Below the pieces are notes generated by a model. That model was not told the DNA's origin and searched no databases. It saw nothing but the letters and a program-made list of their open reading frames with translations. A DNA stretch of 54,704 nucleotides from NCBI GenBank assembly GCA_026393575.1, contig JAPKZX010000064.1, positions 1-54,704 of the forward strand, written 5' to 3'. Positions within the stretch are counted from its first letter, which is position 1, and the number at the start of each line of letters is the position of its first letter. Below, piece after piece: positions 1 through 54,704 of this stretch. The translations under genes were made by a program, and so were the position numbers. The stretch comes from Actinomycetota bacterium (GTDB lineage: Bacteria > Actinomycetota > Acidimicrobiia > Acidimicrobiales > Ilumatobacteraceae).

Positions 1-3000
1 ACATTCACAGGTCAGGTGCAAACCGCTGTGCGATATCAAGCAAACGATTCGTTAAATCGTTTTGTGAATTCAACCATCACGCCAACTGTTGGTCCACCAC
101 CAACACCACAAGCCACGGCCGATGCGTTAACGCGTGATTACGACACGAACCACACATACACACCACTTGGAAACGACACTCGGGGAGCGAACGATTTCCC
201 ATTGTTGGCATCGTCGGTGAAATTGTGCGGCCTTGCTGATACAACAGCCACGCCACCAGTGACTGCAGAGACTCCAAACAACTGTACGAAGACTTCGATA
301 ACGGTTCCTGGTGAAGGTACTTACACGGTCAACTCTGATGGCACTGTCACGTTTGATCCGTTGCCAACATTCACAGGTCAGGTGCAAACCGCTGTGCGAT
401 ATCAAGCAAATGATTCGTTAAATCGTTTTGTGAATTCAACCATCACGCCAACTGTTGGTCCACCACCAACACCACAAGCCACGGCTGATGCAATTACGAC
501 CGACTACGACACGAACCAGACATACACACCACTTGGCAACGACACGCGAGGAGCGGCTGATTTCCCACTGTTGGCAACATCTGTGAAGTTGTGTGGTCTT
601 GATGATCCGACAACGTTGAACACGGATGAGACCGAGATTCCGAATGTTTGCTCGAAGTCTTCGGTGACGGTTCCTGGCGAAGGAACATACACGGTGAACT
701 CTGATGGCACGGTTACGTTTAATCCGTTGCCAACGTTCACCGGCACTGTTACTACTCCTGTTACATATCAGGCTAAAGATTCGTTGGATCGCTTTGTGGA
801 CGAGACCATTACGCCAACAATTGGTCTGCCCCCAGCACCGACAGCTTCCCCCGATGCGATACGCGATTCCTATGACAAGAACCAGACATATTCACCACTT
901 GGTAATGACACGCCAGGTGTAACTGAGTTCCCATTATTGGCATCGTCGGTGAAATTGTGCGGTATTGCTGATGCGTCGGCTACGCCGCCAGTTGCAGCAG
1001 AAACACCGAATAACTGTACGAAGTCCTCAGTAACGGTTCCTGGCGAAGGTACGTACACGGTGAATCCTGATGGCACGGTTACGTTTAATCCGTTGCCAAC
1101 GTTTACGGGCACTGTTGCTACACCTGTTACTTATCAGGCGAAAGATTCATTGGATCGTTATGTAGACGACACCATTACTCCGAGAGTTGACCCACCAACT
1201 GCTCCAATTGCATCGCCGGAAACACAGTCGGTTTTGCCAGGAGCCACGGCAACTTATACAACGGTGATTGGTCCAAGTGGGCTTGGAACAGGCACAGGTC
1301 TGCAGTCGGGTTCTACTAACGGTCCATGTCTTGTAGACCCCGTCACAACTTTGTGTGGCACGTCGGTCAATATTCCTGGAGAAGGAACCTGGACCATAAA
1401 CCAGACAACGGGCGTAGCTACTTTTGCGGCGTCATCTTCGATTGCGCCTGGGACCAGAACCTCAGTGACATATCGCATTACAGACATTGCTGGCCAAACG
1501 GCAACGAGCACTCTTACCCCGGTAGTTCCTCCAGCACCAGATGTAAAGAACGACGCTTCAACTGGTCTGTATGACACAAACCAAGTGATTGACATTCTTG
1601 ACAATGATGATCCTGGCCATTCAAGTGCGCCACTTGTTGCATCCTCAGTGAAGTTGTGTGGACTTGATCCATTGCAAACACCTAATAGTTGTGACAAAAC
1701 CTCTGTGACTGTTCCTGGCGAGGGTACGTACACAGTGAACCCTGATGGAACTGTCACATTTAATCCGTTAGATACTTTTGCGGGCACTGTTACCAGGCCT
1801 GTGACATATCAAGTCGCCGACACATTGGGTCAAATTGATAGTGCAACCATTACTCCTACGGTGACTCCACCAGCACTCAACGTCGTCAACGACACAAGCT
1901 CTGGCTTGTACGACATCAATCAAGTCATACCTGTCTTGACGAATGACACTCCTGGAGCAGAGTGGGTGCTTTCGTCGGTGAAGTTGTGCGGCCTTGATCC
2001 ATTGCAAACACCTAACGGTTGTGACAAAACCTCTGTGACTGTTCCTGGTGAGGGTACATACACAGTGAACCCTGATGGAACTGTCACGTTCAATCCGCTG
2101 CCGTCGTTTACTGGGCAAGTACAAACGCCAGTGACGTATCAGGTGACTGACATTTTGGGTCGCACTGAAGATGCAACAATCACACCAACAGTGGGGCCAC
2201 CACCGTTGCCAACTGCAAGCCCTGATGCTTTAACGCGGGCGTACGACACGGATCAGACCTACACGCCACTTGGTAACGACACAAGGGGAGCGCCTGATTT
2301 TCCATTTGTTGCGTCAAGCCTGAAGTTGTGTGGCATTGATCCTGCTGAAACTCCTAACAATTGCAGTCAGACTTCGCTTACGGTTCCTGGTGAAGGTACA
2401 TACACAGTGATTCCTGACGGCACTGTCGCATTCGATCCGTTGCCAACATTTGTTGGCCAAGTTGCTACGCCGGTGAAGTATCAGGCAAAAGATTCGTTGG
2501 ATCGTTCTGTGAACACCACAATTACACCAACTGTGCTTCCACCACCGATACCAACTGCAAGCCCTGATGCGATTACGACTGACTACGACACGAACCAGAC
2601 GTACACGCCACTTGGTAATGACACACGGGGCGCTGCAGATTTCCCATTCGTCGCCTCGAGCCTGAAGTTGTGTGGAATTGACCCTGTGCAAACACCTAAC
2701 AATTGCACGCAGACTTCACTGACAGTTCCTGGTGAAGGTACGTACACGGTGAACTCTGATGGCACCGTCTCGTTTAATCCGTTGCCAACGTTTGTTGGCC
2801 AGGTTGCTGCGCCGGTGAAATATCAGGCCAAAGACTCTCTTGACCGTTTTGTAAACGCCACCATTACACCAACAATCCTTCCGCCGCCGGCACCAACTGC
2901 ACAACCTGACGCAATCACCGACGACTATGACAAAAACCAGACTTACACGCCATTAGCGAACGATCCGCGAGGAGCGACAGATTTCCCACTATTGGCATCA

Positions 3001-6000
3001 TCGGTGAAGTTGTGTGGCATTGATCCAGTGCAAACACCAAATAGTTGCGACAAGACTTCTCTCACAGTTCCTGGTGAGGGTACCTACACAGTGAACCCTG
3101 ATGGCACTGTCACGTTTAATCCGTTGGATTCCTTCGCGGGCACTGTTCGCACACCGGTTACGTATCAGGCCAAGGATTCGTTGAATCGTTTTGTGGACGA
3201 GACCATTACTCCCACGGTGACTCCACCACCAATCAATGTGGTCAATGACACCAGCACCGGTTTATATGACATCAATCAAGTCATACCTGTGTTAACAAAT
3301 GACACTCCTGGAGCAGAGTGGGTTCCATCGACGGTGAAGTTGTGTCGTCTGGCAGACACAACTGCTACACCGACGGTGACCGCTGAAACTGCGCCCAACT
3401 GTACGCAGACTTCGGTGACGGTTCCTGGCGAGGGTACATACACCGTGAACCCTGATGGAACTGTCACGTTTAATCCGCTGCCGTCGTTCACTGGGCAAGC
3501 GCAAACACCTGTGACGTATCAGGTGACTGACATTTTGGGTCGCACTGAAGATGCAACAATCACACCAACTGTTGGTCCACCGCCGTTGCCAACAGCTTCC
3601 CCTGATGCTTTGACGCGTAATTACGACACGGATCAGACCTACACGCCACTTGGGAACGACACACGGGGAGCGACTGATTTCCCATTTGTTGCCTCAAGCC
3701 TGAAGTTGTGTGGCATTGATCCTGCTGAAACTCCAAATAACTGCACGCAAACTTCGCTTACTGTCCCTGGCGAGGGTACGTACACGGTGAACGGTGATGG
3801 CACTGTCACATTCGATCCGTTGCCTACGTTTGTTGGCCAGGTTGCTACGCCGGTGAAGTATCAGGCCAAAGACTCTCTTGATCGTTTTGTGAACACCACC
3901 ATCACTCCCACCGTTCTTCCGCCACCGATACCAACTGCAAGCCCTGATGCGATTACGACTGACTACGACACGAACCAGACCTACACACCGCTTGGTAACG
4001 ACACACCGGGGGCAGCAGATTTCCCATTGTTGGCGTCGTCGGTGAAGTTGTGTGGAATTGACCCTGCGCAAACACCTAACAATTGCGACAAGACTTCTCT
4101 TACGGTTCCTGGTGAAGGCACCTACACAGTGAATCCTGATGGCACCGTCACATTTAATCCGTTGCCAACGTTTGTAGGCCAGGTTGCGACCCCGGTGAAG
4201 TATCAGGCGAAAGACTCTCTTGATCGTTTTGTGAATACAACAATCACTCCCACCGTTCTTCCGCCACCGGCACCAACTGCAGAACCTGATGCAATCACTG
4301 ACACATACGACAAGAATCAGACCTACACGCCACTCGCGAACGACCCACGGGGAGCGACAGATTTCCCATTGTTGGCGTCATCGGTGAAGTTGTGTGGAAT
4401 TGACCCTGTACAAACACCTAATAGTTGCACTCAGACTTCGGTGACGGTTCCTGGTGAAGGCACCTACACAGTGAACCCTGATGGCACCGTCACATTTAAT
4501 CCGTTGCCAACGTTTGTTGGCCAGGTCGCAACGCCCGTTACCTATCAGGCCAAGGATTCTTTGAATCGTTTTGTGGATGAGACCATTACGCCAACGATCC
4601 TTCCGCCACCGTTGCCGACTGCACAACCAGATGCGACGACGACTGACTATGACACGAACCAGACCTACACGCCGCTCGCGAATGATCCTGCAGGTGCCCC
4701 ATCATTCCCATTGTTGGCATCGTCAGTGAAGTTGTGTGGCATTGATCCTGTACAAACACCTAATAGTTGCGACAAGACTTCTGTCTCGGTTCCTGGTGAA
4801 GGTACGTACACAGTGAATCCTGATGGCACTGTCACATTTAATCCTTTGCCAACGTTTGTAGGCCAGGTCGCAACGCCCGTTACCTATCAGGCAAAGGACG
4901 CGTTGGATCGTTTTGTGGATGAGACCATTACGCCAACGATCCTTCCGCCACCGTTGCCGACTGCACAACCAGATGCGATTACCACTGATTACGACACGAA
5001 TCAGACCTACACACCGCTTGGTAACGACACGCCGGGGGCAGCAGATTTCCCATTCGTCGCGTCAAGCCTCAAGTTGTGCGGCATTGATCCTGTACAAACA
5101 CCTAATAGTTGCGACAAGACTTCTCTCACGGTTCCTGGTGAAGGTACATACACAGTCAATGGAGACGGCACTGTCACATTCGATCCGCTGCCAACATTTG
5201 TTGGCCAAGTTGCGACCCCGGTGAAGTATCAGGCGAAAGATTCGTTGGATCGTTTTGTGAATACAACAATCACTCCAACGATTCTTCCGCCGCCATTACC
5301 AACTGCACTACCTGATGCGATTACCACTGATTACGACACGAACCAGACGTACACGCCACTTGGTAATGACACAGCCGGCGCCCCCGATTTCCCATTGTTG
5401 GCATCGTCGGTGAAGTTGTGTGGCATCAGCCCGCTACAACTTCCAAACAACTGCACGCAGACTTCTCTGACGGTCGCTGGTGAAGGCACGTACACAGTGA
5501 ATCCTGATGGCACCGTCACATTTAATCCGTTGCCAACGTTTGTAGGCCAGGTTGCGACCCCGGTGAAGTATCAGGCGAAGGATTCGTTGGATCGTTTTGT
5601 GAACACCACGATCACTCCAACCATTCTTCCGCCACCAATACCGACTGCACGACCAGATGCGATCACCACTGACTATGACACGAACCAGACGTACACGCCT
5701 CTTGGTAACGACACAGCCGGCGCCCCCGATTTCCCATTATTGGCAGCATCGGTGAAGTTGTGTGGAATTGACCCTGCGCAAACACCTAACGGCTGCGACA
5801 AGACTTCTCTCACAGTTCCCGGTGAAGGTACATACACAGTGAATGCAAATGGCACTGTCACGTTTGACCCTTTGCCCACTTTCACAGGCACTGTTGACAC
5901 GCCAATTACATATCAGGCGAAAGATTCGTTGAATCGTTATGTGAATACGACCATTACGCCGACCATTACTGCGCCCGCCATCACTGTTGTTGATGACACC

Positions 6001-8454
6001 AAGACAGGACCGTATGACACAAATCAAACCATCGCTGTTTTAACCAATGACATCCCGTCTGCGCAATGGGACGCGACGTCGGTGAAGTTGTGTGGACTTG
6101 CTGATGCTGCTGCATCTCCACCTGTGACGGCGGAAACCCCAAATAACTGCACGAAGTCTTCGGTGACGGTTCCTGGTGAAGGCACGGACACAGTGAACCC
6201 TGATGGCACTGTCACATTTAATCCATTACCAACATTTGTTGGGCCTGTTGCAACGCCAGTTACATACCAAGTAACAGATGTACTAGGGCGCACTGCAGAT
6301 GCTGATATCAGACCTACTGTTTTGCCACCTCCACCACCAATTGCCACTCCAGAGACACGTGTTGTCGTTCCAAGTGGAACTGCAACATTTACCAATGTGA
6401 TTGGCACATCTGCTCTAGCTAGTGGTGTGCAGTTACAAACCGGAACTACCAATGGGCCATGTTTGGTTGACCCTGCTACATCATTATGTGGAACCACCGT
6501 GGTGATTGCTGGTCAGGGAACTTGGACCATTGATCAAACAACCGGAGTAGCAACGTTTGTTGCTGAAGCGGGAATTACTCCTGGAAACAAAACTCCGGTC
6601 ACATATCGGGTTACTGACTTTGCTGGTCAAACTGCGACAAGTACTTTGACGCCGATTGTTCCACCACCGCCGTCTGCAACAGACGATTTCTCTTCTGGAC
6701 CATTTGATACAAATCAAACGTTGACACCATTTAGTAATGACTCTTTTGATTCGTTGGCCCCAGTCCGTGCAACAAGCTTGAGATTGTGTGGTGACACAGA
6801 AACTCCGAATAGTTGCTCTCAGACCAGCGTTGTTGTACCGAATGAGGGCACATACACAATCAATTCCGATGGCACGGTCACGTTCGATCCGTTGCCTACC
6901 TTCTTTGGGCCTGCAGCACCCTTGCCATATCAAGCTGAAGATATTTATGGCCGCTTTGTGGATGCCACCCTCAACCCTTCTGTGTCACGACCAAATGCCC
7001 CAGTGGCTCTACCAGAAACCAAAGTTGTATTGCCGGGAGGCACCATCACATTCACCAATGTCATTGGTGCATCTGCCTTAGCGAGTGGTGCACAATTGCA
7101 ATCTGGTGCAACCAATGGTCCGTGTCTAGTTGATCCCGCCACATCTCTGTGCGGAACAACAGTGGTGATCGATGGTGAAGGAACATGGACTATTGACCAA
7201 ACAACCGGAGTTGCCACATTTGTTGCTGATCCAGAAATCACTGTTGGTACTAAGACTCCGGTGACATATCGCGTCACTGACGCAGTTGGTCAAACAGCTT
7301 CAAGTACTTTGACACCAATTGTTCCACCGCCTCCAACCGCAACGAATGATGCACAAACTGGGCCACTAGACATAAATCAGACGTACAGACCATTGAACAA
7401 TGATTCATTCAATTCTCTCGCCCCTGCATCTCCTTCTACTCTCAGATTGTGTGGCGCTGGTCAGACACCAAATACTTGCGACAAGACAACTATTGTTGTG
7501 GCTAATGAGGGAACGTACACCGCTTACTCCGATGGTCGAGTCATCTTTGACCCATTACCAACGTTCATTGGTACGGCTACACCAATCTCGTATCAAGTAG
7601 CTGATATCTATGGCCGAACAGTTGATGCGACTATCACACCAACCATTCTTCCGCCACCTATTCCTGCAGCCACGCTTGACACTGGCAAGGCAAAAGAAGG
7701 AAAAACTGTTGTGCTAACTCCCTGGCTGAATGACTCAGCAGGAGTTGTTGTCGCTGGTCAAACAGGGAAAGCATCGCTTGTACCGACAACGGTTCGTCTA
7801 TGCCCGCTAAACACGGTGGCTACGAAAGATGTTCTTGCATCTGGTCAACCAGATCCAGAGTGTACCTTGATGAAACTCACAACTGCAGATGGCACGTATA
7901 CGGTTGACCCGAAAACCGGAAAAGTCACCTTTGTTCACCGTAAAGGTTTCATCGGTGAAGTAACCCAGCCAGTTCCATATCAAATTGCAACCGACTGGAA
8001 AATTCCATCTGGCATTCTCACTGCTCGGAGCATGCTCATTCCAACCATCATGCCTCTGCGCACGCCGATGGTGACGATTGGTGACAAAGTATGGCGCGAT
8101 GTCAACGGGGACGGATATCAAAATAAGGCAGACCGTGGGATTGCAGGAGTAAAGGTGACGCTTCGTACTGCATCGGGTGAAGTTGTGGTCGACATAAACG
8201 GCAGTGAAGTCGGACCTCAATTCACCGACAAAAAAGGTAAATACAAATTCACGGATCTTCCTGCCGGTCGATACAAGGTAATAGTTGAGTATCCGAATGG
8301 CCTCGAACCGACAATTGCTAATCGCAAAGGAAGAGAGAAAAACTCGTCAACTCGGAGTGCATTGTCGCGTGAGTTAGTACTTGGCCAAAGTGACAATTCA
8401 TTGGACTTTGGCATGGTGGGTCGTCGTAAACCAGGCTTGGCGCACACGACTTAG
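1..8454 (+). CDS. Giant CshA-like repeat surface protein, 5' truncated
   Basis: The reading frame is open from base 1, and the first residues (TFTGQVQTAVRYQ) match the inside of a repeat, so the true start lies upstream. About 23 complete repeats of 110-122 residues follow. Each carries YDxNQTYTPLGND, SSVKLCG, a second Cys about 10-20 residues later, VPGEGTYTV, DGTVTFxPLPTF, TYQAKDSLDRF and TITPT, and ends in a proline linker. This resembles the CshA-type fibril repeat of actinobacterial and streptococcal adhesins. From about base 8068 a different domain (IGDKVWRDVNGDGYQ, then DKKGKYKFTDLPAGRYKV) matches the SdrD B-like/Cna-B fold. The protein ends GRRKPGLAHTT with no LPxTG motif or final membrane helix, so its anchoring is unclear. 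A role in adhesion or cell-surface fibrils is inferred from the family. The N-terminal signal cannot be seen. Confidence 0.85.
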   Translation, partial: TFTGQVQTAVRYQANDSLNRFVNSTITPTVGPPPTPQATADALTRDYDTNHTYTPLGNDTRGANDFPLLASSVKLCGLADTTATPPVTAETPNNCTKTSITVPGEGTYTVNSDGTVTFDPLPTFTGQVQTAVRYQANDSLNRFVNSTITPTVGPPPTPQATADAITTDYDTNQTYTPLGNDTRGAADFPLLATSVKLCGLDDPTTLNTDETEIPNVCSKSSVTVPGEGTYTVNSDGTVTFNPLPTFTGTVTTPVTYQAKDSLDRFVDETITPTIGLPPAPTASPDAIRDSYDKNQTYSPLGNDTPGVTEFPLLASSVKLCGIADASATPPVAAETPNNCTKSSVTVPGEGTYTVNPDGTVTFNPLPTFTGTVATPVTYQAKDSLDRYVDDTITPRVDPPTAPIASPETQSVLPGATATYTTVIGPSGLGTGTGLQSGSTNGPCLVDPVTTLCGTSVNIPGEGTWTINQTTGVATFAASSSIAPGTRTSVTYRITDIAGQTATSTLTPVVPPAPDVKNDASTGLYDTNQVIDILDNDDPGHSSAPLVASSVKLCGLDPLQTPNSCDKTSVTVPGEGTYTVNPDGTVTFNPLDTFAGTVTRPVTYQVADTLGQIDSATITPTVTPPALNVVNDTSSGLYDINQVIPVLTNDTPGAEWVLSSVKLCGLDPLQTPNGCDKTSVTVPGEGTYTVNPDGTVTFNPLPSFTGQVQTPVTYQVTDILGRTEDATITPTVGPPPLPTASPDALTRAYDTDQTYTPLGNDTRGAPDFPFVASSLKLCGIDPAETPNNCSQTSLTVPGEGTYTVIPDGTVAFDPLPTFVGQVATPVKYQAKDSLDRSVNTTITPTVLPPPIPTASPDAITTDYDTNQTYTPLGNDTRGAADFPFVASSLKLCGIDPVQTPNNCTQTSLTVPGEGTYTVNSDGTVSFNPLPTFVGQVAAPVKYQAKDSLDRFVNATITPTILPPPAPTAQPDAITDDYDKNQTYTPLANDPRGATDFPLLASSVKLCGIDPVQTPNSCDKTSLTVPGEGTYTVNPDGTVTFNPLDSFAGTVRTPVTYQAKDSLNRFVDETITPTVTPPPINVVNDTSTGLYDINQVIPVLTNDTPGAEWVPSTVKLCRLADTTATPTVTAETAPNCTQTSVTVPGEGTYTVNPDGTVTFNPLPSFTGQAQTPVTYQVTDILGRTEDATITPTVGPPPLPTASPDALTRNYDTDQTYTPLGNDTRGATDFPFVASSLKLCGIDPAETPNNCTQTSLTVPGEGTYTVNGDGTVTFDPLPTFVGQVATPVKYQAKDSLDRFVNTTITPTVLPPPIPTASPDAITTDYDTNQTYTPLGNDTPGAADFPLLASSVKLCGIDPAQTPNNCDKTSLTVPGEGTYTVNPDGTVTFNPLPTFVGQVATPVKYQAKDSLDRFVNTTITPTVLPPPAPTAEPDAITDTYDKNQTYTPLANDPRGATDFPLLASSVKLCGIDPVQTPNSCTQTSVTVPGEGTYTVNPDGTVTFNPLPTFVGQVATPVTYQAKDSLNRFVDETITPTILPPPLPTAQPDATTTDYDTNQTYTPLANDPAGAPSFPLLASSVKLCGIDPVQTPNSCDKTSVSVPGEGTYTVNPDGTVTFNPLPTFVGQVATPVTYQAKDALDRFVDETITPTILPPPLPTAQPDAITTDYDTNQTYTPLGNDTPGAADFPFVASSLKLCGIDPVQTPNSCDKTSLTVPGEGTYTVNGDGTVTFDPLPTFVGQVATPVKYQAKDSLDRFVNTTITPTILPPPLPTALPDAITTDYDTNQTYTPLGNDTAGAPDFPLLASSVKLCGISPLQLPNNCTQTSLTVAGEGTYTVNPDGTVTFNPLPTFVGQVATPVKYQAKDSLDRFVNTTITPTILPPPIPTARPDAITTDYDTNQTYTPLGNDTAGAPDFPLLAASVKLCGIDPAQTPNGCDKTSLTVPGEGTYTVNANGTVTFDPLPTFTGTVDTPITYQAKDSLNRYVNTTITPTITAPAITVVDDTKTGPYDTNQTIAVLTNDIPSAQWDATSVKLCGLADAAASPPVTAETPNNCTKSSVTVPGEGTDTVNPDGTVTFNPLPTFVGPVATPVTYQVTDVLGRTADADIRPTVLPPPPPIATPETRVVVPSGTATFTNVIGTSALASGVQLQTGTTNGPCLVDPATSLCGTTVVIAGQGTWTIDQTTGVATFVAEAGITPGNKTPVTYRVTDFAGQTATSTLTPIVPPPPSATDDFSSGPFDTNQTLTPFSNDSFDSLAPVRATSLRLCGDTETPNSCSQTSVVVPNEGTYTINSDGTVTFDPLPTFFGPAAPLPYQAEDIYGRFVDATLNPSVSRPNAPVALPETKVVLPGGTITFTNVIGASALASGAQLQSGATNGPCLVDPATSLCGTTVVIDGEGTWTIDQTTGVATFVADPEITVGTKTPVTYRVTDAVGQTASSTLTPIVPPPPTATNDAQTGPLDINQTYRPLNNDSFNSLAPASPSTLRLCGAGQTPNTCDKTTIVVANEGTYTAYSDGRVIFDPLPTFIGTATPISYQVADIYGRTVDATITPTILPPPIPAATLDTGKAKEGKTVVLTPWLNDSAGVVVAGQTGKASLVPTTVRLCPLNTVATKDVLASGQPDPECTLMKLTTADGTYTVDPKTGKVTFVHRKGFIGEVTQPVPYQIATDWKIPSGILTARSMLIPTIMPLRTPMVTIGDKVWRDVNGDGYQNKADRGIAGVKVTLRTASGEVVVDINGSEVGPQFTDKKGKYKFTDLPAGRYKVIVEYPNGLEPTIANRKGREKNSSTRSALSRELVLGQSDNSLDFGMVGRRKPGLAHTT
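1207..1539 (+). repeat. Type B repeat module, copy 1
   Basis: This 111-residue unit is unlike the standard repeats. It starts IASPETQSV, has NGPCLVDPVTTLCGT with the two Cys eight residues apart, then GEGTWTINQTTGVATF. It sits inside the standard array. Confidence 0.8.
1879..4617 (+). repeat. Duplicated four-repeat super-unit
   Basis: Two consecutive blocks, 1879-3234 and 3235-4617, each hold four repeats in the same order with the same unit-specific signatures: NVVNDTS(S/T)GLYDINQV, TASPDALTR.YDTDQ, TASPDAITTDYDTNQ and TA(Q/E)PDAITD.YDKNQ with LANDPRG. The blocks differ in length mainly by a 27-base insertion in the Cys-Cys loop of the first unit of block two. This indicates a roughly 1.36 kb segmental duplication within the gene. 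Confidence 0.8.
6340..6672 (+). repeat. Type B repeat module, copy 2
   Basis: This unit is exactly 333 bases, like copy 1. It contains NGPCLVDPATSLCGT and GTWTIDQTTGVATF and is followed by a divergent standard repeat. Confidence 0.8.
7003..7335 (+). repeat. Type B repeat module, copy 3
   Basis: This unit is 333 bases and nearly the same as copy 2. Copies 2 and 3 alternate with divergent standard repeats near the C-terminus, as expected from duplication of a B-plus-standard pair. Confidence 0.8.
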
Positions 8455-8494
8455 GCATCGCAAACAGACCGTAAAAATATTTTCTAAGTAGTTG

Positions 8495-8500
8495 TACAAT
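8495..8500 (+). promoter_or_regulatory. -10 box of leaderless tetR
   Basis: TACAAT lies six bases before the ATG at 8507, so transcription would start at or within a base of the start codon. No clear -35 box or Shine-Dalgarno sequence is seen. Confidence 0.6.
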
Positions 8501-8506
8501 ATATAT

Positions 8507-9118
8507 ATGAGTGAAAAGCCAGGAACGCGGCAACAACTGGTTGAAGCCACTATGGCCGCAATCGCGTATGGAGGCGAAAGTTCTGTGCGCGTCAGCGCAA
8601 TTGCCACTGCAGTGGGCGTGAAAGAACCATCGGTGTACCACTTCTTCAAAAATCGTGATGCCCTTGTCGAGGCTGCACAGATTGAGCGCTACCGCCGGAG
8701 CTATTCAGAGATGATTGTGCCATTCGAGATGGCAGCAGAGATGTCGGAAACCGCGGAAGAGTTCGAAAAAGCAGTTCGAAAAATCTTTTCGTTGGTGTAT
8801 GCCCCAGAGAGAGTCGAAATTCGTTCCGTTCGGATGAACGTCATGGGGGCAGCACAGTCCAGTGACGTTATTTCCAAAGCCATTGGTGAAATCAACCATG
8901 AAACAGCGAGCACGCTTGCTCGCGTCATGGTCTTTGGCCAAGAACGAGGATGGGTCACCAAGGATTTAGACCCGATGGCACTGGCCTATTGGGGCATTGG
9001 TCAACTAAATGGTCGAGTGATGGCCGAGATGAACTCGGGTCTCGTCAATCTGGCCGAGTGGGACAAGGTGTCCGTCGAAGCCGTTTTGGCCGTTTATCGA
9101 TACAAAGCCCCCAAATAG
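8507..9118 (+). CDS. TetR/AcrR-family transcriptional regulator
   Basis: The product is 203 residues. An N-terminal TetR helix-turn-helix is seen at about residues 5-52 (TRQQLVEATMAAIAYGG, then VSAIATAVGVKEPSVYHFFKNRDALVEAA), including the typical SVYHFFKNRDAL recognition segment. The C-terminal helical domain would bind an unknown ligand. The ATG at 8507 is chosen over a TTG at 8492 because TACAAT is positioned for leaderless transcription exactly at this ATG. The gene is 52 bases after the giant repeat gene and 57 before dcd. Its target cannot be read from the sequence. Confidence 0.85.
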   Translation: MSEKPGTRQQLVEATMAAIAYGGESSVRVSAIATAVGVKEPSVYHFFKNRDALVEAAQIERYRRSYSEMIVPFEMAAEMSETAEEFEKAVRKIFSLVYAPERVEIRSVRMNVMGAAQSSDVISKAIGEINHETASTLARVMVFGQERGWVTKDLDPMALAYWGIGQLNGRVMAEMNSGLVNLAEWDKVSVEAVLAVYRYKAPK

Positions 9119-9162
9119 GGGCATTGCGGTGAATTCATCGCGGTCAAAGTGGCCTATTTGGC

Positions 9163-9168
9163 TAGGGT
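9163..9168 (+). promoter_or_regulatory. -10 box of leaderless dcd
   Basis: TAGGGT is followed by seven bases and then the GTG start at 9176. No Shine-Dalgarno sequence is seen. Confidence 0.55.
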
Positions 9169-9175
9169 TTGACCT

Positions 9176-9739
9176 GTGATTCTTTCAGACAGAGACCTTC
9201 GTGCCGAGATCAACAATGGCCGCATCATTATTGAGCCATTCGATGAAACCTGCGTGCAACCCAGCAGCATCGACGTGAAAGTCTCGAATCTCTTTCGTGT
9301 ATTTCGTAACCACACTGCGGCCGTTCTTGATGTGAAGAAAGATCTCACTGATCTCACTGAATTGGTAGAGGTTGCCGATGGCGATTCATTCATGTTGCAC
9401 CCAGGTGAATTTGTGTTGGGTTCCACACTTGAGCGCGTCGCAGTACCTACAGATTTAGTCGCTCGCGTAGAAGGTAAGAGTTCACTCGGTCGTCTTGGCC
9501 TTGTGATTCACTCAACTGCCGGTTTCATTGATGCAGGGTTCGATGGCCACGTGACTTTGGAGTTAGCGAATCTGGCAAACCTTCCCATCACTTTGTATCC
9601 CGGCATGAAGATTGGCCAGATCAGTTTCATCAAGATGACATCGCCGGCAGAAAAGCCGTATGGCTCAGGAGCAAAGGGTTCCAAGTATCAAGGACAGCGC
9701 GGGCCAACACCGTCGCGCTACTTCGAGAACTTTCAGTAA
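9176..9739 (+). CDS. dcd: dCTP deaminase (possibly bifunctional dCTP deaminase/dUTPase)
   Basis: The 187-residue protein belongs to the dUTPase-like trimer superfamily and converts dCTP to dUTP (or to dUMP in bifunctional forms). Visible motifs are GKSSLGR (100-106), [13 protein letters not shown] (112-124) with the catalytic Glu region VTLEL (about 126-130), and the C-terminal nucleotide-covering tail [14 protein letters not shown]. Length is typical for the family. The start is GTG, supported by the TAGGGT box upstream. The aminotransferase gene begins four bases after its stop, so the two are probably co-transcribed. A separate dut gene lies at 49431. Actinobacterial Dcd enzymes can be bifunctional, but that cannot be settled here. 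Confidence 0.93.
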
Positions 9740-9742
9740 CTC

Positions 9743-10966
9743 ATGGCGAAAGAAATCAAACAGTCTGCCAAGTTGGAGCATGTTCTCTATGACATTCGCG
9801 GGCCTGTTCTAGAAGAAGCGAAACGCCTTGAGGATCAAGGCCATCGCATCATGAAGCTGAACATTGGTAATCCATACCCGTTTGGTTTTGAAACGCCACC
9901 AGAAATTTTGGTGGACGTCACGCGGCACTTACAAGAATCTCAGGGTTATTCAGATTCCCAAGGTATTCGTTCTGCGCGTACGGCAGTTGTGCAGCATTAT
10001 CAGGATCGCGGGATCGACATTACGAATCCCGATGACATTTGGCTTGGCAATGGTGTCAGCGAGTTGATTCAACTGTCACTCAACGCGTTACTCGACGAAG
10101 GTGATGAAGTTCTTATTCCTGCTCCGGATTATCCGTTGTGGACTGCAAGCACCAGCCTTGCTGGCGGAAACCCTGTGCATTACTTGTGTGATGAAGACGA
10201 TGAGTGGAATCCGAACCTGGATGACATGCGCTCGAAAATTACAAGTCGTACCCGTGCCATTGTGGTGATTAACCCCAATAACCCAACGGGTGCTGTGTAT
10301 AGCAAGAAAGTGCTGCGCGAAATTGCAGACCTTGCCATTGAGCACAACCTCATAGTTTTTGCAGACGAAATTTACGACAAGATTTTGTATGACGATGCAG
10401 TGCACCACACTTTTGCTGCACTTGCACCAGATTGTTTGGTCTTTACCTTCAACGGATTATCAAAGGCGTATCGCCTTGCCGGTTTCCGTTCCGGATGGAT
10501 GATGGTGACGGGGCCGCGTAAGCATGCAGAAAGTTACATTGAGGGCATCAACATGCTGACGAATATGCGACTTTGCTCAAACGTTCCTGCACAGCACGCC
10601 ATTCAAACTGCACTCGGCGGTCGCCAAAGCATTAAAGATCTCATCCTGCCTGGTGGGCGACTGCTTGCTCAACGCGATGCTGCTGTCACCGCACTGCGTG
10701 CTATTCCCGGAGTGTCGGTGGTCGAACCCAAAGGCGCTTTGTATGTGTTTCCAAAACTCGACCCGCAGATGTATCCGATTGCAGATGATCGTCGTTTTGT
10801 TTTGGACTTTTTACGTGCAGAGAAAGTGTTACTCGTTCAAGGCACAGGCTTTAACTGGCCAACTACTGATCACGTTCGCATTGTGACGCTGCCATGGGCC
10901 AAAGACCTCACAGAGGCAATTGGCCGTCTTGGCAATTTCTTGTCTACGTATACGCCACCGAAGTAG
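9743..10966 (+). CDS. Class I/II PLP aminotransferase (AlaA/AspC-like)
   Basis: The 407-residue fold-type I aminotransferase has NNPTG at 179-183, DEIY at 208-211, the PLP lysine at about Lys241 in GLSKAYRLAGFRSGW, and a substrate-carboxylate Arg near the end (DHVRIVTLP). It most resembles the alanine/aspartate aminotransferases annotated AlaA or, in mycobacteria, AspC. The expected reaction is amino-group transfer between alanine or a similar amino acid and 2-oxoglutarate. It follows dcd by three bases. Its 3' end meets etfD head-on nine bases later. The pairing of this aminotransferase with an EtfD/Rv0338c-type gene is also found in mycobacteria (established knowledge). The exact substrate is uncertain. 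Confidence 0.9.
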   Translation: MAKEIKQSAKLEHVLYDIRGPVLEEAKRLEDQGHRIMKLNIGNPYPFGFETPPEILVDVTRHLQESQGYSDSQGIRSARTAVVQHYQDRGIDITNPDDIWLGNGVSELIQLSLNALLDEGDEVLIPAPDYPLWTASTSLAGGNPVHYLCDEDDEWNPNLDDMRSKITSRTRAIVVINPNNPTGAVYSKKVLREIADLAIEHNLIVFADEIYDKILYDDAVHHTFAALAPDCLVFTFNGLSKAYRLAGFRSGWMMVTGPRKHAESYIEGINMLTNMRLCSNVPAQHAIQTALGGRQSIKDLILPGGRLLAQRDAAVTALRAIPGVSVVEPKGALYVFPKLDPQMYPIADDRRFVLDFLRAEKVLLVQGTGFNWPTTDHVRIVTLPWAKDLTEAIGRLGNFLSTYTPPK

Positions 10967-10975
10967 CGACGTCTT

Positions 10976-13249
10976 TTATTCCCCGGGGCTAGCGGCTAAC
11001 GGTGCATTTTGTTCGGCTAAACGGCGCTCACCGTTTTCCAATGCATCCATGAGGTGAATTGCAATGTCTGCAACTTTCACGGTGTCTTCTTCAGCACCCG
11101 CGGCCTTCACACCATCGTCAAGCATGATGTAGCAGAAGGGGCATGCAGTTGCGACGCGACTTGCGCCGGTACTGATTGCTTCTTGAGCACGTTCGTCATT
11201 GACTTTGGTACCAATCGACTCTTCCATCCACATGCGAGCACCACCGGCGCCGCAGCACATGCCTTTTGTTCCGTTACGTGGCATCTCAACAATTTGTACG
11301 CCCTTGATGGAACCAACAATCTTTCGAGGTGCTGAGTACACGTCGTTGTGGCGACCCAAGTAGCACGAGTCGTGATACGTGATGCGATCTTCGAGTGACG
11401 CATTGCGGATATCGAGCTTGCCCGTATCAATGAGGTGTTCGAGGAATTCACTGTGGTGAACCACTTCGTAGTTACCACCCAATTGTGGGTACTCGTTCTT
11501 CAACGTGTTGAAGCAGTGTGGGCATTGCGTAATAATCTTGCGCACTCCCATGCCGTTCAGCATTTCAATGTTTGGAATCGCAAGCATCTGGAAGAGGTAT
11601 TCGTTTCCAGAACGACGAGCCGAGTCACCTGTACACATTTCGCTTGGTCCCAGAATGGCAACATCAATGTCTGCGCGCTCGAGCAACTTGGCCATTGCTT
11701 GCGTGACTTTCTTGTTCTTGTCATCGAAGGAACCTGCACAACCCACCCAGTACAAGTACTCGTGATTGAAAGCAGCTCCTGGGTCGACAACATCGACGTT
11801 CAAGTCTTTGGCCCAATCGGCACGATCATCCTGGTTCATACCCCAAGGGTTTCCTTGGTTTTCCATGGCGCGGTATGCGTTGCCAAGCTCCGCAGGGAAA
11901 TTGCTTTCCATGAGTGACAAGTAACGACGCATGTCGAGGATCTTGTCGAGAATTTCAATATGCACGGGGCAAATCTCGTCACATGCTTTACACGTAGTGC
12001 ACGCCCACACTTCTTCTGCGGTGATTCGTTCAAACAATGAGTTCGCACCAATGGTGATTTCTGAATCAACGGAGAGCGGTGGAGAAACCATTCCGCCAGC
12101 TGCGTGAGTAGCTGTTGCGGCCATTACTTCACCGGTCTTTAGAACAATCTCGCGAGGGTCAAGTGGCTTACCTGTCGCATGCGCAGGGCACACACTTGTG
12201 CAGCGACCACACATGGTGCAGGCATCGGTATCAAGCAATTGCTTCCACGTGAAATCTTCAACCACTGCAGCGCCAAAACTCTCGAGAGAAGTCTCGGTGA
12301 GGTTTGGCATTGCACGCATTGCACCTTTCGGACGGTCACGGTCTTTGAGGTACATGTTCAGCGGCGAAGTAAAGATGTGGCGCAACATGGTGATTGGCAA
12401 CAAAGCCAAGAAGGCAATGAATGACACAACGTGGGCAACCCACATTGCTTGATGCCAATTCTCTAATGCGTTCAGCGAAGAACCGTCGACTAACTGTGAG
12501 AGTGGGTAACCAATAAAGGACCAGCTCTCAAACGACATGTCTTTGCCGCCAACGGTAGATACAGCGATGCGGAACATTTCTGCACCGAAGCCGGTGAGGC
12601 CAATGGCCAACATGACACCAAGGATGATGCCGTGTTCTTTCTTGGTCTTAATGCGAATGCGATATGGCTGCTGCACGTAGCGACGAATGATGGCCCACAC
12701 GACTCCAATGGTGAAAACGAGTCCAGCGAAATCACCAACAAATACGTAGCCCTGGTACACGCCACCGTGGAGGAACTTCAGTGACTCTGGTAATTGATGG
12801 TCCAATTCAAGAACGGTGGTTACGCCGAGAAGTACAAGGAAACCGAAATACATCATGGAGTGCATGAGACCAGCTGCACTGTCGCGCAACAACGTACGCA
12901 TGTAGACGCCGGCACGGTAATCAGCAAGACGACGCTTTGCGTTCTTTGGTGTTGTGCGACGGCGATCCGGTGCACCGCGTTCCCAGTTGCGAATGCGATT
13001 GGCGAACTGGAATGAACCCCATACCAACATGGCGGGAAGGATTGTGTAGAAGGCGGCCTGCAATGGGCCAGGAATTCCTTCGAACACTTCACGTGTGACT
13101 TCAGAAGTTGCGTGCCACTTTGTGAACTGCGGGACGATGCCCGACAACAAAGTGAAGGAACCCATGCCGATGCCGATGGCTATCGATAGTTGGTATGGGC
13201 GAAGGCGCTTGGGGCCCTTCTCGGTGGTGGGAGACGCGTTGCTACTCAT
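10976..13249 (-). CDS. etfD: EtfD-like membrane iron-sulfur oxidoreductase
   Basis: The product is 757 residues. The N-terminal half has about six membrane helices (e.g. residues 20-40, 65-85, 130-150, 168-190, 207-232, 268-293) like a nitrate-reductase gamma/heme b domain. Two 4Fe-4S motifs follow: CTMCGRCTSVCP near 344-354 and CTTCKACDEICP near 417-427. Two CCG (DUF224) domains come after these, including a CCGAGGARMW motif. This is the architecture of mycobacterial Rv0338c, named EtfD, which is proposed to take electrons from ETF during fatty acid oxidation and pass them to the quinone pool. Upstream, TAGCGT lies nine bases before the ATG. Acyl-CoA dehydrogenase and enoyl-CoA hydratase genes at 51-53 kb fit that role. 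The etfA/B genes are not in this window. Confidence 0.87.
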   Translation of the reverse strand: MSSNASPTTEKGPKRLRPYQLSIAIGIGMGSFTLLSGIVPQFTKWHATSEVTREVFEGIPGPLQAAFYTILPAMLVWGSFQFANRIRNWERGAPDRRRTTPKNAKRRLADYRAGVYMRTLLRDSAAGLMHSMMYFGFLVLLGVTTVLELDHQLPESLKFLHGGVYQGYVFVGDFAGLVFTIGVVWAIIRRYVQQPYRIRIKTKKEHGIILGVMLAIGLTGFGAEMFRIAVSTVGGKDMSFESWSFIGYPLSQLVDGSSLNALENWHQAMWVAHVVSFIAFLALLPITMLRHIFTSPLNMYLKDRDRPKGAMRAMPNLTETSLESFGAAVVEDFTWKQLLDTDACTMCGRCTSVCPAHATGKPLDPREIVLKTGEVMAATATHAAGGMVSPPLSVDSEITIGANSLFERITAEEVWACTTCKACDEICPVHIEILDKILDMRRYLSLMESNFPAELGNAYRAMENQGNPWGMNQDDRADWAKDLNVDVVDPGAAFNHEYLYWVGCAGSFDDKNKKVTQAMAKLLERADIDVAILGPSEMCTGDSARRSGNEYLFQMLAIPNIEMLNGMGVRKIITQCPHCFNTLKNEYPQLGGNYEVVHHSEFLEHLIDTGKLDIRNASLEDRITYHDSCYLGRHNDVYSAPRKIVGSIKGVQIVEMPRNGTKGMCCGAGGARMWMEESIGTKVNDERAQEAISTGASRVATACPFCYIMLDDGVKAAGAEEDTVKVADIAIHLMDALENGERRLAEQNAPLAASPGE

Positions 13250-13258
13250 GCGTCTATA

Positions 13259-13264
13259 ACGCTA
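13259..13264 (-). promoter_or_regulatory. Possible -10 box of etfD
   Basis: On the minus strand TAGCGT is followed by nine bases and the ATG at 13249. This is slightly longer than the other leaderless spacings here. Confidence 0.35.
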
Positions 13265-13324
13265 GTGGTCGCAGGGGCTAAGAACCCGACCCGTCAAAGG
13301 GTTATGGACCTAAAAGATGTGAAA

Positions 13325-13750
13325 TCAGCCGTAGTGGGCGCGGTCAAGTTCGCGTACTCGGGTGGCCAAAGCCTTGAGCAACTTGCGAGAGATCGCTGGG
13401 ATGTTTTCAATGGCACCCTTGAGGGCACGTTCGGAAACAACGAGAAGACGAACGTCAGTGTCGGCAATAACTGCGGCAGTACGTGGACCGTGGTCGAGTA
13501 ACGACAACTCACCTACAACGGAACCGGCTTTGGCTGTACCAATCTTTTTGCCGTTGCGCTTTACAGTTGCGGAACCTTCCAAGATGACGTAGGCCTCGCG
13601 ACCAGTTTGTCCTTGGTCCATGATGATGGTGCCGGCTTTGAGAACTCTCTCGGAGGAACTTTTCACTACGAGACCGAGTTCTTTTGGAGAGCATTCTGAG
13701 AACAATGCAATGTTGCGAAGGTGATCGACTGAGGTTTTTGTGCTTGCCAT
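13325..13750 (-). CDS. Stand-alone cyclic nucleotide-binding domain protein
   Basis: The 141-residue protein is essentially one cNMP-binding (CAP_ED) beta-roll with a C-terminal helix. The phosphate-binding cassette is recognisable as GELSLLDHGPRTAAV, preceded by GREAYVILEGSATV. There is no helix-turn-helix, so it is not a complete Crp regulator. It may sense a cyclic nucleotide and act by protein contact. The ATG at 13750 is preferred over 13756 and the longer ORF start at 13783, because TACACT lies seven bases upstream of 13750. It is transcribed in the same direction as etfD, 75 bases upstream of it. The ligand and partner are unknown. Confidence 0.8.
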   Translation of the reverse strand: MASTKTSVDHLRNIALFSECSPKELGLVVKSSSERVLKAGTIIMDQGQTGREAYVILEGSATVKRNGKKIGTAKAGSVVGELSLLDHGPRTAAVIADTDVRLLVVSERALKGAIENIPAISRKLLKALATRVRELDRAHYG

Positions 13751-13757
13751 GTGCATA

Positions 13758-13763
13758 AGTGTA
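13758..13763 (-). promoter_or_regulatory. -10 box of leaderless cNMP-domain gene
   Basis: On the minus strand TACACT is followed by seven bases and then the ATG at 13750. Confidence 0.5.
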
Positions 13764-13795
13764 CGCCTATTTGGAGGGCACATTTATCACTGTGA

Positions 13796-14545
13796 CTAAT
13801 GCGACTTTGCTTGGTTCGCAACACCTTCAATAGCAGCACGAATCTTTTCCTGGTCACCGAGATACGAGACATTTTCAATCTGCAGTGAGTCAGACAGCGC
13901 ATACAAACGTGGCACTCCTGTTGGGATATTGAGCTCTGCAATATCTGCTTCCGAGATTCCTTCAAGCGCCATCACTAGTGCCCGGAGTGAGTTGCCGTGT
14001 GCTGCAATCAGGACATTCATTCCAGCCCGAAGTTGGGGGACCACGGTCTTGTGGAAATGGGGGACCACGCGCTCCACCACATCTTTGAGGCATTCAGTGG
14101 CGGGCAATAACGCCGGATCAATAAAGCGGTATCGAGAATCTGTGGCGGGGTGTTCGGGGCTACTGCTATCAACGGGTGGTGGTGGCACATCGAAACTGCG
14201 ACGCCACACCTTGGTTTGTGCTTCGCCGTGCTGTTCTGTGGTGGCCTTCTTGTCCAGACCCTGCAAAGCCCCGTAATGGCGCTCGTTCCATTTCCAGTGC
14301 CGTTGCACGGGGAGCCACACCTGGCCCATGCCATTCAGGGCAAGGTGGCAGGTCATGACAGCTCGGGTCAATAAGGAGGTATGGGCCACATCGAAACTCA
14401 GGCCCGCCTCGGCCATAACGGTTCCGGCTGCAGCAGCCTCTTCTAGGCCCTGGGCGGAGAGGGGCACATCGTGCCAGCCAGTAAAGAGGTTCAGTTCGTT
14501 CCACGTGCTTTGGCCGTGGCGTAGGAGGACAAGTTTTCCGAGCAC
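13796..14545 (-). CDS. gpmA: 2,3-bisphosphoglycerate-dependent phosphoglycerate mutase
   Basis: GpmA interconverts 3- and 2-phosphoglycerate in glycolysis and gluconeogenesis. The phosphohistidine motif LVLLRHGQSTWNELNLFTGW is at the N-terminus. The second catalytic block NERHYGALQGLDK and the later AHGNSLRALVMAL are present. The GTG at 14545 is chosen instead of the upstream ATG at 14569. It gives 249 residues starting MLGKLVLLRHG, matching the family's usual length and N-terminus, and TACGAT sits six bases before it. The ATG at 14569 would place this box inside the coding region. The gene diverges from dnaK. Confidence 0.93.
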   Translation of the reverse strand: MLGKLVLLRHGQSTWNELNLFTGWHDVPLSAQGLEEAAAAGTVMAEAGLSFDVAHTSLLTRAVMTCHLALNGMGQVWLPVQRHWKWNERHYGALQGLDKKATTEQHGEAQTKVWRRSFDVPPPPVDSSSPEHPATDSRYRFIDPALLPATECLKDVVERVVPHFHKTVVPQLRAGMNVLIAAHGNSLRALVMALEGISEADIAELNIPTGVPRLYALSDSLQIENVSYLGDQEKIRAAIEGVANQAKSH

Positions 14546-14551
14546 GTTCTC

Positions 14552-14557
14552 ATCGTA
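14552..14557 (-). promoter_or_regulatory. -10 box of leaderless gpmA
   Basis: On the minus strand TACGAT is followed by GAGAAC and the GTG at 14545. It decides the start choice for gpmA. Confidence 0.55.
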
Positions 14558-14599
14558 TGCCGAACCCATTGGTACGGCGAAACAAGGCTCATATCAGAA

Positions 14600-14620
14600 C
14601 TTGAGTGTAGTTGTATCAAC
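14600..14620 (+). promoter_or_regulatory. HAIR-like operator for HspR
   Basis: CTTGAGT, seven bases, then TATCAAC. The left arm is a perfect match to the actinobacterial HspR-associated inverted repeat CTTGAGT-N7-ACTCAAG, and the right arm keeps TCAA. It lies about 100 bases upstream of dnaK, and hspR is in the operon, so autoregulated heat-shock repression is likely. Confidence 0.65.
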
Positions 14621-14722
14621 TTTTCTGCTACGGAAGTTGTTATCTAGGCTGAGCCCCCTTATTCTGACAGTACCCCCGCTCTGGTGCCCCCCACCACAGC
14701 ACATACAAGAGGAGTCATCACC

Positions 14723-16555
14723 ATGGCAAAAGCAGTCGGCATCGACCTTGGAACCACCAACTCAGTTGTGTCAGTTCTTGAAGCAGGCGAACCAGTTGTT
14801 ATTCCGAACGCAGAAGGCGCACGCACCACACCATCCATCGTGGCCTTCTCAAAGTCCGGCGAAGTTCTCGTTGGCGAAGTCGCAAAGCGTCAAGCCATCA
14901 CCAACCCAGATCGCACATTTCGCAGCGTGAAGCGCGAGATGGGTAAGTCATGGACATCGCCTGACATCGACGGCAAGAAGTACACCGCACAAGAAATCAG
15001 TGCGCGCACACTAATGAAGTTGAAGCGTGACGCAGAGGCATACCTTGGCGACACCGTTACCGATGCAGTTATTACTGTTCCTGCTTATTGGGGCGACGCA
15101 GAACGTACCGCCACAAAAGAAGCTGGCGCTATTGCTGGTCTCAATGTGTTGCGCATCATTAACGAGCCAACCGCTGCAGCACTTGCATACGGCTTGGAAA
15201 AGTCTTCACAAGACGAAATCATTTTGGTATTCGACCTTGGTGGCGGAACATTCGACGTTTCAGTTCTTGAAATTGGTGACGGTGTGTTTGAAGTACGCAG
15301 CACCGATGGTGACAAAGTCCTCGGCGGTGACGACTGGGACCAACGCATCATTGATTGGTTGACACAGCAGTTCAAGAGCGCTCACGGCATCGACTTGGCA
15401 CAAGATCGTATGGCAGTACAGCGCCTCAAGGAAGCCGCTGAAAAAGCAAAGATTGAGTTGTCGCAAACACAACAGACACAAATCAACTTGCCGTTCATTA
15501 CAGCAACTGCTGAAGGTCCATTGCACCTCGACGAGCAACTCACTCGTTCAAAGTTCCAAGAGATGACAGCAGATCTTGTAGAGCGTTGCCGCGTGAAGTT
15601 CGATTCGGTAATTAAAGACGCCGGCCTCACTACTGCACAGATCAATCACGTCATCCTTGTTGGTGGTTCAACACGTATGCCAGCAGTGCAAGACCTCGTG
15701 CAAAGCCTCACCGGCAAAGAGCCAAACAAGTCTGTAAACCCAGACGAAGTAGTTGCTGTTGGCGCAGCAATTCAGGCTGGTGTTCTGAAGGGTGACGTCA
15801 AGGATGTTCTTCTCCTCGACGTGACTCCATTGTCTTTGGGTATTGAAACAAAAGGTGGCGTGATGACCAAACTCATCGAGCGCAACACCACTATCCCAAC
15901 GCGTCGTACCGAGGTGTTCACTACCGCTGAAGACAATCAACCATCTGTAGAAATCAATGTTCTGCAGGGTGAGCGTGAAATGGCTAGCTACAACCAGTCA
16001 TTGGGCACATTCACATTGGCCGACTTGCCTGCTGCAACACGTGGCACTCCACAAATCGAAGTCACTTTCGATATTGATGCCAACGGCATTGTGCAGGTAT
16101 CAGCCAAGGATCGCGCAACTGGTAAGGACAACTCGCTTGTCATCACCAGCTCGTCTTCTCTCAGCAAAGACAAGATCGAAGAGATGATTCGCGATGCAGA
16201 GGCTCACGCAGAAGACGACAAGCGTCGTCGTGATGAAGCCGAAGTACGCAACAATGCAGACTCGCTTGTGTATCAAACCGAAAAGGTTTTACGTGAGCAG
16301 GGAGATCAAGTTGCTGCTGATGAAAAGCAAGCAGTCGAAGGCCCTCTCGCTGAACTGAAGACCGCCATTGCCGGAAACGACATCGACAAGATCAAATCAG
16401 CGACCGAAACACTGATGGGCGTTAGCCAAGCTTTCACTCAGAAGCTTTATGAAGCAGCAGCACGTGACAGTGATGCAGCCGGAACATCTGCTTCGGGTGC
16501 ATCAGCAACCAACGATGACGACATCGTTGATGCTGAAATCGTGGACGAGCAGTAA
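14723..16555 (+). CDS. dnaK: Chaperone DnaK (Hsp70)
   Basis: The product is 610 residues. It is an ATP-driven Hsp70 chaperone of the cytoplasm that works with DnaJ and GrpE. The N-terminal signature [17 protein letters not shown], the phosphate-binding [18 protein letters not shown] and the adenosine motif [14 protein letters not shown] are visible. The substrate-binding domain and a C-terminal acidic tail ([14 protein letters not shown]) follow. The ATG at 14723 has a good ribosome site (AGAGGAG at about 14708-14714) and removes the unlikely N-terminal extension of the longer frame. It is the first gene of dnaK-grpE-dnaJ-hspR-clpB, with three bases to grpE. Repression by HspR through the operator at 14600 is likely. 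Confidence 0.98.
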
Positions 16556-16558
16556 GAC

Positions 16559-17083
16559 ATGTCAGACGAAAGTTCGGAACAGCCAGTCGAGTCGCAAGAC
16601 GACAATGAGCTGTCCACGCCATCACTCGATGATGTCGTTCCAGACGATGCATCTGAACTAATCGAGCACGACATCAATGCTCTGGTCGCAGAACGTGATC
16701 AGTTCAAAGACATTGCACTTCGGTTGCAAGCAGATTTCGAGAACTACAAGAAGCGCGTCAACTCACAGTTATCCGACGAAACAAATCGTGCAACGGGTCG
16801 CCTTGTGGAAGCAATGCTTCCTGTACTCGATGCCTGTGAAGCTGCCTATATCCATGGGGTGGAAGGTGTTGAACCTATTTGGTCAGCATTAATTAAAACA
16901 TTGGAAAAGCAAGGCCTTGTTGCTCTCGATCTTCTTGATAAGCCATTCGACCCAGCTAATGCTGAAGCAGTGGTTCATGAAGAAGGCGACGGTGGTGAAT
17001 CTGTCGTTGTCGAAGTGTTGCGCACCGGTTACGAGTGGAAAGGCCGCGTCTTGCGCGCAGCCATGGTGAAGGTGAAGGGGTAG
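16559..17083 (+). CDS. grpE: Nucleotide exchange factor GrpE
   Basis: The 174-residue co-chaperone releases ADP from DnaK. The acidic N-terminal part leads into a long helix (LVAERDQFKDIALRLQADFENYKKRV) and then the compact C-terminal beta domain (LDLLDKPFDPANAEAV and VVEVLRTGYEWKGRVLRAAMVKV), the standard GrpE pattern. It starts three bases after dnaK and ends three bases before dnaJ, so it is translationally close to both. Confidence 0.95.
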   Translation: MSDESSEQPVESQDDNELSTPSLDDVVPDDASELIEHDINALVAERDQFKDIALRLQADFENYKKRVNSQLSDETNRATGRLVEAMLPVLDACEAAYIHGVEGVEPIWSALIKTLEKQGLVALDLLDKPFDPANAEAVVHEEGDGGESVVVEVLRTGYEWKGRVLRAAMVKVKG

Positions 17084-17086
17084 GCA

Positions 17087-18196
17087 TTGGCTGCCCAACG
17101 CGAGTGGTTTGAAAAGGACTACTACGCAGTTCTCGGTGTGTCGAAAGATGCCACCGATAAAGAAATCACCAAGGCATATCGACGTCTTGCACGCCAGTAT
17201 CACCCCGATGCAAATCCAGGTGACACTGCTGCAGAGAACAAGTTCAAAGATATTTCTGCGGCGTATGACGTTGTAGGAGATGAAACCAAACGCACTGAGT
17301 ATGACGAAGTGCGTCGTATGGGGCCAATGGGCGGCATGGGCGGCCCTGGTGGTGCACAGAATTTTTCGTTCGACATGGGTGGCGATGGTTTAGGCGACAT
17401 TCTTGGTCAAATGTTTGGCCGTTCTGGTGGCCGTCGTGGCGCTTCGAGCGCTGGTCCACAACGCGGCAAAGACATTGCAACAACTCTCACTCTTGATTTC
17501 GTTGATGCTGCTCATGGCATCACCACTTCGTTACACCTCACTGCAGATGCACAATGCAGTTCGTGTTCGGGCTCTGGTGCACGACCAGGAACATCTCCTA
17601 AAACCTGTAGCTCTTGTGGTGGTCGCGGCAGCGTTGCAGACAATCAAGGAATGTTCTCTTTTTCTCAGCCATGTCGTTTGTGTGGTGGTGCTGGTTCCAC
17701 AATTGAGTTTCCATGTTCCACATGTCGTGGCTCTGGAATCGAGCGACGTCCACGTGAAGTAAACGTACGCATCCCTGCTGGCGTGGATAACGGACAAAAG
17801 ATTCGCTTGAAGGGCCGTGGTACTCCTGGTCGTAACGGTGGTCCCGCTGGTGATCTGTTTGTCGAATGTGTAGTCACACCACACCCATTGTTCGCGCGCG
17901 AAGGTCTGAATTTGTTGACTCGTGTCGCTGTTTCATTTACTGAAGCTGTTCTTGGCGCAACTATTTCCGTACCCACACTCGAGGGCACAGAGGTATCGCT
18001 GAAGTTGAAGCCCGGAACTCAATCGGGCTCGCGGCATCGTGTGAAATCTAAGGGTATTGAAACGGCTAAAAATACAGGTGACCTCATTGTCACTGTCGAT
18101 GTTGCCGTGCCCACCACTTTGTCTTCCGATGAACGCACAGCAGTGGAAGCATTGCATGAAGTCTTGTCATCACCACGCAGAAAGGCACAGTCATGA
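17087..18196 (+). CDS. dnaJ: Co-chaperone DnaJ (Hsp40)
   Basis: The product is 369 residues. The N-terminal J domain holds the HPD tripeptide (YHPDANPGD). A Gly-rich stretch follows (MGPMGGMGGPGG), then four zinc-binding motifs (CSSCSGSG, CSSCGGRG, CRLCGGAG, CSTCRGSG) and the C-terminal substrate domain. It is a complete type I DnaJ that stimulates DnaK ATPase and delivers substrates. The likely start is a TTG at 17087, preceded by AAGGGG. Its TGA overlaps the ATG of hspR (ATGA). Confidence 0.96.
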   Translation: MAAQREWFEKDYYAVLGVSKDATDKEITKAYRRLARQYHPDANPGDTAAENKFKDISAAYDVVGDETKRTEYDEVRRMGPMGGMGGPGGAQNFSFDMGGDGLGDILGQMFGRSGGRRGASSAGPQRGKDIATTLTLDFVDAAHGITTSLHLTADAQCSSCSGSGARPGTSPKTCSSCGGRGSVADNQGMFSFSQPCRLCGGAGSTIEFPCSTCRGSGIERRPREVNVRIPAGVDNGQKIRLKGRGTPGRNGGPAGDLFVECVVTPHPLFAREGLNLLTRVAVSFTEAVLGATISVPTLEGTEVSLKLKPGTQSGSRHRVKSKGIETAKNTGDLIVTVDVAVPTTLSSDERTAVEALHEVLSSPRRKAQS

Positions 18197-18585
18197 GTAC
18201 AGATCGAATTCAAGCTGTGTATGTCATTTCTGTGGCTGCTGAATTAGCGGGCATGCATCCGCAAACGTTGCGCATTTATGAGCGCCGTGGCTTATTGACG
18301 CCGGCTCGTACCAATGGTGGTAACCGTCGGTACAGCGATGCCGACATTGAGCGCTTGCGTCGCATTGCAGATCTTGCTGCAACCGGAATGAATCTTGAAG
18401 GCATTCGTCATGTCATGTCTCTCGAACAAGAAGTGGTGAGACTGCGTAGCGAAGTAGAACAACTACGCCAAGGCCTTATGCATGCCATTCGCGAAATTGA
18501 AAACCGTGGCGGCGCGCTTGTGCCACTGCGTCAGACCGTTGCACGTTTCGGCGAGCGTCCCAGCATCTTTGACCCGAATCGTTAA
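18193..18585 (+). CDS. hspR: MerR-family heat-shock repressor HspR
   Basis: The 130-residue protein has an N-terminal MerR winged helix (YVISVAAELAGMHPQTLRIYERRGLLTPART, then NRRYSDADIERLRRIADL) followed by a short coiled coil (LEQEVVRLRSEVEQLRQ). Both sequence and position, after dnaJ and before clpB, identify HspR. It would repress the operon by binding the HAIR-like site at 14600-14620, with DnaK as co-repressor as known in Streptomyces. It overlaps dnaJ by four bases and is followed by clpB after 13 bases. Confidence 0.93.
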   Translation: MSTDRIQAVYVISVAAELAGMHPQTLRIYERRGLLTPARTNGGNRRYSDADIERLRRIADLAATGMNLEGIRHVMSLEQEVVRLRSEVEQLRQGLMHAIREIENRGGALVPLRQTVARFGERPSIFDPNR

Positions 18586-18598
18586 TTGAGGAATCCCT

Positions 18599-21091
18599 AT
18601 GGCAATTGATCCAAAAAAATGGACAACTAAAACAACAGAAGCAATTGCTGCTGCTGGCGACCAAACGCGCGCCAACGGAAACCCTGAAGTAACTCCAGAC
18701 CATGTGTTGCGCGCACTTGTGAGTCAAACAGACACTATTGTTCCATCGTTGCTTCAGAAACTAGGCATTGCTCCTGGCATGCTTCGAAGCAAGGCCGACG
18801 ATGCCATCGCATCTCTTCCACGTGCAACTGGTGGTGCAGAACCTCGTATGAATCGTGAGCTCGGCACCGTATTAGAAGATGCAGACACCATCCGGCGCGA
18901 CCTGCATGATGATTATTTGTCTGTAGAGCATCTTGTTCTTGCAATGCATAAGCGTGTGGGCATCGGTACTGAAGAAATGCTTGTTGCGTTGAAAGAAGTA
19001 CGTGGTTCACATCGAGTTACCACTCCCGATCCGGAATCACAATTCGCAGCACTCGAAAAATATGGAGTCGACCTCACTGCACGCGCACGCGCCGGCAAAA
19101 TTGACCCTGTCATCGGTCGTGATGAAGAAATTCGTCGCGTTATTCAAGTGTTGTCGCGCCGCACAAAAAACAACCCAGTGCTAATTGGTGAGCCAGGTGT
19201 TGGCAAGACCGCGATCGTTGAAGGTTTGGCGCGCCGTATTGCAGATGGTGATGTTCCTGAAGGTTTGAAAGAAAAGCGTTTGGTGTCTCTCGACATCAGT
19301 GCAATGTTGGCTGGCGCAAAGTATCGCGGTGAATTCGAAGAGCGCTTTAAAGCAGTGCTGAAGGAAATCACAGATGCCGATGGTCAGGTCATCACATTCG
19401 TAGACGAGATGCACATGCTTGTGGGCGCTGGTGGTGCAGAAGGCGCGATGGACGCCGGCAACATGATTAAACCCATGTTGGCTCGTGGCGAATTGCGCAT
19501 GGTGGGTGCCACCACTCTTGATGAGTATCGCAAGTATGTAGAGAAAGACCCTGCATTAGAACGACGCTTCCAGCAGGTGTACGTGGGCGAACCAACAGTT
19601 GCCGACACCATTGCAATTTTGCGTGGCTTAAAAGAGCGGTACGAAGTGCATCATGGTGTGCGTATCCAAGACTCTGCTCTGGTGAGCGCAGCTGTGCTGT
19701 CTAATCGGTATCTCACGAATAGGTTCTTGCCAGACAAAGCGATTGACCTCATGGATGAGGCCGCTAGCAAATTACGCATTGAAATAGATTCTCTTCCCAC
19801 GGAGATCGACATTGTGCAACGTCGTATTCTGCAGTTAGAGATTGAACGTGTTGCATTAGAGAAAGAAACTGATGTTGCTTCTCGCGAACGTCTGAATGCG
19901 CTTGTAGAGGAACTCAATGGGCTTCAGGCTGAAGTCGACATTATGAAGAAGCATTGGGAGTCCGAAAGGGAAGCAATCTCTGCGATTCGCACCTTGAAAG
20001 AAGAACTTGAGAACTTGCGCTCTTCTGTTGAAAGAGAAACCGACCTTTCCGTGGCGGCTGAGATTCGCTACGGGCGCATTCCAGAAGTTGACCGCCGTAT
20101 TGATCAGGCCACACAGCACTTAGACAAGTTGCAGTCCACACAGCGCATGCTGAAAGAAGAAGTAGACGCAGAAGATATTGCGGAAGTTGTTTCTAAGTGG
20201 ACTGGTGTGCCTGTGAGCAAATTGCTTGAGGGCGAAATGCACAAATTGGTCAACCTTGAAGCACACCTGCATCAGAGAGTCATTGGTCAAGACGAAGCTG
20301 TAGTTGCTGTTTCTAACGCAATTCGTCGCAGTCGCGCCGGGTTGTCTGACCCCAACAAACCGATTGGTTCTTTCATGTTCCTCGGTCCCACCGGAGTTGG
20401 AAAGACAGAACTTGCACGCGCACTTGCTGAGTATTTGTTTGATGATGAAAAAGCAATGGTGCGCATCGACATGGCCGAGTACATGGAGAAGCATTCTGTG
20501 AGTCGCCTTATTGGTGCGCCACCGGGTTATGTGGGTTACGACCAAGGTGGACAACTCACAGAGCTAGTGCGTCGTCGTCCGTACTGTGTTGTTTTGCTCG
20601 ATGAGATTGAAAAAGGTCATCCCGATGTGTTCAACGTGCTGTTGCAACTTCTCGACGACGGCCGTCTCACAGACGGCCAAGGCCGCACGGTCGATTTCAC
20701 CAATGTGGTTCTCATCATGACAAGCAACTTGCCCGGTGATCCCATCGAATATTTTCGTCCAGAATTCGTGAACCGCATTGATGAGATTGTTCGCTTCCGT
20801 TCTCTAACAGAAGAAGATCTTGGCCAGATTGTGGAGATTCAACTTGAGCATCTTGTGCAGCGCATGGCTGATCGTCGCATCACACTTCAAGTCACACCTG
20901 CTGCTCGCACATGGTTGGCAACGCGTGGCTTCGACGCAAGCTTTGGCGCACGTCCATTGAAGCGACTCATCCAGCGAGAGATTGCCGATAAGTCTGCAGT
21001 TCTCATTTTGGAAGGTTCAGTGGCTGACGATGGGGCTATCAAGGTGGACGAACTGAACGGCGAATTGGTCGTTATGAGTGTGGCACTCTGA
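18599..21091 (+). CDS. clpB: ATP-dependent disaggregase ClpB
   Basis: The product is 830 residues. It is a double-ring AAA+ disaggregase that cooperates with DnaK. An N-terminal Clp_N domain precedes D1 (Walker [14 protein letters not shown]), a coiled-coil M domain at about residues 400-525 and D2 (Walker [15 protein letters not shown]). The pore loop KYRGEFEER and the second-ring GYVGYDQGG are present. Between TSNL and [13 protein letters not shown] in D2 only a short PGDPIEY linker remains, clearly shorter than in E. coli ClpB and somewhat shorter than in mycobacterial ClpB. It is the last gene of the heat-shock operon. Confidence 0.95.
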
Positions 21092-21104
21092 ATGGTCTGT
21101 GTTA

Positions 21105-21133
21105 TTCACAGAGGCTAAAAAGGCATTTATAGT
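21105..21133 (+). promoter_or_regulatory. Full promoter of the dehalogenase-like gene
   Basis: A -35 TTCACA (21105-21110), a 17-base spacer and a -10 TATAGT (21128-21133) are followed by six bases and the ATG at 21140. It is the best-formed leaderless promoter in the window. Confidence 0.7.
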
Positions 21134-21139
21134 GAGGGC

Positions 21140-22225
21140 ATGAGCCTGCCTGAACGTCGTGATGTCCCATCTATTGGTGAAGTACTTCGCACTCCACCTA
21201 GTTGTTTCGAAAACGTGCAGGGATATGACTGGCCACACCACGAAGTAACGGTGGGGCCGGGATTGCAGATGGCGTATGTAGATGCTGGCAATCCAAATGC
21301 AAAAGAAACAGTATTGCTACTGCATGGAGAACCAATGTGGGGATTTCTGTATCGCAAAATGGTGACTCCATTTGTTGATGCGGGTTATCGCGTCATTGTT
21401 CCTGACCTCATTGGGTTTGGTCGCTCAGACAAACCAACCGATGAACTTGCGTATTCGTATAGCAACCACGTTGCGTGGGTACGTGAATTGGTTGAAAAAC
21501 TTAGTCTCACCAACATCACATTCTTTGGTCAAGATTGGGGCGGCTTGATTGGCGGCAGAGTCATTGCAGAAATTCCAGATCGTTTTGCGCGCGTCGTGTT
21601 TTCAAACACCGGACTTCCACGCTCTGGTCCAGGCGTACCCTTCGCAACTGCGCAACAACCACTTGATCCGCAGATGGTGAAAGACGCAATGGGAATCGAC
21701 TGGCGAGACACCGTCGACCCGGAGAACAGGATCATTGCAGACAAGGTGCACGCAATTGTTGAAGCAGGGCCATTCTTCTATTTCTTGGCGTGGCGTTTAT
21801 ATGCGCAAGAAGTAAGCGAAATGGTTCCTTCAAAAATCGTGCCGGGTTGGTGTCTTACAGAATTAACACCAGATGCACTTGCTGCATACGACGCGCCGTA
21901 CCCTTCGCATGAATACTCAGCGGGTGCGCGCAGATTCCCAATGTTGGTTCCCATTTCTGTAGATGACAAAGAACGTCTCAAAGGTGATGCCGCATGGGAA
22001 GTCTTCAACACATTCTCAAAACCAGTTCTCACCATCTGGGGAGACCATTGCCCTCACACATATTTAGAAATGGGTAAGCAATATCGCGAAGGAATTCCAG
22101 GAACGCAATTACCAGGAATTGAACACAAGGTGTATCGGGCTAGTCACTTCATTCAAGAAGATCTCGGCCCAGAAATTGCGGCCGACATGCTCCAATTCAT
22201 TGAGACTTTTCCACTTACAAAATAA
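21140..22225 (+). CDS. Haloalkane dehalogenase-like alpha/beta hydrolase
   Basis: The product is 361 residues. The N-terminal half matches subfamily I haloalkane dehalogenases: LLLHGEPMWGFLYRKM at about 60-74 (oxyanion and halide region) and FFGQDWGGLIGGRV with nucleophile Asp132 and halide-stabilising Trp133. A late SHFIQED supplies the likely catalytic His. These enzymes hydrolyse carbon-halogen bonds to alcohols. The protein is longer than the usual roughly 300 residues, mainly in the cap and C-terminal part, so the substrate could differ, and epoxide hydrolase-like activity cannot be excluded. It is monocistronic, and its end faces hisD 15 bases later. Confidence 0.75.
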   Translation: MSLPERRDVPSIGEVLRTPPSCFENVQGYDWPHHEVTVGPGLQMAYVDAGNPNAKETVLLLHGEPMWGFLYRKMVTPFVDAGYRVIVPDLIGFGRSDKPTDELAYSYSNHVAWVRELVEKLSLTNITFFGQDWGGLIGGRVIAEIPDRFARVVFSNTGLPRSGPGVPFATAQQPLDPQMVKDAMGIDWRDTVDPENRIIADKVHAIVEAGPFFYFLAWRLYAQEVSEMVPSKIVPGWCLTELTPDALAAYDAPYPSHEYSAGARRFPMLVPISVDDKERLKGDAAWEVFNTFSKPVLTIWGDHCPHTYLEMGKQYREGIPGTQLPGIEHKVYRASHFIQEDLGPEIAADMLQFIETFPLTK

Positions 22226-22240
22226 GTAAGAAGAAATTAG

Positions 22241-23569
22241 TTACTCAGGAAAGCGACGACGGATTGCATTGCCATGGGCTGGGAAGCCTTCATGGTCCGA
22301 CAACGCAATCACCGTTGGCGCCATGCGACGCAGTGCAGTTTCATTTGCCTTAGCGATTGCTGTGTGCTTGAGAAATGCATTCACTGTGATGCCAGATGAA
22401 ACATGAGCGAATCCGCTTGTAGGTAATGACGCCGGAACACCGATAACAAAGTTGCCTGCGCTGAACGGCGTGTGTTGCCCAATCAAAATTTCGCCTGCAT
22501 TGATTATTCCGTCGACAACCATCTCTTCGTGTTGTGCAGAAACTGCTACTTGGCAGTGTTCAGGTGCGTACACGTTGGCTACTTCAATAGCTTCAGTCAA
22601 TGAGGTGACGAGAATGGCACCGCCGTTGTCACCAAGCGATGCTCGACATGCTTCTGCACGGTTCGCTGGTAAATCGCCGATTTGAATCTGTAGTTCATTC
22701 TCGACCGCATCAATGATGTCTCGCGATGTGCAGACCAAAACAACAGATGAGTCTGTGCCGTGTTCTGCTTCTATGAGAAGGTCGGAGGCAAGTCTGCCGA
22801 CGTGTGCAGTGTCGTCTGCGACAACAAGACTTTCAGTGGGGCCGAGCAGCATCATCGTTGCAAGTCCGTGACGTTGCATTTCCACTTGTGCCAATGTGAC
22901 AGCAGGACTGCCAGGGCCAACAACTTTGCGAACTTTTGGAATTGATTCGGTGCCAAAACCAAGTGCAGCGATTCCGGCTGGGCCATTAATGCGAAAGACC
23001 TGTGTGATGCCGAGTAGTCGACAGATGACAAGAACTGCCGGATCAACTTCTCCGTTGCCGCCAGGGATGGGTGGTACAACCAAAACAATGTTGGGAACTC
23101 TGGCGACTACTGCGGGAACTCCCAACTGATACGCGACAGATGGATAACTCGCTTTGCCACTTGGCACGAACAGTCCCACGCTTGAGATGGGCGACACCTT
23201 TTCTCCGGCGATCAGACCATTTTCAATTTCCATCTGCCAATCGCCTGAACGTTCCAGCAGTTGGTCATTGAAGGCTCGAAGGTGCGAGATGGCATCGATA
23301 ATGGCGTTCTCGAGTGCCGGGTCGATAGATGCAGCTGCAATTTCGTCTGCCGAGACGCGCAATTGAGATGGGGAAATAGTGATGCCATCGAACTTCTGTA
23401 GGGCGTCACAGACGGCTTGGTCGCCACGCACGCGCACATCTTCGATGAGAGAGCCTATGGATTCACGTAAATCGGAGTTGAAGATCTCAGCGAGGCCGCG
23501 CTGGCACAGAGCATCTCGTTCAGTTGCGGTCATCTGGGACCAAGTTTGACGACGAAGGATGGGGCTCAC
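22241..23569 (-). CDS. hisD: Histidinol dehydrogenase
   Basis: The 442-residue zinc-dependent enzyme oxidises L-histidinol to L-histidine in two NAD-dependent steps. Family blocks seen include GLFVPSGKASYPS, PAGIAALGFGTESIPKV, DLLIEAEHGTDSSVVLV and YAPEHCQVAV. Length is typical. The start is a GTG at 23569, supported by TAGGTT seven bases upstream on the minus strand. No other his genes lie in the window, so it is isolated from the rest of the pathway here. It diverges from purA. Confidence 0.95.
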   Translation of the reverse strand: MSPILRRQTWSQMTATERDALCQRGLAEIFNSDLRESIGSLIEDVRVRGDQAVCDALQKFDGITISPSQLRVSADEIAAASIDPALENAIIDAISHLRAFNDQLLERSGDWQMEIENGLIAGEKVSPISSVGLFVPSGKASYPSVAYQLGVPAVVARVPNIVLVVPPIPGGNGEVDPAVLVICRLLGITQVFRINGPAGIAALGFGTESIPKVRKVVGPGSPAVTLAQVEMQRHGLATMMLLGPTESLVVADDTAHVGRLASDLLIEAEHGTDSSVVLVCTSRDIIDAVENELQIQIGDLPANRAEACRASLGDNGGAILVTSLTEAIEVANVYAPEHCQVAVSAQHEEMVVDGIINAGEILIGQHTPFSAGNFVIGVPASLPTSGFAHVSSGITVNAFLKHTAIAKANETALRRMAPTVIALSDHEGFPAHGNAIRRRFPE

Positions 23570-23576
23570 ACAGAAA

Positions 23577-23582
23577 AACCTA
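23577..23582 (-). promoter_or_regulatory. -10 box of leaderless hisD
   Basis: On the minus strand TAGGTT is followed by seven bases and the GTG at 23569. Confidence 0.5.
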
Positions 23583-23662
23583 CCTGTTGAGACCTATTGA
23601 TATGGGCTGAGTTTCGTTTTGACCGAGTAGAGTTAGTTCACGTTCCGAAGGAGGAGCGTTGC

Positions 23663-24931
23663 ATGGCCATCACCGTTGTTGTAGGTACCCAGTGGGGCGA
23701 TGAAGGCAAGGCCAAAGTCATTGACCTCCTCGCCGCTTCTCACCAGATTGTCGCCCGTTATCAAGGTGGCCATAATGCTGGTCACACCGTTGTTATTGGT
23801 GATCAGAAATACGCCTTGCAACTCACCCCTAGTGGTGTTTTTTATGACACGGTGACCCCAGTGATTGGCAATGGTGTTGTCGTTGACCTGCCCACATTGT
23901 TCAAAGAAATCGATTCACTCGAATCACGAGGCATCTCAACAAAGCGTCTCAAAGTGAGCAGCCTTGCGCATCTGATTTTCCCATGGCACCAGGCAATTGA
24001 TGCTGCACTTGAAGCTGGTCGCGGCGATTCAAAGATTGGCACAACGCTCAAAGGCATTGGACCGGCATACGTAGACAAAGTGAAGCGTTCAGGAATTCGT
24101 GTTGGTGAAGTCTTAAACGCACAAACATTTGAAGCAAAGGTTCGTGAACGTGCGATTGCAGCACGTCGAGAAGTAAGCGACATCGGTGGCGACACATTCG
24201 ATGTTGAACAAGTGGTGAGCGATTTTGTTGCGTATGCGGCGCGCTTGGCTCCATATGTTGCAGACACAGTGAACTTGTTGCACGATGCGCGTGAGCGTGG
24301 AGAGAACATTTTGCTTGAAGGCGCGCAAGCAACATTCCTCGATGTCGATCATGGAACATATCCATTTGTTACTTCTTCAAACCCCACGTCAGGTGGAGCA
24401 GTGGTAGGTAGTGGTCTTGGGCCGCGTCACATTGATCGCGTTGTAGGAATTGCAAAGGCATATACAACACGCGTTGGTATGGGGCCGTTCCCATCAGAAC
24501 TCACTGATGCCTTAGGTGAAGCGTTGGTTGAAATTGGTCGCGAGTTTGGCACTGTCACTGGGCGCCGTCGTCGTTGTGGTTGGCTCGACACTGTTATGTT
24601 GCGCCACGCAATGAGGTTGAATTCATTGACAGAATTTGCAATGACCAAGCTCGATGTGTTGGATACTTTCGATGAAGTCAAAGTATGTGTCGGGTATCGC
24701 ATCAACGGCGAAGTTGTGAAGAACTATCCAGACACTGTGGAACGTTTGGCACAAGTCGAACCTGTGTATGAAACATTGCCAGGTTGGAAGTGCAGCACTG
24801 AAGGCATCACATCATTTGATGCACTACCTGCAAGCGCACAAGCACTGGTTGCAATTGTGGAACGTGAAACTGGCATCCCCGTCACAATGGTGGGCACTGG
24901 GCCTTCGCGAGATGCAATGGTGGTGCGTTAA
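23663..24931 (+). CDS. purA: Adenylosuccinate synthetase
   Basis: The 422-residue enzyme makes adenylosuccinate from IMP, aspartate and GTP, the first committed step to AMP. The N-terminal GTQWGDEGKAKVIDLLA is the GTP/IMP loop, and GGHNAGHTVV, KGIGPAYVDKVKRSGIRV and VGMGPFPSEL are also present. One oddity: the loop reads GDEGKAK where the family almost always has GDEGKGK. The ATG at 23663 follows a strong Shine-Dalgarno (AAGGAGGAG, 23648-23656). The last base of its TAA stop is the first base of purB's ATG. Confidence 0.96.
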   Translation: MAITVVVGTQWGDEGKAKVIDLLAASHQIVARYQGGHNAGHTVVIGDQKYALQLTPSGVFYDTVTPVIGNGVVVDLPTLFKEIDSLESRGISTKRLKVSSLAHLIFPWHQAIDAALEAGRGDSKIGTTLKGIGPAYVDKVKRSGIRVGEVLNAQTFEAKVRERAIAARREVSDIGGDTFDVEQVVSDFVAYAARLAPYVADTVNLLHDARERGENILLEGAQATFLDVDHGTYPFVTSSNPTSGGAVVGSGLGPRHIDRVVGIAKAYTTRVGMGPFPSELTDALGEALVEIGREFGTVTGRRRRCGWLDTVMLRHAMRLNSLTEFAMTKLDVLDTFDEVKVCVGYRINGEVVKNYPDTVERLAQVEPVYETLPGWKCSTEGITSFDALPASAQALVAIVERETGIPVTMVGTGPSRDAMVVR

Positions 24932-26232
24932 TGATCAAGCGGTATTCCACACCTGAGACGGATGCGCTCTTTTCTGAAGAAGCAAAAATGGCACGGTGGC
25001 TCGAGATCGAGTTGTCCGTCACTGATGCGTTGGCATCGAGTGGTGTTGTTCCTAAAAGTGTGGCCGAGGAATGCCGTCGTAATGCTCCAGTGATTGATGC
25101 GACTTTTGTGGCAGAAGTGGAAGCGCGTGAAGCAATCACAAATCATGACGTTGCTGCGTTCGTCGATGTTCTGCAACAACGAATTGGTGCACCAGCCGGT
25201 TCATGGATTCACTACGGGCTCACCAGCACGGACGTTGTAGATACGGGCCTCTGTTGGGCCTTGCGCGATGGTGCAACGCTTATTCACGACGCACTCAACG
25301 AACTTATTGATGTTGTCACCAACATGGCCGTACTGCATCGCAATACGGCAATGATTGGCCGCACACATGGCGTGCATGCTGAGCCCACAACATTTGGCGC
25401 AAAGGTTGCTTTGTGGGGCGCGCAGTTGCAACGCGATCGCGAACGAATTCTTGCGGCCAGAACAGGCATCGCTGTGTGCAAATTGTCCGGCGCGGTGGGT
25501 ACGTATTCAAACATTGAACCTGAAGTGGAAGCGCAAGTGGGTCAGCGCCTGTCGCTTGTCCCTGTTCCTGCCACGCAAGTTGTTGCCCGAGATCGCCATG
25601 CTGAGTATTTGTATGCATGCGCATCAGTGGGAACCACGCTTGAGTCCGTCGCCGTGGAACTTCGCCACCTTCAACGCACCGAGGTGAATGAGGTACGCGA
25701 AGGGTTTGCCAAGGGCCAAAAAGGTTCAAGCGCGATGCCACATAAGCGCAACCCCATTTCAGCTGAGACCATCACGGGGCTATCGCGCGTCTTGCGCGCA
25801 AATGCACAAGTAGGTCTGCAAGACGTCGCACTCTGGCACGAGCGCGATATTTCTCATTCATCTGCTGAACGAATTGTTCTTCCAGACTCCACTTCGCTTG
25901 CGCTGTACATGACGCGTCGAATGGTTCGCTTGCTAGAGAATCTTGAAGTTGATGCAGAACAGATGACAAAAAATCTGAACGCGTTGCACGGTGTTGTGTT
26001 TTCACAGTCCGTGCTGTTGGCACTTGTTGAACACGGTATGACTCGTGATGATGCGTATCGGATTGTGCAAGCCGCCGCTGCTACTGCAATACAAACGCAA
26101 ACATCGTTTCAACAAGTTCTTGCTGCTGATGCACAAGTGAAACTCACACAAGCACAACTTGCTGAAGCATTTGATTTGAGCCGCGTGTTACGACACGCAG
26201 GCCGCGCGATAGATGCGTTACTCGCCAATTAG
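24931..26232 (+). CDS. purB: Adenylosuccinate lyase
   Basis: The 433-residue enzyme of the fumarase/aspartase superfamily cleaves adenylosuccinate to AMP and also acts on SAICAR in purine synthesis. The signature loop GSSAMPHKRNPI is present, together with SSTDVVDTGL-like and GRTHGVHAEPTTFG helices carrying the active-site His. It is translationally coupled to purA (TAATG). Its stop overlaps the stop of the convergent basic protein gene (shared TTAG). Confidence 0.96.
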   Translation: MIKRYSTPETDALFSEEAKMARWLEIELSVTDALASSGVVPKSVAEECRRNAPVIDATFVAEVEAREAITNHDVAAFVDVLQQRIGAPAGSWIHYGLTSTDVVDTGLCWALRDGATLIHDALNELIDVVTNMAVLHRNTAMIGRTHGVHAEPTTFGAKVALWGAQLQRDRERILAARTGIAVCKLSGAVGTYSNIEPEVEAQVGQRLSLVPVPATQVVARDRHAEYLYACASVGTTLESVAVELRHLQRTEVNEVREGFAKGQKGSSAMPHKRNPISAETITGLSRVLRANAQVGLQDVALWHERDISHSSAERIVLPDSTSLALYMTRRMVRLLENLEVDAEQMTKNLNALHGVVFSQSVLLALVEHGMTRDDAYRIVQAAAATAIQTQTSFQQVLAADAQVKLTQAQLAEAFDLSRVLRHAGRAIDALLAN

Positions 26233-26663
26233 TGAGTAATTCCTGCTTTTTTCAGCACTGCTGCAGTAACGCCAAATTCGCGCCATGCATCAAATGTGAT
26301 TTCGTTACGTTCGCTAAATGATGCAGCTACCTTGATGAATTTTGCTTCAGCCGTTGCAACTTCACTTTTTGACTTCATGGAAGCAAGCTCGGTACGCAAG
26401 TCGAGACGTTCTTGAATCAAACGCACTTTCGTCACTGGATCTGTTGTCTTTAGTTCTGCTGCAATAACAGCGAGACGTTGTGTAATCGATTCAGCAGTAC
26501 GGCGGCGGCCGCGACGTGGTTTTGTTGCTTCAACTATTTCGAGATACTCACGAATGACACGACCTTCTACACGGCCGTTAGCCAATGCATCTTTGTGTGT
26601 CTTAGACATGCGCGGTGTGGCGGCTCTTGCTTTTTTCTTCGGAGTATTTTTCGTAGTTGGCAT
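26229..26663 (-). CDS. Basic hypothetical protein, possible nucleoid-associated
   Basis: I do not recognise a named family. The 144-residue product has a Lys/Arg/Pro/Thr-rich tail (MPTTKNTPKKKARAATPRM), a helical segment with a second basic patch (KPRRGRRRT, about 48-56), a likely coiled coil of alternating charged residues (about 60-105), and a conserved-looking C-terminal end ERNEITFDAWREFGVTAAVLKKAGI. The composition and basic tails suggest DNA or RNA binding, but this is inference. Similar unnamed proteins are, to my recollection, common in actinomycetes. It converges on purB with a four-base overlap and diverges from pyrE. Confidence 0.75.
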   Translation of the reverse strand: MPTTKNTPKKKARAATPRMSKTHKDALANGRVEGRVIREYLEIVEATKPRRGRRRTAESITQRLAVIAAELKTTDPVTKVRLIQERLDLRTELASMKSKSEVATAEAKFIKVAASFSERNEITFDAWREFGVTAAVLKKAGITH

Positions 26664-26775
26664 AGGGGGTGAATCTCAGGGTAATGGCACAAATGATGCC
26701 GATTACAATTGGGAGTTGTGTCATAAAACTATATTTAGTAGAGAAGACAGAGGTACTTGCAGTGTGCAAGAGAAG

Positions 26776-26781
26776 TAGGGT
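26776..26781 (+). promoter_or_regulatory. -10 box of pyrE
   Basis: TAGGGT is followed by eight bases and the ATG at 26790. Confidence 0.45.
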
Positions 26782-26789
26782 CAATTTCA

Positions 26790-27383
26790 ATGTCGCAAAA
26801 GTTTGAACACACACCAGATGGATTGCCGGCGTTGTCACCTGTGTTGGCAACTTTGCGTGACCATGTATTTCAGTATTCGTTGAAAACAGGCGACTTCACC
26901 TTGAAGTCGGGGCGCAAGAGCGAATGGTTTCTTGATACAAAACAAACAATGTGTCGGCCTGAGGGTGTGTTGGCAGTTGCAGAAGCCGCTTTAGAACTTT
27001 TCCCTACTGACGCTCAAGCAATTGGTGGTCTGACTATGGGCGCAGACCCTGTTGCATATGGCATTGCTGCAGTGGCTGCTACCAAAGGAATGTCTCTTCG
27101 TAGTTTCAGCGTGCGCAAAGAAGAAAAAGACCATGGCATGAAGGGTCGGATTGCAGGCGCCTTGCAAGTGGGCGATCGTGTCATCATCACCGAAGACACG
27201 GTGACTCGTGGCACCAGTATTTTCGAGGCCGTCGAAGCAGTGCGAGAGTTTGGTGCTATTCCAGTCTTCATTACCGTGATTGTTGACCGAGGTGGCACGT
27301 GTGCGGCAATGGCCGAAGAGGCAGGCATTCCTTACGTACCTCTTCTTACAGCTCCAGATCTTGGGTACGCCTTCGGCTCATAG
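26790..27383 (+). CDS. pyrE: Orotate phosphoribosyltransferase
   Basis: The 197-residue protein is a type I phosphoribosyltransferase that forms OMP from orotate and PRPP. The PRPP loop is seen as RVIITEDTVTRGTS, preceded by the flexible-loop residues VRKEEKDHGMKGRIAG typical of OPRTase, and FTLKSGRKSEWFLD near the N-terminus. The ATG at 26790 is preferred to an earlier frame start at 26757, because TAGGGT lies eight bases before it and the N-terminus then fits the family. No other pyr genes of the UMP pathway are in this window. Confidence 0.92.
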   Translation: MSQKFEHTPDGLPALSPVLATLRDHVFQYSLKTGDFTLKSGRKSEWFLDTKQTMCRPEGVLAVAEAALELFPTDAQAIGGLTMGADPVAYGIAAVAATKGMSLRSFSVRKEEKDHGMKGRIAGALQVGDRVIITEDTVTRGTSIFEAVEAVREFGAIPVFITVIVDRGGTCAAMAEEAGIPYVPLLTAPDLGYAFGS

Positions 27384-27420
27384 AAGTTCTGTTTTTGTCT
27401 CCGTGTGAAACAATGGAGTT

Positions 27421-27822
27421 ATGAAGACGTTTTTAAGAGTGGTAACACCGTTCGTATTAGTGGTGTCGCTTGGCGCTTGTTCCAGCAGTGATTCGGCTAC
27501 AGACACCACAATGCCAAACGCGGCGTCACCGACAAACCCAAGTGACTCAAAGATGGCCGCCCCGACAGAGATTTCAGTCATCGTTGGAACCGACTCTTCT
27601 CCAGACCGCATTGAAGAAGTAACACTTGGTGCAAATGTGCAAGTGACATTGTCTAACCCAAATGCTGATGATGAATTTCACCTGCACGGATACGACCTCT
27701 CGCCTGGTGAGACCAAAATGGGTGAAGTCAGCATTATTTCTTTTACGGCAGACAAGGCCGGCGATTTTGAAATTGAAAGTCATGTCACCGAAGACGTTCT
27801 TGTCATTATTCGCGTCAAGTGA
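27421..27822 (+). CDS. Lipoprotein with cupredoxin-like domain
   Basis: The product is 133 residues. A signal peptide with lipobox LGAC (Cys20) is followed by a Ser/Thr/Pro-rich linker and a beta-rich domain (about 55-133: VTLGANVQVTLSNPNADDEFHLHGYDL and ISFTADKAGDFEIESH). The pattern matches EfeO-type or plastocyanin-like cupredoxin domains. His residues in FHLHGYD and IESH could bind metal, but the type 1 copper Cys is absent. Likely an extracytoplasmic lipid-anchored protein of unknown role. AACAAT six bases before the ATG may be a weak leaderless box. Its stop overlaps the tesB GTG. Confidence 0.7.
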   Translation: MKTFLRVVTPFVLVVSLGACSSSDSATDTTMPNAASPTNPSDSKMAAPTEISVIVGTDSSPDRIEEVTLGANVQVTLSNPNADDEFHLHGYDLSPGETKMGEVSIISFTADKAGDFEIESHVTEDVLVIIRVK

Positions 27823-28640
27823 AACTGACACAACTTTTTGAAGTCACGCCGCACGGCGGTGATGTTTTTGTAGGTGACGGTCACCCATACCCATGGGGCG
27901 GTCTCTATGGTGGCCACATTGTGACGCAAGCATTAAATGCAGCATCGCAAACAGTTGAAGGCGAATTCTTGCCGCATTCACTTCGTGCTTATTTCATTCG
28001 TCGTGGTGACAACACAGAGACAGTGCGTTATGAAGTCGATCGCATCCGTAACGGTCGCAGTTTCGTGACGCGTCGTGTTGTGGCGCGTCAAGCAAACGGT
28101 GCCATCTTGAATCTTGAAGCCAGTTACCAGGCGCCAGAGAATTCTCCAGAAGTAACTGTTGTGTCAACGCCGTCGAATATTCCGTTGCCAGATTCTTTAC
28201 CAGCAGCGGACACATGGTCTGAGTATTTCGAACAACGCGATATTCCCATGGACTTTGTGTCTGCAGATGGAAGAGATGGTGCTGGTCGTTTGATGGCGTG
28301 GTACCGCACAACAGAAGACTTCGGCAGTAATCAACTTCTACAACGATGTGCGTTGGCGTACTTGTCAGATGACTTGCCAACAGGTGCAGTTATTCGTGCA
28401 GTTCCTGAGTTGCGTGCAAAATGGAATACGGAGAACGCGTTTTTCTCTGCAAGCCTCGATCACACCATTTGGTTTCACAGAGATGTTGACGCAAGCCAAT
28501 GGCATTTGTACGAAATGAATTGCCATGCGTATCTCAATGGCAGAGGACTTGCATTCGGTTATGTGTTTGCACAAGACGGAACACACGTAGCAACAGTGGC
28601 GCAGGAAACTTTGGTACGACTTCGCAACGACGCGAAGTAA
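27819..28640 (+). CDS. tesB: Acyl-CoA thioesterase II
   Basis: The 273-residue double hot-dog thioesterase hydrolyses acyl-CoA to free fatty acid and CoA. TesB blocks include YGGHIVTQALNAA and LPHSLRAYFIRRGD, then the second-half segment LDHTIWFHRD with the catalytic Asp/His region and RGLAFGYVFAQDGTHVATVAQE. The GTG start overlaps the lipoprotein stop by four bases (GTGA), so the two are co-translated. It faces the tRNA cluster. Confidence 0.92.
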   Translation: MKLTQLFEVTPHGGDVFVGDGHPYPWGGLYGGHIVTQALNAASQTVEGEFLPHSLRAYFIRRGDNTETVRYEVDRIRNGRSFVTRRVVARQANGAILNLEASYQAPENSPEVTVVSTPSNIPLPDSLPAADTWSEYFEQRDIPMDFVSADGRDGAGRLMAWYRTTEDFGSNQLLQRCALAYLSDDLPTGAVIRAVPELRAKWNTENAFFSASLDHTIWFHRDVDASQWHLYEMNCHAYLNGRGLAFGYVFAQDGTHVATVAQETLVRLRNDAK

Positions 28641-28666
28641 AACAGTGCGCATACGCGCGACACAAA

Positions 28667-28742
28667 TGGTGGTCGAGACCGGCGTCGATCCGGTGACCCC
28701 ACGCTTTTCAGGCGTGTGCTCTGCCAACTGAGCTACTCGACC
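28667..28742 (-). tRNA. tRNA-Phe (GAA)
   Basis: A 76-base cloverleaf on the minus strand. The acceptor GGTCGAG pairs with CTCGACC. The anticodon stem CACGC/GCGTG has loop CTGAAAA (anticodon GAA). The T stem is ACCGG/CCGGT. The discriminator is A and CCA is encoded. Confidence 0.95.
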
Positions 28743-28748
28743 ATTGGC

Positions 28749-28768
28749 GATTCGGCCTAAGCCGAATC
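28749..28768 (-). repeat. Perfect hairpin between tRNA-Asp and tRNA-Phe
   Basis: An eight-base inverted repeat (GATTCGGC and GCCGAATC) has a four-base loop. It lies seven bases upstream of the tRNA-Phe gene, inside the probable tRNA precursor. It could be a processing element. There is no U-tract, so it is not a terminator. Confidence 0.6.
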
Positions 28769-28819
28769 TGGTGATGATGGCTATTGCCACCATCTCTATG
28801 ACGGTAATACCGCCAAAGA

Positions 28820-28896
28820 TGGCGGTCCCGACGGGACTCGAACCCGCGACCTCCGGCTTGACAGGCCGGCGTGAACTCCAGCTTCACCACGGGACC
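28820..28896 (-). tRNA. tRNA-Asp (GTC)
   Basis: A 77-base cloverleaf. The acceptor GGTCCCG pairs with CGGGACC. The anticodon stem CCGGC/GCCGG has loop CTGTCAA (anticodon GTC). The T loop is GGGTTCGAGTCCC. The discriminator is G and CCA is encoded. Confidence 0.95.
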
Positions 28897-28922
28897 TTGT
28901 GTTTGACCACAGGTCTATTTAG

Positions 28923-28995
28923 CACCCCCAACGGGATTCGAACCCGTGCCGCCACCTTGAAAGGGTGGTGTCCTAGGCCACTAGACGATGGGGGC
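28923..28995 (-). tRNA. tRNA-Glu (TTC)
   Basis: A 73-base cloverleaf. The acceptor GCCCCCA pairs with TGGGGGT (first pair G-U). The anticodon stem CCACC/GGTGG has loop CTTTCAA (anticodon TTC). The T arm is GGGTTCGAATCCC. The discriminator is G, and CCA is not encoded. It is the first gene of a Glu-Asp-Phe cluster. Confidence 0.95.
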
Positions 28996-29070
28996 TTGGA
29001 CGACTCCGGTTGAGAGCAATAAAACGCTATCAGCAGATACTTGACAATACGCCGTGGGACGAGTGTTCCC

Positions 29071-29550
29071 TCACTCTCCGGTCAAAGAAGATATGACCCA
29101 CTCCAAAAGCCATCCCAAATAGCCGTATAACTGCCATTGGCCGTAGAGCGGATCAGTCTCCTCTGGTTCATCGTCGTCTTCATTGACGTCGAGAAGGGTG
29201 CCAAGGATGAGCCGCAAGTTATTGAGAACCATCATGAAGGCACCCAGTTGATTCTCGGTCACGGGTGAATCGCTGCTCAACATCTCGCGCACCGTGGCAA
29301 TGGAGGCAGCACGCGATTGCGTCAACTCTTCGCGCATAAACCCTTGATACTCAGCGTCATGTTCTGGGTTCTCGTTGTACGCCGTTGGGTACAACCGGCG
29401 AAGGCGTTCATCGTCGGGACCACTGCTGAGCACGGTTTCCAGTTGCCCCACTAAATCGAGCATTGTCTCTCGCTCATGGTCTTGCAGATTGATGGTGAAG
29501 GTGCCGTCATCACGCACGATGATTGGCCCATCGGGGCGTTTACGTCTCAT
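29071..29550 (-). CDS. DUF2017 family protein
   Basis: The product is 159 residues. The ATG at 29550 gives [18 protein letters not shown] and overlaps the clpS TAA by one base, so the two are coupled. The middle (LRRLYPTAYNENPEHDAEYQGFMREEL) and the C-terminal helical part (ENQLGAFMMVLNNLRLILGTLLDV) match the actinobacterial DUF2017 family, which is usually next to clpS. Its function is unknown. An association with Clp proteolysis is suggested by the conserved neighbourhood only. Confidence 0.85.
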   Translation of the reverse strand: MRRKRPDGPIIVRDDGTFTINLQDHERETMLDLVGQLETVLSSGPDDERLRRLYPTAYNENPEHDAEYQGFMREELTQSRAASIATVREMLSSDSPVTENQLGAFMMVLNNLRLILGTLLDVNEDDDEPEETDPLYGQWQLYGYLGWLLEWVISSLTGE

Positions 29551-29867
29551 TAGTCCTGCTGCATCGTGGCCCAAAGACCATGTTCATGAAGTCGAAAGAC
29601 ATCCATTTCGGCGTGCTCGCGTGACCCCGTGGACACAACAGCTCGACCCTTTTCGTGGACGTCCAGCATCAACAGATCGGCTTTTTCCTTTGAGTATCCA
29701 AAGAGTTTTTGAAAGATGAAAGAGACGTACGACATGAGGTTGATGGGGTCATTCCACACGAGCACAATCCAGGGCGTATCGAGGTCGACAACTTCGTCGA
29801 CCTTCTCGGTGAGGTCAGGCTCGGCAATCTGGGATTGTGCGACTGTCGCAGATGTGGTGAATGACAC
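29550..29867 (-). CDS. clpS: ClpS adaptor protein
   Basis: The 105-residue adaptor delivers N-degron substrates to ClpA/ClpC. The core [22 protein letters not shown] has the Asn/Asp-containing substrate pocket, and [31 protein letters not shown] is typical. The product ends WATMQQD, nearly the same end as mycobacterial ClpS. The GTG at 29867 is chosen because it gives the usual length. A much longer frame runs on antisense to ctaB and is not credible. CAGAAT lies six bases upstream. The start is 55 bases from the divergent ctaB start. Confidence 0.9.
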
Positions 29868-29886
29868 GAGAACATTCTGCTGGGGA

Positions 29887-29916
29887 TTGGGCGTTATTGC
29901 TTGCTCAACATACGAT
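29887..29916 (+). promoter_or_regulatory. Promoter of ctaB
   Basis: TTGGGC (29887-29892), 18 bases, then TACGAT (29911-29916), followed by six bases and an in-frame GTG at 29923. This supports a leaderless start earlier than the ATG at 29944. Confidence 0.5.
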
Positions 29917-29922
29917 GTCAGG

Positions 29923-30858
29923 GTGCCCCTCAACGTCCGCCCCATGGTTCCTTCGCGTTTAGCGCGTCGTGGTGGCCATGAATCCGGCCGCGCCCCCACC
30001 AATGTTGTTGCTGGGTACATTGCGCTCACAAAGCCCAGAATTATTGAGCTTTTGTTGATTACCACGATTCCCACCATGGTTGTCGCTGCAGGTGCATGGC
30101 CCGGAGTGTGGCTCATGGTGGTCACTTTTGTAGGCGGGGCACTCGCTGCTGGTGGTGCCAATGCCATCAATATGTATGTGGATCGCGACATTGATGCACT
30201 GATGGAACGGACCAAGACGCGTCCACTTGTGACGGGGTTGATTTCTCCACGCAACGCACTAATTTTCGCTATTTCCCTTGAAATCATTGCGTTTGCCATT
30301 CTCTGGGCAGGGGCAAATTTCCTCTCGGCCTGCCTCGCTCTCTCGGCAACCCTGTTTTACGTCTTTGTGTACTCGCTGTGGCTAAAGCGCACCAGTAAGC
30401 AGAACATCGTCATCGGTGGGGCGGCTGGGGCCGTGCCCGTCTTGGTGGGCTGGGCTGCAGTGACGAATTCTCTTGCCTGGACGCCTTGGCTCCTTTTTCT
30501 CTTGATTTTCCTGTGGACACCCCCTCACTTTTGGGCCCTAGCGATTCGCCATAGCGAGGAATATCGGGCTGCCAATGTTCCGATGTTGCCTGTTGTTGTC
30601 GAGCCCAAAAAGGTCGTGGCAGCCATGATTCGCTACACGGTGGCTTTGGTGGCCTGCAGCATGGCGGTCATCCCCGTTGCAGATATGGGCTGGATCTATG
30701 GCGTCTCTGCCGGGGCCGTGGGCGCAGCCTTTTTATGGGGCACAATTGCACTAACTCGAGTCAATACCCCAGCCGCAGCAATGAAGCTGTTTTCGTTCTC
30801 CATCACGTATATCTCGGTCCTCTTTGTGGCCCTCACCGTGGACGTGCTGCTGCGTTAA
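29923..30858 (+). CDS. ctaB: Protoheme IX farnesyltransferase (heme O synthase)
   Basis: The 311-residue UbiA-family membrane prenyltransferase converts heme B to heme O, a precursor of heme A for the oxidase encoded downstream. The first Asp-rich motif [21 protein letters not shown] and the second [17 protein letters not shown] are seen, with about nine membrane helices. The GTG at 29923 is supported by TACGAT six bases upstream. The ATG at 29944 remains possible and loses only seven residues. It leads the cytochrome oxidase region. No ctaA (heme A synthase) is found in the window. Confidence 0.93.
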
Positions 30859-30978
30859 ATGCGCAATTGCACTAAGTCTGACTTGGTGAGGGAGTTACTG
30901 ATACATAGGGGTCGGTGGTTAGTGTTGGAGTGTTACATCTAGGCGTACGCACCCCCACGGTTTGGAAAAATTGAAGGG
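30859..30978. other. Intergenic region before the oxidase operon
   Basis: These 120 bases lie between ctaB and the first oxidase paralogue. TAGTGT at 30920-30925 could be a -10 box giving a 5' leader of about 50-70 bases, but no matching -35 box is clear. No terminator with a U-tract is seen after ctaB. Confidence 0.3.
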
Positions 30979-32622
30979 GTGTCTCTGGGAGACCATCCGA
31001 AAATGACCACCATCGACAATCCAGTCGGCGCATCGACACAGGCACAGGGCTTCGGCTCTTCTTTTGTCATTGCCCTAGGCAAATGGATGACTAGCAGCGA
31101 CCATAAAAAGATTGGGCGACTATTCATCGGTTGCGCTTTATTCACTGCGGTATCTACATCAATCATCGGCGCAGTGTTCGGTCTCGAGCGCATGTCGCCG
31201 GCACAGATGGACATCTTCGACGGTGATGCAGCGATTCAGCTCATCTCGCTATATCGATTTGATCTTGTCTTGGGACTCCTTGCACCTCTCTTCTTGGGTA
31301 TTGCGTTAGCGATTGTTCCGCTTCAACTTGGTTCTCGCGCTATTGCATTCCCACGCCTTGCCCAACTCAGTTTCTGGTCATGGCTCTTTGGCGCACTCAT
31401 GGTCGCCATTGCAATCATTGGTAATGGTGGCCCAGGCGGTGGACAAGCCAATCTTGTAGACCTGTATCTCTTGGGCGTTGCGCTTGCTGCGACAGGCATC
31501 CTTGCCGGAAGTCTTTCTGTTGCAACAAGTGTTCTCACCGCGCGTGCTCCTGGCATGACATTGGACATCGTTCCTGCTTTTTCATGGGGTGCACTCGTAG
31601 GTTCAGTTGCATCGCTTCTCACGTTGCCGGTTGCAATCGGAACCATCATCTATTTGTATGTCGACAACACGCACGCCAAAGTTGCGTTTGGCGGCAGTAA
31701 GGCCATTGACGATCATCTCGGATGGGTCTTTGGCCAACCAATGACAATCGTGTTTATTGTCATTGCTCTTGGTGTGCTTGCCGATATTGCACCTGTGACT
31801 GCTGGTGTTCGTCAGCCACAACGCCCAGTTGTACTCGTAGGTCTTGGTCTCATCACTACAGCAGTGCTTGGTGCCGCAACACAATCAACGCACATGCTCG
31901 ACTGGTCGGGAAATACAAGCGACATCGTGAAGTCCGCAATTCCATTCCTTATTTTCAACGGTCTTCCACTTCTTGGAATTTTCGTTGTGATCGCGATCTC
32001 GCTGTTGTCACTGAAGTTTGGCTCGCCAAAAGTAAGTGGCGCCTTCGCACTCGCTTCATTAGGCGCGTTCATGATTCTCGTCGGCGCCGCTGGCAACTTC
32101 GTTGCGCACATTCAGCAAGCAAATCTTGCGGGAACTGCATTCAACGAAGGTGTCACTGTGTACTTCGCATTCGGTGGACTTCTTGTTGGCCTCGGAGCAT
32201 TAGCTCACTGGGCACCGAAATTGTGGGGCCGTGTTCTTGATGAAAAAGCACTTCTTGGACTTTCTGCGCTTGGACTTCTTGGCACCATCGCATCGTCGTT
32301 CCCTCTCTTCATCGCCGGCTTTGCAAACCAGCCAGTCGATGTAGTGAATGGTTTTGATTACGACGGTCCGATTGCGTTGTGGAATGGAATTGCTGGAATT
32401 GGCAACATTCTCATTCTTGTCACCGTTATTGGTTTTGTCGCTTTGTTGCTCGCAGCTATTCGTAATGGCGCGCAAGCGTCAGACGATCCATGGAATGGGC
32501 ATTCACTCGAATGGGCGATTCCTTCGCCTGCTCCGCTGAATAATTTTGAAGCACTTGCTCATGTAAATTCGAGCGAACCAGTTTTAGATGCAAAACCATC
32601 CGGTAAGGAGGTGACGGTATGA
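30979..32622 (+). CDS. Degenerate heme-copper oxidase subunit I paralogue lacking metal ligands
   Basis: The 547-residue protein has about 12 membrane helices and aligns with the genuine CtaD at 35621: SSDHKKIG, PLQLGSRAIAFPRL, LTARAPGMTLD and PKLWGRVLDEK are shared. The cofactor ligands are gone. The helix II heme a His (HATTMIF in CtaD) is Tyr92. The helix VI CuB His is Gln253 in FGQPMTI, with the gate Glu and crosslinked Tyr now Met255 and Ile257. The helix VII HH is TH (304-305). Both helix X His (HFH) are Val392 and Val394. It therefore cannot bind heme a, a3 and CuB in the known way. Residues are numbered from the GTG at 30979. The ATG at 31003 is an equally good start. It overlaps the next gene by four bases. 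It is probably a structural or regulatory membrane partner, with function unknown. Confidence 0.8.
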   Translation: MSLGDHPKMTTIDNPVGASTQAQGFGSSFVIALGKWMTSSDHKKIGRLFIGCALFTAVSTSIIGAVFGLERMSPAQMDIFDGDAAIQLISLYRFDLVLGLLAPLFLGIALAIVPLQLGSRAIAFPRLAQLSFWSWLFGALMVAIAIIGNGGPGGGQANLVDLYLLGVALAATGILAGSLSVATSVLTARAPGMTLDIVPAFSWGALVGSVASLLTLPVAIGTIIYLYVDNTHAKVAFGGSKAIDDHLGWVFGQPMTIVFIVIALGVLADIAPVTAGVRQPQRPVVLVGLGLITTAVLGAATQSTHMLDWSGNTSDIVKSAIPFLIFNGLPLLGIFVVIAISLLSLKFGSPKVSGAFALASLGAFMILVGAAGNFVAHIQQANLAGTAFNEGVTVYFAFGGLLVGLGALAHWAPKLWGRVLDEKALLGLSALGLLGTIASSFPLFIAGFANQPVDVVNGFDYDGPIALWNGIAGIGNILILVTVIGFVALLLAAIRNGAQASDDPWNGHSLEWAIPSPAPLNNFEALAHVNSSEPVLDAKPSGKEVTV

Positions 32623-33224
32623 CAATCGCACTACCCGCAGCACCACAGACCGCACCACGCCGTCAGATTTTTGTTGCAACTGCACTTGCATGTGCTTCAG
32701 CGTTCATGATCATTATTGGAATGGTCGCAATGTGGATGAAGTTCCGCGCTGGAGCACCTACGCGAGACTCCGCCGATGGCTTGTATGTCATCAAAGACTG
32801 GCTTCCTGCTTCCATCACTATTCCTGAAGTGGCAGCGAACGTCATGTTGATTACTTTCCCAGTTGTTGCGCTCATGGCGCAGTGGGCTTCGTACTCAGCA
32901 AAGCGTCGCGACTCTCAACACCGCTCATTGGCATTAGCAATTTGTGCGGTACTGGGTATTGCTGTTGTCAATGGTCAAGCAGCTATCTACGCACAAATGG
33001 AAATCGGATTGGCCGATGGTGCGTATCAGACCATGTTCTACGCAATCACTGGCGCAATGTTGCTGCTGGTCGTTGGTGGAATCGCATTTAGTTTTGTTGC
33101 GTTGTTCCGCTCCGTTGGTGGTCGTGAAGACGACACCGATGTTGTGAATTCACACGCGTTGTATTGGTACTTCCTCACGGCGGCATTCACCGTCTTGTGG
33201 TTCTTTGTGTACGTACAGAAGTAG
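32619..33224 (+). CDS. Degenerate oxidase subunit III paralogue
   Basis: The product is 201 residues with about five membrane helices. It resembles the genuine CtaE at 37602 in length, helix spacing and local motifs (YAITG for YSLTG, and ALYWYFLTAAFTVLWFFVY for GLYWHFVDIVWIIIFTLIY). The conserved HGVH of subunit III is replaced by hydrophobic residues (TGAMLLLVVGG), and the His in YWHF is Tyr. It is coupled to the upstream subunit I paralogue by a four-base overlap (ATGA) and has a good ribosome site (AAGGAGG). The parallel loss in both paralogues suggests one complex that no longer does oxygen chemistry. Assignment rests on weak similarity plus context. Confidence 0.65.
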   Translation: MTIALPAAPQTAPRRQIFVATALACASAFMIIIGMVAMWMKFRAGAPTRDSADGLYVIKDWLPASITIPEVAANVMLITFPVVALMAQWASYSAKRRDSQHRSLALAICAVLGIAVVNGQAAIYAQMEIGLADGAYQTMFYAITGAMLLLVVGGIAFSFVALFRSVGGREDDTDVVNSHALYWYFLTAAFTVLWFFVYVQK

Positions 33225-33230
33225 GTCGAC

Positions 33231-34355
33231 ATGTTTACTCCTAGCTCCAAATACTTCGTAGGTCTCACGGGCATAGCGCTCGTTTCGGCGATCTTGTACA
33301 TGTTCTTGATCAATCCTTCAGATCTCGGTGCGATTGCTCTCTTCGGAGTTGCGGCATCTTCAGCACTTGTTGCTGGGTTCACTTTGTTTACTCGCGACGG
33401 CGATGCGTTTACAGATGAAGAAGCTGTTGCTGCAGCTACGTATGCACCAGGTGGCTCCATCTGGCCAATCGTGTTTGCACTTGGTGCCGCTTTGGTACTT
33501 ACAGGTTTGGCAACTGTTCCAGTTGTATTCATCCTTGGTATCGGAGTGTTGTTTGGTGCCGGTCTTGAATGGACAATTCAGAACTGGTCACAACGTGCTT
33601 CTGCAGATACAGCGTTCAACAGTTTTGTTCGTGAACGTGCAATTGGTGCGCTTGAATACCCTGGTCTTGCAGCAGTTGGTCTTGCAATTATCGCGTACCT
33701 CTTCTCTCGCATTGTTCTCGCAGTCTCCAAAGAAGCTGGACCAATAATTTTCATCGTTGTTGCTGCGGCAATTTTGGTAGTCGGAATCTTGATTTCTCAG
33801 AAGCCGGCACTGCGCGGCAGAGTTACGGTTCTCATTTCCACAGCAGCAGTGATTGCGCTCGTAGTTGTCGGAGTCATCGCTGCATTGTCTGGCGAGCGTC
33901 ATGAACTTGCAGTGTCTTCCGAAGAGGATCACTACTCAGCCGAGCATCGTGAGTGTGAAGTTGCGGCCTCAGAGCATTACGACCATCTCGCCAACAATCA
34001 GGTTTCGTTGCGTTCTGCCGTGACCGCCACAATCTTTGTTGAAGACGGCAAATTACGTGCTCAAGCAATCGGCATCAAAAAAGACATCGACACCATCACT
34101 ATTCCTCGTTCATTGGGTACAACAGTGATATTCCGTAACCTCGACGAAACGGAGCACCGTCTTGTCGTCAACCTCGGCTCGCACACCGTTGCGGAAACCG
34201 GCGTGAAAGAAAAAGTTGGCACCTGCACCCAACTCACCGGCAAGAAGCAGGAACAAGCTCTCACTCTTACCATTCCAAAACCAGCCACTTCCGAAGAACC
34301 ATATTTCTTTGAGGTTCCTGGTATTGAAGGTGAAATCAAGTTGGTGGTGCCGTGA
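33231..34355 (+). CDS. CtaF-like membrane protein fused to cupredoxin-like domain
   Basis: The product is 374 residues. Residues 1-120 resemble actinobacterial cytochrome oxidase subunit IV (CtaF): two N-terminal helices, a polar loop, GGSIWPIVFALGAALVLTG and GIGVLFGAGLEWTIQNW. About three further helices (145-225) follow, then an exported domain of about 140 residues: TTVIFRNLDETEHRLVVNLGSH, a Cys in GTCTQL and an end FFEVPGIEGEIKLVVP, typical of a cupredoxin fold. His and Cys residues could bind copper, but the full type 1 set is not evident. It lies six bases after the subunit III paralogue, and its TGA overlaps the ctaC GTG. The fusion is unusual and the role unknown. Confidence 0.7.
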   Translation: MFTPSSKYFVGLTGIALVSAILYMFLINPSDLGAIALFGVAASSALVAGFTLFTRDGDAFTDEEAVAAATYAPGGSIWPIVFALGAALVLTGLATVPVVFILGIGVLFGAGLEWTIQNWSQRASADTAFNSFVRERAIGALEYPGLAAVGLAIIAYLFSRIVLAVSKEAGPIIFIVVAAAILVVGILISQKPALRGRVTVLISTAAVIALVVVGVIAALSGERHELAVSSEEDHYSAEHRECEVAASEHYDHLANNQVSLRSAVTATIFVEDGKLRAQAIGIKKDIDTITIPRSLGTTVIFRNLDETEHRLVVNLGSHTVAETGVKEKVGTCTQLTGKKQEQALTLTIPKPATSEEPYFFEVPGIEGEIKLVVP

Positions 34356-35608
34356 GTCACCACAATAATTCGCAGACAACGGAAAAGGCTATGGATACCG
34401 TGAACAACGTGAAGTCATCTCGTCGACGCATTAGTACAACTGTGGCTGGTCTTACTGGTTTGTTGTTCTTGGCCGGTTGTGCCACGAACGCCCCGCAAGA
34501 TACATGGCAAGCAAAAGGCCCCAACGCACAAAAAATTAGTGATCTCCAATGGATCGTGTTCCCAATCGCTGGTGTAGTTGGTGTTCTCGTACTGGCACTT
34601 GCCGGCTACATCATGTTTAAGTATCGCGACAAGGGTCAGCCAATTCCTACGCAAGGTCACGGCAAGCCAACTGCAGAAATCATTCTCACAATTGTTCCTG
34701 CACTGATCTTGACCGTTGTAGGTGTGTTCACATTCCGCGCCATTTTTGAACTTGCAAAAACTGAAGACACTGAGATGATCATCAACGTCACTGGTCAACA
34801 GTGGTGGTGGGAATATGACTATCCAGTTCAAACTGAACTTGGTATCAACACACCAATCATTTCGTCTGGCCAATTGGTTATGCCAGTAGGTACAAAAGTT
34901 TTGCTTCGTGAAACCAGCCGCGACGTTATTCACTCGTACTGGATTCCTGCTTTGAACGGCAAGAAGGACGCTGTTCCTGGTCGTATTCATTTGCTTCGTC
35001 TTGAAGCTGACAAGCCAGGTATTTTTGCCGGACAGTGCACAGAGTTCTGCGGTCTGTCTCATGCCAACATGCGCATGGAGGCAGTTGCCCTCTCTAAAGA
35101 AGATTTTGCGAAGTGGGTCGCTAGTCAACAGAAGGCGTATACATCGCCAGCCGATGGCACTCTGGCTAAAGAAGGCGAAACAGTCTTCTTGAACCAGTGC
35201 GTTCGTTGCCACCAAGTCAATGGTCTGAAGAAAGCCGACGGAACACCAGCGTTGGCCGCACCAGACGAGAACGTGTATTCCGGTGCTGCACCAAACCTTT
35301 CGCACCTCATGTCACGTAACACTTTCGCCGGCGCAATGTTTGACTTGCTTCGAAAGAGCTGTCGCGCAGATGTTTGGGATGCCACGTCAGAAGAATTCGG
35401 CGCAAAGTATTTGGCCGGAGTATCTGAGTCATGTCTCAATCAAACTGATCTTCGTGCATGGTTGCGTAATGCTCCTGCAATGAAGCCGATGTATGCAGAC
35501 CCCACCAAGTTGACGAAGACCGGTGGAAAATATCGTGGAATGCCAAATCTTGGTTTGACCGAGAATGACATTGACAAACTCGTTGCCTATCTGTTGACGT
35601 TGAAGTAA
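34352..35608 (+). CDS. ctaC: Cytochrome c oxidase subunit II with fused cytochrome c (caa3 type)
   Basis: The product is 418 residues from GTG. A signal segment ends in lipobox LAGC (Cys43). Two membrane helices follow, then the CuA domain with His194, Cys229, Glu231, Cys233, His237 and Met240 (GQCTEFCGLSHANM), and a C-terminal cytochrome c domain with CVRCH (283-287) and a distal Met near GMPNLG. It accepts electrons from cytochrome c or bc1 and passes them to heme a. The GTG overlaps the upstream stop. An ATG at 34391 would give a shorter, cleaner signal peptide and is a real alternative. ctaD follows after 12 bases. Confidence 0.95.
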   Translation: MSHHNNSQTTEKAMDTVNNVKSSRRRISTTVAGLTGLLFLAGCATNAPQDTWQAKGPNAQKISDLQWIVFPIAGVVGVLVLALAGYIMFKYRDKGQPIPTQGHGKPTAEIILTIVPALILTVVGVFTFRAIFELAKTEDTEMIINVTGQQWWWEYDYPVQTELGINTPIISSGQLVMPVGTKVLLRETSRDVIHSYWIPALNGKKDAVPGRIHLLRLEADKPGIFAGQCTEFCGLSHANMRMEAVALSKEDFAKWVASQQKAYTSPADGTLAKEGETVFLNQCVRCHQVNGLKKADGTPALAAPDENVYSGAAPNLSHLMSRNTFAGAMFDLLRKSCRADVWDATSEEFGAKYLAGVSESCLNQTDLRAWLRNAPAMKPMYADPTKLTKTGGKYRGMPNLGLTENDIDKLVAYLLTLK

Positions 35609-35620
35609 TCGGAGAAATTT

Positions 35621-37609
35621 ATGGCGATCATTGAACGACCTTCATCTGAAGTGGCTACACCTGCGGTGGTAGCTCCTAGCCAGGCACTGGGCGCCATTCG
35701 TCGGCCAGTTGCATCTAAGGGCTGGCGCTCGTGGCTGTTTACAGTCGACCACAAGAAAATCGGCATCATGTATGGCGTTGTCGCCATGGTGTTCTTCATT
35801 GTCGGTGGTGTTGAAGCACTGTTGATTCGTTTGCAATTGGCTCTACCTGATGGTCGCATTCTTAGTGCTGATCAGTACAACCAAATGTTCACCATGCATG
35901 CCACGACCATGATTTTCCTTTTCGCAATGCCTATGGCAGGTGCGTTTGCTAACTACTTCTTGCCGCTGCAAATTGGCGCACGCGACGTTGCATTCCCGCG
36001 TCTGAACGCATTGTCGTTGTGGTTGCTTGTCGGTGGCGGACTCATTCTGAACGCTTCATGGTTCCTTGGTGGAGCCGCTGACGGTGGTTGGTTCATGTAT
36101 GCGCCAAACTCTGGCCCAGTGTTCTCACCAAGTAATGGTGTGGACTTCTGGGTGCTTGGTTTGCAAATTGCAGGTATCGCATCACTCATTGGTTCCATCA
36201 ACTTGATTGTCACCGTGTTGAACATGCGTGCCCCAGGCATGACCCTTATGAAGATGCCGGTGTTCACCTGGATGATTCTCGTCGTGCAGTTCCTTCTCGT
36301 GTTCTCACTTCCAGTCATTACCGTCGCACTTGTTCTACTTATGTTCCAGCGCTCGTATGGGGCAACGTTCTTCGACGTGTCTCAAGGTGCAGACCCGCTT
36401 CTCTGGCAGCACTTGTTCTGGATCTTTGGTCACCCCGAGGTGTACGTATTGATTTTGCCGGGCTTCGGAATTATCTCTGAAGTGTTGCCTACGTTCTCGC
36501 GCAAGCCACTGTTTGGTTATCCATTCGTGGTCTTCTCTGGTGCATCGATCGGCCTCGTTGGTTTCGGCGTGTGGGCTCACCACATGTTTGCCGCTGGTCT
36601 TGGCCCTGTTTCAGTTGCAGTGTTCTCCATTTCAACAATGGCCATTGCGATTCCAACTGGAGTAAAAATTTTCAACTGGTTGCTCACTATGTGGGGTGGC
36701 AAGATTTGGTACACCACTGCAATGAAGTTCGCAATCGGACTTGTCGTGCTGTTTACAATCGGCGGCTTGTCAGGTGTTACTCACTCAGTTGCGCCGTCTG
36801 ACACACAGCAAACCGATACCTATTACATCGTTGCTCACTTCCACTACGTGTTGTTCGGTGGAATGGTCTTTGGTTTGTTCTCTGGTTTCTATTACTGGTG
36901 GCCAAAAGTATTCGGCAAGTTGTTGAACGAAAAACTCGGTTCCTGGAACTTCTGGTTCATGGTGATTGGTATGAACCTCACCTTCGGCCCGATGCATATT
37001 CTTGGCCTTCAAGGTCAACCACGCCGTATGTATGTATGGACAGAAGCTCGTGCAGGCGAAGGATTGTTCAACTTTGGCTTCTGGAACATGGTTTCTTCAA
37101 TTGGGTCATTTGTTCTCGCTGTCGGCATTCTGTTCTTCCTGATCAACGTTGTCATTACGGCACGCAATGGCAAGCAAGCACCAGCCGACCCATGGGATGC
37201 TCGCACGTTGGAATGGTTAGCTACTAGCCCTCCAAAGGAACACAACTTTGATCGCATCCCAGTTGTTCATCACTTGGATGAGTTCTTCCACCGCAAATAT
37301 GAAGAAGATCCAAACACGCACACCATGCGTCAGATTGCAACGGGTGAAGAATTGATTCGCGCAGAAGAAGCAGCTGCTGATTCAGACATCCATCTCCCTG
37401 GCCCGTCGTACTGGCCTTTGGTTCTCGCCATTGGTATTGGAGTTTTGGGCTTGGGTGTTGTCTACGGAACGCCAGTCATGGTTGTTGGTGCTGCTGTAGT
37501 TCTTCTTGCTTCATTCGGATGGGTTCTTGAGCCTTCCGTTCCAGAAGCAATTGACTATGCCTCACCAGATGGTGACGGACACTCGAAGGAGATCGCTACT
37601 CATGGCTGA
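35621..37609 (+). CDS. ctaD: Cytochrome c oxidase subunit I with C-terminal extension
   Basis: The product is 662 residues. All ligands are present: His93 and His408 for heme a, His406 for heme a3, and His271, His320 and His321 for CuB, with Glu273 and Tyr275 of HPEVY and K-channel Lys349. It is thus a functional A-type oxidase core that reduces oxygen and pumps protons. The protein is about 100 residues longer than a minimal CtaD. After an acidic linker it adds two helices (PSYWPLVLAIGIGVLGLGVV and MVVGAAVVLLASFGWVLEP) that resemble the second half of CtaF. Its end overlaps ctaE by eight bases. Confidence 0.97.
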   Translation: MAIIERPSSEVATPAVVAPSQALGAIRRPVASKGWRSWLFTVDHKKIGIMYGVVAMVFFIVGGVEALLIRLQLALPDGRILSADQYNQMFTMHATTMIFLFAMPMAGAFANYFLPLQIGARDVAFPRLNALSLWLLVGGGLILNASWFLGGAADGGWFMYAPNSGPVFSPSNGVDFWVLGLQIAGIASLIGSINLIVTVLNMRAPGMTLMKMPVFTWMILVVQFLLVFSLPVITVALVLLMFQRSYGATFFDVSQGADPLLWQHLFWIFGHPEVYVLILPGFGIISEVLPTFSRKPLFGYPFVVFSGASIGLVGFGVWAHHMFAAGLGPVSVAVFSISTMAIAIPTGVKIFNWLLTMWGGKIWYTTAMKFAIGLVVLFTIGGLSGVTHSVAPSDTQQTDTYYIVAHFHYVLFGGMVFGLFSGFYYWWPKVFGKLLNEKLGSWNFWFMVIGMNLTFGPMHILGLQGQPRRMYVWTEARAGEGLFNFGFWNMVSSIGSFVLAVGILFFLINVVITARNGKQAPADPWDARTLEWLATSPPKEHNFDRIPVVHHLDEFFHRKYEEDPNTHTMRQIATGEELIRAEEAAADSDIHLPGPSYWPLVLAIGIGVLGLGVVYGTPVMVVGAAVVLLASFGWVLEPSVPEAIDYASPDGDGHSKEIATHG

Positions 37610-38213
37610 GACCGCAACTCACACTGATCACGCAGCAGACCACGGGCATCATTCGTCCACTGGTTTGTCTAACAACAAGCTCGCAATGTGGCTCTTCCTG
37701 GGCTCAGAGTGTTTGTTGTTTGGTGGACTTATTTCTACATACATGCTGTATCGCGGTCGCGTACAGAATGGCCCACACCCGTCGCAGATTTATGACATTC
37801 CATTCACTTCAGTAAGCAGTTTCGTTCTGCTTATGTCATCACTCACCATGGTGTTAGCAGTGACTTCAGCACAACGCGATGATGACGCTCGCACCAACCT
37901 GTGGCTCACCATTACTGCACTTCTCGGTGCAACCTTTATTGGTGGCCAGGTATACGAGTTCACCACGTTCTACCGCGAGGGTCTGGGCTTCACCACAAGT
38001 TTGTTCAGTTCTAGCTTTTACTCATTGACCGGATTTCACGGAGTTCACGTTTCAGTGGGTGTGATTATGTTGCTCTCCACAATGGGCATCATTAAGCGCA
38101 ACAAGATCACTGGTAACAAAGCCGAAGTGGTTGAACTAGTTGGCTTGTATTGGCACTTCGTCGACATTGTGTGGATCATCATCTTCACACTGATTTATCT
38201 GATTCCATCTTGA
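37602..38213 (+). CDS. ctaE: Cytochrome c oxidase subunit III
   Basis: The 203-residue, five-helix membrane protein has the family motifs WLFLGSECLLFGGL, GQVYEFTTFYREGLGFTTS, TGFHGVHVSVG and GLYWHFVDIVWIIIF. The N-terminus is His-rich (HTDHAADHGHH). The ATG at 37602 follows GAAGGAGAT and overlaps the end of ctaD. The longer frame from 37506 lies inside ctaD and is rejected. It stabilises subunit I. Confidence 0.95.
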   Translation: MAETATHTDHAADHGHHSSTGLSNNKLAMWLFLGSECLLFGGLISTYMLYRGRVQNGPHPSQIYDIPFTSVSSFVLLMSSLTMVLAVTSAQRDDDARTNLWLTITALLGATFIGGQVYEFTTFYREGLGFTTSLFSSSFYSLTGFHGVHVSVGVIMLLSTMGIIKRNKITGNKAEVVELVGLYWHFVDIVWIIIFTLIYLIPS

Positions 38214-38226
38214 TCGGGAGCAACGC

Positions 38227-38532
38227 ATGAGTACGGAAACACAAACACAGAGTCACGAACACGGCATGTCAGATACTGGGTACATAAAGATTGCTCTTAT
38301 TCTTGCTGCCATTACAGCGCTCGAAGTATCTACGTATTACGTAGATTTCGGTCCTCTGTTCATGCCTTCTTTGATGATCATGATGGTCGTCAAATTCGTC
38401 ATGGTTGTTTCTTATTTCATGCACTTAAAGTTTGATAGCAAGATCTTTAGTTTCTTGTTTTATACAGGTCTCGGTCTTGCACTGTTTGTGTACATCGTCG
38501 CGCTGGCAACATTTAAGTTCTTTATTGCTTAA
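38227..38532 (+). CDS. Cytochrome c oxidase subunit IV, prokaryotic COX4 family
   Basis: The 101-residue protein has three membrane helices. IKIALILAAITALEVSTYYV and MVVSYFMHLKFDSKIFSFLFYTGLGLAL are typical of the small subunit IV of caa3 or bo3 oxidases. The N-terminus is polar with several His. It starts 13 bases after ctaE with a plausible ribosome site (GGGAG). Confidence 0.88.
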   Translation: MSTETQTQSHEHGMSDTGYIKIALILAAITALEVSTYYVDFGPLFMPSLMIMMVVKFVMVVSYFMHLKFDSKIFSFLFYTGLGLALFVYIVALATFKFFIA

Positions 38533-38550
38533 TGGTGATAGGGGTCGGCC

Positions 38551-39498
38551 GTGCTGATCGCAGCAATTGAACCAACGCTAAACACGGCTCCGTGGCGTTT
38601 TCAATTTCACCCTGAAATCTGGATTCTTGTAGTCGGCCTTGTGGCGGCTTTTGTCTATGCCGTGCGAGTTGTGGGTCCCAAAGTGGCTCCCGCTGGCCAG
38701 GTCATCAGCCGTAAGCAAATCCTCACATTCTGTTTGATGATTGTGATGTTGTGGCTGGCAAGCGACTGGCCGGTACACGACATCGCCGAGGAATACTTGT
38801 ACTCAGTACACATGATGCAGCACATGGCGATTACGTATTTTGTACCCCCATTGGCGTTGCTAGCTACACCTGAATGGTTGTTTCGATTGCTCATCGGTCA
38901 GGGGCGGTTGTACAGGGCAGCGCGATTCTTAACCCGGCCAGTGGTAGCTGCTGTTGTGTACAACTTGGTCGTCGTAACCACGCATATTCCTGCACTGGTG
39001 AACAGAAGTGCCGCGGGTGGCCCATTGCACTATGGCTTGCATGTCATCTTGGTTTTGAGTGCATTGATGTTGTGGACTCCCGTGTGTGGACCAGCACGAG
39101 AATGGCGCATGACGTATGGCGGCATGATGCCGTACTTATTCGCAACATCTCTGGTTCCTACCATTCCTGCAGGTTGGCTGACTTTCGCCGAAGGTTCTGT
39201 ATATAACCACTACGACACACCAGTTCGAGTGTGGGGCTTGTCCGTGTTGAGTGATCAGCAATTGGCCGGTGGAATTATGAAGCTTGGTGGGTCAGTCTTC
39301 ATGTGGTGCATCATCATCGTCATCTTCTTTAAGAGATTCATGAAGAACTTCTTTTCTAATCAGTCGTATGCATCCAGTAGCGAAATTCCCGATGCAGAGA
39401 TAGTGGGCACCGATGCTCCACTCATGTATTCCGATGTGGAATCTGCATTTCAACGTGTGCGTCCAGCCACCGAAGGCGAAACCACGCCCGATTCATAA
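38551..39498 (+). CDS. ctaG: CtaG-type oxidase assembly protein
   Basis: The 315-residue multi-helix membrane protein of the caa3_CtaG family is linked to copper delivery and assembly of cytochrome oxidase. The conserved block SDWPVHDIAEEYLYSVHMMQHMAITYFVPPLALLATPEW, with its His-rich helix, is clear. GVWGLSVLSDQQLAGGIMKLGGSVFMW near the end also fits. The start is GTG at 38551, 18 bases after subunit IV. It is the last gene of the oxidase set, and the GNAT gene follows after one base. Confidence 0.9.
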   Translation: MLIAAIEPTLNTAPWRFQFHPEIWILVVGLVAAFVYAVRVVGPKVAPAGQVISRKQILTFCLMIVMLWLASDWPVHDIAEEYLYSVHMMQHMAITYFVPPLALLATPEWLFRLLIGQGRLYRAARFLTRPVVAAVVYNLVVVTTHIPALVNRSAAGGPLHYGLHVILVLSALMLWTPVCGPAREWRMTYGGMMPYLFATSLVPTIPAGWLTFAEGSVYNHYDTPVRVWGLSVLSDQQLAGGIMKLGGSVFMWCIIIVIFFKRFMKNFFSNQSYASSSEIPDAEIVGTDAPLMYSDVESAFQRVRPATEGETTPDS

Positions 39499-39499
39499 C

Positions 39500-39973
39500 A
39501 TGAAGTGCGTGGTGACCGACATGCCTCGTCATGAGGCATTGCGCACGACTGCAGCACAATGGTCCTTCAGCGAATGGGGCGAGTTGTACCCAGATGATTC
39601 CGTGCAGTGGTACTTGGATCTGTATGCAGCCTCTGATCAGGATGAGCGTTCCCTTCCTGTATGTCTTGCTGCAATGAATGAAGGTGGCGAAATTGTTGGC
39701 ACGGCATCGTTGATTGAGAATGATGAATTGCCGAATGCTCCAGAGCCCGGACCGTGGGTTGCAGCTGTGTATGTAGATAATGCATACCGTGGTACGGGCG
39801 TGGGCGCCCAACTTGTATTAGAGATTGTTCGCCGTTCACGCATTTTGGGATACAACGATGTGTATCTCTACACCGAGTCGGTACCACAGTGGTACGAATC
39901 GATGGGGTGGTCTTTTATTCGCACCGATCATTCACTAGGCGTAGAGGTCACGGTGATGGTGTATCGCGGTTAG
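39500..39973 (+). CDS. GNAT-family N-acetyltransferase
   Basis: The product is 157 residues. The acetyl-CoA loop is seen as YRGTGVGAQLVLEIVRRS (motif A), preceded by the strand PWVAAVYVDNA and followed by YNDVYLYTESVPQWYESMGW (motif B with the usual Tyr). The substrate is unknown. The ATG at 39500 lies one base after the ctaG stop and is preferred to a longer frame overlapping ctaG. It converges on the ABC permease gene with a four-base gap. Confidence 0.85.
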   Translation: MKCVVTDMPRHEALRTTAAQWSFSEWGELYPDDSVQWYLDLYAASDQDERSLPVCLAAMNEGGEIVGTASLIENDELPNAPEPGPWVAAVYVDNAYRGTGVGAQLVLEIVRRSRILGYNDVYLYTESVPQWYESMGWSFIRTDHSLGVEVTVMVYRG

Positions 39974-39977
39974 TGCG

Positions 39978-40703
39978 CTAGCTCCACCGGAAACGTTTAG
40001 CGGCAATAGCGGGCGCAAGAATTGCCCAGGCACACAGCACTGTACCCGGAACAAGTAGTGCTCCAGAGTCTCCGTTCAATGTTGTACGCAACAAATCCGC
40101 GAGTGCGGTTGAAGGCAACACTTGTGCTGCAGTACTTGCCGCAGAGGGAAGAGAATCACGTGGAATGACCATTCCACCAAGTAATAACAGCAATAGATAC
40201 AGGCCATTTTGCGCAGCCAAATTGATCTCAGCTCGAAGTCGTCCAGCGAGTACAAGTCCGATGCCTGCAAATGCAGATGTGCCACCAAGTACGGCCGCTA
40301 TTGCAAGTGGCCACTGATTGCCTGCTGGTTCCCACCCCAGGAACAGACCAAGAGCTAGCAATGCAGCGACTTGAACAATCTGCACACAAAAGACAGAAAG
40401 AATTTTTGAAACAACTAGTTGGCCACGTGTTAGTGGGGTAGCTCCGAGACGCTTGAGAACCAAGTACGAACGTTCAAAGCCAGTGGCAATACCAAGGCTC
40501 ACCATTGCCGACGACATAATCGCTACAGCAATCACGCCTGGCACCAAAAACTGAATCGGCTCAACATCGCCACTGGGTAATACTTCAACAGATCCGAAGA
40601 AACTAAGAAGAAGAATGGGGATCACGAAAGTAAGCAGTAGTTGCTCACCATTGCGTGCAAGAAGCATCAACTCTGCTCGCAGTTGTATCGCAATGCGTTT
40701 CAT
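39978..40703 (-). CDS. ABC-2 type transporter permease
   Basis: The 241-residue protein has about six membrane helices and the ABC-2 pattern: an N-terminal cytosolic helix (MKRIAIQLRAELMLLARNGEQ), then FVIPILLLSFFG, SLGIATGFERSYLVLKRLGATPLTRGQLVVSK and LLLLLLGGMVIPRDSLP. It is the partner of the ATPase gene, which it overlaps by four bases. An ABC-2 exporter pair is also found near the cytochrome oxidase assembly genes ctaA/ctaB in mycobacteria, so a link to heme or oxidase biogenesis is possible. The substrate is unknown. Confidence 0.88.
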   Translation of the reverse strand: MKRIAIQLRAELMLLARNGEQLLLTFVIPILLLSFFGSVEVLPSGDVEPIQFLVPGVIAVAIMSSAMVSLGIATGFERSYLVLKRLGATPLTRGQLVVSKILSVFCVQIVQVAALLALGLFLGWEPAGNQWPLAIAAVLGGTSAFAGIGLVLAGRLRAEINLAAQNGLYLLLLLLGGMVIPRDSLPSAASTAAQVLPSTALADLLRTTLNGDSGALLVPGTVLCAWAILAPAIAAKRFRWS

Positions 40704-41593
40704 TGCGGGCTCCGAGTAAAACGGCGATACGTCTCTTCAAGGTTTTCTGTGCCCATGTCAACTCCCAGTAATGGGTGTTGATTATCTGCAAGCCATTGCG
40801 AAATGCGCGTCATCAATTGCGGTGTTGGTTCAGATGCAACTTCGTACAGCCCTTCACTAATCACCGTGATGGGGCTTTTCACAGCAACAGCAAGTTCGGC
40901 AGTTACTAAGCCGGGTGTGGAAGTAAAGCGAAGTCGTTTGCGTGCCGAAGCAAGAGACTTCATATCTCCGCTTGCCAGAATTTTTCCTTCTCTGAAGAAG
41001 ACAGCATGTGTGGCAACTTTTTCTGCCTCGGCCATGTCGTGCGATGCAAGCAGAACAGTGGTGCCTTCTTGTGAGAGACCAAGAATGATGTCGCGAATAA
41101 CATCCCGCCCATCGATATCAACACCAGATGTTGGCTCGTCGAGAAAGATAATTTCTGGTTTGGCGGCAAGTGCAAGCGCCAACGACAATCGTTGTTGCTC
41201 TCCGCCAGACAATCTTCGCCACGTGCTCTTGGATCGAGCACCAAGACCAACTAGATGGATGAGTTCAGTGGCATTGGCACCTTTTCCGTGGAGCGCACAA
41301 AAATGCCTGATCACATCTTTCACGCGTGCACTGGGGTACACCCCGCCGCCTTGCAGCATGACTCCCATACGGTTCGTCAATTCTCGATGCTGCTTCGCAG
41401 GGTCTAGACCAAGCACGCGCACATGGCCCTGACCAGTGCGAAACCCCTCACACACCTCAATAGTGCTGGTTTTCCCTGCACCATTTGGCCCCAAGATGAC
41501 GGTGACAGACCCGGTGGGGGCTTCAAAAGACACATTGTCGACAGCGACCAGGTCGCCGTAGCGGACTGTGAGATTTTCGACAAGAACGGACAC
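40700..41593 (-). CDS. ABC transporter ATP-binding protein
   Basis: The 297-residue ATPase has Walker A GPNGAGKTSTIEVCEG, the Q-loop MLQGGGVYPS, signature RLSGGEQQRLSLALAL, Walker B EIIFLDEPTSGVD and the switch His in LLASHDMAEAEKVA. It is of the DRA/ABC-2 exporter type. The start is GTG at 41593 with TAAGGT six bases upstream. It diverges from serS, 62 bases away. With the permease it forms a two-gene exporter. Confidence 0.93.
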   Translation of the reverse strand: MSVLVENLTVRYGDLVAVDNVSFEAPTGSVTVILGPNGAGKTSTIEVCEGFRTGQGHVRVLGLDPAKQHRELTNRMGVMLQGGGVYPSARVKDVIRHFCALHGKGANATELIHLVGLGARSKSTWRRLSGGEQQRLSLALALAAKPEIIFLDEPTSGVDIDGRDVIRDIILGLSQEGTTVLLASHDMAEAEKVATHAVFFREGKILASGDMKSLASARKRLRFTSTPGLVTAELAVAVKSPITVISEGLYEVASEPTPQLMTRISQWLADNQHPLLGVDMGTENLEETYRRFTRSPQ

Positions 41594-41599
41594 GCCTCC

Positions 41600-41605
41600 A
41601 CCTTA
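41600..41605 (-). promoter_or_regulatory. -10 box of leaderless ABC ATPase gene
   Basis: On the minus strand TAAGGT is followed by GGAGGC and the GTG at 41593. The GGAGG is too close to act as a normal ribosome site. Confidence 0.5.
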
Positions 41606-41641
41606 CGAACAAATGCCTCCTAGCGAGAAAGCACAGACAGG

Positions 41642-41647
41642 TAGCCT
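41642..41647 (+). promoter_or_regulatory. -10 box of serS
   Basis: TAGCCT is followed by eight bases and the GTG at 41656. Confidence 0.4.
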
Positions 41648-41655
41648 GACAATCT

Positions 41656-42951
41656 GTGATTGATGTACGACTTCTCCGCACCAATATCGAAGGGGTGCGA
41701 ACTGCCCTTGCCCGTAGGGGTAAGCCAGACGTGCTCAGCCAGATTGACGAAGCCGTGCAACTCGACAGCCGTCTGCGAGACATTACGACTGAACGTGACG
41801 CCATTCGTGCAGAGGTAAACGACCTCTCAAAGCAAGTGGGCACTTTGCGCCGAGACAAGCGCAATGATGAGGCCGAGGCACTAATGGGTCGTAGCCGCGA
41901 ACTAGGTGAGACCGAGCGAGTTCTTCAAGCAGAGTTCGACGAAGTGCAGGGCGCGCTTCATCAAATCATGTTGCGCATTCCGAACCTTCCGCATGCTGAC
42001 GCGCCAAATGGTGCTGGCGATCACGAGAATCCTGTGGTGAAGGGCCCTATCAATATGCCTGCACAGTTTGCTGATCACCAGCGCGTGCCGCACTGGGAGA
42101 CCGCAAGTCACCTTGGCATTTTGGATAATGAACGCGCAACCAAGATTGCCGGTGCCATGTTTACGATGCAACGTGGCTTAGGTGCAACGTTGGCTCGCGC
42201 ACTCTGTCAGTTTGCACTCGATAGCAACGCCGATGCATTCGAAGAAATTCGCCCACCAAGTTTTGTTACCACTGCAACGTTGACAGCTACTGGCCACTTA
42301 CCAAAATTTGCTGATGATGCATACGCAATTGAGCGCGATGATCTGTGGGCCATTCCAACTGCTGAAGTGCCACTCACATCGCTTCATGCTGGTGAAGTTC
42401 TAGAGGAATCTGAATTGCCAGTGCGCCTTATGGCATACACACCGTGTTACCGCCGCGAAGCAGGTAGTGCAGGTCGTGACACACGTGGCATGTTGCGTGC
42501 ACATGAATTCGACAAGGTTGAAATTTTGGCGATTGCACGTCCGGAAGATGCGCCAGAATTGCTGACTGAATTAGTTGCTCGGGCTGAATTATTGATGGCG
42601 GCTTTAGAACTTCCGTATCGCATCATTGAGATTTGTACTGGCGACATGGGCGGAAGCCACCACCGCAGTTACGACATCGAGGTGTATGCACCCGGCTGTG
42701 ATGCATGGTTAGAAGTGAGCAGCGTGTCGTGGTTCTCTGATTACCAAGCTCGTCGCGCCGACATTCGTTTTAAGCGCACAGGCCAAAAAGGAACCGAGAT
42801 TGCGAACACCTTGAATGGTTCTGCATTGGCCGTACCACGCGTATGGGCTGCAATCTGTGAGAACTATCGCCAAGCCGATGGAAGCGTGCGTATTCCTACG
42901 GTGCTGTTGCCGTACATGCGTGGGGCCACTCACATCACGCCAAAGGCTTAG
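41656..42951 (+). CDS. serS: Seryl-tRNA synthetase
   Basis: The 431-residue class II synthetase charges tRNA-Ser with serine. The N-terminal coiled-coil arm (about 25-105: ALARRGKPDVLSQIDEAVQLD and RDAIRAEVNDLSKQVGTLRRDK) precedes the catalytic core with motif 2 TPCYRREAGSAGRDTRGMLRAHEFDKVE and motif 3 NGSALAVPRVWAAICENYR. Length is standard. The GTG start fits the TAGCCT box eight bases upstream. pdxH follows after five bases. Confidence 0.97.
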   Translation: MIDVRLLRTNIEGVRTALARRGKPDVLSQIDEAVQLDSRLRDITTERDAIRAEVNDLSKQVGTLRRDKRNDEAEALMGRSRELGETERVLQAEFDEVQGALHQIMLRIPNLPHADAPNGAGDHENPVVKGPINMPAQFADHQRVPHWETASHLGILDNERATKIAGAMFTMQRGLGATLARALCQFALDSNADAFEEIRPPSFVTTATLTATGHLPKFADDAYAIERDDLWAIPTAEVPLTSLHAGEVLEESELPVRLMAYTPCYRREAGSAGRDTRGMLRAHEFDKVEILAIARPEDAPELLTELVARAELLMAALELPYRIIEICTGDMGGSHHRSYDIEVYAPGCDAWLEVSSVSWFSDYQARRADIRFKRTGQKGTEIANTLNGSALAVPRVWAAICENYRQADGSVRIPTVLLPYMRGATHITPKA

Positions 42952-42956
42952 CCACA

Positions 42957-43592
42957 ATGGGCATTGCAGATCGTCGTCTTCAATACGAAACTGCAGGTCT
43001 CGACATTGATGACTTGTTGGCTGACCCAATTGCGCAGTTACAGCAGTGGTATCACCAGGCTGAAGAGGCAGGTGCTGCTGAACCAAATGCAATGGTGGTG
43101 TCTACGGTTGATGCCGAAGGGCAACCAGATGCACGTGTTGTATTGGCCCGCAATATTGATGCAAACGGCGTTACTTTCTTTACCAATCGCCATAGTGCAA
43201 AGGGTGAGCAGATTGGCTCTGAGGCACGAGGCGCCGCAACGTTTGCTTGGCTTGAACTGCATCGCCAAGTTCGTATTCGTGGTGTCATCACCCTGGCGTC
43301 TGATGCTGCGAGTGATGAGTACTTCGCTTCTCGTCCGCGCGCGTCTCAATTAGGTGCATGGGCTTCACCACAATCTGAACCCATTGGCAACCGGGAAGAA
43401 TTGAACGACCTTGTTGAAGAAGTCGCGCAACGCTTTGATGACGTAGAAGTTCCTCGTCCACCGCATTGGGGCGGGTATGTCATCTCCATTAATTCAATTG
43501 AGTTTTGGCAAGGTCGCCCCAGCAGATTGCATGATCGGTTTGTTTATACTCGTCACGGAAATGTGTGGCGAGCGCAACGCCTCGCACCATAA
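42957..43592 (+). CDS. pdxH: Pyridoxamine/pyridoxine 5'-phosphate oxidase
   Basis: The 211-residue FMN enzyme makes pyridoxal 5'-phosphate from PNP or PMP. FMN- and PLP-binding blocks are visible: PDARVVLARNIDANGVTFFTNRHSAKG, FAWLELHRQVRIRG, ASPQSEPIGNREEL and WGGYVISINSIEFWQGRPSRLHDRFVY, ending in RLAP. Length is typical. It lies five bases after serS and nine before the next gene, so the three are probably one unit. Confidence 0.95.
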   Translation: MGIADRRLQYETAGLDIDDLLADPIAQLQQWYHQAEEAGAAEPNAMVVSTVDAEGQPDARVVLARNIDANGVTFFTNRHSAKGEQIGSEARGAATFAWLELHRQVRIRGVITLASDAASDEYFASRPRASQLGAWASPQSEPIGNREELNDLVEEVAQRFDDVEVPRPPHWGGYVISINSIEFWQGRPSRLHDRFVYTRHGNVWRAQRLAP

Positions 43593-43601
43593 GGAGTCAC
43601 T

Positions 43602-44243
43602 ATGACGTATCTCGTATCGCCTGATGAAGTTGCTGCTGCTTACACCGAGCTTCGTACTCGCGTGATTGCACTCTTGCGTGAAGCTGGTGAAGGAGTAGGC
43701 AATATTCCGGTTCCACATTGTCCAGCGTGGACAGTGAAGATGGCAGTCAGTCACCTTGTGGGCGTACCCGAAGATGTCCTTAGTGGCAATATGGAAGGCG
43801 TGACCACCGAGACGTGGACGCAAGCACAAGTTGATCGTCACTCGAATGATTCGCTGATGTCGATACTTGATGCATGGGAGGCGATGGGAGCCACTATTGA
43901 CCCGATGTTGCCGCACTTTCCTGTTCCTGTGAATTCACAGTTCGTCTTCGATTCATGCACCCACGAACACGATATTCGTGCAGCAATCGGTCAAGCAGGT
44001 GCTCGGGATTCACAGTCGGTCCGTGTTGCTTTGGGTTTTATACGCAACATGTTGTCGCAACGCGCTCAACCTGAAGCGCAAGAGTTACTTCAGGCGACAA
44101 TCAATGACTTTGATTTCTTCCGCTCTATGTCGGGTCGTCGGTCCGAAGAGCAAATCGCTGCATGTGGACTTGATCCTTCGAAGGTACAAGTGGTGATAGA
44201 GACCATGCCACTATCTATTCCTGCCGCAAGTATTCCTGAATAG
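43602..44243 (+). CDS. Mycothiol-dependent maleylpyruvate isomerase-like (DinB-fold) protein
   Basis: The product is 213 residues. The N-terminal part carries CPAWTVKMAVSHLVGVPEDVL and a later HEHDIRAAIGQAG, giving the metal-binding His triad typical of the MDMPI_N/DinB fold common in actinomycetes. The substrate cannot be named. Many such proteins are annotated maleylpyruvate isomerase only by fold. It has a good ribosome site (AAGGAG) and follows pdxH by nine bases. Its end is one base from the convergent poly-gamma-glutamate hydrolase-like gene. Confidence 0.75.
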   Translation: MTYLVSPDEVAAAYTELRTRVIALLREAGEGVGNIPVPHCPAWTVKMAVSHLVGVPEDVLSGNMEGVTTETWTQAQVDRHSNDSLMSILDAWEAMGATIDPMLPHFPVPVNSQFVFDSCTHEHDIRAAIGQAGARDSQSVRVALGFIRNMLSQRAQPEAQELLQATINDFDFFRSMSGRRSEEQIAACGLDPSKVQVVIETMPLSIPAASIPE

Positions 44244-44244
44244 A

Positions 44245-44844
44245 TCAGTGTCGCCACGTGGTGGCACAGTGCACCAGGGCATCAATCAATCGTTCAGTGT
44301 GTGGCGTTAGGCCTGGGCCTTCCCAATCCCACCACAGCGGACTACTTCCGCGAACTCGAGGCGGAAGTTCTAATTGCACGCCGGCATGTTCCACCACGTT
44401 GACCGGGTTGTCTTGGTGGAGTCCACGCAAGTTATTAGGAATGCCATCTATGTCATCAATGATTGTGTACGCAGGAAGATGTTCACGCAATGATGAACCC
44501 AAGTGACTGGCGAGGCGTCTGTTGCGACCACCTAAAAGAAGCGACGTAAAGAAGCCGGCACGACCGAAACCGTGAACAGTGACAACGATGTTGACGTGCG
44601 AAAGAAATGACGCCAGTTGTGGAGACTGATCGGCCGTGACTTTGTGCGAGGGGATATGCCATTCGAGATTGTCGGGCAGTTGAATGCCGTAGTACGAAGC
44701 ACCAGCACGTTCGGCTGCACGCGAAGCAATGATGTCTGTCATCTCTTCCAGTTCACCGCCATGAAATGCCATGAAACCGAAAGACGAACGAAGTTCACAT
44801 TCTTCTGAGACGTTCTCGTATGCAAGGAGTTCAGAAAGGTTCAT
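44245..44844 (-). CDS. Poly-gamma-glutamate hydrolase-like (PGA_hydro/YjqB) protein
   Basis: The 199-residue protein matches the family of phage and bacillus zinc carboxypeptidase-like gamma-PGA hydrolases: FMAFHGGELEEMTDIIA (metal-binding His and Glu), VTVHGFGRAGFF and a late NVVEHAGVQLELPPRVR. No signal peptide is seen, so it appears cytosolic. It is fused by a four-base overlap to ccdA and would be the last gene of a whiB-tlpA-ccdA operon, an odd partner for a redox pathway. The real substrate is unknown. Confidence 0.8.
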   Translation of the reverse strand: MNLSELLAYENVSEECELRSSFGFMAFHGGELEEMTDIIASRAAERAGASYYGIQLPDNLEWHIPSHKVTADQSPQLASFLSHVNIVVTVHGFGRAGFFTSLLLGGRNRRLASHLGSSLREHLPAYTIIDDIDGIPNNLRGLHQDNPVNVVEHAGVQLELPPRVRGSSPLWWDWEGPGLTPHTERLIDALVHCATTWRH

Positions 44845-45686
44845 GGCGCGGTTGTAGAAGAGGTTCGTCGGGCCACTGCTGTAGCAATTGCAATGATGAT
44901 TACAAAGATGATTCCGAGTTTTACAGCGCCAACACGCTGCAAGAACTCAACTACATTGGTTTGTAAGTTTTCCACTGTGCTGACTACACCGTCTGAACTG
45001 CGGTCGGTGATTGCACCCAACCAATACCAGGTGAGATAAAGCCCTGTGAGAACAACAAAGAGTGCGGAGACACGATCGAACAATGGAAGTCCACGCTTCA
45101 GAGTTGCGAGTAATCCGGTACGGGCAAACGCCAAGGTGACGGTGAGCGAAGTGACAAGTAGCCCCATGCCAAGGCCATAGAGAACGATGCTGATGACGCC
45201 AGAGAGGTATCCGTGACGGCCAACTGAACCAAGGATGACAGACGTAAGAAAACCAATGGTGCAGCCAATGGAAGCAACGGCGTACACGATGCCGAAGAGA
45301 AACATGTTCCAATGTGTTCGTTTGCGTTGTACCGAGACATCTGGTTGCGCAACGGGTGGCTTCCAGCCACGAAACATCGCGATACCCATAGCAATGAGAG
45401 CGATGCCTATTACTAAGGAAACATATTTTGCATTTTGCTCGATGGATTTGGTGAAGAGCCGTGAGATCAGACCAACAACAAGAAACAAACCGACGAAGCC
45501 AGATGACACTGCTGTGCCGACGCTGATAGCGCGACGCAATGTGGCTGCATTACTTTCGTCTCTGTGTAACTCGGTGCCTAAGTAATACACAAGGTACGTA
45601 GGAAGCAAAACAAAACCGCACGGATTCACAGCGGCCATCACTCCAAGAATAAAGCTGTACGCAAAGTTTCCGTCGAGCGCGATCAT
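44841..45686 (-). CDS. ccdA: CcdA-like cytochrome c biogenesis/thiol-disulfide membrane protein
   Basis: The product is 281 residues with six to seven membrane helices. The redox Cys pair is Cys23 in AAVNPCGFVLLPTY and Cys142 in ASIGCTIGFLTSV, as in CcdA/DsbD-beta. It would carry reducing equivalents from cytoplasmic thioredoxin across the membrane to a periplasmic partner, here surely the adjacent TlpA-like protein, whose gene overlaps it by four bases. A C-terminal extra helix follows. It supports heme attachment to cytochrome c, such as the ctaC domain at 34352. Confidence 0.92.
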   Translation of the reverse strand: MIALDGNFAYSFILGVMAAVNPCGFVLLPTYLVYYLGTELHRDESNAATLRRAISVGTAVSSGFVGLFLVVGLISRLFTKSIEQNAKYVSLVIGIALIAMGIAMFRGWKPPVAQPDVSVQRKRTHWNMFLFGIVYAVASIGCTIGFLTSVILGSVGRHGYLSGVISIVLYGLGMGLLVTSLTVTLAFARTGLLATLKRGLPLFDRVSALFVVLTGLYLTWYWLGAITDRSSDGVVSTVENLQTNVVEFLQRVGAVKLGIIFVIIIAIATAVARRTSSTTAP

Positions 45687-46264
45687 TCTGTAACACCGAG
45701 TTTGGTAGTCAAAATGTTGGTGAGATCTTTAGCACTCACTTCGCCTGCGCGCCGCTCAATAATGTTTCCCTTACCGTCAAGGAAAAATGTTGCGGGCAAT
45801 GTGGCAACGCCGGCTGCTGCCAACTGATCACCATCGTCCAAGTACGTGGGGTATGTAATTTTGTATTTCGCAAGAAACACATTTGCAACTTCACTGGTGT
45901 CGTTGGGGTTTATGCCAACAAAGTCAACCTGTGATCCGTACTTGAGGGAAGCAGCAGACAACGCAGGCATCTCTCGCTTGCACGGTTCACACGTGGAATA
46001 CCAGAAGTTCACCACCATCGGCTTTCCAGCAGGTGAAATAACTCCTGCTTCGCCAGTGGCATTGTCTGTCACTTCAACAAATGGAAATTTCTCTCCAGTG
46101 TTGTTGGCGTTTGTGCCGATGGTGGGAATCTGTTCTGTTCCAGGTGTTGTGAGATTGGCGTCAACGTTGTCGGAAGATTGGCTGAGGGCCCACCCTCCGA
46201 CAACGCTGACAAGTAGCACGATGACAGGAACCGCAAGAACTACTGCGCGCCGGTTCCATGTCAT
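45683..46264 (-). CDS. TlpA/ResA-like thiol-disulfide oxidoreductase
   Basis: The product is 193 residues. One N-terminal membrane anchor (about 7-27) is followed by a Ser/Thr/Asn linker and a thioredoxin fold. The active site is WYSTCEPCKREMP (Cys92, Cys95) and the cis-Pro loop is VATLPATFFLDGKG. It acts outside the membrane, reducing apocytochrome c or other disulfides with CcdA as electron source. It starts four bases after the whiB stop, so it is likely in the whiB transcript, and its end overlaps ccdA. Confidence 0.92.
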   Translation of the reverse strand: MTWNRRAVVLAVPVIVLLVSVVGGWALSQSSDNVDANLTTPGTEQIPTIGTNANNTGEKFPFVEVTDNATGEAGVISPAGKPMVVNFWYSTCEPCKREMPALSAASLKYGSQVDFVGINPNDTSEVANVFLAKYKITYPTYLDDGDQLAAAGVATLPATFFLDGKGNIIERRAGEVSAKDLTNILTTKLGVTE

Positions 46265-46268
46265 GTGC

Positions 46269-46619
46269 TCAGGCTACGAGGTGCCGGGGAATCGGTACCT
46301 CTTGAATGACTGTGACAGGTCTTGCCTTCACGGCTGGTCTGCCGCGTGGCCGGCGAACCGCCACAATGCGACCCATGTCGAGCTCTTCGCCGCCCCAGAC
46401 CCCCCATGGTTCCTCACGTTCGAGGGCCCCAGAGAGGCATGTGGCTTGGTCTGCGCACTTGGAGCAGATGGCCTTGGCACGCTGGATGTCCACCCATTCG
46501 TCAGAGAAGAACAGGTAGCTCAGGGTGCCGTTTCCGTCGGCGCAGCGCTTGCTGGAGAGGATGAGGGGCTCCTCTACAAGCGTGGTGCCTCCCATGTCGA
46601 TGTTGATTGATGTGTACAT
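46269..46619 (-). CDS. WhiB-family iron-sulfur regulator, WhiB7-like
   Basis: The product is 116 residues. Four Cys (26, 52, 55, 61) form the WhiB C-x25-CxxC-x5-C cluster site for 4Fe-4S. The GVWGG turn follows in EPWGVWGGEEL. A basic tail with PRGRP (91-95) resembles the AT-hook that marks WhiB7, the antibiotic and redox-stress regulator of actinomycetes, though the match outside this is not decisive. The ATG has AAAGGAA eight bases upstream. Upstream lie an intrinsic terminator (46676-46708) and a 54-codon ORF, resembling whiB7 attenuation. The tlpA-like gene starts four bases after its stop. Confidence 0.88.
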   Translation of the reverse strand: MYTSINIDMGGTTLVEEPLILSSKRCADGNGTLSYLFFSDEWVDIQRAKAICSKCADQATCLSGALEREEPWGVWGGEELDMGRIVAVRRPRGRPAVKARPVTVIQEVPIPRHLVA

Positions 46620-46675
46620 ATCTGTGATTCCTTTCGGTGTGGGTGTTGTGTGGTGGTGATTAGGGCGGATACAGC

Positions 46676-46708
46676 AAAAAGGCCGCTCGGGATGGTGTCC
46701 CGGCGGCC
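46676..46708 (-). terminator. Intrinsic terminator/attenuator upstream of whiB
   Basis: On the minus strand GGCCGC-CGGGA, a short loop (CACCA), TCCCG, a bulged A, GCGGCC and then TTTTT. It lies 24 bases after the stop of the small upstream ORF and 56 bases before the whiB ATG, so transcription of whiB from the upstream promoter must pass it. This is best explained as an attenuator. Confidence 0.8.
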
Positions 46709-46761
46709 TGGTGAGTGAGTGTGATCTGTGTGTTAGATCAGAACCCCACGGGGCTGCCGGG
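46699..46761 (-). promoter_or_regulatory. Possible antiterminator pairing
   Basis: CCCGGC near the end of the small ORF (46756-46761, minus strand) is complementary to GCCGGG in the 5' arm of the terminator (46699-46704). Pairing would break the terminator. A ribosome reaching the end of the ORF would cover this element and favour termination. A ribosome stalled earlier would expose it. Confidence 0.45.
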
Positions 46762-46897
46762 CGCGACGCTTATTGGCGTGCTTTGTTGCCGGTGATGACC
46801 ACATGGAGAAGGCGTGATCGACCACAGTGGCGGTATAGGCAAACGCCACGGCTGTTGCCGTGGTTGCCATAAACGCGGTGGTCTGATTGATACGCAT
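46733..46897 (-). CDS. Small upstream ORF (54 residues) in the whiB leader
   Basis: It begins ATG CGT ATC AAT CAG, encodes MRINQTTAFMATTATAV, a hydrophobic/Ala-Thr-rich middle, and a basic end KRRARQPRGVLI, then TAA. AGGA lies six to nine bases before the ATG. No known family is recognised. Its position just before a terminator and whiB suggests a leader peptide whose translation is sensed, as in whiB7 uORFs. It could also be a small functional peptide. Coding status is inferred from start, ribosome site and context only. Confidence 0.55.
   Translation of the reverse strand: MRINQTTAFMATTATAVAFAYTATVVDHAFSMWSSPATKHANKRRARQPRGVLI
46838..46868 (-). repeat. Stem-loop within the upstream ORF
   Basis: A perfect seven-base stem (CCACGGC/GCCGTGG, loop of four) is extended by an outer GGCAA/TTGCC pairing with a three-base bulge. 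It lies in the first third of the small ORF and could pause RNA polymerase or the ribosome. Confidence 0.6.
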
Positions 46898-46899
46898 GA

Positions 46900-46914
46900 G
46901 GTTCCTAGGAAACC
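46900..46914. promoter_or_regulatory. Near-perfect palindrome at the upstream ORF start
   Basis: GGTTCCTAGGAAACC is a palindrome broken by one extra base. It overlaps the presumed ribosome site of the small ORF and could be an operator or an RNA hairpin. Confidence 0.4.
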
Positions 46915-46929
46915 ACCTTTATGGCCGTT

Positions 46930-46948
46930 CGTCAACTGATTTAATGAA
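46930..46948 (-). promoter_or_regulatory. Possible -35 box with A/T-rich element for the whiB leader
   Basis: On the minus strand a 13-base A/T-rich stretch ending at 46936 is directly followed by TTGACG (46930-46935). WhiB7-activated promoters have A/T-rich DNA just before the -35. A matching -10 box is not clear, so this is tentative. Confidence 0.25.
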
Positions 46949-46981
46949 ATCCAATACCCACAAGGGTTTTGCCTTCACAGA

Positions 46982-46987
46982 TAAGGT
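46982..46987 (+). promoter_or_regulatory. -10 box of leaderless thioesterase gene
   Basis: TAAGGT is followed by six bases and the ATG at 46994. Confidence 0.5.
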
Positions 46988-46993
46988 GCCTAG

Positions 46994-47764
46994 ATGTCCT
47001 TTCGCGATCAATCTGTGCCATTTCAGATGGTCGATGGCCCAGGTCCTGGCCGACAGTTCACCACTCGCCGCCGAGTGAGACTGGGAGACGCCACCCCAAA
47101 GGGCCGGCTGCGTCTTGATGCGGTCGCTCGGTATTTACAAGACGTTGCAAACGACGACACGCGTGATGCAGATTGGAGCGATCCACATTGGTGGGTCGTG
47201 CGTCGCACTGTGATTGATGTGCACGAGTTCCCCGCGTACTTACAAGAGATTGATCTGACTACTTGGTGTGGAGGAGTTGGTTCGCATTGGGCGGAACGAC
47301 GTACACGTATTTCAGCAACAGACGGAACAGTGTTGATTGACGCTGCTGCATTGTGGGTGCATGTTGATGAAGCGACATTGCAACCAAGTCGTGTTCCAGA
47401 AGATGTCGCGGCACTGCTACTTGAGTCTGCTGCGGGCAGACAAGTAAATGCGCGTCTGATTTTACGTGAGAAAGAATTCGCAAGAGAGAACACCGTGATG
47501 CCGCAGGATTGGCCATTGCGTTTCTCAGACTTTGATGCTGTCGGACATATGAACAACGCCGCGTATTGGGAGATCGTAGAAGATTCTTTGGCAGATAAAC
47601 CCGGTCTGCGTGCGCCATTACGTGCCGTGGTGGAGCATGTTGTGCAAATTGAACAAGGTCAGACCGTGCAGAGACTAGTGACGACATTGATTGAAGACAT
47701 TGAACTTCTTGTGTCGGTCGACAATACGACGCACGCCGCAATGTGGTGCGGAACTAACCCTTAA
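46994..47764 (+). CDS. Acyl-ACP thioesterase-like double hot-dog protein
   Basis: The 256-residue protein has two hot-dog halves. The first holds RVRLGDATPKGRLRLDAVARYLQDVA and WVVRRTVIDVHEFP. The second holds LRFSDFDAVGHMNNAAYWEIVED, which has the Asp and HMNN of the FatA/acyl-ACP thioesterase family. Its expected role is releasing fatty acids from ACP or CoA. It is monocistronic with a leaderless promoter and diverges from the whiB leader ORF 96 bases away. Its 3' end overlaps the convergent MBL hydrolase gene by 11 bases. Confidence 0.85.
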   Translation: MSFRDQSVPFQMVDGPGPGRQFTTRRRVRLGDATPKGRLRLDAVARYLQDVANDDTRDADWSDPHWWVVRRTVIDVHEFPAYLQEIDLTTWCGGVGSHWAERRTRISATDGTVLIDAAALWVHVDEATLQPSRVPEDVAALLLESAAGRQVNARLILREKEFARENTVMPQDWPLRFSDFDAVGHMNNAAYWEIVEDSLADKPGLRAPLRAVVEHVVQIEQGQTVQRLVTTLIEDIELLVSVDNTTHAAMWCGTNP

Positions 47765-48809
47765 GTACGTATTCGAACACGCCGTCAATATCGCGACGTT
47801 CGAAATCACCGAGAAGTCGCAGATGCTCTAAGTGGGCGTATGCCTCACTGTCTGCCATTGCGCCTTGTGCTCGTGGTGAAAAGAGGTGAGTAGAAAACTC
47901 CATCACACTTGCAGGCCTGCTGAGACTATTGCTGGTGTCACGCAGTTTTTGTAAGCGTTCGGCGTGGTGGTCCTTGATCTGTTGCACGCGTTCGCCAACA
48001 TTGGTAAATGGAGTTCCATGCGCCGGCAATGCAATCGAAATCTGATTCGAAAAATTGCCAATCTTGTCAAGTGAATCGAAAAACAAAGTGAGTGGGTCAC
48101 CATGTGCAGTGAGGCCGCTGATGTGCGGGGTAATAGACGGCAATATATGGTCACCACTCAATAAAGTGCCTGTTTCTGGGTCAAATAGGCATAAATGGTC
48201 GTGTGTGTGTCCGGGCGTATGCACTGCCACCCAATCGCGTTTCGCAAACTTCATGCGGTCGGTTTCACGAAGGCGAACAGATGGTGTTGGTACTTTCATG
48301 AGTCGTGGAAAAGTTTGTGCTGCGCGCATACGCAATTTTCGTTTCCATGGAACATCCATTGCTGGCCCGCCCCAAGGTGGTGCTTCAAATGGTGAACGCA
48401 TCATGAGTGCGAGCTCTTCTGCGTCTACATCGGGTGGTTCAGTGGGGTCATAGAACGTCCGAAAAAGTCGGTGAGTGATGATGTCTGCACCAGACTCTGC
48501 ACGCAATTGCGCCGCGCCGCCGTAATGGTCTGGATGACTATGAGTAACAATCACAGAGTGCACGCGCTTGAGCGGCACACCAATTTGAGCGAGTCTGTTG
48601 GTGAGAGCCTTCCACGAATCTTTTCCAGGAAGACCAGGATCTACAACTGCGACACCACGTTCGTCTTCCAGCACGTACATGTTCACGTGGCCAAGGCCTG
48701 TGATGTTTGCGGGCAATTGAGTACGCAGAACTCCGGGTGCTACTTCAACGATTTCATCTGTGGCTTGTAGTTGCTCAGACTTCAACGGCCGAGGTGTATC
48801 GGTGCTCAC
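47754..48809 (-). CDS. MBL-fold metallo-hydrolase
   Basis: The product is 351 residues. The metal site THSHPDHYGG is at about 90-99, followed by HTPGHTHDHLCLFDPETGTLLSGDHIL and a late ALPAHGTPF, as in glyoxalase II-like and LACTB2-like enzymes. A C-terminal helical winged domain (SRPASVMEFSTHLF and AYAHLEHLRLLG) matches the LACTB2-type extension. The substrate is unknown, but hydrolysis of a thioester or of RNA is possible. The start is GTG, overlapping the orn stop by four bases. Confidence 0.88.
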   Translation of the reverse strand: MSTDTPRPLKSEQLQATDEIVEVAPGVLRTQLPANITGLGHVNMYVLEDERGVAVVDPGLPGKDSWKALTNRLAQIGVPLKRVHSVIVTHSHPDHYGGAAQLRAESGADIITHRLFRTFYDPTEPPDVDAEELALMMRSPFEAPPWGGPAMDVPWKRKLRMRAAQTFPRLMKVPTPSVRLRETDRMKFAKRDWVAVHTPGHTHDHLCLFDPETGTLLSGDHILPSITPHISGLTAHGDPLTLFFDSLDKIGNFSNQISIALPAHGTPFTNVGERVQQIKDHHAERLQKLRDTSNSLSRPASVMEFSTHLFSPRAQGAMADSEAYAHLEHLRLLGDFERRDIDGVFEYVLKG

Positions 48810-49369
48810 GTAGCGGGCTTCTTCATTTCGTCTGTCGTACGAAACACGCGATCACGGTAGTAAGCCATTTCCGCAACAGAATCACGAATGTCATCCAAGG
48901 CACGATGCGTTTGACCAACACTTGTAGGGCGACCATGTTCCACACCTGGGTACCAGCGACGCACAAGCTCTTTCACTGTCGACACATCGACGCATCGGTA
49001 GTGCAACCAGTTATCAATCTCGGGCATGTACTTTGCAAGGAAACTGCGGTCGGTACGAATGCTGTTGCCACACAGTGGGATCTTTCCCGATTCAGGACTG
49101 TGAACTTTGATGAAGTCGAGTGTTTGTTGCATGGCTTCGGCTTCGCTCACTGTGGACACCTTGATGAGTTCAAGAAGACCAGAGGTGGTGTGCATCTTGG
49201 TGACGAAATCATTCATACGCGCAAGAACATCGTCTGGCTGAAAGATGACTAACTCTGGGCCTTCGGCCACAATGTTCAACTCGTCATCCGTAACAAGAGT
49301 GGCTATCTCGACAATGACGTCAGTCTCGGGGTCTAGCCCTGTCATCTCGAGGTCCATCCAAATCAGCAC
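48806..49369 (-). CDS. orn: Oligoribonuclease
   Basis: The 187-residue DEDDh 3'-5' exonuclease degrades 2-5 base RNA, including pGpG. The first acid motif is WMDLEMTGLDPETD (Asp6, Glu8), followed by GNSIRTDRSFL and the final HRALDDIRDS with catalytic His and Asp. Length is typical. The start is GTG at 49369 with TAGATT six bases upstream. It diverges from dut, and the two starts are 61 bases apart. Confidence 0.96.
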   Translation of the reverse strand: MLIWMDLEMTGLDPETDVIVEIATLVTDDELNIVAEGPELVIFQPDDVLARMNDFVTKMHTTSGLLELIKVSTVSEAEAMQQTLDFIKVHSPESGKIPLCGNSIRTDRSFLAKYMPEIDNWLHYRCVDVSTVKELVRRWYPGVEHGRPTSVGQTHRALDDIRDSVAEMAYYRDRVFRTTDEMKKPAT

Positions 49370-49375
49370 TTCACC

Positions 49376-49381
49376 AATCTA
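49376..49381 (-). promoter_or_regulatory. -10 box of leaderless orn
   Basis: On the minus strand TAGATT is followed by six bases and the GTG at 49369. Confidence 0.5.
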
Positions 49382-49418
49382 TTGCCTGTTGTGATTGCAG
49401 AGGTATGTGGAGAGGTCA

Positions 49419-49424
49419 TAGCGT
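49419..49424 (+). promoter_or_regulatory. -10 box of leaderless dut
   Basis: TAGCGT is followed by GGAGAG and the ATG at 49431. Confidence 0.45.
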
Positions 49425-49430
49425 GGAGAG

Positions 49431-49865
49431 ATGCCAGAGATTCAAGTCATGCGCCTAGATGAGGGGCTACCGCTACCCAAGCAAGCGCATACGGGTGATG
49501 CTGGCGTTGATTTGTATGCATCTCACGATGCAGTTCTTGCACCCAATGGTGGCCGTGTGTTGGTGGCAACGGGAATTGCGATCGCAATACCTCTTGGTTA
49601 TGCAGGGTTTGTATTGCCACGCAGCGGCCTTGCACTGAATCATGGCATCAGCGTGGTGAATGCACCCGGATTGATTGATTCGCATTATCGCGGCGAGCTA
49701 AAAGTGGTACTCCTCAATACCGACCAAGTTCGTCCGTACCACGTGTATCGCGGTGACCGCATTGCACAACTCGTGATTCAGCGTGTTGAAGAAGTGACGT
49801 GGACTGAAGTTGCGAGTCTCGACGAAAACAATCGCGGTGGTGGTTTTGGCCACTCCGGTCGTTAA
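49431..49865 (+). CDS. dut: dUTP diphosphatase (dUTPase)
   Basis: The 144-residue trimeric dUTPase converts dUTP to dUMP and diphosphate. All five motifs are present: [51 protein letters not shown] and the C-terminal [10 protein letters not shown] arm. It is monocistronic, and its stop overlaps the stop of the convergent CoA-transferase gene (shared TTAA). A dcd gene at 9176 provides the dUTP branch. Confidence 0.96.
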
Positions 49866-51109
49866 CTCGTTTTCGGCAACCGAATAGAAAGAACGCCGGC
49901 CTGAGTAAGGCGTTCTACTTCTTCAGGTGAAATCCCTAACAAGCTAGTGAACACTTCGGCGTTGTCTTCGCCACGAAATTTCGGAACTCCACGCGTCGAT
50001 GTATCGGAGCCTGAGAACATCCATGGTGAGTTCGGAACACGAATGGTTGAGCCTGAACGATCGTCGGCTTCAATGATTACGTTTCGTTCTGCAGCCCAGT
50101 CGGTATTAGACAGTTCGTCCATGGTGCGCAGTGTTCCCATTGCTAAACCAGCAACTTCCATGATGCTTTCAAGTGCATCGGGGTTTGGAACTGTTGCTGC
50201 CCATTCACGAATGATGGTGCTGAACTCTTCAAAGTTCTTCAAACGAGTTTCAACATCAGTAAATCGTGGATCAGTCAATAGTTCTGGTCGATTCATTGCA
50301 GTTACAAAAAGGTCAAATGTTCCGCGTTCTGCAGGGTGACCACTCACAACTACATTTCGTCCGTCGGCTGTTTGTAGCACTGGGTAATCGCCAGGTTGAA
50401 ACGAGCGAATTTGTCCAGCAGGTACAGGGCGATCGAACAGTTCATTTTGCACGTGTTCGTTCACGTACATCATGGTTTGTGCCATTGACACGTCAATGTA
50501 TTGACCGGCGTTTGTATTTGTGCGTTGATACAGCGCAGCGAGAATTGCAGATGCCATTTCCATACCCGTGTACACATCTGCATGGCTGTGTGGATCATTG
50601 GTGAGGTCACCACCACGTGCATTTGCTTGTAAACCAGTAAGACCAGTCTCAGCATTCACAACAGATGCATATGCACGACGATGCATCCATGGACCAGTGT
50701 TTCCATAACCACTGATTGCTGCATAGATAATGCGTGGGTTGATTGCTGACAGCACCTCGTAACCGATGCCAAGTTTGTCCATGACGCCGGCTCGGAAGTT
50801 TTCAACAACAATGTCGCAATGCTCGACTAGTTGTTTGATTAGTGCAATGGCCTCTGGCTGTTTGAGGTCCATGGAGATGTTTTTCTTGCCAATGTTTTGC
50901 TGTGCAAAATAAGTAGACATTGAACCAACGCGGGGAAAAGCAAAACGAGTGAGGTCACCTTCGGGTGGTTCAAGCTTGATGACATCGGCACCCAGGTCTG
51001 AAAGCATGCGGGTGCAATGCGGCCCCGATAGAACACGAGTGAAATCCAGAACACGAATACCTTCGAGTGGTCGTTGACCATTGGGTTGGGGCGAATGATG
51101 CGTGCTCAT
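49862..51109 (-). CDS. CaiB/BaiF family CoA-transferase
   Basis: The 415-residue class III CoA-transferase starts from the ATG at 51109 ([26 protein letters not shown]). Family blocks are [47 protein letters not shown] and [17 protein letters not shown], with the catalytic Asp expected near [21 protein letters not shown]. An upstream ATG at 51148 would overlap the divergent start and looks unlikely. TACGGT nine bases upstream may be its -10. The substrate acyl group is unknown. Its genomic neighbours suggest an acyl-CoA degradation route. Confidence 0.9.
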
Positions 51110-51118
51110 GCACCTATG

Positions 51119-51139
51119 ACCGTATCTAACGAATAGTGT
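51119..51139. promoter_or_regulatory. Compact divergent promoter region
   Basis: TACGGT (51119-51124, minus strand) faces the CoA-transferase and TAGTGT (51134-51139, plus strand) faces the acyl-CoA dehydrogenase. The two start codons are only 37 bases apart, so transcription of the two genes must interfere or be coordinated. Confidence 0.45.
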
Positions 51140-51146
51140 CAATGAC

Positions 51147-52268
51147 ATGGTCGACGACTTCGAGAAGCAGGCAGAGGCTTTCTTCGCTACGTTGCCAGCG
51201 CTAATGAAAGACGCTGGTCGAGGTGCAGAACAGCGTGTTCGTGTGTTGCGGGCTGCAATGGCAGACGCAGGACTTGTGGGTTTTGGAATTCCCGAGGCCT
51301 ACGGCGGTCGAACCGATGTTGTTGATGGCCCTCGTCGTTTTCAAATTGCCGCGCAAGGGCGATTGCCAACTGAAGATGGAATGTTGGGTATTGGTCTCAA
51401 CATGGCTGTTCCCATCATCATGCAATACGGAACAGAAGAGTTGAAGCAGTACTTTGTTCGGCGTGCGCTACGAGCTGAAGATATTTGGTGTCAGTTGTAT
51501 TCAGAGCCTGAGGCAGGCAGTGATCTTGCGAGTCTGCGCACCACGGCAGTTCTTGATGGCGATGAGTGGATAGTAAATGGTCAGAAGGTGTGGACATCTG
51601 GTGCACAACATTCAGACATGGGTGTTCTGCTTGCGCGTACCGGTGACGAACCGCGCAACAAAGGGATTTCTATGTTGCTAATTCCTATGAGGCAACCAGG
51701 TGTTGAAGTGCGTCCGCTGCGTCAGATGACTGGTGAAGCAGAGTTCAACGAAGTGTTCTTTACCGATGCAAGGGTTCCTCGTGCATGGGTTGTGGGTGAA
51801 GTGAATGATGGTTGGCGTGCAGCTACCGGACTACTGGCTCATGAAAGAAGTTCGCTTGGCAAAGTAGGCGCAGATGAAAAACGTGAAGCAAATGTTTCTG
51901 CTGCAGTTCCTGTGCACTATCTGTTAGATATCGCGGCAAAAGTAGGGAAGAATAGGGACGAATCAATCCGGCAAGATCTTGCTCGCGCATATACAGGCGA
52001 AAAGATCATGGGTTGGATTGGACAACGTAAAGCGCATCCAAGTATTGGAAAGTTGTGGAGAACAAAGCAAGCACGTTTTGTTGCTTCGGTTGCTGCACAG
52101 TTAGCACTCAGTGGAGCAGCGGCACATGAAGTGGGCGATAAAGATGGTGAGTTCTGGATGTATCACATCTTGAATGCGCCTCGAATGTCACTCGGTGGTG
52201 GCACCGATGAAATTCAGAAGAACACGATTGGCGAAAGGGCTTTAGGCCTTCCACGCGAACCTAGCTAG
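51147..52268 (+). CDS. Acyl-CoA dehydrogenase
   Basis: The 373-residue FAD enzyme oxidises acyl-CoA to enoyl-CoA and gives electrons to ETF. Motifs seen are QLYSEPEAGSDLASLRT (FAD and substrate loop), VNGQKVWTSGAQHSDMGVLLART and the C-terminal RMSLGGGTDEIQKNTIGERALGLPREP. The ATG at 51147 is supported by TAGTGT seven bases before it. The gene ends exactly where the convergent enoyl-CoA hydratase gene ends. The chain-length specificity cannot be read from sequence. Confidence 0.93.
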   Translation: MVDDFEKQAEAFFATLPALMKDAGRGAEQRVRVLRAAMADAGLVGFGIPEAYGGRTDVVDGPRRFQIAAQGRLPTEDGMLGIGLNMAVPIIMQYGTEELKQYFVRRALRAEDIWCQLYSEPEAGSDLASLRTTAVLDGDEWIVNGQKVWTSGAQHSDMGVLLARTGDEPRNKGISMLLIPMRQPGVEVRPLRQMTGEAEFNEVFFTDARVPRAWVVGEVNDGWRAATGLLAHERSSLGKVGADEKREANVSAAVPVHYLLDIAAKVGKNRDESIRQDLARAYTGEKIMGWIGQRKAHPSIGKLWRTKQARFVASVAAQLALSGAAAHEVGDKDGEFWMYHILNAPRMSLGGGTDEIQKNTIGERALGLPREPS

Positions 52269-53093
52269 TTATTGACCAATGAATTTTGGTTGGCGTTTTT
52301 CAACAAACGCCGCAGCAGCTTCACGGTGATCTGCAGTTGACATTGTGCGAGGCATTGCAACACCTTCAGCATCGAGTGCAACTTCAAGAGTGACAGACAA
52401 CGAACGGTTGATGTTTTCCTTGATGTATCGCAATGCGATAGGAGCGCGCTCAGCCATTTCTTGGCAGTAGTTCATTGCGTGTTCTGCAAACTTTTCCTGT
52501 GGGAAGACTTTGTTCACCATTCCAAGGTCGAGTGCTTCGGCAGCGCTGAGGCGAGGCGACGTGAACATCAATTCTTTCGCACGTGCTTCGCCAACGATGC
52601 GAGGCAAGAACCACGACATTCCAAAGTCACCACTTGCGCCTACATTGGCAAAAGCTGTGACGAGAAGTGCTTTTTCAGAAGCGATTCGTAAGTCGGCAGA
52701 AAGTGCAATTGAAAGTCCGGCACCTGCGGCAGCACCAGGGATAGCAGCGATGACAGGTTGTGGCAGTCTGCGCATGGAACCACTGACGAGATTTTGAATA
52801 TGACGGAGTCGAGCAATGGCGTCTTCAACTGAGCCGCGGCCACTGGCCTTGCCTGAGTTACGTGCGTGCATTCCCTTCACGTCGCCACCAGCACAAAACG
52901 CATTATTTTCTCCGGTGAGCATGAGTACTCGAATGTTTGAGTCAGCAGCAATTGCGGGAAGAGCTTTAGCGAATCCGTCGTAGATCTCATCTGAAAGGGC
53001 GTTGCGTGCCTCGGGGCGATTGAAGGAGAGCACGGCAACGTGGCCCTCCACGCGTCCAAGGAGTTGATCTGTTCCAGTTTCTATTGCGCTCAC
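52269..53093 (-). CDS. Enoyl-CoA hydratase/isomerase family protein
   Basis: The 274-residue crotonase-fold protein (from a GTG at 53093) has VLSFNRPEARNALSDEIYDG, the oxyanion loop AFCAGGDVKGM and the second oxyanion segment AAIPGAAAGAGLSIALSADLRIA. The acid at the second active-site position reads GASGDFGMSWFLPRIVG, with Asp where classical hydratases have Glu, so an isomerase or other crotonase activity is possible. A TTG at 53105 would add four residues. It is adjacent to acyl-CoA dehydrogenase in a convergent layout and diverges from the carotenoid oxygenase. Confidence 0.88.
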   Translation of the reverse strand: MSAIETGTDQLLGRVEGHVAVLSFNRPEARNALSDEIYDGFAKALPAIAADSNIRVLMLTGENNAFCAGGDVKGMHARNSGKASGRGSVEDAIARLRHIQNLVSGSMRRLPQPVIAAIPGAAAGAGLSIALSADLRIASEKALLVTAFANVGASGDFGMSWFLPRIVGEARAKELMFTSPRLSAAEALDLGMVNKVFPQEKFAEHAMNYCQEMAERAPIALRYIKENINRSLSVTLEVALDAEGVAMPRTMSTADHREAAAAFVEKRQPKFIGQ

Positions 53094-53179
53094 TGCGGCC
53101 CCCAATCAATTGGTGTTTTGCACCCGTACGGTTCATAGCCTGCCACGACACACCCCTTCCAATGGCATTGAAAACGGAT

Positions 53180-53185
53180 TATCAT
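53180..53185 (+). promoter_or_regulatory. -10 box of leaderless carotenoid oxygenase
   Basis: TATCAT is followed by six bases and the ATG at 53192, which decides this start over the longer frame from 53084. Confidence 0.5.
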
Positions 53186-53191
53186 CGCCGT

Positions 53192-54550
53192 ATGACAGCT
53201 TTAGAAAACGAACGGCGTAACCCCTTCCTGGAAGGCAACTTGGCCCCCGTGACGGAAGAAGTAACAGCTTTTGATTTGGAAGTAACTGGCACGTTGCCTA
53301 CCGACCTAGATGGTCGGTACTTGCGCAATGGGCCAAACCCACTTGGCGAAGTGAACCCAGCGAAGTATCACTGGTTCACGGGTCACGGAATGGTGCACGG
53401 TCTGCGCTTACGTGACGGCAAAGCAGAGTGGTATAGCAACCGTTGGGTGCGCAACAACGACGTTGCAGATTTATTGAACGAGCCACGACCAGCATCTGAT
53501 TGGCCAGCAGACCATGGACAGTTTGCTGCAAACACAAACGTGATTGGTCATAACGGAAAGACGTTTGCAATTGTTGAAGCTGGTTCTCCACCAATTGAGT
53601 TGTCATACGACTTAGACACCGTTCGCGCTTCAAATCTTGGTGGCACATTGCCGCATGCTTTCTCGGCTCATCCAAAGAAAGACCCAGTCACTGGTGAATT
53701 ACATGTGATGACGTATTTCTGGGGTTGGGGCAATCAAGTGCAGTACCTCGTAGTTGGTACCGATGGTCGCGTGCGTCGTCATGTTGACATTCCAACAACT
53801 GGCGGCCCAATGATTCATGACATTGCGTTTACTCAGAAATACATTTTGGTTTTTGACTTGCCAACCGTTTTCAACTTGGAAGCAGCAATGTCCGGCCAGG
53901 GGCTTCCATATTTTTGGGACAATGATTATCCAGCACGTATTGGCTTGCTTCCTCGTGAAGGCAATGGCGACGACGTGAAGTGGATTGATATTGATCCGTG
54001 CTACTTCTTCCACCCAATGAATGCATATGACGATGGTGATGAAGTGGTACTCGACGCAGCACGTCACAACAAGATGTTCGACAAAGAACGACGTGGACCA
54101 AGCGAAGGCCCGCCAACGCTTGACCGTTGGAGATTGAATGCAGTCACCGGTGCGCATATCCATGAACGTATTGATGACCGGCCACAAGAGTTCCCCCGCA
54201 TTAATGAGTCATTAGTTGGTCTTCGCAACCAGTTCGGCTACACCGCCGGTATTGCCGCAGGATTTAAGCAAGACACGCTGATCAAAGTCAATCTCGATAG
54301 CCGCAAAGTGGAAGCGCGCAATGACACTGCTCGCTATGGCTATGGCGAACCAGTGTTTATTCCACGCGAAGGTGCAACGGCCGAAGATGATGGATACGTA
54401 ATGGCACTGCGCTTAGATACCGAAACTCAGACCTCAGATCTAGCGATATATAATGCGCAAGCAATTACGGAAGATCCGGTTGCCGTGGTGCACGTGCCTG
54501 CGCGAATCCCGAACGGTTTCCACGGAAACTGGATTCCCGACGGCCAATAG
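53192..54550 (+). CDS. Carotenoid oxygenase family protein
   Basis: The 452-residue iron(II) dioxygenase has the seven-bladed propeller fold and cleaves carotenoid, apocarotenoid or stilbene double bonds. The blocks DGRYLRNGPNPLGEVNPAKYHWFTGHGMVHGL, LPHAFSAHPKKDPVTGEL, GPMIHDIAFTQKYI, CYFFHPMNAYDDGDEV and the end GFHGNWIPDGQ are visible. They contain the four iron-binding His in AHPK, MIHD, FFHP and FHGN. The start at 53192 is fixed by the leaderless box. The exact substrate is unknown. It would act in the cytoplasm or on the membrane face. Confidence 0.93.
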   Translation: MTALENERRNPFLEGNLAPVTEEVTAFDLEVTGTLPTDLDGRYLRNGPNPLGEVNPAKYHWFTGHGMVHGLRLRDGKAEWYSNRWVRNNDVADLLNEPRPASDWPADHGQFAANTNVIGHNGKTFAIVEAGSPPIELSYDLDTVRASNLGGTLPHAFSAHPKKDPVTGELHVMTYFWGWGNQVQYLVVGTDGRVRRHVDIPTTGGPMIHDIAFTQKYILVFDLPTVFNLEAAMSGQGLPYFWDNDYPARIGLLPREGNGDDVKWIDIDPCYFFHPMNAYDDGDEVVLDAARHNKMFDKERRGPSEGPPTLDRWRLNAVTGAHIHERIDDRPQEFPRINESLVGLRNQFGYTAGIAAGFKQDTLIKVNLDSRKVEARNDTARYGYGEPVFIPREGATAEDDGYVMALRLDTETQTSDLAIYNAQAITEDPVAVVHVPARIPNGFHGNWIPDGQ

Positions 54551-54704
54551 ACCGCACGGCCACGCCTGGCTCTTTTTCCACGACATCAAAAAGTGCTTTG
54601 AGAGAAGTCACTCGAGGCGCCGTTGTTGTTCTGGAATTCAGCACTGAATTTGCGTCTGATGAAAGCAAGCCCACAAATGTTTCGGCAACAATGCGACCAC
54701 CAAC
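54465..54704 (-). CDS. Partial gene, possible heme peroxidase-family C-terminus
   Basis: The minus-strand frame is open from the window edge to a stop at 54465. It reads GGRIVAETFVGLLSSDANSVL, then SLKALFDVVEKE. The first part resembles the C-terminal end of bacterial animal-type heme peroxidase proteins (GGRIVAEVFVGLL). The last part overlaps the carotenoid oxygenase gene by 86 bases and looks non-conserved. The gene start lies outside the window, so the family call is weak. Confidence 0.4.
   Translation of the reverse strand, partial: VGGRIVAETFVGLLSSDANSVLNSRTTTAPRVTSLKALFDVVEKEPGVAVRSIGRRESSFRGNRSGFAQARAPRQPDLP
54559..54577 (+). terminator. Weak possible terminator after carotenoid oxygenase
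   Basis: A short GCCA/TGGC stem is followed by TCTTTTT. The stem is only four bases, so the call is tentative. Confidence 0.25.

Follow-up and report, generated by a model that had tools for sequence, protein, structure and literature searches.

A conserved, predicted cofactor-free pseudo-oxidase module upstream of the caa3 oxidase operon in Acidimicrobiales

The terminal oxidase operon of an Ilumatobacteraceae bacterium (Acidimicrobiales, Acidimicrobiia) carries two genes for heme-copper oxidase subunit I, and in the upstream one nearly all metal ligands appeared to be replaced, which raises the question of what kind of protein it encodes and why an organism with an intact oxidase retains it. 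The window analysed here is a stretch of 54,704 nt (contig JAPKZX010000064.1, assembly GCA_026393575.1), and all positions refer to its forward strand.

Gene content of the operon

The upstream subunit I gene, psI (30979–32622, plus strand, 547 codons), encodes a predicted cofactor-free, CtaD-like paralogue of heme-copper oxidase subunit I. The ATG at 31003 is the probable start, given that all 58 sequences compared from the family have Met9. It is preceded by ctaB (29716–30858, plus strand) for heme O synthase of the UbiA family (Pfam UbiA, 221 bits), an operon neighbour whose upstream position is shared in order-wide loci and whose start is uncertain, the listed ORF being over-long. Downstream and on the same strand follow psIII (32619–33224) for a CtaE-like subunit III (Pfam COX3, 35.8 bits; NCBIfam aa3_CtaE_Actin, 41.7 bits) and cupTM (33231–34355), whose product, as judged by profile, AlphaFold2 and structural matches, combines a CtaF-like 4-TM part, three further TM helices and a periplasmic domain of cupredoxin fold that lacks copper ligands. 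The genuine oxidase genes, also on the plus strand, are ctaC for subunit II with a CuA motif and a fused cytochrome c domain (34352–35608; Pfam and NCBIfam profiles), ctaD for subunit I with all ligands kept and a C-terminal CtaF-like tail (35621–37609; profiles and alignment), ctaE for subunit III (37602–38213), a COX4_pro small subunit gene (38227–38532) and ctaG for the caa3 assembly factor (38551–39498), the last three assigned by Pfam. The start of psIII overlaps the stop of psI by 4 bp, as does the start of ctaC the stop of cupTM; gaps of at most 10 bp separate psI and psIII in 80 of 80 Ilumatobacteraceae loci and cupTM and ctaC in 70 of 72. psI, psIII and cupTM form one three-gene dead module of CtaD-, CtaE- and CtaF-like genes, located between ctaB and a normal ctaC-D-E-COX4-ctaG series. 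psI and the true ctaD are the two COX1 genes detectable in the host genome, the assembly of which is 82% complete. Elsewhere in the window are genes for a repetitive surface protein of 2812 aa with about 20 CshA/cadherin-like repeats and an SdrD_B domain (16–8454) and, on the minus strand, for a membrane-bound, heterodisulfide-reductase-like Fe-S protein with two CCG domains, a 4Fe-4S domain and a nitrate-reductase-gamma-like part (10976–13249).

The reading frame and its relation to ctaD, as first annotated, were corroborated by profile and sequence searches. PsI scored 122 bits against PF00115 over residues 44–476, compared with 527 bits for the adjoining CtaD, and fell below the cut-off of the curated CtaD equivalog TIGR02891 (180 versus 670.75 bits); its best solved relatives in a phmmer search of the PDB were mycobacterial CtaD chains (E 1e-34). 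An AlphaFold2 model built from 58 sequences (pLDDT 89, pTM 0.90) has twelve long helices and superimposes on CtaD of 6adq and 9gy6 with Foldseek TM scores of 0.81–0.82 and VIA-align Z scores of 38.9–40.4; other A-type oxidases were also matched. Homology and fold, including the 12-TM core (VIA Z 40 to 6adq_F), place PsI in the heme-copper oxidase superfamily. The predicted fold is complete; the cofactor sites are not.

The N-terminal 4-TM part of CupTM matched three sets of CtaF chains in profile searches (E 0.001–0.015), and these hmmsearch matches are weak and extend over nearly the full chain length (9wcx_m, E 0.0013; 6adq_H, E 0.008). The AlphaFold2 model of CupTM, of modest confidence and with low confidence in the TM part, comprises seven helices and a beta domain, and only the cupredoxin domain was matched in a structural search (auracyanin and amicyanin). 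This C-terminal domain lacks the His/Cys/His/Met ligand set of type 1 copper in the host. Sister orders and other classes have a stand-alone 3-TM cupredoxin with intact His/Cys/His/Met ligands, usually encoded just after ctaG, and in the psI-bearing order this protein is fused to CtaF. Among the copies aligned, copper residues persist only in three loci (L067, L070, L072). The domain is missing in most psI-bearing families and present without ligands in Ilumatobacteraceae, a loss of copper ligands that parallels the loss of sites in PsI.

Loss of cofactor and channel residues

Heme-copper oxidases are defined by six His ligands. PsI was aligned with the CtaD of its own operon and with 39 other upstream copies found across the order. 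Its low-spin heme a His pair (TM2, TM10) is replaced by Y92 and V394, the proximal His position of heme a3 is V392, and Q253, Q302 and S303 occupy the places of the three CuB His, with I257 at the position of the cross-linked Tyr. The Glu valve of the HPEVY motif is M255; A121 and A128 stand in for the D-channel Asp and Asn, V337 for the K-channel Lys and V453/D454 for the Arg pair at the heme propionates. The alignment upheld the replacements listed in the first-pass annotation (Tyr92, Gln253, Met255, Ile257 and Val392/Thr393/Val394) and extended the loss to the D-channel, the K-channel and the propionate Arg pair. One assignment had to be corrected: the HH pair had been placed at T304-H305, two residues off, as ATQSTHM aligns with WAHHMFA and the pair corresponds to Q302-S303. 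H305 is not a retained CuB ligand, because the HH motif aligns to Q302-S303 and Q302 is kept in 55 of 58 sequences.

The same 58 family sequences have aliphatic or small residues at the a3 and a ligand positions, with His at the heme a position in only five. The former ligand columns vary (entropy of about 2 bits or more), with the exception of the two Gln replacements at former CuB His positions, Q253 (31735–31737; 50 of 58 sequences) and Q302 (31882–31884; 55 of 58), the conservation of which lies above expectation for a neutral site. It had been considered from the outset that other His residues might rebuild the heme and copper sites. No alternative conserved set of His, Cys or Met was found at candidate sites in the 58 sequences, and a rebuilt metal site was rejected on this ground; the sole His that is nearly invariant, H42, lies in the DHK motif near the N-terminus, a motif shared by active CtaD. 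Across the order, the CuB site is absent from 40 of 40 upstream paralogues examined, while the downstream CtaD retains every ligand in 38 of 39 (the remaining one is on a truncated contig), which excludes chance or artefact as the cause. With catalytic residues lost and the frame under purifying selection, PsI is predicted to be a non-catalytic pseudoenzyme, and the replaced ligands suggest that it binds no cofactor.

The upstream copies differ in how much they have lost. In a quick tree, to be read with long branches in mind, one fully supported branch separates all dead copies, with L072 and the pair L067 and L070 closest to active CtaD. L067 (5923–7554) and L070 (8989–10614) retain all three heme His and have R/A/G at the CuB positions, and their products are predicted to be heme-binding, copper-free oxidase subunits. 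L072 and L050 retain only the low-spin heme His pair. No upstream copy retains more than one CuB His, and proton-channel residues are altered already in L067, L070 and L072. These early branches with heme ligands and without CuB point to a stepwise loss of sites, in which CuB and the proton channels would have been lost first and the hemes later, a3 before a.

Conservation and selection

The module with the full cupTM fusion was found in about 47 of the 71 sampled Acidimicrobiales genomes (18 of 19 in Ilumatobacteraceae) and occurs in 16 of the 23 families of the order, being absent from seven. No full-length match to the module was present in 176 genomes of other Acidimicrobiia orders or in the phylum sample outside Acidimicrobiales. 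Within contig reach, the order ctaB-psI-psIII-cupTM-ctaC-ctaD-ctaE-COX4-ctaG is kept in 39 of 40 order-wide loci, L065 being the single fetched locus without the module, and it is shared by all 80 named Ilumatobacteraceae loci, including that of the cultured Ilumatobacter nonamiensis YM16-303. Seven of the loci with Ilumatobacteraceae-type operons (L078, L083, L085, L097, L120, L137, L139) come from MAGs titled 'Bifidobacterium breve', and these titles look wrong. One Ilumatobacteraceae genome (G161, 96% complete) had neither COX1 nor cupTM matches, either by joint loss of the operon or by an assembly gap.

Pairwise dN/dS values between close relatives were 0.04–0.11 for psI, 0.06–0.14 for psIII, 0.06–0.15 for cupTM and 0.03–0.06 for ctaD. 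The psI frame is open in 78 of 80 family loci; each of the other two, on MAG contigs, has one frameshift. Relaxation relative to CtaD is greatest in TM6, 10, 8, 2 and 7 of PsI, the helices that carry or flank the metal sites, and smallest in TM3, 12, 1, 11, 4 and 5, and the loops 118–124, 148–156, 188–199 and 411–421 are among the best conserved segments. Subunit III contacts subunit I near TM3–5 and subunit II does so near TM8–9, and the pattern of constraint would fit a module that retains subunit III and is without subunit II. The earlier argument against decay is borne out by the presence in 16 families, the purifying selection and the intact predicted fold, which together also support the proposal of a non-catalytic pseudo-oxidase under selection; conservation, dN/dS and open frames contradict the picture of sporadic, frameshifted or neutrally evolving homologues that would have spoken against it.

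Putative role of the module

We lean towards a cofactor-free pseudo-complex IV that partners the neighbouring caa3 oxidase in a structural or docking role. The module would derive from an actinobacterial-type aa3 oxidase set, and its position ahead of the caa3 operon (ctaC-D-E) would date back to an ancestor of most Acidimicrobiales. After the loss of CuB and the proton channels, then of heme a3 and then of heme a, with the blue copper of the fused cupredoxin also lost, purifying selection would have continued to act on the shell of the protein and probably on its contact surfaces. The module may assemble with the genuine caa3 oxidase translated from the same message, with translational coupling to ctaC helping to hold the stoichiometry, and could act, for example, as the inert member of an asymmetric pair of oxidases or as a complex III anchor via its CtaE/CtaF-like surfaces. 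Operon linkage and gene overlaps suggest the association with the caa3 oxidase and fall short of proof of a complex, so that partner and role are inferred. That a cofactor-free I/III/IV oxidase and the active caa3 oxidase form a permanent asymmetric complex across the order, with intermediates recording the loss of CuB, a3 and a, is conceivable at somewhat less than even chances.

Complex III is contacted mainly through CtaE and CtaF in the III2-IV2 supercomplex of mycobacteria (PMC8361435). The module has no counterpart of CtaC; only counterparts of CtaD, CtaE and CtaF are kept, and a retained contact surface is therefore suggested. Among the roles offered by the first-pass annotation, a structural one fits best, and the loss of both proton channels makes a proton-linked one less likely. 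The module is not needed by seven Acidimicrobiales families, nor by other orders whose ctaC-D-E operon is similar, which counts against a partner of the caa3 oxidase.

Complex III genes were compared between genomes with and without psI. In Acidimicrobiales, diheme QcrC is present in 8 of 40 genomes with psI and in 14 of 14 oxidase-bearing genomes that lack psI. Most psI-bearing members of the order use a short cytochrome b, whereas families devoid of psI possess QcrC together with a long QcrB. Because the short form also occurs in sister orders that have no psI, the correlation may be purely phylogenetic, and an adapter to a particular complex III is unsupported. For alternative complex III (NrfD), no clear relation to psI emerged.

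The main rival to a structural or docking partner, which we nevertheless regard as unlikely, is an assembly scaffold, that is, a transient template or chaperone outside the mature complex that stabilises nascent CtaC, CtaD and CtaE or passes on heme A or copper. The location between the heme O synthase gene ctaB and ctaC would suit such a role, as would the derivation of the fused cupredoxin from the stand-alone 3-TM protein encoded after the assembly gene ctaG in sister orders and the copper-binding residues kept in basal copies. However, copper delivery cannot be the conserved function, because the ligands are lost in Ilumatobacteraceae and the whole cupredoxin domain is missing in most other psI-bearing families, and a complete 12-helix shell is large for a chaperone. 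PsI could instead be a repurposed non-redox membrane protein, such as a sensor, a lipid or quinone binder or a gas or ion channel, that uses the emptied cavity and has no stable association with caa3. The conserved Q253 and Q302 and the new family-specific motifs NGGxxGG and GTxFxEG are in line with this, but constraint is relaxed most strongly in the cavity-lining helices, the D- and K-channel residues are gone and the gene is kept with those for CtaE- and CtaF-like subunits adjoining caa3, which makes the idea rather improbable. We consider it highly improbable that PsI is a working redox enzyme with unconventional cofactor ligation: hemes may bind in the L067 and L070 copies, because all three heme His are kept there, but the Ilumatobacteraceae proteins have no conserved His/Cys/Met set at any candidate site, the propionate Arg pair is lost and the ligand columns vary freely. 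A decaying duplicate on its way to a pseudogene, for which one could cite the loss of many otherwise invariant residues and the single frameshifts in 2 of 80 loci (possibly MAG sequence errors), is refuted by dN/dS values of 0.04–0.11, 78 of 80 intact frames and the distribution over 16 families, and its probability is close to nil.

Relation to known oxidases

The module can be compared most directly with mycobacterial aa3 CtaD/CtaE/CtaF (CIII2CIV2; 6adq, 9gy6), which likewise consists of subunits I and III and CtaF with a 12-TM subunit I; the C-terminal EW..SP.P..NF tail of PsI also resembles mycobacterial CtaD. Unlike this oxidase, the module has lost all heme, CuB, Tyr and proton-channel residues, has no CtaC counterpart and carries a CtaF-cupredoxin fusion. 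NO reductase and NO dismutase share the fold, have altered binuclear-centre ligands, retain their hemes and act on NO. Their branch resembles PsI in the altered binuclear centre, whereas PsI has no heme ligands. A terminal oxidase that likewise combines a catalytic subunit with a diverged paralogue is CydAA' of the cytochrome bd superfamily, reported by Murali et al. in 2021. The paralogue CydA' is a single subunit and belongs to an unrelated family, whereas the psI module comprises three subunits without any cofactor site beside a complete oxidase.

A description of such a pseudo-oxidase was not found in the open-access literature, with subscription journals and preprints outside the scope of the search, and this negative result is weak support for novelty. 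One heme-copper oxidase classifier and survey discarded sequences without conserved His ligands (PMC3084760), a selection rule by which pseudo-oxidases can escape notice. In a conserved pseudo-oxidase of several subunits, structural constraints on complex IV are separated from redox constraints, and its copies form a natural series in which CuB, heme a3 and heme a are lost. Actinobacteria abundant in fresh water, the sea and soil make the role of a cofactor-free respiratory shell open to direct tests. A categorically new kind of respiratory assembly is plausible, provided that the asymmetric complex exists.

A second, separate class of ligand-poor subunit I proteins was seen in further orders of Acidimicrobiia and in other classes. 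These are CcoN-like (L173, 6570–8492; L174, 10415–12091; L175, 156–1580; L177, 2816–4369; L178, 2643–4586), score 97–196 bits against a ccoN cut-off of 583 and on visual inspection show neither the HH nor the HxH motif. Some of them carry a C-terminal CcoO-like cytochrome c fusion, and in L173 and L174 a gene for a short cytochrome b is located a few kb away.
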